NCBI GenBank assembly: GCA_021014945.1
Contig: MU266475.1
Span: 1 to 64,000, forward strand
DNA: 64,000 nucleotides
Direction: 5' to 3'
Source of the DNA: Leucogyrophana mollusca
Taxonomy: Eukaryota; Basidiomycota; Agaricomycetes; Boletales
Part shown: piece by piece, positions 1 to 64,000 of the stretch
Layout of the letters: each line of letters opens with the position of its first letter
Numbering within the stretch: position 1 is the first letter of the stretch
Translations under genes and position numbers: made by a program
Notes under the pieces: model-generated
The model's database searches: none
What the model saw: only the letters and a program-made list of their open reading frames with translations
Told to the model about the DNA's origin: nothing

Positions 1-509
1 CGGCGCGGGGCAGGGCCTGCTTTAGCACTCGACGTGGGCGAAGGCGGGGAGTTGAAGAATCAGAAGAAGTCGCACGCAACGGTGCCGTGGCCATGGACCG
101 CCCGCGGTCCACGACAGGTTCCGAAGCAGGGCGACAGCTTCGCGAAACCACGGCTACACGTTCGCCCCCCGAGACCATGGGTGGCTCGGGCGACGACCGC
201 GCAGATGAAAAGTGCGAAGGGTTGGAATATGATCCCTGAGAGTAGAGAGGAATGTTGAATTTCTACGGCAAGACACAAAATAAATGATAAACGTACCAAT
301 CCTTCCATGGTAATGGAGATCGACTCTATCTCGACCTTAATGGGCTTATCCTGGGGGTATCATAAACGACGGGAGGACTTGGAGATACGGATGATGCTCA
401 CCATTTCGAATGAGAGTCGGAGAGGAGAAGGAATGGCGCGGAATGTAGTCATGACCATTCCCTAAATGAATGTAAGCCAGAAGACAAAAGGTAGGAAAGA
501 GCGACTCAC

Positions 510-2694
510 GATGAGTGACAGAAGACCACCAAAGATAGCTATAGAATGCACGAGAGTACTCCAAGCCATCTCCAGGTAGACGACGAAAAAAGCACCCGCT
601 ACTGGACGGACCGAGCGCAGGAGCGCGAGGAAATCACCCAGGGAAAGCCAGGTCGGAAGTGACATCGTAGCAGACAGGGAAGGCGATTGGGATGTACAGA
701 ATCCAACCACCTTGCGAAGCTGCCTCATGAACCAGACGAGGAGCGCATACGTCGCACGCAGCTTGCCCCTCGTCCTATGTTGAGGCAGGACAAATCCGGC
801 TGAGGTTGTGCACACCCAAGACGGAATGCCCGAGACAACGAGCTCGACGATGAGCTCAAGCGAGCCGGCCACCTGTAGACCGCAATGAGTTAATGATCCA
901 TATACCCGATAAAGTGAAGCTTACCAGAGACAAGATCCCAACGACACAGTAGTTGTAGATGCCCACAAGCTGCAATATCTATAAGGCGCAATAGTTGACA
1001 CAAGAAGACATGAACACCGACTGTTTTGACATCTTCGAGCACGAACTCTGCAGCCTTTATCGCCTATAGTAACATTCAGCAACCATCGCTCGGAAAGAAA
1101 ACGAGGGACACTCACAAGGCCAAGGAAGCGGACGTATACTTCCATGAAGCTCGTGGCCTATGCACCTCTTTAGAATTCCGGCAAGGGAGAATAGCGAAAA
1201 GCTACATACCCAGCCAAGACACATGATGAACCACGAGAAGGCGGTGGCCGCTATGTGCCATGAATACGCGTTGCACTGAACTGCAATTGCGCACTGTGGA
1301 CGAATGAGCGTCGCCTCACAAGAAACGAGCCTGGCCAACAACTTACCAGCCAGATGAAGCGCAGAAATGGGACCTCAACCTGAAGGTGGGCAACGTGAGA
1401 CAGGCCTTCAAGTTCAGTCAAACGCCGAGGTAACGCACCACGAAGACGGCTGCCCCGAACACTCGGCGAAAGATACACGTCACGAAGCGTGGAGCCCATG
1501 CGAGCCAAACGGAATAAAAGTGACGCAAGCCCTCGAAAGCGTCGACCTTGAAAGTGGTGAAGGTCAGAGGCGAAAGTGGACCGTGGACAGGCAACTCACC
1601 AAACATGCCGGAAGAGCATCGTTTACGTCGGCGACCCACCAGTCAAACGCAGCCTGCCAGTCCTCTACATCTCCGGAGTGGGTGTACATGAGGTCGCGGA
1701 TCGCCACCTTGAGATTGCCGAAGAAGGTGGCGGCGACGAGAAAGCTGTGGCGGACGTGTGCCGGAACGGTCAACAGGAAGTCGGCTACAGCTCTGAGGGC
1801 ATTCGCGAACTGTCGTTATACTTCAATAAGCCAAAAAGCGAAATCATTCAAACCAAGATCACATACCACCACGTAGGTCCATGTGATGAAGCAATATAGT
1901 TGGGCCAGCTAAGAACCTTTAGATGAAAAGCTAACTGCATAGCGAGATGGGCATACCTTTGAGTAGAAGACGACAACCCAGCGACAGAAAGTCACCGCCT
2001 GCGCACTGATGAGATCGCGGCTAGGAGAACATAAGGCCGAACACATACCAGCGAACACAAGAAGACAATGTCGCGATAGACGTCCAATGTCTGTAACTAG
2101 TTTAGATCGTGGTGCGGATTGCAGTTAGAGCTACGTTACCAAAAAGCCAAGGTCGATGCCCAGCGTGACCCCTGACGCGCCCTTTTGAATAATTCAGCCG
2201 CCACAGAAGAGAGGACGAATTGGCACTCGCTTACCCAGTCGTAAAGCCAAATCGCAAAATATACACTGCGGGGTATCTGGAAGAACCATTGAGCATGATA
2301 TGAGTGGGAGCCATGGCGACGTGTCGCGTACTAGGCGTATGGCCCAACGGAGAACAATGAGGCCTAACAGCAGAGCAGTGCATACAGCATTGACCGTGAA
2401 CACGAGCTGTCGAAGAGATGAGCACCCGTGACGCGGAGTGAATAAGTGATAGCATACCCAAGACCGAGAGTGTCGCGTCGCAATGAGTTCCCGCAGCGCG
2501 CACGCGCCCGACAGTGCCGCCGGCTCTCGCATCGCATATGCGACTCCAATTCCGACGATGACTCCGGCGAGGCATGGAACGGACCCAAACACTCGATAGA
2601 TAAGTGCCGTAGTCCAAGGGATGAAGTAGACAACGATGGCGCTGAGCCCCATCACCCCACGAACAAGGCCAAAGAGTGCTGTGGAGAGATCCAT
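510..2694 (-). CDS. Spliced multi-pass membrane protein, unrecognised family
   Basis: I do not recognise the family. Hydrophobic exons with good splice signals lie on the minus strand. The most upstream candidate starts at 2694 (MDLSTALFG) and carries two predicted membrane spans. Another begins near 1797 after a CAG acceptor and reads AVADFLLTVPAHVRHSF. A short exon near 1207-1275 ends in FSWFIMCLGW before a GTATGT donor. The exons at 969-925 (15 codons, LVGIYNYCVVGILSL) and 872-510 join in frame across a GTAAGC/CAG intron, and the second ends at a GTGAGT donor. Several of these segments are long enough to cross a membrane. More exons may lie below 460, and the joins between 2194 and 1797 are unresolved. 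It could be two neighbouring genes rather than one, or a partly decayed one. Confidence 0.35.
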
Positions 2695-2760
2695 GGTCGT
2701 TTGAGAGATACGCAGGTATGTTGTATATGTAGGGGAGAGATGATGGCGGGGGGAAACTGA

Positions 2761-3620
2761 GGACTGTTCAATTGAATATGTCAGTACTTATACAATATCT
2801 GTAACCACACAAATCAAAACAGCGCGTCGCGATCGACTGGCTTGTTGATTTTGGTGGTTGTCAGAATTTGGTGCCCGCTGAATGGAACGTTTGAGGGTTT
2901 GAGGTCGGAGCCTCGCCATAATTTTACGCGTCATAATAGGCGCGAGAGAAGCCTTCCGGGGAGCAGTACACCCAGGTAAGAGGATGGCGTGCACCCCCGA
3001 AGTCGACTGGAAGGCAGACACAGTCACTATTTCCGCATTTGGATGCGCGCACGGCGTTTGTTTGTGTCTATTTACCACGGCCTTTGGAATTCAACAGGAG
3101 CAAATAATATTAATTATGGAATACGCCCAATTCCTCACCAAGAGTTGACCAAATGCTTTCCATCAAGTTTCCTACGATTTTGCCAGCCGAGATAACACGT
3201 TTACGCACTGAATCCGTGCCAGTTTGAACAAACGTTCATGAAGGAGTTGTACCGCAAGAGCGAAGAGCATAGCGGAAGCGCGTTCCTTTTCCGTTGGTTC
3301 GGGTGGATATGAACCCCCCCAGCTAAACTGAGCACCACGGGAAACAGGACCAACCCCTGGTGCTACACAGCATAAGAGCGTGGCGGAAGCGCATTATTTT
3401 TCCGTTTTGGGTTGGAGTGGATGTGATGACCGCTCAACGTCGATCTAGGCCCAGCGGTACGTCGTGAACGAATTATACAAGCTAGAGGCGACCGCGCAGG
3501 TGGGCTATTCATCGTACAGCTTCCCCGAATGTGCGCACTTTTCATCGGTGGTGAACACTCCCGGCAACCCCGCCCACATCACGAAGGACTGTTTGTAGGC
3601 GAACACCATTCACAGCAAGA
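2761..3620. other. Intergenic stretch without a recognisable gene
   Basis: No open frame here shows a family motif or a convincing exon chain. The only structure seen is an imperfect direct repeat at 3264-3312 and 3375-3426. Confidence 0.6.
3264..3426. repeat. Imperfect direct repeat, about 50 bp, two copies
   Basis: Copy one (3264-3312) and copy two (3375-3426) share AGAGC-T-GCGGAAGCGC, then a TTTTCCGTT run and GGTGGAT/GAGTGGAT followed by ATGA or GTGA. The copies start 111 bp apart. They lie just upstream of the isoleucyl-tRNA synthetase relic and could be remnants of a mobile sequence or a local slip duplication. Confidence 0.55.
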
Positions 3621-4490
3621 AGCGAAGGATCGTCGTGGTTACTTTCGGACGTTTGAGTGCCAGTGTGCGGTGTGTCGGGTGCTCATCCCTGCGCAGGTGT
3701 CGGACACGATGACTTCTGTCATGGCTCCTGTTCTACCTCATGTCGCTGAGGAGATCCACGGCGTTTTGCGAGAGGACGAGAGCGAGTCCCATTCGGCGCC
3801 ACTATCCTTCTTCACGAAGGCGTGGTCCCCGTTGGCGAGTCGACTTCTTCTCGTCTGTTCTACGCTGCGGATGTTTAGCGGAGATGACAAAGCACAGAAT
3901 GGCAAGACCCTCAAGCGGGACGCGATGTGACAGATCTGCTACGCGTTCGTACTGTGGTGCTCTCACTGCTGGAGAAAGCTCGTAAGGACAAGTGTGTGGC
4001 GGATGTATGCGGCCCCGGTGGAGTGTGATACAACCAGCGAACCCGTATAGGAACCTGAAGAGCTCGCTTGAAGCAGAGGTAGACTTGATCATTCCGAATG
4101 GCATGGCAGACGGCCTGAAATGCTGAAGCTTTTGGATCATGAGGGTGGGTGATTTAGCACTGTACTTCAATTTGACGTTCATCTAACTTGCTATGGACAG
4201 AGAGCTTCCTAAAGACCCTCTTTCTCGTATCCAATGTTGAGATAACAAACGAAGGGTCTCTAGGTGCGACGACGCCAGAGCGGTCCTTCATTGCCTCGAT
4301 GCCTCTTCAGGGTAAGTCTCACCACTGTTGCTTCCATCGCTCACATGCTCATGTACTCTGTTCAGCCTCCGAGCACGAACTATCCATCCGCGTCTGCCCC
4401 GCTTCCCAGAACAAATGTCCGTGTTGCTGGATGAACACTCGGACTGACGAGCATGAATTGTGTCCGCGGCGCGACGATGCGGTTGCTGGA
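3620..4490 (+). pseudogene. Relic of isoleucyl-tRNA synthetase C-terminal region (mitochondrial type)
   Basis: Frame-broken but clear pieces of class I IleRS follow each other in the correct order. TMTSVMAPVLPHVAEEIHG and FFTKAWSPLAS come first near 3706-3840. After a frame change, DVTDLLRVRTVVLSLLEKA follows near 3920-3980. LKSSLEAEVDLIIPNGMAD near 4060-4110 runs into a stop, and KTLFLVSNVEITNEGSLGA follows near 4200. An intact-looking intron (about 4312-4365) precedes SEHELSIRVCPASQNKCPCCW. The last piece is the C-terminal zinc-binding domain of IleRS. Its second cysteine pair, normally CxRC, reads LCPRR here. Several frameshifts, a stop and no aminoacylation core upstream show a truncated, dead copy. 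A functional IleRS gene must exist elsewhere in the genome. Confidence 0.85.
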
Positions 4491-4779
4491 GATCATTTTT
4501 CGTACATTCATTACATCTATTTGAATCATTAGACTCACTCGCCGTAGCATAACGTTGGCTTTCCCGCTCAACCCCATCTCCATTGCTCACAGACTTCATT
4601 CCTTATCCTAATGCACATCCTTTTTGGGCGCGAACCAAATATTGGATCTTAAGGCTCTTGCCAAACAATACCACACAGCGACTATCGAACGACGTCATGA
4701 ATAATATTAATCACTGATCACTCGCCGACTCTCCAGCATTCCTTTACAACCCACCACCCACATTGATATCGGCGACAAC

Positions 4780-5724
4780 ATGGTAAAAGCGTTGATACTC
4801 ATCGCAGATGGGACGGAGGAGATGGAATTGTTCGTCATGCATTTTTGGTTCACCAGACCCAAGTCACTAACCCAAAGCCCACCTATAGCACAATCACATA
4901 TGACACGCTCGTGCGCGCTGGCGTGGAATGCACCTCTGCCTTAGCGGTGGACGCGACACCGCCTCCAGCTTCTGACACGAGCCCTGTACTGGCAGTGTGC
5001 TCCAGGGGTGTCAAGATCCTGCCAGACATAACTCTTGACCCGTTGCAGGCTGGCCCCGTGTGTTCAATCACATTGGGGTTATCTGGTCATATCTAATGTC
5101 TCTGCGTTGTTCTCGTAGGACAAGTATGATGCGCTTATTATACCTGGTGGTCTCAAAGGCGCCGAGACCATCTCGAATTCGTCCCCGGTTCAAAACCTCA
5201 TTCGGGCATACCACGACTACGAGGAGAAGAGGGTCATTGGTATGATCTGTGCCGGTAAGACCTCATCGCTGATGCACGAGACAGATTGCTGATCACAGCT
5301 GAGCAGGCTCAATGGCAGCCCTACGGGCTTCGCTACCACGTCAAGCACTGACCTCGCACCCGGTCGTTAAAGAGCAGCTTGAAAATGGTGAGCATCGGTT
5401 GTAGAATATCGATGGGGTTACCTGACGTGTTGCAGGATTCGAGTATAAAGAAGACAGCGTCGTTGTCAGTGATAGGCTGGTTACCAGGTGGGTCGATTGT
5501 CTCTTACCAGGGCACCTGCTAACAGTGATTGCACACCGCTAGTCGTGGGCCAGGTAAGTATTTAGTGTTGGGTTCGTCGGTTCTTTGACGTGACGAGGTG
5601 TCGTTTCCCTCGCTCAGGAACGGCCTTTCCCTTTGCCCTCACGCTTGTCGAACTGTTGTGTGGTGCTGAAAAGCGCGCCGAGGTCTTCAGCCCGATGATT
5701 TTCCCTGCTGGGACGCCCTTCTAG
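4780..5724 (+). CDS. DJ-1/PfpI family protein (DJ-1/PARK7-like)
   Basis: The exons are 4780-4829, 4889-5057, 5119-5254, 5307-5387, 5436-5487, 5543-5553 and 5618-5724. All introns are GT-AG and the product is about 200 residues, the usual DJ-1 length. It opens with MVKALILIADGTEEMEF, where the first Glu of EEME matches the conserved active-site Glu18. DALIIPGG and the nucleophile-elbow motif MICAGS follow; the Cys in MICAGS is the reactive Cys106 equivalent and its glycine codon is split by an intron. The end reads GTAFPFALTLVELLCG. DJ-1 proteins act as redox-sensitive cytoplasmic or mitochondrial protectants, and glyoxalase or deglycase activity has been reported for the family. The sixth exon is only 11 nt. 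The prolyl-tRNA synthetase gene follows on the same strand. Confidence 0.9.
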
Positions 5725-5959
5725 TCGTCCAACGTTGGCACGCGTCTCCGATGACTCCGTACCGGAGCGGCGATAAAATCTACTTTGCTGTAGTAGACAG
5801 AGTGAATGTAAAATATGCTTCCTACTGAGTCGTGTGCATTGGCGAACAGCTTTACGTGAAGGCCGGCGGTACAGGTCGCGCTTGTGGCTTGTAAGCCTTC
5901 TCATTTTCTCTTTTCTGTTTACTGTGCTAGTGTGAAGGTCGACGGTCTGCAGCTGTCGA

Positions 5960-8778
<2,819 letters not shown>

Positions 8779-10530
8779 TTCTACTAGAGTTGCTGGGGAG
8801 GCTGAGGGTAGCTTTGCTGTTGAATGTGTGTACGGTATTCATGACGCTTGTTCGAGTCGGGGACACAGCTGAACACTGAGTAATAAGTGGTAGAAATGAG
8901 AGGACCCGACTGCGCAATGCCTCGTCGATTAGGGGGAAGGTGAAGAAAGAAATTTTCTGCCGCAATACCACACATACACGTGCCGGATGAATATTAGAGT
9001 TGGCATCGGAAGTCTTCCTGGTGACCAGGAAATGTACACGAGACCTCCAACTACCTCAGGCGCGTCATTATCATAGAGACTATGCCGTTACCATCTTGAG
9101 ACTCTTGCTGAGGATGTCTCAGTTCGCAAACGAGCTTGTATCACAAGTACAGACAACGGCGGGGCTTACGATGCAGCTGAGCATCGCGGGACGATCTGTG
9201 TCCAACGTAGTTCCAATAATATTGGACTCTTTCCCACGTCGAATCGTCGACTCGATCCAGCTCGATCCTCGTTGAAGAGCCATCCTTCAGCTACGCGGCG
9301 AGGAACCAAAGCTTCAGATCTCCAGGCGTTGGCGCGAACTCGACGTGCCCTTTGACTCATTGGACTGAAGCTGAGATCCGTCATCAATCCCAGCCCCAAG
9401 CCGTTCGAACGTCAGCGAAAGAGCGTGCCCTGCTTACTGCTTGCTCAACGTGCCAGCTAGTGCTTATTCGGATACATAAATCACCTTGTCGCAGTGCCGT
9501 CGGGATGTGTTCCGGGCCTCCGACTGTCCTGAGCCACCGGTCCGGAGATGCTGAGAGCCAGGCTCAGAGCCTGAAGGGACTCAGGGGAGTGACTCGAGTT
9601 TCGTTGGGAGACGCCCAACTCCGACGGTGTGCTTATCCAGCCCACTAAAGACTTTGACAGCTGCGACGATTTTGACGTGGTGATAGCGTTGACCGACTGC
9701 CACGTCTTTTGAAAACACGAGAAATCTAAACCTCGAACAAAGGCTTCTCGCACCGACGGACCCGACACTTGTCTCCTGAGCCCTGGCCCATGGGGTGGCA
9801 ATTTCATTTTTCCCATTCTTGTTCCCAGATCAGGTGGAGGTCAACTCAGCGGCGCCATGTCCCTGACGCGGATCGGAAAAGGCCCGGTTATGTCGTTCTC
9901 CCGATTATTTTTTGCCAGCAAGGCAGACAGGAGGATGACAGTCTAGTTGACATTAGACAAGGGACGGCACCTCGCAACCCTGACGTCGCAGTGGCCTTCG
10001 TCAGCGTCTGTCAGCGTTCGTGCAGTGGCCGGCGGTCATCAGGCGTAAAGACTCGAAAGAGACTCCATCAGTTGGGAAGGAAGCAACGCAAGGCAACGCA
10101 ACGCAAAATGCTCTGCAATCAGGCACCATGTTTCATCAATCAAATCATGCATGCTTCGCCAACTCACACAAGATGGAGCTTCTTGAAAGAATTGTTGACA
10201 TCTCCCCACGTTCTCCACTTTACCGGGGTTCTGCCTGGGGTTCTTTCAAGCAGAAGGCCATTTGCCTGCTGTGGAGGGCAGCCCGAAGGCTCAACCGAAA
10301 GGCTGCAGTACATTGCAAGGCAGTTCCGGTACCGGCGTTCTTTTTGCCTTTCGACGGAACTCGACTCTATCCATTTTGCGCCCATGCATGGTTTGACAGC
10401 TTCATGTGCTGTTGGGCTAAAGGTTACGGCCTCATGATCAGTAAATACCGTCTTCGGAAGTTGGGACGAGTGATTCAAATCACCCCACTAGACCCGCATG
10501 GTCAGCTGCTAGTTTGGTTGCCTGGCCGGT
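8779..10530. other. Long intergenic region, no gene seen
   Basis: About 1.75 kb separates the ProRS stop from the sugar transporter promoter. Open frames here (for example 9769-10437 and 10020-10538) lack family motifs, have poor codon texture and overlap each other on the same strand. The distal part is probably the upstream regulatory region of the transporter. Confidence 0.6.
10204..10240. promoter_or_regulatory. Cluster of three CreA/Mig1-type (SYGGRG) motif matches
   Basis: CCCCAC at 10204-10209 (GTGGGG on the other strand), CCGGGG at 10223-10228 and CTGGGG at 10235-10240 all fit the fungal carbon-catabolite repressor consensus SYGGRG. They lie about 370-400 bp upstream of the sugar transporter start. 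The motif is short and degenerate, so the clustering is only suggestive. Confidence 0.35.
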
Positions 10531-10533
10531 CGC

Positions 10534-10540
10534 TATAAAG
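10534..10540 (+). promoter_or_regulatory. TATA box of the sugar transporter
   Basis: TATAAAG lies 70 bp upstream of the ATG at 10610, a normal distance for a fungal promoter with a 30-50 nt leader. Confidence 0.6.
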
Positions 10541-10609
10541 TCCAGGGTCCAACTTTGTTTACTGCAAGTGAGCTTTCTTCCTGCTTCCCTGTCCTGAAGA
10601 ACAGTCACC

Positions 10610-12673
10610 ATGGGCAAAGGGGTACGTGCTCACTGTTAATGCTCGTTGGTCGACGAGGCTCACGTTACCCGAACCGATTAGTACAACACGCGTATCGCCT
10701 CAAATCCCGTAAGTTGGTTCTGCAAAATGTTTTGGGCAGGGTGCTAAGGTAGTTGGCGCAATCCAGTACATCGTAGGCTCGTTTGCATGTATTGGCGGAG
10801 GTCTCTTCGGTCTGGACATTTCGTCCATGTCCGGAGTGCTTAACGTGAGTGTCTTTGCCAATTTACTTTTCTGCGGCGACTGACCGAGCTGGCGCAATGA
10901 CAGAACAATGCCTACCTCAGTACCTTCCATAGCGTGTGTATTCCTTTATTTTCATTGGTGTCGTTCATCTCAAAATATGCTTTCTAGCCTGGATCCAATG
11001 CACAAGGTGCTATCGTCGCCGCCATGCCCGCTGGATCCTTCGTCGGCTCTCTCGCCGTTGCTTACTTGGCTGATCGTATTGGCCGTAAAAATACGATCAT
11101 CTACGCTGGTCTCATCTGGGTTATCGGTTCCATCTTGCAGTGTGCCTCCGTCGTATGTGTACTTCGCTCAGCCTCCCAGCTGCTTTCTGACTGTATTTGC
11201 GCAGAACCGTGGCATGCTTGTTGTCGGTCGTGTCATCTCCGGTCTCTCTGTCGGTCTCTCGTCCACGGTTGTTCCTATCTATCAATCCGAGATCACTGCG
11301 CCTGCTATCCGTGGCCGTCTCGTCGCCATGCAGCAATGGTCGATCACATGGGGTATCATGCTTCAATACTTCGTGCAATTTGGCTGCTCGTACATTAATG
11401 GCACCGCTTCCTTCCGTATTCCATGGGGTCTGCAAATGATCCCCGCTATCATCTTGTCCGTTGGCATGTTGTGGTTCCCCGAATCACCACGTTGGCTCGT
11501 TGACCACAACCGGTAAGTCATGCTCCGTGCGCGTTTAGATAAGAGCTGATTGGATATCCGCCGCCAGTGAAACCGAGGCTCTTGAGATCCTTGCCGATCT
11601 TCATGGTGGAGGCAATCAGCAAGATGAGCTTGTGGTTCTCGAGTTTGAGGAAATCAAACAGCAGGTATACTTCGAGCGCACGGAGGGTGCCAAATCCTAT
11701 CTCGATCTCCTCAAGCCTGGTGTCTTCCGCCGTGTTGGTCTTGGATGCTCGCTCCAGATGTGGTCTCAGCTTACCGGTATGAACGTCATGATGTGCGTGA
11801 TATTTATGGCTTCTTGTCATCAGAAGTGATGGCTGATCATGTGCTTCCTCGCCTTCTAACCATCAGGTATTACATCGTCTACGTGTTCCAGGGTGCCGGT
11901 CTGACTGGTCGTCGTGGTAACCTCATTGCCGACTCCGTGCAGTATGTTCTCAATGTTGCCTTCACGGGTACGATTGCACAATCTGGATCCATCATCTGGC
12001 ACTAACGAGTTCTGCAGTCCCTGCCATCATCTACATCGACAAATGGGGTCGCCGTCCCATGCTTATCATCGGAACCATCCTCATGGGCTTCTTCCTGATG
12101 CTCGTTGGTGGTCTCCAAGGCCGCTTTGGACAGTGGGGCGAGATCGATGGCGCTGGTAAGTCTTGGCCCGCTTATTTTCCACAGCCATGCTGACTCCTAT
12201 GTACAGCCGTGTGGGTCATTAACGGCCATGAGGCGGCTACTAAGGCTATCATCGTGTGCTCTTATCTCTTCGTCTCGTCCTTCGCCATCACCATGGGTCC
12301 CGTATCTTGGACATACCCCGCCGAGATCTTCCCCATGCGTGTCCGTGGAAAGGCTGTTTCGCTCGCCACCGCTGCCAACTGGGCCTTCAACTTCGCCCTC
12401 GCATGGGCCGTGCCTCCTGGTCTTGCCAACATCGCGTGGAAGACCTACTTCATTTTCGCGACGTTCAACTTCGCCGCCTGCATCCACTTCTTCTTCTGCT
12501 TCCCCGAGACGTCCCAGCGAACCCTTGAGGAGATCGAGGATGTGTTCAACCAGGGCCACATCTTCAGCGCCTGGGCTATCTCTCGCGATGTCGGCAAGAG
12601 GAACTTGCAAGATGTCCTTGCGGAGAAGCGAGTCGATGAGAAGGAGGACTCGATCGGCAAGAATGAGCCTTGA
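10610..12673 (+). CDS. MFS hexose/sugar transporter
   Basis: This is a sugar:H+ symporter-type plasma-membrane carrier of the MFS sugar porter family, about 520 residues with 12 expected spans. Exons: 10610-10620 (approximate end), 10682-10708, 10740-10844, 10904-10933, 10988-11152, 11205-11512, 11568-11792, 11867-11967, 12018-12155 and 12207-12673. Family signatures are visible: GGLFGLDISSMSG in span 1, the loop motif LADRIGRK, GRVISGLSVG, PIYQSEITAPAIRGR, PESPRWLVD at the end of the N-half, QLTGMNVM in span 7, DKWGRRP and the C-terminal PETSQRTLEEIEDVF. The gene begins with very short exons, as is common for basidiomycete hexose transporters. A TATA box and a cluster of putative catabolite-repressor sites lie upstream. 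Substrate cannot be read from sequence; glucose or another hexose is likely. Confidence 0.93.
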
Positions 12674-13035
12674 GAGTGTTTTACTCCGATTGTTATACTT
12701 TCTCGTTTCCATAGTGTACTTGTTCTCCTCGTTATTAGCATGACGATTTTATGAGGTTCCTCGCCACTTTCCCGGATTTTTCGGAGGAGTCTACAAATGC
12801 CAACACGGACTGGCAACATCTCATCTAGCATGAAACAAGTTGTGATCCATGGGAATATATACTGCAGGCTACTGTAAGATCGATGGTCACAGTCACCAGG
12901 GATGATTTGAAGATGTCGGAGAAGACCTGGAAGTCGTCTCTTTCTCTTCCGCTTCCGAGTCATTCGTGAAGGCTTGGTGAAATCACATGAACTTATACCG
13001 TGACTGCACCACCTTTGACCATACAATATCTCAAC

Positions 13036-14787
13036 ATGTCCGAAGATCCAGTAGAAGCAGAATCGCCGTCTGAATGGCACTCTATCCGACCATGGACCCC
13101 TCATCTCGCACTTTCAGTCCGAGAAATAACCTCGGTCTCAGCGACGTTCATCCTCTCCTCCTCGCTGGACGACTCGCGGGACCCTTCCCTGTCCGCGCTC
13201 GGTCTGTCTCCCTCAGACGACGAAGACGATGAAGCGGATAATCACCCAGGAAACGAGGAGGCCGCGCCACGACGTCGAGGCGTGGTGTCAGATGCCTTAG
13301 CGAAGGGTCTGTCTGTTGATGTGAACGCAGGGCACTGGCAGAGAGTCCTCATTCGCGTGGATGAACAGGTAGACGAGGCTGTCATCATCATCTACGGCCT
13401 AATGCCAGGAAGACAATACGATATCGACCTTGGACTTGTGCAGGGCGGGCAGAGCAGCAGCATTCGAAGGCAGGTAACTACCGAAGGTACGCTGTTCAGT
13501 GGTAGTCTTATGGCTCGTTGTTCATCGCCGTGCAAAGAATCGGAAAGTACTGCTGTAGAGACCGAGCAGGAGGGAGATTACTCAAACTTTAACACATCGA
13601 CGTCGTCTGACTCTATATCGTCTGCCGCTGCATCGCTCGCCATACCCGAATCTATCACGCCTCTACCATCAAACTCAAGCACCCCGGTACCATGCTCACT
13701 CGAAGAGCGCCTCCGTCAGCTACAACACTCCCTCTCAACGCTAACAGCCGAGCGCGACGCTCTAACCACATCCCTGAAGAACGCACGCCGAGAATCGCAG
13801 AAATCCGACGCAGCGTTGCGCTCTGAGATTGACATTCTGAAACGCGCGTCTGAGAAGAACGCCTCGGCCGAGCACCGTGCTAAGCAGAAGGTGCTAGCAC
13901 TACAGGAAGCAGCCAAGCGGGCGCAGGCAGCGACGAAGGAAATGGAGGAGATCGTCACAGAGGTCGAGGCACTTCTCCCTGCCCTGAATCAGCAGAAGGA
14001 GAAGAAAGAAGCAGAGTACGCAAAGGTGAAGGAAGAGGCGGATAAGGCGAGAGAAGCGAGGGAAAGCATGGAAGAAGAAACTCGCAAGCGACTCGAGAGC
14101 TTAAAGGGTGAATCGACAGCCCACGCGCACAGGTTGGAAAGGCTGAACGGCAAGCGGGAGAAACTAGAAACGAGCGTAGTGCCTGATCTGGAGGAGCAGC
14201 TGAGAGAGCTCGAGAGGGAGATAGAGAGAGCAGAGAGTGGGCAGCATGAATACTCTCCGATAGATGATGCCGGCCTGAGCGAGAACGCGGAGCAACAATT
14301 TGGAGCGCAGGAGTGGCCCTCTCAGCCATATCCCTCGTCCCCTCCTCGCAGACGACATCCCGGGCCCATCGGACGGCCATTAGCCACTCCCGTACAGCGT
14401 ACTGCTCCCCCGTCTGCTCCTCAGCACCGGCCGGTTGGCCATCATGCACCAACAGCGTCAGGGACATACCGTTCGCCCCCAAGTTATGCTCTCCCGGCGC
14501 CGACCAGTCCACCTGGATTGGGTAGCGCAGGGTCCACCACAAGCAGCACGTATGGCGGGTCATCGACACTCTCAAGTAAAGCCGTCCCGTTTGAACCCAC
14601 GAGAAGTGTTGCACACGCAGTCAGAACGGCAATGCCGCCATCTGGTTCGACATACGCATTCCCACCAGTGCAACGCCCCACCCACAACTCGACGTCTTCG
14701 TCTTTGTCGCTCCCCCCACCGCAGCTGCGCTACGGAAGAGTTTCGATAGCACGCCCGGACGACAACGCGAGGGCCGATATCCCTTGA
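13036..14787 (+). CDS. Coiled-coil protein with an N-terminal FN3-like segment, unknown function
   Basis: This is a single-exon gene of 583 residues. I chose the ATG at 13036; the frame extends a little further upstream only to a GTG. The N-terminal 150 residues contain an acidic run (DDEDDEADN) and a beta-rich stretch, HWQRVLIRVDEQVDEAVI followed by YGLMPGRQYDIDLGL, which looks like the last strands of a fibronectin-III-type fold. Residues about 220-415 are a long charged coiled coil with heptads full of Lys, Glu, Arg and Ala. The last 170 residues are rich in Pro, Ser and Thr and probably disordered. No enzyme motif is visible, so a scaffold or cytoskeletal adaptor role is only a guess. Confidence 0.75.
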   Translation: MSEDPVEAESPSEWHSIRPWTPHLALSVREITSVSATFILSSSLDDSRDPSLSALGLSPSDDEDDEADNHPGNEEAAPRRRGVVSDALAKGLSVDVNAGHWQRVLIRVDEQVDEAVIIIYGLMPGRQYDIDLGLVQGGQSSSIRRQVTTEGTLFSGSLMARCSSPCKESESTAVETEQEGDYSNFNTSTSSDSISSAAASLAIPESITPLPSNSSTPVPCSLEERLRQLQHSLSTLTAERDALTTSLKNARRESQKSDAALRSEIDILKRASEKNASAEHRAKQKVLALQEAAKRAQAATKEMEEIVTEVEALLPALNQQKEKKEAEYAKVKEEADKAREARESMEEETRKRLESLKGESTAHAHRLERLNGKREKLETSVVPDLEEQLRELEREIERAESGQHEYSPIDDAGLSENAEQQFGAQEWPSQPYPSSPPRRRHPGPIGRPLATPVQRTAPPSAPQHRPVGHHAPTASGTYRSPPSYALPAPTSPPGLGSAGSTTSSTYGGSSTLSSKAVPFEPTRSVAHAVRTAMPPSGSTYAFPPVQRPTHNSTSSSLSLPPPQLRYGRVSIARPDDNARADIP

Positions 14788-15129
14788 TATAATGCCTTAA
14801 TCACTATAGCTGTAACATAGCCCGCGCCTGATCTGTAGCGATATATCGACAAATAGGTGCAGCGATCCAACGTGAGGTAACTTGACGTGCCCAGGCAGTT
14901 GACCCACTTTTCTGTGGACAATGATGTTCTGAGAACTTCTGACCATGTTGGGTGATTTATGCAGTTCCATTCTTGCCTGTGATATCTTGCTGGGGTCAAC
15001 TATCCCCAGGCAAAGGAACTGCTGTTGCCCACTTATACATTCTGTCACGGTACATCTACGTGTGGTTTTATATAGAGAAAGACCGTGACCGAACTAAGGA
15101 TTAGGTCAACGAGGACCTTCAAAGGACCA
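14788..15129. other. Convergent intergenic gap
   Basis: This is the shared 3' flank of the coiled-coil gene (+) and the zinc-finger kinase gene (-). I see no gene or clear repeat. Confidence 0.6.
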
Positions 15130-18007
15130 TTACTGAAGGACTGTCCAAGAAAATGGATGGTCCACAGTTTGAGCAAGGTCAGCCAGAAACGAAGTTGACC
15201 ACTCAGACTCCTGTGCCTCCTGTACAGTCCTTGCGCCACGCAACGTCGGGTGCCGACGCTCCAGATAGTTCACTATCTGGGTTGCGGTGGGTCTGCGTTT
15301 GGGCTCCTGGTGCCAACAGTCCGTTAGCATATCCCACGTGATGCCCTCGTCAAGCTCCCTGCGGATCTCGCCATCCGGCCGTGTAGGTCGTCGACCCAAG
15401 ATAATTTGGAGTGTAAGTGGGACTGTGTCCGTGATTTCGTGGAATGGGTCCTTGCCAGAATAAACCTGCGAAAATCGGGTCAGACCGTCGAGTCCAAAGA
15501 GGTGCCCATTATACACATACTTCATAACAAACGCACGCGAAGGAATATATGTCACTCATGCGTACATCTGCACCAGACGAGCGAAATTTGGCCGCAAGAC
15601 CGCCATCAAGACGCTCGGGCGGAGCCCATCGCAAGGTACCGGGTATCTGCAGTTGCACAGTTGAAGCGAGCACCTGCTGGGAATCTTTTGCTAACGAGAG
15701 ACCAAAGTCCGCTAAACACGCTCTCCCCGATAGAGAGACTAAGATATTGGCCTGGATCAGGGTGTCAGATTGGATATTGCTTGGGATTTTAGGAATGCAA
15801 TTACCCCCTTGAGGTCGCCGTGGACTATCGTTGGCTTGCTCTCGTGTAAGTATTGCAGCCCTCTTGCAATATCCAAGATCTGAATGTGCTGCGTCAATTT
15901 CATACACTGGAACTGTGCAAGGCGGGAAGGACGCCTCACCAGGGGTGAACGCGGTGTCTCTTTTTTCCGCTCGAGGTAACTCCGGATGTTTGTGTTTTCC
16001 ATAAGTGGCGACACAAGACATGCTGTGAGAGCACCTCCGCTAAAGCTAGAGTAATATATACCGTAGAACGGTAAAATGCACGGATGGGTCAAATGACTCC
16101 AGACTGCAGCCTCACGAGAACAACTCTACAAACTAGTGTTAGCTACGCTAAGAGTGATCGGAGCACTTGCGGACTCACCTTCAGCAGTTCGTCCCCGTTT
16201 AATATTTTGACAGCAACTTTACGGCCGAGTAATTTCCCCTCGCAGACACATCCGAAACTGCCTTTACCGATGACTTTATGTTCGTCATAGTTAAGTTGGC
16301 TAGCACGTAAGGTCAGACGTTGTGGGACACAGCCGGACTTCGTCGACAGTTTGATAAGAGCGTAGCGAAACTGGCGTCGGATGTCCAAATCGAGATCTGT
16401 GATGTCCAATAGCTTCATGTTCCCTGTTAGATTGTGTGGCGATAAGGCTTTCACAATCAATACGCACCGCTTGGAGTAAATCAAGCAGTGTCTGTGCGTC
16501 TTTATCCTTGCGAGATAGCAAATCCCGTGTCTTCTCTGCATCCATAAATATCGTTGCCGTATGAGCTCCAATGCTCAAGATATCATCTTTACTGATTTTT
16601 CGGCTGTCTTTTGGATCCCATGTTTGAGGACACTGATGATTAGTTGACTGAAACTGCAACCGGTTCTTTTATGAGGCGCAATCCAACATGACAACACAGA
16701 GGTACCACAGACCAGTTGCAAACGATGCGCAAGAAAAGTCTTGATCGTGTTGTGGTTCACGAGGCATTCTACATCATTCCACGTTCTCCAGTCTTCTAAA
16801 CGACTTTTCAATTCGTTTAGGTCGCTATCAAAGGGTTCATGAGTTTTCGTGGCTGATTCGCAAAGAATGATGCAGACAACTACCTTTGATCTTCGGCACA
16901 AAGTGCGAGATGCATGTATGTGAGCGCAATAAGTTTCTGATGTTTTATCCATGATTTAACCAAGGTAGTCGCACAGAAGATTGGCAGCTCACGCACCGGA
17001 TATATTGGTATCTTCTCCACAGACGACATGCAAATCATTCTATCGTCTTCGGAAAGACGTGGATATCGGGAAATTTCACGATAGACCTCGCCCTTCTGTG
17101 CCCCAATTATAGATTGCACGCTCGGGTAGAGAAACCTCTCCGGCGACAGTGCGGGCAAAGGCGTCTCATCCATCCGGACGATCGGGGGAGAGGTCAAAGG
17201 GTTATTTTTCCACACGGGGACGAATGAACTAGATTCGCCCGGAGAGCTCTCGCCGCCTGGCTCGAGGAGTGTGGCTCTGGTTGCCTGTGTAGGTTGACCC
17301 TTTGGTACGGGTGGTGGTGCTGCGTGTAGGGTCAAAATGTGCTTTGTAAGGGCAGTGGATTCGAATAGTCCATGACATTCTGAGCATTCTATGAGTGCAG
17401 ATCCTATTTTTGGGGATGGCGAGTGGGGCACATAAAAATCTGGGAGAAGGTTGGAATCTACCGTCCTTGTAATGTACTCGGAGGGAGAATAAGGGGAAGA
17501 TGTTAGCCAGGGCTGGATAAACGGTCGGTAAGGAGGCGCTGGCGAACGCGAAGTATGCGTATTGAAAACTGCTGCGACATGTGAACCAGTGGAACGATGT
17601 TGTTCAAGAGCAGCTTGCGATTCGAAAGATCTCTCGCACTGTGAACAAGAGTAGGAAGACCCTCGAGTCAGTTGTGGACTCTGAGAGGGACTTGCGGGAC
17701 CATTCGGCTGTAATCCCTAATGTGTAGCGATATGAAATGTTGTAAATGTCTTGGACACCACTCACGCCGTGCGCGACCCTTTTGTGGTCAGCCAGTGCAG
17801 GATTCGACGCAAATGAGCGGCCACATTGATTGCATGGGAGCTTGTTTGCATTCCCCCCCGGATGCGCGGTGCCTTGGTGCTATATGTCGCCGCGTCGTGA
17901 TGATCGTAACGAGACCATTAGCAGCGTAGCGCGGGAGAACCCACCTGTCTCAGAGCCAGGTCGTCTATAAAACTTCTGCTGGGCTTGCATTGCGAACATC
18001 GGGGCAT
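15130..18007 (-). CDS. C2H2 zinc-finger/TKL-type protein kinase fusion
   Basis: Exon 1 is 18007-17945 (MPRCSQCKPSRSF) and exon 2 is 17879-17766; exon 3 starts at 17707. These join in frame and give four N-terminal C2H2 fingers. Finger 1 is C4, C7, H22, H27. Finger 2 is C37, C40, H53, H58, with classic spacing. Finger 3 is C80, C83, H96, H102. Finger 4 is CSEC...HILTLH near 17390-17330. A linker of about 300 residues follows. The kinase domain has the glycine loop GKGSFGCV, the lysine in VAVKIL (exon ending at 16179), SREAAVWSHLTHPCILPFYGI, the catalytic loop VHGDLKGANILV (HGD replaces HRD), DFGLS, APPE and DCWHQEPKRRPTA. The kinase half resembles Agaricomycete TKL kinases. Exon joins in the linker are less certain than those in the fingers and the kinase. 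Confidence 0.8.
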
Positions 18008-18815
18008 GGCGAAGGCAGTAGTTGAATACTAGAAAGCTAAGTGAAACCAGAAGGCGCATAATTACCAGCACAGCAAGCAAACTCCTGTATATAGGCGCCC
18101 AAACTTGATTTAGCTTGCTTGATCCAAGCTCGATCACAAGATATCTTTAGTACTTACGATGTATACGACTGTGTTTATAGATATCATGACGTGCTTAAAG
18201 CTGATTTTCTGAGTTCTGGCGACACCGACCAAGATGGTCACAAACCTGTGGGTGTCTTGTGCATCGTCTTTGACCATCACGCTGCGCGGCGAAAATGTGC
18301 CTTCATCCGTATGTGTATATAGGAGGCTGGCGCCCTTCGGATCTTCGCAGACACCGCGCCATGACCTTGGGCTTGAAATCTAGTTAGTCATATTTCGTTG
18401 GGATCACTTCTAAGTTCTACGGCAGGTGGACGTCAGTGGTAGGTGTCAAGTCAAATTTCCTAGTGTATTACCTTGTCTAACAAGGTCACTCATCCGTAAT
18501 TATTGTGGCTGGTCGCGCCCAAAGGATGTCGCCGTGGGAATGAGCCAAACAAACATGCCGATGTGCCGGGGACATGGGTTGGACAAGGTTTCTGGCGACG
18601 TGGCTCGGTCCCATATTGGTCCCATATTCACATTCATACACCAGGAGTAGCAAAGGCAATAGTTTCCTCCAAGCTTCTGCATAATAGAACACGACTGAAC
18701 CCAATTCTACAGAACTAAGGGTACAAATTCCAGGGAGCAATGTGAAGGAGGATTCTACAATTACAGCTTATCTTTAAGGACAGACCAGGCTTATGGGTCG
18801 GGTGGGCCTCGAGTT
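18008..18815. other. Intergenic region between kinase and P450
   Basis: No gene is recognised. It is the promoter side of the zinc-finger kinase and the 3' flank of the P450. A short direct repeat of GTCCCATATT occurs near 18608-18630. Confidence 0.55.
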
Positions 18816-21174
18816 CTACTCAGCTTTCACCAGCTCCACTGTAAGGGGTAGCTGGTATTTGGCCCCTTGAGAACCCTTGACTTTCGGAGTGGACAAACCC
18901 ATCGTCCATACGATCTCTTTGGAAGGCGAGAACTTGAAAGGTTCGATGAGCATAGAAAGAACGATCTCTATCAGTGTGGTCATTCAATAAGAGTGATATG
19001 TGAGTGAGCCTGAGGACACCTACTCATTTCGAGCTGAGAGAACTTGAATCCACTGAGCATAAAAGGATCGTAAAAACGTGTCCTGTGTCAGAGTAGGCTT
19101 GACTTACATGCAGGAACGTCCACCACCAATGAAGGTCATCCTGTTATTACATCAGACACAATAGCATCATTGGGCTCAGAATAGCTGACTCACAGATGAG
19201 AATAGACCCCCGGTATCCCGGCGTCCATGACGGTTTGTGGAAGGGGCTCCAGCCACCTTTCGGGCTTCCATTCGAGGGCGTCCTCGCCCCAGACAGCGGG
19301 GTTGCGATTAGAACCAATGATCGACACCAAAACGGTGGTGCCCTTTGGAACTAAAATGTCGTGCATCTCCTTGCCATCAACGCCCTTCACCGGTGTCCCG
19401 AATGGAAGGACAATATCTTTGAGTGTACTGTGAAACAGGCCATAGAGCGGTGAGGTGAGAATCAACACGCGGAGCACTCGAAATGTACAAACGTGCGGTT
19501 GACAGAAGTGGCTGGGGCGTATCTGCAGAGGCATGCCGCTGAGCGTGGGCATAACTTGAGTGGGAGCAGAAGGCCTACAGCCGTAACGTCTCGCGGCAGA
19601 CTGCGTCGAGGTATGGAAGGTTGACAAGGTCGTCAAACTCTAAGTTGCCCTTATCAGCTCTTGCTTGCCGGACTTCCTCGCGAAGCCGTTCCTGTGCTTT
19701 AGGATGATGTGCCAACGTCAGGAAGGTACGCGCGAGGGCACCAGACGTTGTGTCCATCGCAGCAAATATAAGCGTCCTGTTTGCCCATTAGACGCATGCA
19801 GCACCATGACCGAAAAGACGCACGTCATCTGCCCCATCAATTCGGACTCAGGAAGGCGTTCCTCTGCCGATGCCGCCATATTTGCTTTCACTAGTCGTGG
19901 TTGAATTCGGCTCCTCCGTTCAAAAATCACATCAATGATACTCACATAGGACACTCATGATATCCTTGCCCTGACCAACTTGCTGTAGGACAGCTTCGTC
20001 TCCTTTCGCCAAGGCAGCCTTCTTGGACTGGAAGACTTCCGTAGACGTTTTGTCCATGATCCCGACAATCCTGTCAAGCTCTTGCAGTGGCTTCCATGGC
20101 GTAATCTTGACCAGGAATTTTCGAAAACTAGCCGGTCCGATTTTGATGACCCATAAGAGGTTTTGGCGCGCAACCACCGTCCTGCCCAAGTCGGGTCTAC
20201 AAAAGAGTCAGATGTAGCTGAAAAATGAAAGGAGGGCGCTCACAGTAGGTTCTTCACAGCCGCGCCGTACGGATTTGCGTCACCTTCTTTCAGCGAATCA
20301 AAAGAATATCCGAGCCCGCTTTGTCCAACGAGCTCGAGTGCCGTTCGGGTGAACCATTCCAGCATATTGATCTCTTTGGGCCCATCCTTGACTCGTTCAG
20401 CGATGACTTCCCGAAGCTAAGTTCGAGAGTGCTCGCATGCAAGTAGACGGGTGTAAAGAGCATGTACTACGCACCACGTTGGTGATTTCATGGAAAATTG
20501 GGACTATGTGACGCATATGCTTGGTGGAGAATACCGGGTTAAGCATCTTGCGTTGGCGTTTATGCTGATCGCCTGCAATTGAGATAAGTGGTGTATCGGA
20601 AGTACCGTCGTTGAATAGCTCACCCAAGGTGGATAACAAACCATCACCGAACACTAGTTTGTTCGTCCTGACAAGAGATTCCAGTGACTGATAAGATCAC
20701 AAACGACAACTAGATTGCCATACGTACTCTAAGAAGTCCGATGTCTCCTCATATGTGTGCTGATCCTTGACAAGTATGTGATACATTGCCTTAGGATCAT
20801 ACACATAAAGCTCCCTTGTCTTTGTACAGAGGAGAAAACAGTTTCAGCGGGAGACTAAAATGAACGCATGCATGCGACTTACACCGAATAAGCCGTGGTA
20901 CATTGAGATGGGCCCATACTTGTCGCTCAGCATCTGGTGGAACTCCCATCCATAGGGGTTGTAAACTTGCCCAATGTTCCCTGGTATCCGTACATCAGAT
21001 AGAACGCGAAGGCATTCCTCAGCTCGACCGCTTACCTTTCCACCAGCTCTCCCGCTGCGGACCTGGGATATTGTCCAAAGGGTGTTTAGCCAAGAATCTG
21101 CGCCAGATAGTCCAGCTAGCAGATGTCAAGGCAAAGATGAGAGTGCTTTGGAACACGATAGATAGCACGGTCAT
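18816..21174 (-). CDS. Cytochrome P450 monooxygenase
   Basis: This is a microsomal heme-thiolate monooxygenase that needs an NADPH-P450 reductase. It starts at 21174 with MTVLSIVFQSTLIFALTS, a membrane anchor, followed by the proline hinge NIPGPQ. Many exons then give GWEFHQMLSDKYGPISMYHG, RQRKMLNPVFSTKHM (helix C), the I-helix oxygen-binding IFAAMDTTSGA, the ExxR motif CRETLRL, the PERF-type WKPERW and the heme loop FIGGGRSCMGF with its cysteine ligand. It ends with TPKVKGSQGAKYQLPLTVEL and a stop at 18816. All expected motifs are present, joins at the motifs keep phase and no frameshift was found. The pattern resembles the CYP5150/CYP5144 groups of wood-decay fungi, which is only an impression. 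Substrate is unknown. Confidence 0.9.
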
Positions 21175-21819
21175 GATGGTCGAGAATCCAGTGCTATGTA
21201 GCCAGGATATGTTTTCCGGAAGGTATATGTAGACTCTCGGTCGACCATAATACTCGCTGTGTCAGACGAGGCCGTAGACCCGTGGTTGGGCCGCTGGAAG
21301 AACGCCTGTGAGAGCCGTAGTCTTCGTCCGCAGCGGAACACCAACAGATCTGGAGCAACCTGCGGTAAACGGCCCCTAATTTTCGGATGCCATTCTTCTT
21401 TTACACCGAGGGGCGACGGCATTAACTCGGCTTGAGCTTGAAGTTTGAAGGCAGGGTTATTGATAGCCACGACTGCTGAGAGCACCTTACAAAAAGGTCA
21501 AATCGCACTCTCGTATACCGGATGAAGTGAACTCAACGAATGGTTCGCAGAAAACAATGCCTGGCGATTCCCATAAGATCGGACTTAATCAGCCACTATT
21601 ACAAGGGGGAAGCTGGAAGTCCAGTCCACACCGGGAAACCAGCAGGACATGTCAGCGTCTCATGGAAGCCAGCAGTTCATTCTGGGAATGTATTCAAGAA
21701 CCCCACTCCCGGGGGGTGGAACGTCGTCGATGTGGAAAAGCGCAGCGCAGCCAATGATTTGAGGAGCATCGGATCTGGGCCTTGTGATAAGAATAGGTGA
21801 GGACTGGTGGGCTCCGGCA
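21175..21819. other. Unassigned stretch between P450 and helicase relic
   Basis: It holds the P450 promoter. Open frames on both strands (for example 21171-21485 minus and 21527-21800 plus) show no family motif. Confidence 0.5.
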
Positions 21820-23060
21820 TCAGTAGTACTGATCAGCATCATCATTGATGACCCAACACTCGCTGGGGGCCCCTTCTGTTACAGCATAGGTGGTAACGCA
21901 CTGTTCCAGGACCCAATTGATCTTCTCTGCTTTGTCGCTCTGCGTCTCCACGATGTCGGTTTCGATAGAAGCTTGGATGTAAAGTCTGTATACGATAACT
22001 GGTTTTGTCCTGTCCGATGCGATAAGTGCGAGATAAAGCTTGCACCTACGCGATTAACAAACGAACGGTAGGTCAGTGCTCCCGCATTGAACTCTATACG
22101 GGGCACTTACCTCGACAAACGGATTCCACCATGGCTCAACAAGTAGGACACGATCTGCGCACGTAATATTGAACTCAACTCCTCTCGCTTTTATCAGATT
22201 CAGGAGGACTTTCTTCGCGGGGTCTGAAGTAAACAAATCGAGCGTGTCCGAGCATTCACCGGAGCTGAGATCACTGGATTAGGCTAGGTGAAAAGTAGCG
22301 TACACATCACGGTGGCCGCCCCAAGTTTTTCAAGCAGAATATCAAAGTGTCACTGTCGCCCCGAAGTGGCACTTTTCCACCGAACGAACTCAGTGAGTAA
22401 CTCCCCTCTTACACAAATACGAAGTCGAGTCACCACTCACGAAAACAATAGCTCTCTTCCCCTTATGCTTCCCCTTATGAATGGCTTTAATGATATTGAT
22501 AATGGCTAACATTTTGGTCAACACATAAGTACACTTGAATGAATTAACGTACGGCTGAAGGGAGCGAAGGAGACGAACTGGGTCAAGCCCGCGTGCGTGG
22601 TCCGGGAGCCGCCTTTCCTTGGCGTGTAGTGAGTAGTTCTCAGGTTGTGGAGGTGGGGCGCCGCCAATTTGCTAGGGAGACGGGCGCACTCTGGGTCCTC
22701 GCTGGAGAAGCCGGGAAGCCTAGATAACCCGAGTCTCTCTCGTCGCCACTTTTGTCGGTCACGGTCATCAGCAAGTATGTATGGTCACAGCCTAGACGAC
22801 AATAAATCCGAGAGTCCATCAGCTCTTGTGACCATGCTTCGCAAAACACTGATTCCTGGACCTTACTTTGCCTCAGTCTGAGCATCACATAATCGCTTTG
22901 GCTCAGGGTGCCGCCCCTGGCCTGGTCGTGTATCGCCCGTTCCCCTTCGGTGAATACAACATCGACGTCAAGAGCTGTGGGAGTTTGAAGACGTGCTCCT
23001 CGCGTCGATGGATCATAAAGGTGTTCGGTACGCGCTGACATAAGAACTTGGCAGATGAGC
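21820..23060 (-). pseudogene. Relic of a SNF2-family (Rad16/HLTF-like) helicase gene
   Basis: Pieces appear in order on the minus strand. VVFTEGERAIHDQ and YVMLRLRQ near 22990-22860 match the segment before the helicase C domain. GKRAIVF and DILLEKLG near 22450-22330 match the start of the C domain, with a stop between them. FNITCADRVLLVEPWWNPFVE near 22165-22105 is motif V (GVxFNxTxADRVxxVEPWWNP). ALSRTYRIGQDK near 22040-22005 is motif VI, normally RAHRIGQ. YRLYIQASIETDIVETQ then continues only after a one-base frame change, running to a stop at 21820. The stops, the frameshift and the absence of helicase motifs I-III argue for a degenerate 3' fragment rather than a working ATPase. Splicing could rescue a few of the breaks, but I found no consistent chain. 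Confidence 0.7.
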
Positions 23061-23914
23061 AAGAATGAAGACTGTTTGAGCAGGATGGATTGCCTGTCAT
23101 GGTCCTCATAGACCTATTCCGAGAGTCAAAAAAGATATCTAATGCAAGTTGGCAATTGCCACCGTTAGCAAATCAAAACGATTGGAGGGCGAGCTTTCTG
23201 CCAGCGCAGCCCCATCTTTCATTGACCAAAGGCGAAGATGTTTCTCGTCCGACTTAGAGTCGCCAAAAGCCGCTTAGTAAGTGTGGGTAGTCCGGCAACT
23301 CCCGAGACGCTCGTTTTTTGCTCATGCACACTCGTTGTATTCTCGGTTTGCTATACATCACTGAGGGTAAATCACTCGTTAGCCTATGTACCTGGAAACC
23401 CACTCCGCTCACATTCTGTGTGACACTGATGACTTCCCATATCTAGGCACATTCATTAATCCTAGTCCGCTCATCTATTCACGACTGAGGGTCACTGATC
23501 CCTTCCTGCATCCAGTTTCTATCAATTTCGACAGACACTTGCAGAAAGCTGCGGAGGCGCAGAGCTTAAGCCCATGTGAGACTTGCCCACGACACGCAAC
23601 ACATGCTTTTGGATGGAACCCGCCTTTCCAAGTTGGAGAACACCCTTCCGTAGCTGGCATGCCAGTGTCCTATCGTACAACCGATGCTAGCCGTCCAAGT
23701 AATCCGACTTCGAAGTGTCGATTTCACATAATGTTATAGAATAACGTCACATAAAACAGTGCAATCCCCGAAAATACTTCCACACATAATGTTAAGTCTT
23801 CAATCCTACAAAACGTACAAGAAGCGCCAGCTCTGATACCAGACCAGATATTAATCCATCCGATAATATGTATCATAACGGAAATCTGGTCTTGCTGCCT
23901 TTGGAGAGTCGCAT
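23061..23914. other. Intergenic, 3' flank of the secreted repeat gene
   Basis: No gene is recognised. The part from about 23830 to 23914 resembles 26310-26395 (ATACCAGACCAGATA versus ATATCAGACCAGATA, then CCGATAATA), so it is a duplicated 3' flank. Confidence 0.55.
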
Positions 23915-25429
23915 TTACTGACCGAACGCGTCAGGGTCCTCGCTACAAATCAATTCCAAGTGAGGATTTACTAGCGATGACAAGAGACGAAGACTCACCC
24001 TTCGGCGCGGCGCCAGATGGGAACGGGGCAATGCCTGTACAAGAATTCGCATAAGCACTTGCGGGCGACGCAGAGAGGAATAGGAAATTACCCATCGGGC
24101 CCGCACGAAGCATCGGGACTTTCATCCCTGAAACCGTTCAATACGTTTTCCATGAGAACGCAAGTTCAAAACTCACTCAGCGAATGAGCGAGCACCGAAA
24201 GCATCATCAGAGCCTCCACCCCTGCGAAGGTAAATTCAACACGATGGTTCAATTAAGATGAAGGTCGTGTACCCACTCAGCGAATGAGCGAGCACCGAAA
24301 GCGTCGCCAGAACCTCCACCCCTGTGAAGGTAAATTTAACACGATGGTTCAGTGGAGATGAAGGCCGCACACCCACCCGGCAAAGGCGCGAGCACCGAAA
24401 GCATCGCCAGAGTCTCCACCTCTGCAGTTTGAGTGGTGAGTACAATCGCACACGCTGCCACCCTAGCATATACTTACTGGCCGAATGCACGGACGACGTG
24501 AGGCTCGCGGACGACATGGGGCTCACGGACGACGTGCCTCCTGGAATTTTTAGCTCGACATGAGCCTTCTGCGCACCCACAATAATTGTCCAATACTTAC
24601 TCGTCAAAGTCGCGAGTACCGAAAGCATCGCCAGAGTCTCCACCTCTGCAGTTTGAGTGGTGAGTACAATCGCACACGCTGCCACCCTAGCATACACTTA
24701 CTGGCCGAACGCACGGACGACGTGGGGCTCGCGGACGACATGGGGCTCACGGACGACGTGCCTCCTAGAATTTTCAGCTCGACATGAGCTTTTTGCGCAC
24801 CCACAATAGTCGTCCAATACTTACTCGTCAAATTCGCGAGTACCGAAAGCATCGCCAGAGTCTCCACCTCTGCAGTTAAAGGGTGAGTACAATCGTACAC
24901 GCTGCCACCCTAGCATATACTTACTGGCCGAATGCACGGACGACGTGGGGTTCACGGACGACGTGGGGCTCGCGAACGACGTGGGGCTCGCGGACGACAT
25001 GGGGCTCACGGACGACGTGCCTCCTGTAATTTCAGCTCGACATGAGCTTTTTGCGCACCCACAATAATCGTCCAATACTTACTCGCCAAAGGCGCGAGTA
25101 CCAAAAGCATCGCCAGAGTCCCCACCTCTGTAGTTATGGGGTGAGTACAATTGTATACGCTGTCACCATAACATGTACTTACTGGCCAAATGCACGGACG
25201 ACGTGGGGGCGTCTCCTGTGAACCAGCTCAACGACGCTGCAGTGGTAGACTGATACCACGGCAAAAACTTACTCTTCCACTTCACGGACGATGTGGGGAC
25301 GCCTCCTATGGCTTTCAATTCAGCGCTGTTGTGGACACCAGACCCAGCGAGGACTTACTCGGCAACGGTAGCGCTGTAGGCCGTCCCGGCGACGGCAGCG
25401 AGAACGAACGCAACGGAGATGAACTTCAT
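23915..25429 (-). CDS. Secreted modular repeat protein, 15 symmetric phase-2 exons
   Basis: The family is not recognised. Exons: 25429-25359, 25305-25273, 25215-25183, 25127-25083, 25023-24925, 24869-24825, 24764-24702, 24645-24601, 24540-24478, 24421-24377, 24321-24277, 24221-24177, 24127-24092, 24034-23999 and 23942-23915. They total 732 nt, or 243 residues. All 14 introns are phase 2 and all internal exons are multiples of three. Residues 1-20 form a signal peptide (MKFISVAFVLAAVAG). Two short RRPHxVR exons follow. Three pairs of exon A (GGDSGDAFGTRxFxE) and exon B (RHVVR, then two or four EPHVVR, then AFGQ) come next. Three further A-type exons (FGARAFAG, FGARSFAE) lead to a C-terminal module with Cys219 and Cys225, WRR and a DAFGQ end. 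Dibasic sites at 25-26, 36-37 and 231-232 suit Kex2. A secreted peptide precursor is the best guess. Confidence 0.8.
24177..24421 (-). repeat. Three A-type exon units at exact 100-bp spacing
   Basis: Exons starting at 24421, 24321 and 24221 each span 45 bp and are followed by introns of about 55 bp with shared text (CCATCGTGTT-AATTTACCTTC). This is a second, different repeat period within the same gene. Confidence 0.85.
24421..25127 (-). repeat. Tandem two-exon modules (A+B) with conserved introns
   Basis: Exon A starts at 25127, 24869, 24645 and 24421, giving spacings of 258, 224 and 224 bp. Each module has exon A (45 bp), an intron opening GTAAGTATTGGAC, exon B (63 bp, or 99 bp in the first module) and an intron opening GTAAGTATATGCTAGGG. 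The introns are almost as alike as the exons, so whole genomic modules were duplicated recently. The 99-bp exon B differs by two extra EPHVVR units. Confidence 0.9.
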
Positions 25430-26379
25430 GGTAGTGATAACGATCAGGTATTGGTGGGCAACTCAAGAGTAGTGCTTGGGGACCCTGTGGTGCGCAACCC
25501 ATTCTTTAAATACCTTGACCAGGCTCGATCTGGCGCAATGCGGGCATTGGTGTGGATATCCCCCCGGATCTTTGTTTAATATATTTGACGTTTGAGGCCT
25601 TCAAGCTTCAGCGCTTCAACTTCAGTCGCCAGTGGGGGCAGGTGGGGGCTCAAGTAGACATGCGATAGTTGGTTCTTTGACAGCAACGAAACTTTTTCTG
25701 CTGATTCCGATTTGCTGCTGTTCCTTTGATGAACAAAACTCACCCTCGGATTCCCCGTTATAGACTGTCCCCGGTCGGTGCTCGGGGAGTTCAAGATCGT
25801 GTTGCAAATGGGGAGTATAGGCGAGATAGACGAAGTCACGTCTATATAGAAAGCAATTTCTCTTGATGAGCTTTTACGGTCGGGTTCAGTGGGGCGATCA
25901 ACAACATTCAACGACGTTGGCCAAAACCAGCCAAAACCTGGCATGCAAGGTATTGTGTGGGGTCGGAGGACGAGTGGACTCGGCTATTTTTGAAATTGAT
26001 TTTCGGAGGAGGCATCAGAACATGCGGAGGTGACAAGTGTAGTATTTGCGCCCAGAGCCTAAATCACCATTTGTCAGGTCGTGTTAGTCAACACCACGGT
26101 CAATCCCGAGTGGGCCACCTGGCTGAATTATGGGTGCAGTCAGGCTTTGTCCACAATTTCCAGCATTGGAAATCACGGCAAGTGGGCGGAAAGATAAGGT
26201 GGGCCTCACTGTGGACTGAGCTCGAGGCACTATGAGGGCACAGGTTTATAGGTACCTCCAGGCTCCGTCGGGCTAGTACAGGTCCCGTTTGCTTAGGCCG
26301 GACCCGGGACCCCTGAGCTCCGATATCAGACCAGATAGAAATCCTTCCGATAATAAAGTGGAGACATATATCATAAAGG
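25430..26379. other. Promoter region of the repeat gene and 3' flank of its relic
   Basis: 25440-25990 resembles 26730-27065, the upstream flank of the relic paralogue. Shared words include AGAGTAGTGCTT, AGACGAAG and GTCGGAG. 26310-26379 resembles the 3' flank of the intact gene. No other gene is seen. Confidence 0.6.
25505..25512 (-). promoter_or_regulatory. TATA-like element of the secreted repeat gene
   Basis: TATTTAAA on the minus strand lies 76-83 bp upstream of the ATG at 25429. It is a plausible core promoter element, supported by position only. Confidence 0.45.
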
Positions 26380-26730
26380 GTCTTGCGGCTGCCTCGGGGA
26401 GTCACATTTACTGGCCGAACGCAGTAGTTTGGTAGGGGCCGAGGCCGAGGCCCACTCAACGATGGATCGGCCAGCGAAAGCCTCACCGAGCTCGCAGAAT
26501 GTAATTTCAGTTCGACGCGAGCTTTTGCGCATCTTCAATAATTGCCCAATACTTACTCGCCGAAGGGACGACCAGCGAGCGCATCAGGGCCTTTTCTGCA
26601 TTACATGTCAGAGAACGGTTCAATGAGGACCAAGGATGAATACCCATTCGTGGACGTCGCGCGTGATGGGAACAGGGCAAGGCCCGTCCGTGAATTCGGG
26701 ATAGGCACTTAGAGATGAACTTCGTGGTGG
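26380..26730 (-). pseudogene. Decayed paralogue of the secreted repeat gene
   Basis: The minus strand carries the same gene in ruins. The signal-peptide start reads ACGAAGTTCATCTC instead of ATGAAGTTCATCTC. It runs almost straight into a copy of the penultimate coding exon with GPCPVPITR (GHCPVPIWRR in the intact gene). A DAL-GRPFGE exon follows with a conserved GTAAGTATTGG donor. The matching downstream acceptor TTACAG has become TTACAT. GEAFAGRSIVE (compare GDAFGARSFAE) and the terminal GCGTTCGGCCAGTAA follow. The lost ATG, lost acceptor and missing repeat modules indicate a pseudogene. It shows that the C-terminal CPVPI module and the start and end segments are the ancestral parts, while the A+B repeats may be later expansion or were deleted here. 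Confidence 0.75.
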
Positions 26731-28845
26731 TGGTGGTGATCGGATGTTGGTGAGGCTACCAAAGAGTAGTGCTTCAGGACTTACGGGTGCGCAACTAAGG
26801 CTTCCCCCCTTTAGACTGTTTTAGGTCGGTTTTGCATGGTCCGTGACCGTGATGCAAATAGGTCAGTAGAGGTTGAGTAGAGGGGACATAGACGAAGCTT
26901 GCGAAAGGAAGGCGAGATCCAACGGTGAATACATTCCATGCTAGGTCACTGTAGAAAACAACTTGTCTGTCTTAGGAGCGGCTTTGGCGGACTTGATCAG
27001 CTTCAACACTGGCACTGACCGGGAATGGGCACCCAAGATACTGTGCGGGTCGGAGATCGAGTGGGACAAGAGGACGCAAAGCCTAATCACTCCGTTGCAG
27101 CGGGTCAGCTCGGCTCTATTCAAACGACCAATTGGCGAGCGGGACGTGTGATGCTAGGAAGTTGAGCTCAAGGTAGAAGTGCCAAGATTATCCTCTAATA
27201 GTATGTTCATTTTGATTGAAATCAATGAGCTGTCCATTTTACATCGTGCGATCTGACTGTGCCTCGTCGCACCAGCTGACAGCGGTGCCCCGTGCGCCGC
27301 GGTATCAGATCGTACTTGGTCTGCGTGGCGAAGCTCTACTTTGTGCACACCGACTAGCCCCCGTCATTTCCTAGCATTGGAATAGAAATAACAGACAAGC
27401 CGACCAAGCACGTAGTTGCGGCCCAAAGGTGATAGGAACCTCCAGGCCCAGGCTCTGTGCGGCCAGTATTGGTATCAGTCAGGGTAAGGTTTGCGTAGGC
27501 CGGAACCCCAAGTCCCCCGATTCCCAATATTGTCGGGCAGGCACTCACTATAGTCGATGACGCCATCCAGGCTAGCTTTAGGCTTATAGTAAGACGTGAC
27601 AGAAGCTGTGGCAGAATGGTTGATGTGATCTGTGCTCAGCGACCTGAAGCGACTCACATATACTCAATCAGAGCACGTCAGTCACACCCGAATCAGTGAA
27701 AACGTACATGTTTACAAGTTTTAGTATAAGGGGTCCCCACAGAAAACAGAATAGATGGCGTGATAAAGACGAATAAACTAAACGCTTTATTCAACTCAAA
27801 TGCCGCGACGCGAGACAAAGTTCTTGTGTGTTGTCATAAGCAGACGATTTTCATAATTTCGATGATTGAACTTACTTCCAGATCGTGCGAGGTAGCCACT
27901 GCAAGCACGAATTTCCGGTCGTAGTCCGTTACTACATTGGGGGCACAGTTAACACATTTTCGCTCAAGAGGCAAAGTACAAACCGAGCGCAAATATATTA
28001 TGTTGTAGAAACCCTTCAAGGTCCGTCAGGGGTGTTGAAGGAGTTATGAGGGTATATGGCTGTGATGCTTCACGTTTGAACTTTGTCATGTACTTGATCA
28101 CACTGTCGCTCTATCCAGGGGGTCCATCAAGCAGATACAATATGACAGTCAAGTGCTATCGTACCGGATTTGCGCTGCCCGCTTCCCACTTAGTTTTCAG
28201 GGCAGCAACATCAACGTAACCGAGTGGTCGTCGATCATGATTTAGTACACTGAAACAGTCCAGTTAGCCAGAGTTAGCCCATTGCTCGGAGCTCAGCCGG
28301 ATGGACCAGATCGTAAGACGCACGGAATGTGAGAGAAATCGCGATCGTAAGCCAGTTCAATCGCACGCGAGATGGACTCGTCGGATGGCAGCGAAAAAGC
28401 AGGTGGTAACTGGAGATCCTATTGAGGTGGCGAAGCAAAGTCAATCAACAGCGGCAGATATGAGGCTCGACGTGTACCTCGACTACTGCACCTCTGTACT
28501 TGTCAATGGGAAGAACGGAAGAGAGCATGGACAAGGGCGGAGCGGACGCTCGAGTAGTGGACATGAACGAGGAATAAGCCGAGACTTAGAACAAGGTGCA
28601 AGCTGGCGGGTGCTTGAACGGATTTCTAATCCACGTGGCGTCTAACGCGTCTTGACGCTGACAGAATCTGACAGAACGCGTCGTTTGTCGTTTGTCCCCG
28701 TCCATTACCATTCCGCTTTCCATCTTACATCTGTACGCTATATCACAGGTATCGAATTCTCTAGCTCTAAGAAAGCACCATTAAACTTGTAGTTTTTGGT
28801 TTGAAAGGCTTGAAACGCACACTGGTGGATTTGCGTCCTAGCCTA
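26731..28845. other. Intergenic region, no gene seen
   Basis: The first 400 bp are a diverged copy of the repeat-gene promoter. A segment near 27430-27515 resembles 26250-26320 (GGAACCTCCAGG, GTAGGCCGGAACCCC), hinting at a third, further decayed duplication. The rest up to MLH1 shows only short unconvincing frames, such as 28301-28645. Confidence 0.55.
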
Positions 28846-31786
28846 ATGGGTGCAGAAACTCGTTCGGAGTCTCCTCCTCCTCCCGGGCCTCTCCCAATTC
28901 GTCGTTTGCACGAGTCTCTCATTAATCGGATCGCTGCTGGAGAAGTAAGTGCGCTCCTTGGGCCATGGCAGTTGACCGTGTCGTTAAATGCACTTCAGAT
29001 CATACACAGGCCCGCTTCAGCTTTGAAGGAGCTTTTGGAAAACAGCCTTGATGCAGGCTCTACCGCTATCCGCGTCACCGTCAAAGACGGTGGTATGAAG
29101 TTGCTGCAAATTCAAGATAATGGATGCGGTATAAGAGTCAGTTTGAGGTTGACCCTAACATACCTTTCTCTTCCTCGTGTACCAGGAAGCTAATTACGAT
29201 TCCTCAGAAAGCAGATCTTCCCCTCCTAGCAGAACGCTTCACGACCTCGAAACTGTCTACATTCTCTGATTTGTCTAAATTAACCACTTACGGTTTTCGA
29301 GGCGAAGCCTTGGCCTCAATTTCTCATGTAGCCCACCTGTCCGTCGTAACCAAGACAAAATCCGACTCTTGTGCATGGAAGTAAGTATTTCGGCGATCAG
29401 AGCTGCCTTAGCCTTTGATGCTCATTGTGTCAAGGGCGACGTACTCAGACGGAGTCCTGGTTCCTTCCAAGACGGGACAAACGCCAGATCCTAAGCCATG
29501 CGCTGGGAACGATGGAACGACTTTAACTGTGTGTCGGCCAACTCTTGAGGGGGTAAATGAATCTTACGCCTTTCGTCTAAGATAGAGGACCTGTTTTACA
29601 ACACCCCCACTCGTCTGTCCGCGCTGCGAAGCTCATCAGAGGAATACGCCCGCATCCTTGATGTTATGACAAGGTATGCCGTGCATAATCCGAGTGTCTC
29701 GTTTGTTTGTAAGAAGGTACGGAACTAGGCGAACACTTGTATTTAGTGGCTAATTAACTTTTGTCGGGTGCGCAGGCGGGTTCACCGAGCCCAGAACTCT
29801 CAACACCCTCGTCTTCGGAAATCACTCAGACGATCCGTCTTCTTTACGGTCACTCAATCTCTAAAGAGCTACTGCATATAACAACATCGTCTGACAATGG
29901 CGAAGATGACGATACCAGCGAGGATGACCCGGAATCATGGTCCGCAGAAGCGTACTTCACAAACGCCAACTATCAGGCAAAGAAGACGGTATTTTTGCTT
30001 TTTATCAATCGTTCGCGCCTTTTCCTTCCCTCTTATACGCTATTCTAAGCTGATACTACCCACCCAGATCGCTTGGTCGAATCATCGCGTATAAAACGAT
30101 CAATAGAGAGTGTTTATAGCGGTGTGCTACCTAAAGGCGCCTCGCCTTTCGTTTATCTAAGGTAACGATTAATCTCCTGGCACGAAGGACTCCTGACAGA
30201 AGAACAACCCCTCTAGCATCAAGATTGACCCCCGTTCTGTGGATGTCAATGTACATCCCACCAAGCGTGAAGTACACTTTTTGAACGAGGAAGCGATTAC
30301 GGAGAAAATATCGGACACCATACAACATACGCTTGTCGGCCAGAGTCAATCAAGGGTATTCGAGTATCAGGTATTGTATTCAGTTACATGTTTGCCTTCA
30401 TCGCATTCTTAATACAGCACATTGGATATAGACTCTACTGACAGGGGGTATCGCGGAGTCGAGCTCCAAGACACGGAAGGGGAAAGAAAAAGAACTGGAC
30501 AGGGAAGGTGATGACCATGAAGGCGAGGGCGAAGGCAGCCAAGAGTCGGGGCCACAAGGCATGTCTTTGCCTCTTGTCCCCAGTAAAACCATCTGAACGG
30601 GCTTCCGCGATTAAAAGCAAAGGAAGCCAAGAAAACGCTTTCACAGCACAAAGTTCGTACCTCTATGAAAGATCGAACACTGGACTCGATGATTCCAGTC
30701 GCCGACCCTTCGAGGGTTGATGTCTCAAACGTTGATGATCCCATGATCAACGTAGTCAAGACGCGAGAAGTGAAGGAATCCGAATGTTATCTAAGTTCCG
30801 TCAAGGAGCTGCGAAGTCATGTCCTGAAAGGAAAGCATCATCGTACGTTCACTTTCAGCCCCAATCCGAGTTGATTCAGTTGGCTTACTTTACTTGCGTA
30901 GAGCTCACAGAGATAATCGAGAAGCATATATTCGTCGGAATTGTAGACCTCCCCAGGTGCCTGTCCCTTGTGCAGCACTCGACGAAGCTTTACCTAGTCA
31001 ATCACGGTAATCTAGCGTGCGTAGCCACTTGGTTAAAAGCCACTATCGATCTCTGACCGTTCTTGCTTACCAGAGAGGAGTTATTCTATCAACTCGCTTT
31101 ACGACAATTTGGTGACTACAGTAGACTGAAGCTAGATCCCCCACCTCCATTGCGTACACTTGTGAAACTCGCTGTCGACGTGGAGGAAGGGACAGAGAAT
31201 AGCCGCATGAGCAAAAGCGAGATAGTTGACGTTAGTTAATATCCCCAAGGCTCAAGCTGCAAGTCTTGGTCGGAGCTGACTTTGTCACAGTGCATCGTGG
31301 ATACCATTCTGACGCGTCGAGCCATGCTTTTGGAATATTTCTCCATCAATATCACACCCGAAGGAGACGTCCAGTCCCTACCCCTGTTGCTGCGGGACTA
31401 CACTCCGAACCTCGACAAACTGCCCATGTTTCTTATGCGCCTTGGGCCGCAGGTGAGGCACTACTCTTAAATTTCTCGCTTCGTCGCTTCATCCACCTTA
31501 TCATTAGGTTGATTGGACCTCAGAGAAGGAGTGCTTTAGCTCGCTAATGCGCGAGTTGGCATACTTCTATGCGCCGGGGCCAATCATGACCATGCCTGCT
31601 CCGACTTCTTTTCCATCCCACAGCGAACAAGACAAGGCGCAGGAAAAATCTGACAAGTGGCGAATCCAGCACGTTTTGTTCCAGGCGATGCGACGTTATC
31701 TCATAGCTCCCAAATCCTTACTCGACCGGGACGTCGTTCAAGTTGCAAGCCTCGCCGAGCTCTACCGAGTGTTTGAAAGGTGTTAG
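28846..31786 (+). CDS. mlh1: DNA mismatch repair protein MLH1
   Basis: This is a MutL-family GHKL ATPase that pairs with PMS1 or MLH3 in mismatch repair in the nucleus. The start is the ATG at 28846; upstream codons in frame use only TTG. The N-domain shows [66 protein letters not shown] and [20 protein letters not shown] ends the N-terminal domain. After a linker, [17 protein letters not shown] leads to the C-terminal dimerisation domain with [26 protein letters not shown] and the conserved terminal FERC. Splice-ready exons include 28846-28944, 28999-29136, 29208-29380, 29435-29528, 29582-29716, 29776-30010, 30068-30161, 30217-30370, 31074-31230, 31291-31452 and 31508-31786. Around 30580-30620 the linker frame changes with no ordinary intron, so either a very short intron or an indel lies there. 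Confidence 0.92.
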
Positions 31787-31977
31787 CGCCTGTATGCTGT
31801 CCTTGTTGCTCACGTACTGTTGCCATTGAGTAGGTTTCATTATCATCGAGGGTGGAATGCAAGTCTACGTGGGGGTTGTAATATACATGTGTCGATAGCC
31901 TATTACCTGTAGCATAAAATCAACCTAAGACAAAGCGATGGACTCTACGAGAAACAAAGCAGACATGGATTTGCAAA

Positions 31978-34900
31978 TTAGCGAAGCTTTTGGCCATTAG
32001 GAGCAGTAAGAGGTATCGTAGGAGAGTCAAAAATGAATGCGTCAAACTCTGACTCGGAGTCCGAGTCCGTGTCTGAGGCGTCCGAAAAATCGGAAGGTCT
32101 CCCGATACGGAAAACATCCGCGTAAGGGGTCTGGGGAACATCTGATGAATCGTCTGTTGATCTCGCCATGATAGACGCTACTCTTTCCTCGAGTTGTTGA
32201 CTGGGAAGGAGTAGACGCAGCTGGGGTTTGGTACCACCCCGGAAGAATTCATTCAACGCGTACAGATCCTGTACCAGTGCTGGGAGATCATCCTCCAGTG
32301 GACTCGATCCCGTAAATGTGAGCGGTTCCGAAAACATGTCTTCTTCGGGGCTAAACTCGACCATGGGTGGGTTGGAAGGGACCTGACATGTTTCTGCTAC
32401 GGCAAGCAGATTTGCTCGACACTGCAGGTGCTGACTGTGGGCTTGAGCGATGCACCAGCCGGACTCTTCGGGGGCGCCAAACACATCTGCATTGTTTGCG
32501 GTGTTGGACAGCATGACAGTGTGCATACTCATACGCAAGACCTGTTTGGCGGTGGGACCGCCAGCAATCTTCAAAGGCTCTTCAAGAACATCGAGTGCCT
32601 GTGAAGCCAGTTCGCCTTCTGCCAGCCGCAGTAGGGGCATGAGATGCTCCGAACCCAGTGCTTGAGCAGTACTACGAGTGTCTCGTTGCTGGAAGAACAC
32701 TTTGAGCACCTGCATTGTGTGTACTTGCAGCCAGCGTTCGCTGTTGAGCACTAAGCCCAGCAAGAGCGTGGCGATCTCCACCCAATGATCTGCGCCATAG
32801 TGTTCACGAAGGCCAGTAACTGACTGGCGGAGGAAGTCGTCTTTGGTCCTAAAGCGACTCTTGACGAAGGATGTCATGATGCGGCTGATACTATCGCGCC
32901 CTTCCAGTTCGGCTAGTGTAGCGACGGATGTGCAGAATTCGGCGAGGGATGCGTCGTGCTTGTCGCTGGCCATGTCGTGTAAACACCAAGGAATTGATGC
33001 TGCAAAAAGGTCGCGAAGACGGCTGCTGGTCGGATCTATCAACTGCGAATCGGTGATCTTTGTTAAAGACTGAAGGGCTTGGAAAGTATCCCTTAGGGTG
33101 ACAGAGGAACGTAGACCTGTCAACAGAGATGCCTGCAAAGTCCTATGCCCCCTCCAACCCAATGGCCGCTCAGCGATGATGAGATCTGACATATGAGGGT
33201 CTTCCAAGTCAGCGCGGGAAAGGAAGATCTCCAAGAGCTTTAGGGCCTGGGAAAACTCGCTTTCGAGTGTGGTCAAGAGACAAGCTGAGATTGCCCAGTA
33301 CATGCGAGGCAGAAGCGATTTGTCCAAATCTTCTGAAGATATCATGGACGTGAAAGTAAGTAACAGTTCGGCTCCATAGGGATGGTGCTGAGCCTCTGGC
33401 GCGGCGAGAGTGTTGGATAGGCGTTTGATAAGGTAGCCCAGGTTATCTTTTGTCAATGGTGGCGATAAGATTCGATATACCTGCAGGGAACGGAAAGCCA
33501 ATGTTCGGATAGGGCAAGAGACACCTTGTGAAAGAGAGAATACTCCTAGTTTCCCCGCTATGTCAGGGATTAGAGGCGCGAGGATAGTGACAATCTCGGA
33601 GCAAATGCGCTTCATTCGTGGTTTTGCGGCACTAGCTGTATCGTCTTCATGCCAGAATAAAGAATCGCCTTCATTCTCCATGGCAGATATTGCGGATTTC
33701 ACTGATGCTTGACTGAGGAGTTCCGTCCTGTTGGATAGTTCGGCGTAACCAGGTAAGCAGGAGTGCAACAATTGGAAAAACATGTGGCGAGCTTGGAGGC
33801 GGATGAAAGGAACGCGATGGTCGAGGTGCGCAAGGACGGCTGCAAGTATGATGGAGACGTGGTCAGGGAATGTCCACAGACGCTCGATTGCAACCTCCGC
33901 AATGAACAACATGGCGTATTGCGCCGAACCTAAAAACAATTTCGGATGGTCATCGGTGAACACCACATCCAAGTCGGACCACAGTTCGATAGCCTCCGAG
34001 TGTGGGCGGGCGAGTCGGTGGTCGATGTCAGGCAACATCCGTTCGCCATCAATGATACTGCACAACTCGTCGAAAACTCCACGTCCGATGGCTGTACGCG
34101 AGAGACAGGCAATAATGTTTGCTCCACATTTGACCCACGTACAGGTGGCAACCTTAAGGGAATGGTCCATGAGAAACCTGGCAGCAGCGCGACCATTCTG
34201 TTCATGGGGTGGGTCGACAAGACGTGTCCATATTGCTGCGATCTGCTCTGGATATGAGTCGCAGAAGCGCCGAGTGATGGAGATTAGATGAAACAATGCC
34301 GTAGAGCCCTCAGCAGAGATCTGGGAGCCGCCTGAGCTATTCTGAGTTATAAGCTGGATATTTTGTACCCAATGCTCGAGACTTTGGAGAAGGAGGAGCG
34401 CTGTATGACTTTTTTCGTGACTATGGATGCGAGGCAGTGATATGGCGATCTGGGAAAGGACATCGATAGCTTGCCAGGGGTGCTCCCCAGCAAGACATTC
34501 CGACACCAGGCGATGAGCATGTAGATAGACGCTCGAGGCCCAACTTCCGACCAAAGACTCGAACTCCGCGATCGATAAGACACCAAAAGACCGCTCGTGA
34601 ATGGTCTTCAGGATACTAAAGGCGTCTCGTCGGATAACGGGGTCAATGTGACAGAGGTTATACAAACCCAGAGACACTATCTGTGCGAACGTGAAGCCTT
34701 GGTCGGGCACATTGCGGACAACGTCTGCGATCACGCCGAAGACGAGCGCATTGGTCGACTGAGCGTCCTTTTCGCCAACGAAAGCACGCTGTAGAGCGCC
34801 GTTTAGCAAAGCCGTGTCTTTCTTCGGAAACGCCAAGAGCGATCGTAGTGCTTTTCTGCAAGGAATGAATAAATGGGCTCAATAAAGGGAAGAAGTGCCT

Positions 34901-37900
34901 TACCTCCCGCCTTCCTGGGCTTGCGGGTGAGCTGAAGACAGGATAGAATAAATACGGTCTAGAGTGGAGGAGGCGTCTAATGTTTTGAGATCCGGCGCAG
35001 GACGTTCCGTTGGTGAACTCGATTCGGCAACGTCCGGAGGAAAATAGGCCTTTTGCTAAACATGATGTTAATGAAGTTGCTTGTAACCTCCGGGTATCAC
35101 TCACGCAGAGAGCAGCGAGGGCACCGACAGCTGCATTCGATAGTAACTTCGTTTCATGCTGAAAACGCTCTCCAGCAGAAGACTCGGCTTCGGGATCGTG
35201 GCTCGCAGCGGCAGCAGCTCTTTGCATTTTAATCAATATCCGCCCGGCAGGCTCTGATGGTTGTCCATGCGCACACCATTCTTCGCAAAGGCGATATAGA
35301 GCCAAATGCATATTCAGGGGTATAAAGCGCTCGGAGTCCGCCAAATTTGCCAGTCCATCAAAAAGTCGTTCAACCAAACCACAGAAGTAGCGCCGTAGAC
35401 GCTGCAATGCGTAATTGTCGCGATTCTCGGGGGAGGTGAGGAAGATCTGTGTGTTCCGCACGAACTTGAGTGCATGCGAAAGGGAGTCCTGCTTCGTAGA
35501 TGTCCTTTGGAACTGCAGTAGATGGGCAGTGAGGTAATAGATACGAGCTACGGCTGAATGAAGTCGAGCCTGGCGACGATTTCTTCCTGCGGAGACAGGA
35601 GATGCCACCTTTGGTCTTGATTCGTCGTAGAACTGACGGAAAGCGAAGAGATTGAGATCCTCCAGAAGCATTGAATAACCTCCGGATGGGAAAGCACTAA
35701 TGCAGAGCACAGCAGCATCGCGGAAGGGAGTGTATTCGGCGTCCAGGAAAGGAGTGAGATACCTGAACAAACAACGTGTGGTTGACATTCGCTCCCTCTC
35801 GAAAGTTGAATCGGAGGGGGCACGGGTATGTTCCCGACCAGCATGAGTCATGGCGGGTCGACTGTCGGTGACAGCCGCAGTTGCACACAGTATCTTGATC
35901 CACATATGCCATTGATCTACGACTGGCATGTGCTCTTTTATTAGTCTATATCCTTCTTTCTCGCTGGATGCGGAGCGTGACGCGGGGCCGGTCTGACTCC
36001 TATTAGTGGGAGCAGCAAGGCCAGCGAGTTGCAGAATGAGGGGGTGGTATCGTGAAGCTGCCGCTACGACCGCTGCACGACAATCGGCCAGTGGTTTAGG
36101 GGTATGCTGCATGCATGAGCGCATGAAGGCAGGGAAGATGTGACGCCACAGTTTACGGTCCTTCTCGTTGCCGCTGTCAGCAATTCGCAGAAGTATGTCA
36201 GGTCGTGCTGACTGCTTCCACTGCTGGAGGCGGTCTATCTCTGTCCTGTCCAAGAGCTCGTCAAAGCCTTGAAGGTATGTCTTGTCCGAGCCTTCGCCGT
36301 GCAGGAGGTCCATGAGTAGTTTCTCGTCAAGGGAGCTGTCCGAGGCAACGTGTGTGGAGAGTTGCCGTAGCGAGCGGATTAGCTTGACGCCTGCACAACG
36401 GATGGTTTCCCATTCGTGTGACAACAAGAACAGTGCACCGGCTGTGATATCCTCGCTCTGTGAGGACGTTGCTTCTCTCTCCTCGTCTGTTATACTCGTC
36501 TTCGCACGTTGAAGGAGACCGTTTATCCACCCCTCGACAAGGCTGACCCATAGGTTGAGGAGTCGCGCGCTCTCTAGGACGATCCTTGCACCTGCACTCT
36601 CGCTCACGATGTGAGTAGGATCGAATAGGAATTTCGTAAAGTGGTGTAGAACGGCAGCTGCATACTGTGTATCCGACATGAAGCGCCTCAGTGCAGCTGC
36701 AGCAACTTCTCCTACTCGAGGCTCGACATGAATGACACCGCGTATTAGCATCTCGACGGCCTCAGCGAGAGGGAGTGAGGAATGCAGACAGCGCGGCCAA
36801 GACTGAAAGCATGTCTGAAGCATGCTAATCTGCGACACGAGCTGGTTTGGGTATGCGACCGAGCCTTCTGCGTGTCGTCGTATAACCATGCTGTGAGACT
36901 CCTCATACGCAGGGTTGTAGCGCGCCAATGCCCACTGCTCGTCAAACACAGACATCTGGCCAACAGTGTTACTGCAGAAATTGACAACGCTGGTTATGAT
37001 GACACCATAACGATCAAAGAATGCCTCCATGCCTGGCTTCGAAGCGGAAAGGGGAGGAAGGATCTCCGAGGAAGAAGGATAATCGTCCCAGGAGGGCACG
37101 GCGGAGAAGTCGACACTTGAAGGCCATGTAGGTGTAGGTTCTTCTCTCTCGATCGCGTGGAGGGTCAGCAATATGGCCTGAATGGAAATTGCGAACCTCT
37201 CGGGGGCCGGTAGGCTTGCGGCGGTGATCGCCGAGGCATTCATGGAGGATTCCTGAAGCAGCTCTAAGCAAAAGTCGCGACCGAATTCGAAGTATCGAGA
37301 GAGCACGAAGTGTACGATGCAGATGAAAGGCTCGAGATGCTCTTCGTGCGGAAATATGAGTGCCCGGCCAGCGGGGAAGAAATGCTTCAGAAGGGTGTCC
37401 AGCTTGGCTGTGCTAGTGGAAGAAGGTTCCTGGCACCGATACAGGTACGTCCAAATCAGTCTGACCATTCCGTTCATGACAGGTATACGGTACGGTTTTT
37501 CCTTCGTACGGACGTGAGCCAGAGTTTTGTGATATGGTAAATTCGTTACCTTGAGTTTGGACATCCCGTGTTCGAAGCACCCCACCCAGTTGCGCAAGAA
37601 ATACTGGTGAGGGGCAACACAAAGGCTTGTAACTGCCAGTGGATACGCAACGTGCCAGTACCGGGGTTTGCTCATCATATCCTTCGCCCTTGGATAGATT
37701 TTCTCAATCGCCTTCTCCCACTGTGGATGATTGACCTCAGCTTGCGCAGTCTGGAAGTCATAGGCTTCAGGATATCATTACCAAGTTCATAACGTGGTGT
37801 TACCTTTCCGATGGGGTGCAGCAGTCGAGTCAAAGTCTCTGCAAAAGCGACTTTGAAGCGAAGGCCGTGCGCGTTTTCGAAAGACTTTGAAAGTGACTCC

Positions 37901-39595
37901 ATAAACTCGGCACCTTCTTCGAAGGCCTCCGGTGGCCACACCTTAAGTAAAACATGTTAGCTTGAACGGATGGGTAGGTTCAGCGCTCACTTTGATCTGT
38001 ATGTGCCGAAGTCCTTTCACTAGATTTTCATATCTAGTATCCAGATCCTTTACAACCTGGCCTGAAGCAACTGGGCCTAGCTCGCTCAAAAATCTGTCGG
38101 TGACGCTCACAAAACTGACCGGGCGATGGGGTGAGAGTCGTCCGGCGACCTGATTGGCCAGCACTCACCGAACATTCCCCAGATGACCCAACATCGTAGC
38201 GTATAATTCAGCGTTGATGCGATGATTTGCGGATTGGGAAAGAAGCTTCAAGTCCGGCTTCTTAAATTGCTCAAAGGTAGTTTCTTCCAGGCTGTAACCG
38301 GTCGCATCTCCGAGAGCATCCTTGGATATCATCTGCAAGACGGCGATTAACGCTCGGCACGTGATGTAGATAGACGCAAGTGATTTGCGCTCGTTCAAGA
38401 TGCCCGAGGGCTCCTGCACCCTAGCGCCGCGGTTCCACGGAGGAGAATGCGAGGCATGATACTTCAAAATGTCTGAGCTGATACTCTCGTTGTGACTGCG
38501 CCTCCAGCGCATGATGGAGTCGATGACAGGTTTGGCGTGCTTTTGCGCTATTTTCCCAAGAGACCGCAGTAAATCGTCAAACTTTTCGTCCAAAGTAGGG
38601 CCCATGAAGTCCGACAAGAGCGGCTCGTTATCCTGTTATGATAGTAAGACTCGGGAGAAGCAAACAAAAGTTTATGAGTTCTACCAAAGACTCTCGCAGG
38701 AATACGTCCATCTTCGCTTCAGCCAGGGTAGCGAAGCGTATAAAAACCGCGTGCAACGCGTAATCCGACGGTGTCCTTGGGCCTGGGGGAACTTTTTCGT
38801 CTTCGTCCATGGCCGTTGGGCTTTCGGATCGAGAAACGGGAGCTCCAAAGGCAGGCATTCTGGGAACTGGCGGCGGGGATGAAGAGTACGAGAATCCATG
38901 TCCCAAATCGCTTCCAGTGTCCGAGCTATGGAAAATCGACCCAGATTGTGAGTGTTGCGACCTCGCAGTCGAATGCCCCCTGGCTCTTGACGCGGCGCGT
39001 GGCCGAGCTTCATTGGAGCCAGGTGTGGGCGGCCGAGGATTAGGCAGACTGATGGCATTGGTAGGCTTGGACGTTGAAGGTAAATGAGCTAAAGATGAAG
39101 TAGACCGATTGAAGGGATTCTTGAGGATGGGGTATGCCTGATGATCCAGCGTCGGCATGGGCGGTACATCACTATGTTTGGCACTGCTCTTAAAAGCATT
39201 ACGAATGGACGCAAATGAAGGTTTCTTCGAGAACGGTGAACTACTTGTCGTCGCGATGGACGACTGGGAAGTGTGCGCGAACGGCTTGGGAACGTGACGC
39301 GCCGGCTGAGAATGGTACGAGTCTTCCGAAGCTACCGAGTCTCCACGAGAGTGGAAATAGCTTCGATCGCTGCGCTCGGGCAGGGCGATGGGTGTAAGTA
39401 TCGTAGGTGACTCGGAGCCTGAACCAGCTCCCCCGAAGGCACCAAATCCTGCAGGGCGGCCAAAAGGAATCGGAGTTGACTGGAAATCATCGTCATCGAA
39501 ATCTTGGAAGCGTCAGCAAAGGTGTCCTACTGAGACTGCCCCGGTGGTGAGGCTCTCGCACCTGGGATTGTGATTTGTATGCCTTCAGACCCCAT
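31978..39595 (-). CDS. TAO3: Furry/Tao3/Mor2 (PAG1) cell morphogenesis scaffold
   Basis: This is a very large HEAT/armadillo-like scaffold that works with the NDR kinase (Orb6/Cbk1) in polarised growth and septation. It starts at 39595 with MGSEGIQITIP; the first exon ends at 39562. A disordered serine-rich N-terminus follows (DFDDDDFQSTPIPFG, many SP and TP sites) and then long helical repeats. Family segments include DDLLRSLGKIAQKHAKPVID, KVAFAETLTRLLHPIGKV, KPRYWHVAYPLAVTSLCVAP, MVRLIWTYLYRCQE, LGLYNLCHIDPVIRRDAFS and VPFIRLQARHMFFQLL. The C-terminus is acidic (SDASDTDSDSESEFD) and stops at 31978. The open frames 31978-34836 and 34658-37678 are joined by an intron, and several smaller exons lie above 37.7 kb. 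The total is about 2,300 residues, fitting fungal members. The 3' end faces MLH1 across less than 200 bp. Confidence 0.9.
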
Positions 39596-40048
39596 GTTTA
39601 GCTCTTCACGACTTGAATACTGTTCGCTTTCCTGGCAAATTCCCCCACAACACTACAGATAATAAAGAAAAGGTAGCAACTGTTGAGCCAGGAGACAGTT
39701 GATACTATTTCAGTAGAGATGCAGACGGTATTATTTAAAGTACCAGTTCGTAGCAGTGGTGATGGTCGCGAAACAAGTCACAAGCGAAACTGCCTGGACA
39801 ATTGCAGAGTTAGCCGGTAACCTAAAGCCCTTACACTCAATTTTAATTGCCGATATTTGACTTATATCGACGTCGATCCTCTCTCGTTACAATGAACAGT
39901 GACGGCGAATACCTTGTACTACATAACTTATGCAGACATTCAGTGAAAAGACCTTCTGTCAACCAAAGTAGATAATAGACATCTATACGGAGCATTTGTG
40001 TAGGGTATTAATACCACGAGACAATTAAGCAATAGAGCTCGCCTGAGC
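39596..40048. other. Intergenic, promoter of the Furry-like gene
   Basis: 450 bp lie between the start of the Furry-like gene and the stop of the HET gene. No gene or repeat is seen. Confidence 0.6.
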
Positions 40049-42361
40049 TCAGACAAGCGTTATAGTCTGTCGACGCGCCATATCGTTATGGAAATGCCAC
40101 AGTAGACCCGGCTTCGTCTCAAAGTACCCAAGTCGACGGTAGCACTCATTCTCCACACGTTTCACCAACAGACCCACAACCATTCTCTCTCCCGGTACCT
40201 CATTCCATCCGATTGGTATAGCAAACGTCGGTTTATCTTCCTTTCCCCGCACGCTGTCCAACCATTCCACGCATGCAGAGAAGGCCGTGATGCGCTGTGC
40301 TTCGTCTTTGTCGCTGTCGATTTCCACTGGCCGAAAAGCCTTGCCCGACCAAGGAAACTCGTCTTCCTTGCAGTCACTTTCCATCCAAGTACGGCACTCT
40401 GCGCAGGACGAAACGTCGAATGTGTCGACGAGGCGTGAATTTCTGTCTCCCCTCTCGATAGGCAGCATCTGTGCGCTGAGCCTCAATGTCCCAGCCACAA
40501 CACCTCCGAATATGGCTCGTGTGCTCTGGGGCGTTACTTCGCAGCCCACAATCTCGCATAGATCGCATGAGATACGCACAGAGCGCCCCAAGACCCCATC
40601 GAAGGCGGTGGAAGTGCGTCCCACGACTCCGTCGAAGGCCATGATATCACCGTCGGTCGCTGCCCACGACCACGACGGCGCACGATATTTGGCAGGCTCC
40701 GGGAGGACTTTACTTTTGTGCCGCTTCCAAAGAATTTCGCGGCATAAGCTGCGCCGCCAGAGGCCTGCAAGGTAATCGTCACCCCATGCGGCGAAGAAGT
40801 GTTCCGCAACACCCGCAAACGCGACGAGCTTGTCTGCGGGATCGGTGAGCTTGCGTCGCGTGTAGTCCATCAGGACGAAGCGCCACGCAGCTTCGAGCAC
40901 GAGGATTTCGGGATTTGTGTCCGTGAGGGGTAGAGGCGCAGGTGAGAAGGTCACGTTTGGAAGCCGATGGAATCTGTTTGGTGGGCAGACCGCTCCACCA
41001 ATGTTCGCCGTTTCTGCCTGGCACTCGTACTGCAACGTCGCGCTTGTGTATATCAGACAGCGTGGAGACAAAAGGCGCTCTTGGAGGCACCAAGCGCGCT
41101 TGTCAACAGGCTCTGCCGCATCGCTGTAGCCGTCATGCACTAGTGAAAATGTACCGAGTTGACCGTCGGGGCAGAGGAACGGGAGATTTGTGTGTGCTTG
41201 TACGCTGCGGTCCTGTAGATATCCGTCAGCTGCCTTGGAGGCGCTCGCTGCGATGACAGTGACGTAGGCATCGCGGTACACTGCGCGCATGCGCGAGATT
41301 TCGATGTCCTTGTCTGAATCTGAATCTTGAAGGATACACAACGCATCGACCCAGAGGTATCGGATGCCTAGGCTATGCGTAGTGTTGATTGCATCTGTGA
41401 TGGTCCACGGAAGGACACCCAGATCGATGCCGACCTGCACAAGTGTATGAATATTTGTCGTAGTGGCGCAGAACTGCGGTCCACCCCAAACATAGCTGAG
41501 AGCTACGTAGTGTCCGTGGCTGCCATAGCTGAAAACAATTTTGGGCGACCTAGGGTTCGAGCAATCGATCACTCGCGTGGGGAGCGGCGTCAGACATGGC
41601 TTCGGACACTGTGGGTGAGTATTTATACATCGATCCATGCATTCCAACGCGATTTTGGTGCTTAGAGGCGAGCCGACCTGCAGCATGCAATCCCTGGCGG
41701 GGATATAGCTCGCGGCATTGTTGTCTGCTCATCGGGAAATCATCAGTGATACAATACGGCGTATTCCCGACCATACACACCTGCTGCAGTGTACGTGAGA
41801 TATGAGAGTGTAATGTCGTTAATTGTTACCTGCAAATTTTTTGCTCCCTCCGGCATGGGGGCAGAACATCCCCTTGTGACCTTACTCTCATTGGCTAGTA
41901 TGGTTGCGACGTGGACGGTATGGGTAAATCGCGGGTCTATGACCTTCCCGTAGTCACGCTCCAGCAAGCCGCACCACTGGCATCCTGCCACAGACGATTT
42001 GAAGATCTCGCTGCGGGTAGTACTGTAAGAGAATCCACTATGCCCTCCGGTTTCTAAATGGTGACAGAGGCTGTCATTCCATACTTTCTGAAATGACTGA
42101 TGGGTGAAGAGTCGTTCCCAACAAGGGTCGCAAACCAGTGAGTGGATGGTGCTTGTGGGATGATCTTCTACATGCTCGACGGGATTGCGGATGTCTCCAG
42201 TGGACGTTAGCCTATGTAGAATGTTGCCACACTTTTCGAAGACACTTACCACCGTCCGACCTCGTACGCCTCAAATTCTGTTCCTTGGTGCGATCTACTT
42301 TGTCAGACTTCTTCGATCTGGACCGACATCCACAAAATTCTGCCAGTATGTCCCATAGCAT
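40049..42361 (-). CDS. HET-domain (heterokaryon incompatibility) protein
   Basis: The start at 42361 (MLWDILAEFCGC) opens a short first exon ending at a GTAAGT donor near 42250. An acceptor before ACATCCGC keeps phase into DIRNPVEHVEDHP. The second part carries paired cysteines (LVCDPCWERL and CQWCGLLERD). After an intron near 41760-41700 the last exon encodes the HET domain: YVALSYVWGG, LGIRYLWVDALCILQD, MRAVYRDAYVTVIAAS and KRAWCLQERLLSPR. The remaining 300 residues continue to the stop at 40049. HET domains in other fungi trigger non-self recognition death or act with NLR partners; in Agaricomycetes such genes are numerous and mostly uncharacterised. Length is about 700 residues. Confidence 0.87.
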
Positions 42362-42980
42362 GCCGATCAACGAGCTGGCAACGTCAAGCACAGGTTATGT
42401 GCCGAGAAGATGAGAAGACGAATTTGCCGCAAGCAAAGGGGCATGTTGTAGAGCCCACCCACTGCCTGCTTGCCAATCAACCAGCCTCATGGCTACAGTG
42501 AGGCATGCTCGCTGCATCCTTCGCGTGTGTGCAGACCTGAGCCAGGGTATGTCCAAACATTTGCGGGGTGTGCATAGTGTAAGGCTCCTTATGAATTGTG
42601 AGCGGGCGAAGAAGTGAACCATGGATGCACGCCAGCTAAATGAAATATTTGGATTCGAACAGAATTGGGTTCCTCGCCGGCAGTCTCCCCGGGTAACTTG
42701 AACTCGAACCTGGCTGGAGCACTCCAGTAGTCGGCTTCAGCCATTAAGAATAACAAAAGCCGTAGAGCCCGTACCAGATAAGTACCTTGGTGTAAAGCTT
42801 TCTTCCCGTTGAGGAAGCAGTTTCGACTGACGGTCGTGGGCAAGTCACAAGCGATGTTTCCTGCTTGGGGGTCTTGTGACCTTTGAGATCTGTAAGGTAC
42901 TTCTATCTCCTTCGGTTTCTGCACTTAAAACATCGACGCTCCTCTGCATTTCACCATGGGACTTTCTATCTTCTACCACC
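42362..42980. other. Divergent intergenic region between HET and first PPOX gene
   Basis: It holds both promoters. A minus frame at 42589-42924 has no motif. A TTCGAATCC stretch near 42653 was checked for a tRNA and no cloverleaf was found. Confidence 0.55.
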
Positions 42981-43952
42981 ATGGCCAGGTTTTACGACGA
43001 GATTCCCGAATATCTTATCGAATGGATAAAGAAACAACATATGTTTTGGGTCGCTTCTGCACCTCTCAGCCCTGACGGCCATATAAACGTATCTCCCAAG
43101 GGAACAGCAGACTGCTTCCACATTATCGACTCTCACAGAGTATGGTACGAAGACCTGTCAGGAAGTGGTAAGCCATTCGTGCCCGCTGAGCGAATCAGGT
43201 ATTGATTGATAGAATTGCCAGGCGTCGAAACAATATCTCACGTGCGGGAGAACCGGCGCATCACCATTCTCTTTAACGCATTCGAGGGCCCACCAAGAAT
43301 CACAAGGTTGTTTGGGATCGGTAGCTGCCGTCCCCAAGTTGACGACAATATACTCAGACTTTCTCTTATCGTTCCACAGGCACTGTGCATGAATTTGGTA
43401 CCCCAGAATACCAAGCACTTATCCCCGCAGAAACCCGCAACCCTGGCTCTCGCGCCGCCATTGTCATAGATGTATATCATGTCGGGACTGTGAGTGGACA
43501 TGAGTGAATACTTGACGTTCCTAACAACAACCCTGTCTTGCCACCAGTCTTGTGGCTTCGCAGTCCCTTTGTACGACTTCGTTGGCCAGCGGACCCAGCT
43601 GCTCCGAATCTTAGACCGCATCGAATGTGGTGCTCGAGCTCCCGGGGCAGCCAAGAGCACTAGCGCAGGGATGAAAGGCTATTGGGTGGAAAACAATTTG
43701 AGGAGCTTGGACGGCTTGCCGGGTCTAGTTACAGCACCCGACTCCACAGCTCCCTTTGCGAACAACTTTAATCGCGATACTCCTCGGCCGACGATGAAGA
43801 ACGTCAAGCCCGGTGCATCCGGGGCAACAAAGATAAGCGGCAATATGTCGATGCATCTGCTTCTTGGTTTTTTTGTCGGTGTAATATTAACGACTGCAGT
43901 CTTCGGACTTATTGATAGCCCCAGATTCGAGCTCTTTACGAATAGCCTGTAG
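42981..43952 (+). CDS. PPOX/FMN-binding split-barrel protein, C-terminal membrane anchor (copy 1)
   Basis: Exons 42981-43167, 43222-43320, 43380-43489 and 43548-43952 join in frame. The N-terminal 200 residues are the pyridoxamine 5'-phosphate oxidase-like fold: FYDEIPEYLIEWIKKQHMFW, HINVSPKG, RVWYEDLSGSG, HVRENRRITILFNAFEGPP, RLFGIGTVHEFGTPEY and SCGFAVPLYDF. Family members bind FMN, heme or F420; the true substrate is not evident. The C-terminal third is a low-complexity linker, then a hydrophobic anchor (LLLGFFVGVILTTAVFGLI) near the end, suggesting a tail-anchored protein. A paralogue with the same exon plan lies at 45410-46380, with a secreted protein gene between them. Confidence 0.87.
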
Positions 43953-44440
43953 CTGGTTCGGAAATTCACAAATACATCGTCTATTCAGTCCTTCCGGTGC
44001 TCTCAGCATCACCGACAACAACGTATCTTGGCCGAGTCCGTATCACTAAGCTTCCAGGTCCAAAGGTGATCCCATAAACATTATCCGGGCCAATGCGACT
44101 TTCGAGTCATGCACCAGGACCGTTCGGATCATTGGCTCCGACCGGCCTCCTCATAGCGTAAGGCTGCGTACGGTTGGGGCTGAACTGAGAAGTATCCTCG
44201 GAATCCCTTTCGCCTTCTTCCAGGCGAAAATGCAATGCCAAGGCGGGCATTCATTCGGGTCCTTGCTGTAGTGGTGGAAGCGATACTCGACTTTCCGTAC
44301 TTTGGCGGTATAAACAGCGAAGTGGCTGTTCAATCCCCTTTGACTTTCGCCAGTTCAACTCAGGTATGTACCCAAGTCCATTCACTCCATGCATCTGCTT
44401 AACCCTGGAAATCCCATTTGTGATTATTGCCAGCAGATAC
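43953..44440. other. Intergenic region
   Basis: It holds the 3' flank of the first PPOX gene and the promoter of the secreted protein gene. No gene seen. Confidence 0.55.
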
Positions 44441-44960
44441 ATGTTTTCGTTGACGATATCATCTGTTGTTTCCATTGCTGTAGCTGTCGCCGTCGTTGCG
44501 GACTGCACTTTCGAGAATCAGAAATACGACTACGAACTTCAACTGTGGACGGGGAGGGGCTGCACGGGAGAAGCTGTGGTTTACCATGGTGCTAACAATG
44601 GCTGCAATTGCCATAACATCTCATCCGCACTGAACGACAAAATCGGATCATTCGTCTGGACAAGTGGACAAGAAGTGATTTTCTGGAAGGTATGTTAAGT
44701 TGTCTGATGACGCCTGATCATCAAACTCATTCGTTGAAAGGATGCCAACTGTCAAGGCTCAAATCTGGGTATGTTAGCTGCTCCATCGTTGGTGATGCTT
44801 GTTTCACAGACTCCCAGGTTCCTCGGTAGGCGACTGGGCCAAAGACACGAGCAGCAACGGAATGCAAATGACGTCTTTTCAAGTCTGCTCGTGAGTGATA
44901 GAAGAGCTAGTCTCCTAAGAGTACTGTCGTCTTCATGATTATGTAGCCATTGCATTGTAA
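44441..44960 (+). CDS. Small secreted cysteine-containing protein
   Basis: The start at 44441 gives a hydrophobic leader, MFSLTISSVVSIAVAVAV, with a likely cut before DCTFENQ. Exons 44441-44689, 44741-44768 and 44818-44890 join in phase. The mature part of about 95 residues carries six or more cysteines in C...GC...C-x-C...C...C arrangement (GRGCTGE, GCNCHN, DANCQGS, FQVC). The 3' end is not settled: after TGCTC a GTGAGT donor leads to a last short exon near 44947. No homologue is recognised. It could be an effector-like or crystallin-like small secreted protein. It sits between two paralogous PPOX genes on the same strand. Confidence 0.7.
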
Positions 44961-45409
44961 GTAGGTGTGTATTGCGAGAATTCTATCTGGCATTCAATCA
45001 AACCCCTTACATTCTCAATGAGTGTAACGTGAATGTATGAATCTTCACAGGTAAGAGAGACTCCTGCGTATCGTCATGAGCTTCTGTCCTGGAACTTATG
45101 GAAGCCGGAAATTGAAGCCGGAAATCGAAATCCCAAATCTCAGACAGTGGGATAGGCCACTGAGTATCCCCGTAGGTGTGCAAGCAAGCGATACAGCAAT
45201 TTCGCTGCAATCCACATAATGCCGATGCTGACAACTGTGGGCGAATCTGAACGACACGAGCCCACGGCCTTGCAGCCCTCGTGACCTGTATGACTGTTGA
45301 CTCTCGGAAGCCCGAGCCAAGACCGATCCCAAAGTTCAGTTCATAATTAAACCATGCGTTTGACTCGTTTATGAGGGGCTTTCTCTAGTTCTACCACCAT
45401 CAAACCGCG
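44961..45409. other. Intergenic region upstream of second PPOX gene
   Basis: No gene is seen. GGAAATTGAAGCC/GGAAATCGAAATC short repeats occur near 45105-45135. Confidence 0.5.
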
Positions 45410-46380
45410 ATGGCCAAGTTCTACGACGAGATTCCTGAATACCTTATCGAATGGATAAAGAGGCAACATATGTTCTGGGTTGCCTCTGCGCCTCTTGACC
45501 AGAATGGCCATATAAATGTTTCTCCCAAAGGCACCACAGACTGTTTCCATGTGGTCGATTCTCACAGGGTTTGGTATGAAGATCTGTCGGGAAGTGGTCC
45601 GTCTTTCGCTTCGATTGAGAATATGCGTTGATGGACGGTCTACATGTACAGGCATTGAGACTATATCCCACCTACGGGAGAATGGGCGGATTACTATTCT
45701 CTTCAACGCTTTCGAAGGCCCACCAAGAATCACGAGACTATGGGGGTTCGGTAAACGCAATGCGTGTTCCTGACATAGCCATCCTCTCATCACAAGCCCA
45801 CAGGCACTGTCCATGAGTTCGGTACTCCGGAATACCATGCACTCATACCCGCAGCAACCCGCAAGCCCGGTTCTCGCGCCGCCATCGTAATAGACGTGTA
45901 CCAAGTTGGGACTGTGAGCGCCGATTACCTGTCCGGGTTTCAATGATCTCATCCTTACGTCTCCAGTCATGTGGTTTCGCTGTTCCACTGTACGACTTCG
46001 TTGCTCATCGAACCCAACTACTCCGATCATTTGATCTCAAAGAAACATGCGACCGGGTTACGGACGCAGCGGCTTCGACCGAGAGGGACGAGAAGGGTCT
46101 GAGGGCCTACTGGGTTCGAAAGAACTTGAAGAGTTTGGATGGACTGCCAGGTCTGCTCACTGCGCCGGACTGCAAGATCACACCCACGAGTAATTTTGAT
46201 CGCGACGCGCCTCGTCCGATGATGAAGACCACCAAACCAAGAGGAAACGGGGTGGCGAACATAAGCGGCAAGACGGGCTTGCTCATCGGCTTCATGATTG
46301 GTGCCTTCGTCGCAACTGCGGTTCCGAGAATCATCTCTAGTGATATTTCTCGGTTCCAGTTCTTCCAAAGCACGGTGTAG
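45410..46380 (+). CDS. PPOX/FMN-binding split-barrel protein, C-terminal membrane anchor (copy 2)
   Basis: Exons 45410-45596, 45652-45750, 45804-45913 and 45967-46380 have lengths of 187, 99, 110 and 414 nt. The first three equal copy 1 exactly, so this is a tandem duplicate. Shared motifs are FYDEIPEYLIEWIKRQHMFW, HINVSPKG, RVWYEDLSGSG, HLRENGRITILFNAFEGPP, GTVHEFGTPEY and SCGFAVPLYDF. The C-terminal linker has diverged but still ends in a hydrophobic anchor (LLIGFMIGAFVATAV). Role and cofactor are as uncertain as for copy 1. Both copies look intact. Confidence 0.87.
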
Positions 46381-46455
46381 GTTGTATGGAAAGTTGTACA
46401 CTGCATGTAGCCTTTGCTCGATCTAATAACTCTAGCTTCATGTATTTCGTAGTTA

Positions 46456-48917
46456 TCATCCAACGATTTTCTCGTCCGTGCGTTCAGACGGTGTGGTGGA
46501 CCCCCCAGCATCGCGTTCTTCGATAACTGCAGCATCATCTTTCTCCAAAGTCGTAGCCTGCCATTTCTCACCTTTATTCATGTATTCTGGGGATCCGTAA
46601 ACGTCGTCTGGAAGAACCGCTCTGTCGAGGAACGTTCCATGCGGCGGGAACAGCCAGGAAAGCACATAGTAGACCACCGATGACGTGAAGAACTGCGGGT
46701 GCAAAATATCAGACCGGCGTACAGAAAGTTGCGACGAAGCGCTTATGGCTTACAGTGAAAATCCATCCTATATCGTATAACCTGCCAATGACACCAACAT
46801 GAATAGTCGGGTTGATAGAAGTGATGAGACCGGGCATTGCTGGAGATATGGAAATGACTAGAGTCGCGAATGCACGCCAATTCTATCCGGAGAAGTGGGG
46901 GGCAGCCAAGCATGCAAGATAGACCGATGGAGGAAGAGGAGTCGGAAAGCAGATGTCATGAAGGGTCATGAGCCGAGCATTCCGAAGTCAAATGAAATAC
47001 GCACTATTCCAGAGACGTATCGGTATCGGCCATGAGGGCGGTACATGGCTGGAACATCAACTCGTGTGCGGTGTACAAGCCAGTACTGCGGGCGCATCAT
47101 CAGTGAGAGGGTAGCACCGAGGAAAAAATGTAGGATGTACATCAACGATCATGATACCGGTGAACGGCCCAATGAAGATCGTGTAGCCAGTCAGGAAAGT
47201 CAGAAAGCCTGTAGCACTGAAGACAGAAGTCCACAGATCAGCGGGATTGAGGGCGGGACGTCAGCGGGGCGCTCTTACTTTACAAGCATTTCCCAGGGAC
47301 AAAAGGCCCACGCAAAGAGGGCGCATATCACCTGACCGCGTCTGAGGTTGATGTACCTCGGGAAACATACCGTCAAGTCGTTTGCTGCACATATGCCATT
47401 GGCGCTGATATTGGTTCCGATAGTTGTTAAGAGGAAGGAAGCTGAGGCAAAAAAGGCGGCGGCACGGTTGTCCCAATGATCGATCAATTTAAGAGGATCC
47501 CAAAGCGCGGATCCATAAAGAACCATGCCAGCGCTCGTGACCGCCAGCCCGGCAAAGGAGCACAGTGTGAACGCGAACGGAATAATCAGGCCCTGTGCGT
47601 ATTGTCTGGATCATGGCAAAAAGCCTCAGTAGGGGGTTCGCTGGTGCCCGGCCGCGGTACTCACGCGCTTTCATGGGTAGCATACCGCTGTTTCGGTAAT
47701 GTCAGAGTATCACCGAAACGGAGACACGTGTGAACGAACTGTGAAATCGGGAATGTTGACGGCCAACCCAACATAGAGGCTTAGCACACTATTGAGTGCA
47801 GTCAGCCACGCCCAGGCCAGCTCGGTGCCTTGAAGTGCGGTATGTTGGCTGAAAAGGCCGACAGATGGAGGCACTTCCTTGAACGCCCATATGACCATAG
47901 CAAGCCATGCAAAGGGCACAATAGCACCCTTGACCATGAAAAGATATTTGATCCGCTGAGGAGATAGCAGGATGAAGGGCAACTGTATCAACCAGTACAG
48001 CAGGAAGCACATCATTCCTGATGTGGACCCTCATAGTAAGTGAATGGGGCCAGATATATGTGCAGAGAAGTTACTTGCCTACGGATGTTGTGTTTGAGTG
48101 GGCAGGGATGTGGTTGGGAACGTTGGCAATCGAGGGCCATATGGCTTTGAGCATCTGCGAGACATTTAGTGTGGAACAGCCATGCCACCAAACCCCCCAC
48201 CTGATAGACACACTCGGAACCGTTGTATGTCTAGACAAACCATATAAATAAATCAAAAATGAGAGGACCTTAGAGGGGGTTGTCACCTGTATACTGAACC
48301 AAGACATCGCGATGATACCTCGGGTCACAACAGGAAAATAACTGAACCAGAAGCCAAAGGATGACCGATTGAGCACAGAAAAGGGCACACGAAGGCGGGC
48401 TCCAATAGTGCCTGTCAGTAGCATTGGCCCAGCAGTGATGCAGTAGGCCACAACGATAGCGGGAAGAGCTTGACGCCTGGATGAGCGCTCATTGTAGTAG
48501 ATACGTGATTAGGTGTTATAATTCCTACCATGATAGACCGATCGCTAGCATTGAGCTCGCTACCTGCGGCACAACACGGTCAACATGGCTGCTGATCGGA
48601 CGCATGGCGTAGACGGACGCACCTCCCATACCGCGATATTACTTGCATCAGAGAACCAGTAAGAGATCTAGATAACATTAAATCGGGCTCATCTCAGAAG
48701 ATCGTTTCCCTTACATAGCTCCACGAGCTACATGAACCGCCAGCTCAGCTTCGGAGGCTTAAAAACATCAAAGTAAAGCTTACCTCCACGTCCTGAACCT
48801 GGGAGGGACAGGATCCATGTCTCTGTTGCTCCATCGGTTATTAAGAGCGAATGTCGTCTCCTCCTGATCTAGTTCCCATGTTGAAAGCTTCAGGTAGTGG
48901 GTCAGAGAACTGAACAT
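46456..48917 (-). CDS. NCS1-family nucleobase/allantoin/uracil-type permease
   Basis: This is a 12-span plasma-membrane symporter of the NCS1 family (Fur4/Dal4/Fui1-like). It starts at 48917 (MFSSLTHYLKLSTWELDQ). The family N-terminus RWSNRDMDPVPPRFRTWR is followed by a very short exon (SSWSY), then ISYWFSDASNIAVWE, VASSMLAIGLSW and RQALPAIVVAYCITAG. RSSFGFWFSYFPVVTRGIIA carries the span 3 signature. Later exons give LQLPF-like spans, WAFKEVPPSVGLFSQ, WDPLKLIDHWDNRAAAFFAS, SANGICAANDLTVCFPRYIN and RRGQVICALFAWAFCPWEML. The tail is hydrophilic and stops at 46456. Substrate (uracil, allantoin, uridine or thiamine) cannot be decided. At least nine introns are present, and joins between 46.7 and 47.3 kb were only partly traced. 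Confidence 0.88.
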
Positions 48918-49982
48918 TGAATCGAGTTTAAGCCCTTTTAGCCTCTGGGCTGCGTTACAACCTGCTCAGAAGTTGAAATCTCTCCTTAAGAGCCAGCCCC
49001 CGTGATATTTCTGTCGCGATAAGAACATGTCAGAAATCTGTTTTGTCTCGAAGCTAGGTGTATTTTTGTAAGTCCTTCTCCACATACTCCCGCTGAGTGA
49101 TACAGCACGATGATAAGCTCGAGATACAGATAACCCACGTCAGTTCCCATCAGGCCCACCCACATGACATCTCCCCCGTGCCGCGATCGTGGAAGGCAAT
49201 TGTTGCATTCCCGATCAATGTCCAGTGTCCAGAGCTATTGTGACGGTTGTTACGTGAGGGTGAATCGAGCTTACAGAAAGATAAGCTGTGCTCCAGTAGG
49301 AATAACCGGAGTTGAAGCTGGTGGGGAAATACACAGTCAATTCCGGGCCACATCGTTAGCGGAAGCAAGGACTGGGCTCGGAAGCAGTGAGTGACTTAAG
49401 CCCATCTACATTTTCCAGCACGTGACCGCGATACGGAACTCCAGTGCAAGCTGCCAGTCCTTACAAGGTTCCACAGTCACAACACCGACCACAAGTCTCT
49501 GTAAAATGATCCATGGGATCTACGTAATATTCGGCGGTATGCAAGGGGTCTATCGCGGGTAAACAGTCTACAATACACAGCAACGACATAACCGATATTG
49601 ATGGAAAGGGGTACAAGAAAAAGCAATGCACTCGGGGACAACAATGTGGTGGTTCCATAGCGGGATTGTGAGACGATAGCACGTACGGCAGGAAAGAATG
49701 GCGGTGACGAATGGGTAGCAACGAGGGAGCAACGTGATGATGATCGAAGAAGAGTATGAACTTGGGCCAAGCAGGGGCAAGTAGGAGTGCGAAAAGGGCG
49801 ATGCTGAAAGGAAAGACAAAGGGCAGCAATGGAACCAAGTCGAGGAATAGCGTAAACAGCGTAATCGTGAATATTGCAGCTTTGATAAGTCCCAAGAGGA
49901 AAGGATCAAGGTGGGCCAGCACCAAGTGGAGACGAGATTTCGTAGGCGAGCAGAGATCGTGGGTGGAAGGGTCCAAGTCACA
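48918..49982. other. Intergenic region, possible leaderless hydrophobic frame
   Basis: The segment to 49460 holds nothing recognisable. 49461-49976 on the minus strand is an open, strongly hydrophobic frame that has no ATG at its start (TTG only) and lies 7 nt after the stop of the upstream gene. I do not call it a gene. Confidence 0.5.
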
Positions 49983-51881
49983 TCACTCGCGGGAGAATCC
50001 GTGGAGGCGTTGGACTAGGGCTTGGACTAAGTGCTCCTCGACGCCAAACTCCCTCGCAATCGCGCTATATGAAACGTCGCCCACCATAGCGTTGATGTTA
50101 CCCCGTAACATTGGGCCGCCGCTCCCTGAACGACTGTGACCGGAAGAACCACTGGGCGATGCAGCGACAGGGCGGGAGATTCCGGCCGCGATAGAGGATC
50201 GCGAACATGACGAAGCGATGTCCGATAGCACCCCGATTTGCTGAGTGGTGAAGGCTGCGCGTATTTTGTGAGGGTTATTTTGCAAGAGGTCAAAGGACTC
50301 ACCTAGGCAGCTCATCCCAGTGCGGAGCACGTCTTCGAGGAGGGTGGGCTCATTCTGTATGGCACCATCGTTCAAACGCTTCGCGAGAACTTGGGAAGCG
50401 GCTGGCAGACGATAGAAGTTAGCAGCCGAAAATAAGGACTGGCGTGGGGAACTACTCACTGAAGGTGATGTCTACAATGCAGGTCAAGGTAGTCAGATCA
50501 GCACTCGTCGTGGCGATCAGAGAGTTGAACTCACTAAAGAGTGTATCTCTCAAGGCACTCGACCAAAATACGCGGCTATCCACATCCGCAGGGAATTTGG
50601 ACAGGATGCTCATCAGGCTATGAAATGGGAGAGATGGCACTTTCAGGAAGTGAGACTGTTCTCTTGAAGGTCAGTGTCCAACTTTGTGGAAGAGAATGGC
50701 GTGAGACGTACGTCAGGCGAACGAATGAGGTGCAACAAGCAGGACAGCTCTGCCTCCGTGATTAGACCGGCCTGGAACGTCTCGATAAGCTGTTCGTGGG
50801 TCAGTCCGTTCACCGATGGCCTTGAACCATCAAATCGGCCTTTCCATGTCGGGAACAGCTGTCGTGCAAACACAGGACGCGATCAGCGCACATTTTGATG
50901 TAAATAGATCACCTCCACTCACCGCGCGCATCAGCTCCTCTTGTCCACTACGCGTGACCGTGACGCCACGCGCGCGCCTTCCCTTGCCGAGCACTGAATT
51001 TTGTACCCCGCGGAGCGCAGCCCTTGCGTGCTCCTCCGTGGCGAGCTCAACAAACGCATGGCTTAGAGTCTTGCCCCGAGAGTCGAGCAAGACATGAACC
51101 CGAACGACGGGCTGCCTCAACCACGCAGCGATCGCAGGTGGGGTAATGTCCTGTCCCCAAGTTGAGCCAGTGAGCGATCTGTGTAAAAGAGATTCATTGG
51201 ACATACCCATGGAACATTGTCGATGCGCAGCACAATGTTATCGCCTGGCCGAATTGGTTGCTGTGAGTAAACGGGGGCAGGAGCGAGAATAGGCGTCGAC
51301 GAGTCGAGTGGAGGGTCGAACATGGAAAGTTGACTCATGAGGGAACCGATAACATTCGTTTCAAAGGCACTGGGGAGGAGACCGCCATCAGGTCTATACG
51401 AACGTCTTTGTAAGGGGGACGTTGTGGCGTCGGCAAACGCCAGGCCACGGGGAGATGGCCTCCGTGGCGCAGGCACGGGCGGCGAAGCCCGCTCATCTGC
51501 TGATGAGGGCGCCTGCAAGTGGAAGTTTTCAACGGGTTTGTGACAGACGGCGCACTCCATGTCTTTCTCGCCGACAATGTTGAGAGCGCTAGTGAGACAA
51601 GCCGAGCAAAGTGGGTGCGAGCAGGGTTCGAGGATAGCAATCTGGTCTCCGGAGCGCCCACAAACAGAGCAAGAGGACACGCTGAAGGATGTAGCGGTGG
51701 CGTCAGGGCGCATCACTGCTCGAGGATCGTGAAAGTGCTGTTGAACGGATTCGGTGATGGTAGAAAGCCCTGGACCGTGAAAGGGATCTTGCAATATGAT
51801 AGGATGAGAAGGTGAAGAAGAAAAAGACTGCGGGTACGGCTCAAACGCGTTCTCCTCGATATCAAAAAGCTCGGTGGACAT
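49983..51881 (-). CDS. RING-finger protein with RRM-like domain (putative E3 ligase/RNA binder)
   Basis: It starts at 51881 (MSTELFDIEENAFEPYPQ). A C3HC4-type RING lies near residues 70-115: CSVC, then EPCSHPLCSACL and ECAVC, a Zn-binding cross-brace usual in E3 ubiquitin ligases. After a disordered proline/serine linker, DNIVLRIDNVPW is the first strand of an RNA-recognition motif. It continues after an intron as DITPPAIAAWLRQPVVRVHV and SHAFVELATEEHARAALRG (RNP1-like). The C-terminal half is helical (LTHEQLIETFQAGLITEAEL and onward), carries a Ser/Gly-rich stretch and ends at HGFSRE, stop 49983. RING plus RRM recalls Not4 or MEX-3 type regulators, but domain order and tail differ, so the assignment stays at domain level. 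The 5' end is divergent-free; the next gene upstream runs the same way. Confidence 0.8.
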
Positions 51882-51922
51882 CTAAATATGAACAAACGCG
51901 AAACCACGCAGTTAAGTTCAAT

Positions 51923-52843
51923 TTATGGCAAATATGACAGTGCAGTGGAATGGCGGACCTGGCCAAATGAAGGACGCCGCCGCGTGTGTGCGGGATCTGT
52001 GTAGCTTCCTTTGAGCTTTAATTGGTTCACGTTTGTTGGTTTTTGTGGCGGTGTATTGAGCACTCCGAGGGTGCGCCGGGCGGGGGTATGCAATGCATGC
52101 GGAGACAGCGGAACGCGGGAAGTGACCGCAATATTAGACTGTGTGCGCGTTCGGCGATGGTTTGAGAGAAACGGCGGGGGTAGGAGGGCTACATAGGGGC
52201 AGTCAGATAATGAATGCTGTATTTTGGGGCGGTGCGGAAATGTCTGACCTTCCTCGGTTACGAAACCTGTTGAGTTGGCATCAGATGGAGTGCGATCGCT
52301 TCCTAAAGGCGCATATATGCGTCGAAAAATGGTGGGATATCCACGGAGAAAGCCGGCGTTCCGACCAAAACCAATAAAGCACGGGGAATGGAGCAATGTG
52401 AGTCAGATACAGCATGGACAATAGCTCATATGCTGACCTTCGTCATCGGCAAAATGAGAGTCATCGGCCGCGGATACCTTAATTCCGTTCTCGTTGGCAC
52501 GCGAGCGCCAATTGTCTGCGATATCAGAGAGGCTGTGAGGCGGAGCATCGTTCTCGGGGGACTGGGCAATGGAAATTCGCTTGAAACTTGTTGCAGAGCC
52601 AGGTGTCGTTAGAGTCGAGCCGGAAGAAGCAGAGAAGGACCGGAGGCTGAGTGGCGTGTATGGGGTAGAGTAATTGCTCGCAGGTGTAACGGGCGACCGA
52701 AAGGATCCTTTTTGAGCGCGAGTGATGCGCTGGGGAGTGACTGGCGAGGGGTAAATCCGTTCTGACCTATTGAGGCGAGTCGCAGCTGGAGAGGTTGGCG
52801 CTGAGGCGGGAATTGCGGGAACAGAAATGGAGTGTCTATGCAT
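51923..52843 (-). CDS. Small basic Ser/Pro-rich protein, unknown function
   Basis: There are two exons, 52843-52438 and 52188-51923. The donor GTCAGC and acceptor TATGTAG join DDSHFADDEG to LLPPPFLSNHRRTR in frame. The product is about 220 residues. It is rich in Ser, Thr and Pro with many SP/TP sites (YPSPVTPQRITR, FRSPVTPASNYSTP, TRVPLSP) and basic clusters, typical of a disordered CDK or MAPK substrate. One ordered-looking segment is LSDIADNWRSRANENGIKV. No family is recognised. The ATG at 52843 (MHRHSISVPAIP) is preferred; the frame extends upstream into hydrophobic sequence that is probably 5' leader. Confidence 0.65.
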
Positions 52844-53746
52844 TGCCGTCGTTAAAATCTGTATTTGAAGAGATGCACTCAGAAAAGAAAAGAAAGGATG
52901 CGAAAAGGCTTGAAACAGCCATAACAACAGTACCTTGTATTCCGATCCCTGACAAAGAAATACTGTAGTCAAAGTAACACGGGTGGCTACTGGACGACGG
53001 AAAGATGCCAACTATCGGTAGCTCGTTGTGATACTTGAACCAGAATGTATGATTCCCTTATAAATAACGGCTGAGGTCTTCCTGGTGTCGATGTTGGTGA
53101 TGGTGGTGGTTGCGGATGAAGAGAGCTGGCGAACGCTTTTGACAGCCAACGTGAGGCTTGTCTGGAATGGTAGGCGAACTTCAATCGTGGGAAATTATAT
53201 TTCTCCCGGCGCGTCGCGTAACAGTCACGTGACGACAATAATTGTTAATTTTCAATAAGACACACATCCAAGTCGTCGTTGACGTTCTACAACCTCAAGA
53301 TACACCATATCATGTAACGACCATCGCTGGAGTCATAAGCTTCCCACACGGCGCATGAGAACTCAATCTAACAGGTCATTCTGACCATTAATCGTAAGTC
53401 AGACATTGAGCACGATGTCGAATGAACATGATGCGAGGAAGATGAAATCAACAGGTCATGCCCACCCGAAATTTCTGATATGCGACGGATACTGGAAGGG
53501 ACTGGCTCAGAGTCGTCTGGATCACCACCCTCCGTGATGTTGATGTAACTGAGGTGAGTTCCAACGTCCAACACCTACCTCGTTATACATGTTGGTCGCA
53601 CAGTCATTGACATGGAGGCGATTAGGGTAATGCTGATAGTACCAATAGTAACAAACACATGGGGATCCAGCAGTGCATTATAATACAATATCTATACCTC
53701 ATTTACTACAGAAGGTGCCAATCGTTGGGTGTTAAACCCATCCAGC
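52844..53746. other. Intergenic region
   Basis: It holds the promoter of the small Ser/Pro-rich gene and the 3' flank of the first FunK1 gene. No gene recognised; the 53368-53574 frame has no motif. Confidence 0.55.
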
Positions 53747-56486
53747 TCAATGCAGATACGGCTCCACGTTCTTCAGGAGATACTGGCTAAATATCTCCTC
53801 GTCGGGTTTCACAGGGGACCCGTGGAAATGCAGACCAAACATCTGGAACAAGAATTGCTGCGCAATTTGCCAGCTCTCTTCGTGTGACGGCGAGCATTTG
53901 TATGCCGCGCGTGAAGAGGCCGACATCATGAATCCGCACTTCTTCTCGTGACAGCGGGTGGCGTCTACCTGAAGCCATTCATCCAAGGGCCTATTCCTGT
54001 CGATGAGGGCGCCGTTATAGTACCGAAGGCTGATCCAGAGGAGGACCCAGCCCAGGGATTCAGCGTCGTGTTGATACCGGTGCGTGATGTGGCCAGCCCG
54101 GCCTTCGTGCTCAAGAAGCTCGATCGCCATGAATGGAACGGTGCCAGTCCGTTCGTTGCCGGTGGGGCCCTGCTTCGTCGAGGCTAGGTCGAAGTCGTTA
54201 ACGACACCAACTGGCACATTGTCTTTGAGATAGTACATTAGATTGTTCGCACTGATGTCCCGGTGGTGAACCCCGCCCCTCCAAAGTTTATAATGACCTT
54301 CACCAGCGGTCAGTTAGGGCTGACCAGTTATAGAAACGGAAACGAGATCTCACACATCGCAGTTTGCCACCAAGTTCGCAGGAATACCTTGTCGCTGAGG
54401 TCGGTGATTGGGAGTAGCCTTCGGAATACGATGCCGCAGAATGTGCGAGCGCCCCGGAAAGGATCTGCCATGTTTAGCGCCACCCTAATCGTCGCCGTGG
54501 AGGTCTCCTTGAATTTATGGGCCCAAATGAATTCCGGCACGTGTCCCGCCACATCTGGGTCGTCCTTCGCGATTTCATAAACTTTCTTCAGGATATCCTC
54601 CTCGCTCTCGCGGCTATTTTCTGGCCAGAAAAGCTTAATGACCAGTTCCCCGGCCATGTTGTGCCGTGGATAATCGGCGCTATTGGGTAAGTCCCCATGT
54701 TCCCCTGACAAGGCCCGAAGAGTAACAGGCAGGACATTGGTAGACCGTCCCTTCAGGCCATAGTGAAAGGCTTTATGATGACGCGGGAGGCGAATACGAA
54801 GCTCAACTGGTGTGTGGTGATCGTCGACACGGATTGTGCACCAGCGGTCTTCCTTGGACCTTTTCACCCGGAATAGCTGGCTGAGACCCCATTCTTTATC
54901 GCCAAATCGTTGCATTGCAAGCAGGAGGACCAAGAAGCGAGGGAGGTCTTGTACGAAATTGACACCAGAACACTGGAATGTACCTTGGCGGTCGAAACGC
55001 CACACATACACAACGTCATCTGCTGGATGATCAGTGACGTTCATGAAGATAGCTCGAATGACTTCACTCGCCTAGGATGATCAGACTAATGACGTGGGGA
55101 CGCCCGAGATGAGTTGCGAATAGTTCTGCGGCGTACAGCCCACCCTGGACTACAGCAGGAGGCCTGTCTGGGTCAGACTCCGGTGGAGAAGGTTTCGCTC
55201 GTTTGTTGTCCAGTTGGCTGACCAGTGCGTCATCGGATGGACGTTCCCGGTCCAACCTAGCCCTCAGGACACGGCCAGAGGGAACGGCTAGATTATCAGA
55301 CAAGTCAGGGATTATGCTGTAGATATCATAATGATGACAACTTACGCGCATTGGCGGGGGCTTTGCCCTTTCCTGTGCAGAATAAATGCGGGAAACAATG
55401 CAAACGAGTGAGTTGATAGAATTTCGATGGAAAATTGTTGGTTAACCTTTAAGGGTGCCATCCTGTGTGTTCGAAGAAGGGTCCGGGGCCTCTGCAGCCA
55501 TCTCGACCTCATCCACGAACGCCTCGGCCACAGACTTGAGGGCAAGGTCAGCGTCATCGAGTTCCTTCAAAACGCTAATGGAAAGGAACGGTTTGGTGGG
55601 TTTGACATAGTCCTTCACTTCATAACGTGTAGGCACGCCGCCCAGTTTCCTTTTGGTCGCTTTGAATTCGACAGCGCACCGAACGTCCGCCCATTTGAAA
55701 GCCTTTTCGGGGGGCTGCGATGCATATGTCCGGTACATGTCGGATTTCTCTGCGTGCTCATCATCCTCATTGCCAGCTTTGGTAGCTGTCGCCCAAGGGA
55801 CGACAACAACGTCAGGCTTGCGTCTCGACACACGTCCCTGGTGAGTTTGGCGGATTTCCACGGGGTCACTTCGATGGAAAAGAATGTTACGGTCATCGTC
55901 CCAATCCATGGCACGAATTAGACCACGCGGAGCGAGGTCGCCAAGGCAACGAAGTGCGCAATTGACGGCTCGAACGAAGGGGGCATAGCGGCTGGTCTCG
56001 TGTTGTGGTTTGATGCTGCGAAGGATGATCAGCGCCCGCCACCTGGCGAAGGTAAGAGCTTACTATTCCTTCAATGCCGCCTTTATCTCTGAGGAGTCCA
56101 CCGGGTCTATCTTCTTCCGCCTGTACTCGCCGTTGCAGATGGGCAACACGGCCGCAAGACATTCTTTATACAACGATGCCTTGTCAATCGATATATTCGG
56201 ATCCCTGCAGTCATAAAGGAACTCCGCGAGTAAAGCATCTGGTAAGCATTCCTGGTACTTCTCCACGTCGCGCATTATCCAAGGCCAGACGTCCTTCACG
56301 CTATAGGAAGAATGAGTATGTTGTGCGTGATTGAAAGAGGAGCAAAACGTGCTCGATGCCCAAGGTCTCAAGGTGTTCGCTGATAACCGCCGCCCCCATC
56401 GAATTCGGCGTCGATTGCAGACTCTCGTTCGATACGACACCACTTGGGTTCGCAGGCGGAGTCTGGGGTCGAGCAATATCATCCAT
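53747..56486 (-). CDS. Fungal-type protein kinase FunK1 (copy 1, apparently intact)
   Basis: FunK1 kinases are basidiomycete-expanded protein kinase-like proteins. It starts at 56486 (MDDIARPQTPPANPS). A helical N-domain follows (WIMRDVEKYQECLPDALLAE, PICNGEYRRKKIDPVDSS) and then the beta-rich FunK1 region (ATKRKLGGVPTRYEVKDY, NILFHRSD, DMYRTYASQPPEKAFKWAD). The kinase lobe begins with GRSTNVLPVTLRALS and ELVIKLFWP, where the lysine is the likely ATP contact. EIAKDDPDVAGHVPEFIWAH is next. The catalytic loop is HHRDISANNLMY with both His-Arg-Asp and Asn, and the metal motif is VNDFDLAS (DFD). VPFMAIELL, HRYQHDAESLGWVLLWISLRY and PLDEWLQVDAT lead to the stop at 53747. At least six introns are needed. 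Its nearest relatives are the two damaged copies downstream of its promoter. Confidence 0.85.
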
Positions 56487-57349
56487 GTCGGATTGTGGAC
56501 GGTTTCAAAATCAAAGAGGATTGTAATGTTGAAAGACGGTTAAGCCCACCTTTTATACCGGCTTCCGTCTTTTGTCAGTCCAGTTAAGGGCCACAATGCC
56601 CGAAAGTTGCTGTGGATGTGACTTGCGATAAACGATTCCACTTGAACGTCCGCGTTCAGGCTTTACATTACTGTGGCTGTGTCGCGAGCGCCCACCAGCG
56701 CCCACCATGCCACACGAGTCTGTTACGCCACACCACGCGACACAAACGCAACTGATACCGATGTGGCACAAAGGCTCACCAACTAATTTAAGCTGTTCGA
56801 CTCCTGACTCCTGAGGACCTCGATTGTTTGAAGAGTCTGTAGGTCATTAACTCTAGGGTCAAACTGAACTCGAAATGGCTGGAAGCTATCGCGAAATAGT
56901 GTAGACCCGTGAGTAAATAGTATTATTGGGCTGTCTGAACAATCTGGGGTACTCGAGCTCAGTTGCGCCACTCTCAACGTGTATATGTCGAGTCAGGACA
57001 AAGTCAGGACGCGACCGATTTGACGATTTGACGTTCGTATGTTATTTGACCCTTAGGGAGCGATAGATCCGCTAATTATACAGAGGTCCTTGATCCGAGA
57101 AAGTGTCCCCTTCACATGTCACAGTACCTCGTCAAACAGTCAAAATCCATATCGAATATCGTCAAACTGCAAATATGGACTAGATTTGTGATTCAAACGT
57201 TCAACAGCAGTATACCGTAAGACACACATACCCAGCTATGCGTTGCAATAATATATACAACGTCTACCTAGCTGTCACCATAGCAGTCTTGTTCGCACAA
57301 CCTGCACAACCTTCCGGCCTTCCTCGTGCTTGCCTTGTGCGACGGCGAA
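56487..57349. other. Intergenic region within the FunK1 array
   Basis: No gene seen. Short tandem words occur (GCGCCCACCA twice near 56690-56705; ACAAAGTCAGGAC and GATTTGACG repeats near 56995-57030). Confidence 0.5.
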
Positions 57350-57735
57350 CCATATTTTAATTTTAAAGACCGCCGTGAATCAGAAGAGCCGACTTCTTCT
57401 TGTGACAACTAGCGGCGGGGACCTTCAACCCATCATTGAGGCGTCTATTCCGGCCAATGATGGTGCTATTGTGGTATCGGGAGCCGATCCAGACAAGGAC
57501 CAAGCCCAAGGATGTAATGTCGTGTCGATACCAGTCGGCGATAAAATCAGCTTGATTATACTGTACTCCTCAGGAAGCCGCACCGCCATGAACGGAATGG
57601 TGCTAGTCCGTTCGCTGCTGGTGCATCCCCCGGGCGAGGCTAGATCGAAGTTGTTGACGACACCCACCGGCTTGTTTTTCAAACTGTGTGAGATTGCGTT
57701 CGCACTGATGTCCTGATGGTGTTGGCCGGCCGCGA
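57350..57735 (-). pseudogene. Truncated FunK1 relic
   Basis: A short piece of the kinase lobe is left on the minus strand. HHQDISANAISHS (catalytic Arg changed to Gln, metal-binding Asn context disturbed) leads to KNKPVGVVNNFDLAS, ERTSTIPFMAV and a decayed DAE-WVLLW region. It lacks both ends and lies between two longer FunK1 genes, so it is probably the stump of a third tandem copy. Confidence 0.75.
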
Positions 57736-57815
57736 TGACCTTCGTTGGCGTTCCATTAGAACTGACGAGTCATTAGAATTGGAGACAGGAACCCACACGC
57801 TACAATACATTCGAA

Positions 57816-60363
57816 TCAGTCCAGATATTGCCCCACGTTCTCCTGGAACCACCCCGTAAACACGAGGTCATCTGGCTTTACGACACACGGTCTACCATAA
57901 TGAAGATAGAGCGTATCAAATGCCAGCCGTGCAACTTTCCAGCTCACCACATGCGAGGGCGAGGGTGTCGCTAAGTGACGACCTCCTGTCAGCCAATCCG
58001 ATTTCTCCTTGCGGCAACCGGTGGCGTCTACCTTCAGCCAGTCGTCCAATGGTGTATTTCGGCGGATGGGCGTGCCCTTGTCATATCGAAGGCTGACCCA
58101 CACTAGAAGCCAAAGCAGAGCCTCGGCGTCGTGTTGATATATCTGGGTGATGTGGCCGTCTCTGCCTGACTTTGAAAGTAATTCCAGCGCCATGAACGGA
58201 ACGGTCCCAATTCGTTCGGTGCCCGTAGGGCCCTGCTTCGTCAAGGCTAGATCGAAGTCATTGATGACGCCAACCGGCTGGTTGTCATCCAAATAATACT
58301 TGAGATTGTTGACACTGATGTCCCGATGGTGAACGCCACCCTTCCAAAGTTTGTGATGGCCTTATCGGCATTCAGTTAGAGCTGACGAGTCGGAGAGTAG
58401 AGACAGGAACACACATTGCGCGGCTTGCCACCAAGTTCGCAGAAATACCTCCTCACTCAGGTCAGTGATCGGAAGTAGCCTTCGGAACACGATGCCGCAT
58501 AGTGTGTGGGCATCCTTGTAAGGATTCGCAATTTTCGATGTCAGTCTGATCGCCGCAGTGGAGGTGCTCGTGAATCTGTGGGCCCAAACAAGCTCTGGCG
58601 CGTGTTCGTCCACCTCTGGGTCGTCCTTCGCAATTTCGTAAACCTTCTTCAGGATGTTTTCCTCGCTCTCCCGGCCGTCCCCCGGCCAAAACAACTTGAT
58701 GACCAATTCTTCAGTCATGTTGTGTTGTGGATAGTCAGTGCCTTGGGATGTGTTCTCGTGTGGCTTTGACAAAGGCCGAAGGGTGACAGGCAGAACGTTG
58801 GTGGCTCGTCCTTTCAGACCGGAGTGAAAGGCTCTGCCCCGAGCTGATAGGGGCAACCGAAGCTCGACCGGGTTAGGATGGTCGTCAACACGGATTGTGT
58901 ACCAGCGTTCGTCCCCGGATTTCTTCGCTTTAAACTGTTCGTTGCGGCCCCACTGGTTATCGCCGAAGCGCTGCATTGCGAGGAGTAGGACCAGGAAGCG
59001 AGGAAGGTCTTGAACGAAGTTGATGCCGGAGCACTGAATCGTGCCTTGGCGGTCGTAACGCCAGACATAAACAATGTCATCTGGATGCCAATAAGATATC
59101 TTTTACGAAGTCAGCTTGCTGGTCTCACTCGCCTACGATGATGAGGTTAATAGCATGATGAGTCCCGAGATGAGCTGCAAACATTTCCGCAGCGTACATG
59201 TCGCTTTGAATGATGGCAAAAGATTGATCAGGCTGCGACGCTGGTGGGGAAGGCTTCGCCCGTTTTCCCTCTGGTTGGTTGAGCGGTGCGTCTTCGGCTG
59301 CACGTTTCCGGTCCGACTGGTTCCTGGAGACCAGGCCAGACGGAGGGACTACAACATTCGTCAAGTTAGCGATCGTACCCCTGACATTGCGAGAAGCTGG
59401 CTTACGGTCATTGGCGGGGGTTTCGGCCTTGTCTGCGCGGAGTAAATGTGGGGAAGATCTAATAATTCTGCTGGGAAATTACTGACTAACCTTCACGAGA
59501 GTCAACATGTGTGTTCGAGGGGGTGCCCGCCGCACTCGAGGACGCCTCCACTACAGACGTCAGCTCAAGGTCAGCGTATTCGAGCTCCTTTAAAACGCTA
59601 ACGGAAAGGAACGGATTTGAGGGTTTCGCATAATCCTTTACTTCGTAGCGTGTGGGAGCCCTGTCCAGCGTCCTTTTCGTCGCCTTGAATTCAACAGCGC
59701 AGCGAACGTCCTCCCATTCGAAGGCCTTGTCGGGGGGCTTGGATGCGTATGTCATGTAAACGTCGGATTTCTTTCCAACCGGACCGACATCTTCACGAGC
59801 GTTTACAGCAGTCGCCCAAGAGGTGATAACGACGGCAGGCTTGCATCCCGACACACACCCCTGGTGTTTTACCTTGAGTTCGCTTCGATAGAAAAGGATG
59901 TTGCTGTGGTCATTCCAGTCCGCGGCACGCATCAGCCCATGCGGGACAAGATCACCAAGGCACTGAAGTGCGCAATTAGCAGCTTCAACGAACGGGGCAT
60001 AGCGGCCCGTCCTGGGTTGGGATTTTACGCTGCAAACAATGGTCAATGCTAGTTACATCGCTGCTGGAAAACCTACTATATATCCAATGCCGCCCTTATT
60101 CCTGACGACTCCACCGGGTCTACGGTCTTCCGGCTGTACTCGCCGTTGCAAATGGGCAACACGGCTTTGAGGCACCCTCCGTACAATGACGCCTTGTCAA
60201 TTGGGACCTTCGGATCCTTGCAGTCGTAAAGAAACTCTGCGAGTAAGTCATCGGGCGAGCATTCCTGATACTCCTTTTCGTCGCGCATTATACAAGACCG
60301 GATGTCCAAGTCCTTCACGCGGCGCAAGAGTGCCCTGCGAGTTGTGAGCAAATTGAAGAACAA
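57816..60363 (-). CDS. FunK1 protein kinase copy 2, 5' end damaged
   Basis: This is a paralogue of the 53.7-56.5 kb gene with the same domain order. MRDEKEYQECSPDDLLAEFL, PICNGEYSRKTVDPVESSG, NILFYRSELKVKHQG, TKRTLDRAPTRYEVKDY, AVEFKATKR, ELVIKLFWPGD, YYLDDNQPVGVINDFDLA, VPFMALELL and YQHDAEALLWLLVWVSLRY are all readable. Upstream of 60363 the first exon of copy 1 can still be aligned (PETPPANQSG, SNETLKS, PNSM near 60495-60425). It then runs into a frame change and TGA, and the acceptor that precedes the second exon in copy 1 (CCTATAG) is replaced by GCGCCG. The product may begin at an internal Met (60363 or MRDE near 60290), or the gene may be inactive. Catalytic residues HHRDIS and DFD are kept. 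Confidence 0.7.
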
Positions 60364-61312
60364 AAACGTTGTCGACGCCTTATGGTCTCATTTATGTTCG
60401 CTGATGCCGCCTGACAGTCAGCATCGAATTCGGTATCGACTTCAGGGTCTCGTTCGACATTAAACCACTCTGGTTCGCGGGTGGAGTCTCAGGCCAGTGG
60501 CATCGGTGGCGAAAATTCAATCACTGTGGGGGCACGAACTGCACAAAAATCCACACGGCAATTAGTATGTTGGCTACCTCATGAAATCTCACCTTCATAT
60601 TCTTGATGCTCAAATCTCGCTAGTCGAGAGGAACCTGAGCAGAAGTCGCCACACTGACTCGATGGCACTTGATGTAAGTAGGTATGAGTCATCCCAATGA
60701 TTTCTGACTCGGACAACGTGGGCGCACGGTAAAGACCGTACCACGCTAGAAACCATCCTGCGGTCCCAGCTCACAACTTGTCCCCTCTCCTGAGTCTCCT
60801 CGGATCACCATGGCCAACTCACCATGTTCCCGCGGATTCGAGTAATATTAATAACGCCGGCGGTGATAGCATCTTCTCGAAGGCCAAATGCCAAACGCCA
60901 AACGCCACCATCGCGGCAGGACAACTCGGGGGAGGAAGGCAAACCCGAAGGAAGCGTCTATATGAGGAGCCGTATAGTACAATGACGGGGGCGCGGATAC
61001 GCGCAAGAGTAAGAGAGTCGGTGAAGTGATACATTGCAATGGTAGTGACATACACCCAGTGGCAGCGAGAAAGTAAGAGCGAGTCCGTGAAGTGTGCATG
61101 TAGGTGAGCGCCCTCTTAGTATGTGGGCGTAATTAGTATTGGATACATACATCGTGTGGTGCACGGGTGATCAGCGTGTGGCGTGCCCGTGGCGCAGAGT
61201 GAGTGCGTGGGTATCGATATGTTCATCCACGGTAGGTTGTGCCCAGAAGTCACAGTAGGTCGCCTGCCACAGCAAAAGCCGGAGGTGAGAAGGCCAACAC
61301 CGCGCTAGATGA
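60364..61312. other. Intergenic region with the ruined first exon of FunK1 copy 2
   Basis: 60420-60500 is the broken first exon of the preceding gene. The rest shows no gene; small frames at 60778-61164 overlap each other on both strands without motifs. Confidence 0.55.
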
Positions 61313-63637
61313 TCATCCAACGAGCGCACTTCTCTTGAGATTATCTCGGACGATCATATCTTGCACTGTGTATCCATGTCAGCTCAAACAAAGGCGTGGC
61401 TGGTGAGTAACGACGCACCGTTCGCAAGTATTAGAGTTGTGGATTTCGTGTCCTGGCAACGGTGTAAGAAAGCGGCAGCCATCAAGAGGAGAGAAATCCT
61501 ACGGTAACCGATGTAAAATGGCAGTAGAACGGACGCTCAGGCGAATGCTCCTTCATCAGCGCAGCAAACTTCTTCCTTAAGTCTAACCACCAAAATTAGC
61601 GTCTAGTCTTGCCACAATCCTCGGTCAAAGATGGACTACTCACACTGGCTAGCGCAGTCAAAATCATTTGGCCTGCTACCGTAGCTCACGATATAATCTC
61701 CAAGCCGAATGCCAGAGTTAAGCTTTGCGCGAAGGATATCGCACTTATTGAGAAAAAGGACGAGGTCCGTTTTCTTGAGGAGTGGGTTAGAGACGATGGT
61801 TTTCCATAGGAGTACGGAATCGGCCTGGGTGGAGTGAGATTCAACCAAGGACATTGGGAAACATGAACTTACAAGACGATTCACAGATGGGTCCTCCTGG
61901 AGGACCTGATCGAAGCAGCTTATAGGCGCAAGGAAGATAATGGCGTTCATATCATCAAAGAACGGGACCCAGGCCGCTAGATATGCCAAAATCACCGGCG
62001 TTAGTAACAATGCCGCATGAGAACGAAACCCAAAAAAGTCGGTGATGGAGAGTGTAAAGAAACAGGAACGTACCTCGCAAGGACCTCTGCCCACCGACGT
62101 CAAAAACACGCCAGTCATGGCTCATGGCAGAGCCGAGAGGACCTGACTTCATGGTGAACCGGTATTCCGTCACACCAAGCGTTTTTAGACGTGCGCGAAG
62201 GATGTCGTCGTCAGTGGGAACGTATCTCGGTGCTGTAACACGATCGAGGGCGTCGAGGAAGCTGTTTGGAATAAGGGTCAGAACACATCAGGCAGATTAC
62301 AGCGAAGATGTTAACAGAAAGGTGAAACAACGTACAAGCCTGCCATTTCTTCTGGCCTCATCTTTTCGATCTCCAGTAGCTTCTTCACAGTTGGATCTGC
62401 CCAAAGTCTGATCATGTCATCTGCGCAAGCGGCAAGGACGACCCCCGGGTCCTCCGGGTCTGCGAAGTCAATCATATCGCTACTCTCGCAGCTCTCCCGT
62501 CCATTACCATTAATGAGCCGCGAAAAAGCGCCCTTCCAAGACCCGGCAGAGTTTACGGATACTTCGGGCCGCTTTGGGGAGGCGTGCATGCGTTCAGAGT
62601 ACGGGAGGTTCATCATACCTGCGAGGGCGTGGGCGCCTACTCCAGGACCTAAGAGTTTCCGGATAAGAGCTTCTTCGACTTGCATAAGGGGAGCAAGTCG
62701 CATCTTGAGCTTAAGATGTTCAGGAGTGAGGGGTGGGTAATCTTTCGGTGTGCCGGAGGATGTGCTGGGTCGGGAAGAGGATGTTTGTGGACGGCCCGAA
62801 GATCCGTGGGATGAAGAAGGGGAGGACGGATGCGTGTACGCATGAGCTTTGGTCATTAACTCCAGTATGATGTGCACCGATTGTACGACGTTGAGCTGAA
62901 TCACTGCGCGCCACGAAGCACGTTCTGTGCGAAAGGCCTGTGCCGATGTTCGGAATCAGCTATCAGATTAGAGAGAAAGTGATGGGGAACAAAAATGAGC
63001 CGGACGCGGATGGGAGCGATACACACTTTTGGCGAGTTCATGAGCTGAAAATCTGCATGAGGTGACCATAGAGAGGTTAATTGCGATCCGAAACGCATGC
63101 GGCCAGGAATCCAAAAATAGGCCGCAGACGAGGAAGGGGGGACTTACTCTTGAGCGTCGTGGATTTTCCTGTGGGGTCGGTGACCATTAGCTTCACCAAC
63201 CTTGTGCCCAGCGAGAGTACACACCTGATTCACTTTGACCTGTTCGTATGTGCACAGATGAGACTGGAGTGGTTAAGGAGTAGGATGGACGACGCACCTA
63301 ACAGAAGGATTTTGACTGCCTTCGGAACCTTCTTGTCAACGATGCGCTGGCGGTTAATCTCCTCGTCGATGGCATCTGAAATGCGTTTGGCCTCCTGCTC
63401 TGCACAGAGCCTGATCTCGCGCTCCGCTGGTGTCTCATTTGGAGGGGGAGCAATTGCGCGGGTGAGGGGGTCGTCGTCCGAGACACGCTGTCGCTTTGAT
63501 GGCATCAGATTGAGATTCAGTTTCTCTGGAGGGGGAGGTTGAAGAGGCAAGAGAGCGAATGGAGGAGGAAAGAAGGAAGGAGGAGAGTAACGGTTGAAAT
63601 TGGGTTTGGGCGCCTGCGAAGTCGAAGCTCTCGTCAT
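61313..63637 (-). CDS. Heterotrimeric G-protein alpha subunit, divergent basidiomycete type
   Basis: This is a GTP-binding alpha subunit acting under 7TM receptors. The start at 63637 (MTRASTSQAPKPNF) opens a long proline-rich N-terminus without the usual MGxxxS myristoylation site. The P-loop KILLLGQSESGKSTTLK is spread over exons ending at 63298, a 15-nt microexon 63239-63225 and an exon 63168-63148. FQLMNSPK and FRTERASWRAVIQLNVVQS follow. The helical domain carries a serine-rich insertion (about 62860-62760). Switch I is RVTAPRYVPTDDDILRARLKT, switch II is FDVGGQRS, the guanine-base motif is FLNKCDIL, and the last exons give FTSVT-DTKSTT (the TCAT equivalent) and DNLKRSALVG, stop at 61313. 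All G1-G5 boxes are present. The inserted segment and atypical N-terminus place it among extra Agaricomycete G-alphas rather than the conserved Gpa1-3 set. Confidence 0.87.
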
Positions 63638-63821
63638 TTCGATAGGACCTGGATATGCTTACTGTGATTCTTGGACAGTAATTTCAAAGGGGGACCTATA
63701 TCTTGCAACCATTTTTGATGGAATCTTTTACTGGAATCTGTTCTCTCTCCAAAACGGATCCGAATGTGTCCACGCTCGATCCCGTGGTTCACCTCCGCTC
63801 CGCTACGACCTTTCCACAATC

Positions 63822-64000
63822 ATGAATCAGAACTCCTTCGCATCCATCGGCAATCATTTAACAAAACACCGTCGCCTGAGAGAGGTGACAACAACCACAT
63901 TGTTACAATGGAGACAGCAACGACCCAAGCTGGGTGACAATTTGTTGACAAGTCCGACGTCGAGGACGCCCCTTGCCGAGGCTCCTCCGTTTTCAATCTC
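63822..64000 (+). CDS. Possible 5' end of a gene running off the window
   Basis: An ATG at 63822 opens a frame to the end of the window, beginning MNQNSFASIGNHLTKHRR with no stop over 59 codons. It is divergent from the G-alpha gene and 184 bp from its start. No motif is visible, so this could be chance. Confidence 0.25.
   Translation, partial: MNQNSFASIGNHLTKHRRLREVTTTTLLQWRQQRPKLGDNLLTSPTSRTPLAEAPPFSI

Follow-up and report, generated by a model that had tools for sequence, protein, structure and literature searches.

How might a gene of fifteen very small exons have grown in a wood-decaying, mushroom-forming fungus of the Boletales, and what could it encode? The question is raised by the minus strand of Leucogyrophana mollusca contig MU266475.1, in the window analysed here (by which we mean the whole stretch, positions 1 to 64,000). 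The original prediction described this locus as the gene of a secreted repeat protein, built from tandemly duplicated, symmetric phase-2 exons. We rebuilt the coding sequence from splice signals, and it occupied 23915-25429, read from 25429 down to 23915. The model contained 15 exons and 14 introns; the joined exons were open from ATG to TAA and specified 243 aa. From 5' to 3' the exons measured 71, 33, 33, 45, 99, 45, 63, 45, 63, 45, 45, 45, 36, 36 and 28 nt, and the introns 53, 57, 55, 59, 55, 60, 56, 60, 56, 55, 55, 49, 57 and 56 nt (range 49-60), with a GC content of 64% in exons versus 46% in introns. In this splice-signal model all 13 internal exons were multiples of three and all 14 introns lay in phase 2, precisely the all-symmetric architecture that had been claimed. 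Transcription and splicing of the gene are predicted from its DNA.

Two exon types alternate in the gene: type A reads HVVR(EPHVVR)n-AFGQ and type B reads GGDSGDAFG-TR/AR-xFxE/G. All coordinates that follow are on the minus strand. Exon 1 (25359..25429, 71 nt) holds the ATG and a signal-peptide-like start, MKFISVAFVLAAVAGTAYSATVAE. It is followed by exon 2 (25273..25305, 33 nt), which encodes RRPHIVREVEE, and by the A-type exon 3 (25183..25215, 33 nt), which encodes RRPHVVRAFGQ. The B-type exon 4 (25083..25127, 45 nt) encodes GGDSGDAFGTRAFGE. Exon 5 (24925..25023, 99 nt) is of type A with four EPHVVR units of 18 nt, exon 6 (24825..24869, 45 nt) of type B, exon 7 (24702..24764, 63 nt) of type A with two EPHVVR units, exon 8 (24601..24645, 45 nt) of type B, and exon 9 (24478..24540, 63 nt) again of type A with two units; exon 3 has none. 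The B-type exon 10 (24377..24421, 45 nt) is the first of three units at 100-nt spacing, the others being exon 11 (24277..24321, 45 nt; GGGSGDAFGARSFAE) and exon 12 (24177..24221, 45 nt; GGGSDDAFGARSFAE). Exon 13 (24092..24127, 36 nt) encodes DESPDASCGPDG, and exon 14 (23999..24034, 36 nt) encodes HCPVPIWRRAEG. Exon 15 (23915..23942, 28 nt) encodes EDPDAFGQ and ends in the stop codon TAA at 23917-23915, which lies in a context resembling an A donor. Unusual donors were found at introns 10 and 11 (GTGGGT) and at intron 13, where the GTAATT behind exon 13 deviates from GTRAGT. A possible weak donor, GTAAAT, coincides with the stop (23917) and leaves the 3' end of the gene uncertain; AG acceptors at 23833 and 23806 would permit a longer 3' end.

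An exon structure could in principle be read into a GC-rich, non-coding tandem repeat that is never spliced and has open frames by chance. Consistent with this, two frames are open across the internal exons, and unspliced ORFs of 153, 98 and 84 aa span exons and introns. We therefore applied a frame-blind scan for chains of splice signals (acceptor-to-donor exons of 21-140 nt, introns of 45-70 nt, any stop-free frame). At the gene 13 internal exons were chained, 12 of them identical to those of the model, while the first used a different acceptor. By contrast, 200 dinucleotide shuffles gave chains of 0-3 exons (the maximum of 3 in 3/200), and among 148 half-overlapping tiles of the window, chains longer than 3 appeared only in the three tiles that overlap the gene. 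On other contigs, 20 stretches of 10 kb (40 strands) yielded a maximum of 5 on one strand and 4 on another, with mixed phases. Together with the difference in GC between exons and introns and the periodic differences between copies described below, these controls make an unspliced origin very improbable, and the unspliced ORFs are regarded as by-products of a GC-rich repeat.

The symmetry of the exons is independent of frame, but phase 2 is not. The phase 1 frame, whose first ATG lies about 50 codons in, also crosses all 13 internal exons with no stop, and the chain reported for the gene ran in phase 1 (the scan breaks ties arbitrarily); the splice chain alone therefore cannot fix the phase. 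We assigned phase 2 from the ATG and the signal-peptide-like first exon, from the stop at the end and from an excess of third-position changes. Between neighbouring copies, 2 differences fell at first, 8 at second and 18 at third codon positions (p = 0.0008), the corresponding counts being 2, 8 and 15 when exon 5 was left out (one-sided binomial p = 0.006). These comparisons are few and not fully independent, and copies may share history via gene conversion. Under phase 1 this third-position excess would become a second-position excess.

The modules bear traces of copying. The 224-nt module at 24375..24598 (exons 9 and 10 with introns) is 94% identical to the one at 24599..24822 (exons 7 and 8 with introns), and a 179-nt stretch in the region of exons 3-4 (25030..25208) is 91% identical to 24772-24950, all on the minus strand. 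The introns were copied along with the exons, as predicted: introns 3, 5, 7 and 9 are mutually 78-98% identical, introns 4, 6 and 8 mutually 90-95%, and intron 10 is 84% identical to intron 11. The predicted spacings were recovered as well, at 223-224 and 258 nt for A+B modules and at exactly 100 nt for exons 10, 11 and 12. Three A+B modules had been counted, and these are present, but there are four B exons (4, 6, 8 and 10), each preceded by an A exon (3, 5, 7 and 9), so that exons 3-4 are a further, partial A+B module. Gaps between the compared module copies amounted to 1 nt in introns (4 vs 6, 5 vs 7), and to lengths of only 36 or 66 nt in exons. Consecutive internal exons flanked by phase-2 introns were thus copied with those introns, forming a tandem phase-2 exon array, and both the intron identities and the exon symmetry back growth of the gene by copying of intron-bearing exons. 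We propose that the units duplicated were exon-plus-intron units of about 100 nt and two-exon modules of 223-258 nt, with the 18-nt EPHVVR repeats varying inside A exons. The symmetry of every internal exon means that exon skipping, like unequal exchange, would alter the repeat number and leave the frame unshifted.

A broken tandem copy of the gene lies at 26316..26795 on the same strand, about 0.9-1.4 kb upstream of its start codon. The 5' flank and first coding bases of this copy match 25498-25416 of the gene at 76%. The stretch directly behind matches 24060-24010, in intron 13 and exon 14, at 79%; the copy has no ATG at the position of the first exon, and its exon 1 is truncated. An internal stretch that includes an intron matches 25092-25025 at 85%, with two other such introns matching more weakly, and the last exon and 3' flank match 23929-23829 at 75%. 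Readings resembling the units, DALAGRPFGE and EAFAGRSIVE, follow the pattern D/E-A-F/L-x-x-R-x-F/I-x-E, for which the same scan gave three more, unrelated-looking matches in the six frames of the window. As these peptides keep the pattern, what was passed on seems to be the unit of exon size.

A broken neighbour raises the possibility that the whole locus is degenerating and without function, the gene persisting by chance after the other tandem member has already decayed. The unusual donors of introns 10, 11 and 13 and the failure to find relatives (see below) fit this idea. However, 15 of 15 exons are open, differences are concentrated at third positions, and the exon pairs compared contain no frame-breaking gap, whereas introns contain gaps of 1 nt. 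We consider a degenerating or functionless gene quite unlikely here.

The end of the gene resembles its internal splice junctions. We aligned 1109 TAA sites (window, both strands) to the A-type donor junctions, over 12 exon and 9 intron bases. Eight sites matched at 16 or more of the 21 positions, a cut chosen at the gene stop's own score after that score had been seen, and all eight were in the gene or the neighbour copy: four A donors (21), the terminal stop of the copy (19), its internal donor (17), the stop of the gene (16) and one B donor (16). Two sites scored 15, another B donor and one unrelated site (42745, plus strand), so that the gene's stop is just one above the best unrelated site, and shared AFG codons supply part of its match. 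The two terminal stops match each other at 18/21 and their 3' flanks align; the case for a relation between stop and donor therefore rests mainly on the stop of the copy. At the stop of the gene the context is CAG TAA ATG, against CA/GTAAGTG at an A donor (the slash marking the junction), with GTAAAT replacing GTAAGT; the longer contexts are CAGTAAATG for the terminal stop and CAGTAAGTG for the internal donor. From these alignments, the end of the gene and an internal donor thus seem to have a common ancestor. It could be that the last exon is a module with an unused donor, or that stops gave rise to the internal donors, and the change may have gone in either direction, from stop to donor or from donor to stop.

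A phase-2 intron with a GTRAGT donor always begins with an in-frame stop, xxG TRA. In the model an in-frame TAA or TGA opens 12 of the 14 introns (intron 13 through its GTAATT), and the two GTGGGT introns reach one at nt 26. Retention of any single intron would consequently truncate the protein, in most cases precisely at the edge of a module, and each stop-bearing module boundary would be a point at which the transcript is either spliced or stopped. This property is by itself not evidence of regulation, as any phase-2 GTRAGT intron has it. One route to such a structure would start from a terminal exon ending in CAG TAA ATG, one base off a donor. After a tandem duplication, splicing could remove the inner stop and join the following copy in frame, by way of a new intron that would necessarily be in phase 2. 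Such an origin of donors from stops would explain why all introns are in phase 2. The junctions would stay switches between splicing and stopping, which could give a ladder of secreted proteins with rising repeat number. That a stop codon and a 5' splice site can stand in for each other here, and that this drove the growth of the gene, is a tentative proposal which we would sooner doubt than assert.

We then asked how widely the gene is distributed. The genome searched comprised 32.3 Mb in 545 contigs, and all counts of matches are lower bounds. DNA searches returned the gene and the neighbour copy; protein searches returned the gene locus alone, at 11 or more places, and no further copy was found in the contigs by either search. 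The 243-aa product had no homologue at E <=0.01 among 5.8 billion proteins, with the best 7995 candidates scored, and a shortened product of 108 aa had none at E <=10 in the same number of proteins (17 candidates). These searches span proteins of about 134-425 and 59-189 aa, respectively, a range that longer or strongly misannotated models would escape. The same collection does hold the protein of a neighbouring gene: the product of 12991-14784 is identical to L. mollusca BV22DRAFT_1094142 at 566/566 residues; the alignment has a single gap, of 17 residues in the uninterrupted reading of the window, and these 51 nt are probably an intron. As the repeat product itself was not found there, its gene probably lacks an annotation or carries one of very different form.

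Elsewhere in the window several other loci were noted. At 28801-29193 (plus strand) lies the start of an MLH1-like mismatch-repair gene, with a Pfam HATPase match and named MLH1 by eye, which may serve as a synteny anchor. Judged by eye, fragments at 20.4-23.1 kb (minus strand) resemble a P450 and an SNF2-type helicase; five of five ORFs tested there had no Pfam match, and they are possibly relics. A HET-domain (heterokaryon incompatibility) gene occupies 40052-42270 (minus strand). Two similar tandem ORFs at 43494-43949 and 45817-46377 (both plus strand) share CGFAVPLYDFV, SLDGLPGL and a hydrophobic C-terminal stretch, and may be a duplicated, possibly tail-anchored protein pair. A small ORF at 44189-44695 (plus strand), which has a hydrophobic leader and contains several cysteines (TFENQKYDYELQLWTGRGCTGEAVVYHG...), is possibly secreted. 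Two similar tandem genes of fungal-type protein kinases lie at 53750-60052 (minus strand), with Pfam Pkinase_fungal in one tested piece, 57819-58361. Finally, this Boletales genome contains at least 35 UstYa (DUF3328) matches, several of them close together on contigs C364 and C417, which are candidate RiPP-type clusters. A dikaritin/ustiloxin cluster at the repeat gene was rejected, as none of the 35 UstYa matches of a six-frame search, which gives lower bounds, lay on its contig (C149).

Residues 4-18 of the product form a hydrophobic core with a mean hydropathy of 1.97, which suggests a putative signal peptide (judged from hydropathy only). The 243 aa contain EPHVVR 8 times, HVVR 12 times, GGDSGDAFG 4 times and DAFG 7 times, and the two-cysteine segment is present at the C-terminal end. 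After residue 20 the product has a hydropathy of -0.71 and a pI of 5.6; the protein contains one Trp and two Cys, and it is expected to be a secreted, disordered repeat protein. The dibasic sites were recovered in part: there are three RR (residues 25, 36 and 231), but two of these precede Pro, and KR, RK and KK do not occur. The third, in exon 14, is the sole RR without a following Pro, and directly before it stands the Trp of ...CPVPIW; the most peptide-like part of the product is accordingly SPDA-SCGPDGHCPVPIW-RR. Profile matches in the genome included a kexin-type P-domain on contig C125 and a DPPIV_N gene on contig C226. DPPIV_N occurs in other dipeptidyl peptidases besides Ste13.

On balance, we think it rather likely that the locus encodes a lineage-restricted, secreted and probably unstructured L. 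mollusca repeat protein that grew by tandem duplication of exons together with their introns. Secretion, processing and function are predicted as follows. The protein would enter the secretory pathway, and Kex2 could cut at the C-terminal RR, releasing a peptide ending in ...CGPDGHCPVPIW. A Ste13-like enzyme might trim this peptide at its SP/DA dipeptides, a single disulfide might close it, and the multivalent Arg/His and Gly/Asp repeats would form a pro-region or an extracellular binding scaffold. Three functional readings are kept: a C-terminal peptide with a repetitive pro-region, peptides derived from the repeats, and an intact extracellular scaffold.

The second of these would make the product a canonical KEP, from which kexin releases the repeats as many short peptides (EPHVVR, AFGQGGDSGDAFGxR). 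Like the KEPs of PMC6339444, PMC7329392 and PMC9769878, as far as the accessible parts of these papers go, the product has a signal-peptide-like start, short repeats, and an RR after a segment ending in Trp. Its repeats are nearly identical and each carries a terminal Arg. The mushroom KEP peptides QYKAPSW and MSGVAADW also end in Trp, and Ste13-type trimming has been proposed for them (PMC9769878, in the part available). The EP behind Arg resembles a Ste13 dipeptide, and kexin-type and DPPIV-type genes exist in the genome. Nine of the 28 Arg stand in a V-R/E context, which counts against such cleavage, but for mushroom KEPs produced in Pichia, products ending at a single Arg were observed and single-Arg cleavage was suggested (PMC9769878, same part). 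The Trp-RR and these Pichia products make processing conceivable. The published definition requires KR, RR or KK between repeats, and no RR separates the EPHVVR or GGDSGDAFG repeats here; by that definition the product is not a KEP. Release of the repeats by kexin is in our view unlikely. Support for the peptide precursor originally proposed, taken as a Kex2-type one, is thus partial and weak. The product also differs from an alpha-pheromone-like precursor, in which a core peptide is repeated behind a Kex2 site and XA/XP Ste13 dipeptides, as the Cys-Cys-Trp segment occurs once and is preceded by SPDA, with no dibasic site before it. The strings 'intron', 'exon' and 'splic' are absent from the available main texts of PMC7329392 and PMC6339444; in that of PMC9769878 'intron' occurs once and the other two do not.

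Alternatively, no peptide would be freed, and the protein would be a disordered component of the cell wall or surface whose repeats stay intact and, being multivalent, bind a ligand such as metal (through His), a wall polymer or a partner protein, with repeat number tuning avidity. The composition suits this (G 36, R 28, H 14 and D+E 40 of 243), as does the low hydropathy behind the leader. SP7-like effectors of Rhizophagus offer a fungal parallel: these are secreted repeat proteins that vary in repeat number, which matters for binding (PMC11333574, in the part available). They have a conserved intron before the first repeat, and that part does not mention an intron for each repeat. On the other hand, the 243-aa product has no Pfam match, no anchor or binding domain is apparent, and the C-terminal Cys/Trp segment before RR resembles a processed peptide. 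We regard an intact scaffold that frees no peptide as a minority possibility, and continue to favour the lineage-restricted secreted protein outlined above.

If confirmed, this would mean that a mushroom-forming fungus makes a secreted repeat protein by copying small exons that bear introns. Because the product was not found in a collection that holds its neighbour's protein, surveys of secreted peptides in fungi that work from proteomes may overlook such genes. The similarity of stop and donor would offer a simple possible reason for phase 2 in such arrays. Judged by title and the start of the abstract, no gene of such shape in fungi was found among the papers listed.

Bicycle proteins of aphids carry two CYC motifs. 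Their effector genes contain many tiny internal exons, almost all in phase 2, evolve fast and have few relatives by sequence (PMC9168663, available part). The gene described here is similar in its small internal phase-2 exons and in having no relatives by sequence search, but the bicycle genes form a large insect family, and that part of the paper makes no mention of near-identical exon copies in tandem. Schistosome MEGs, seemingly restricted to schistosomes, have short symmetric exons, which splicing can skip with no change of frame, and products exposed to the host (PMC8293314, accessible portion). The likeness to them lies in short symmetric internal exons (13/13 here); MEG exons are mainly <=36 bp according to the same portion, versus 4 of the 13 internal exons of our gene. 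In Tetrahymena, more than 96% of about 72,000 LRR exons of 90 bp are flanked by phase-2 introns, and the arrays are recent lineage-specific expansions for which unequal crossing over was proposed (PMC6564038, as far as available). There too, tandem symmetric exons were copied with their introns in phase 2. The Tetrahymena case concerns a ciliate with very many such genes, an LRR domain and longer introns, which in the youngest group of T. thermophila measure about 257 bp (same source, available part), whereas ours is a single fungal gene without a known domain, with two alternating exon types of 33-99 nt rather than one exact exon length, and no Pfam match to LRR. The distinct evolutionary route that had been claimed is therefore one that we have not seen for fungi but that has precedents outside them, in Tetrahymena and, for the small-exon architecture, in aphids and schistosomes. 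The similarity of stop and donor together with this architecture in a fungal secreted repeat protein seems to be a new combination.
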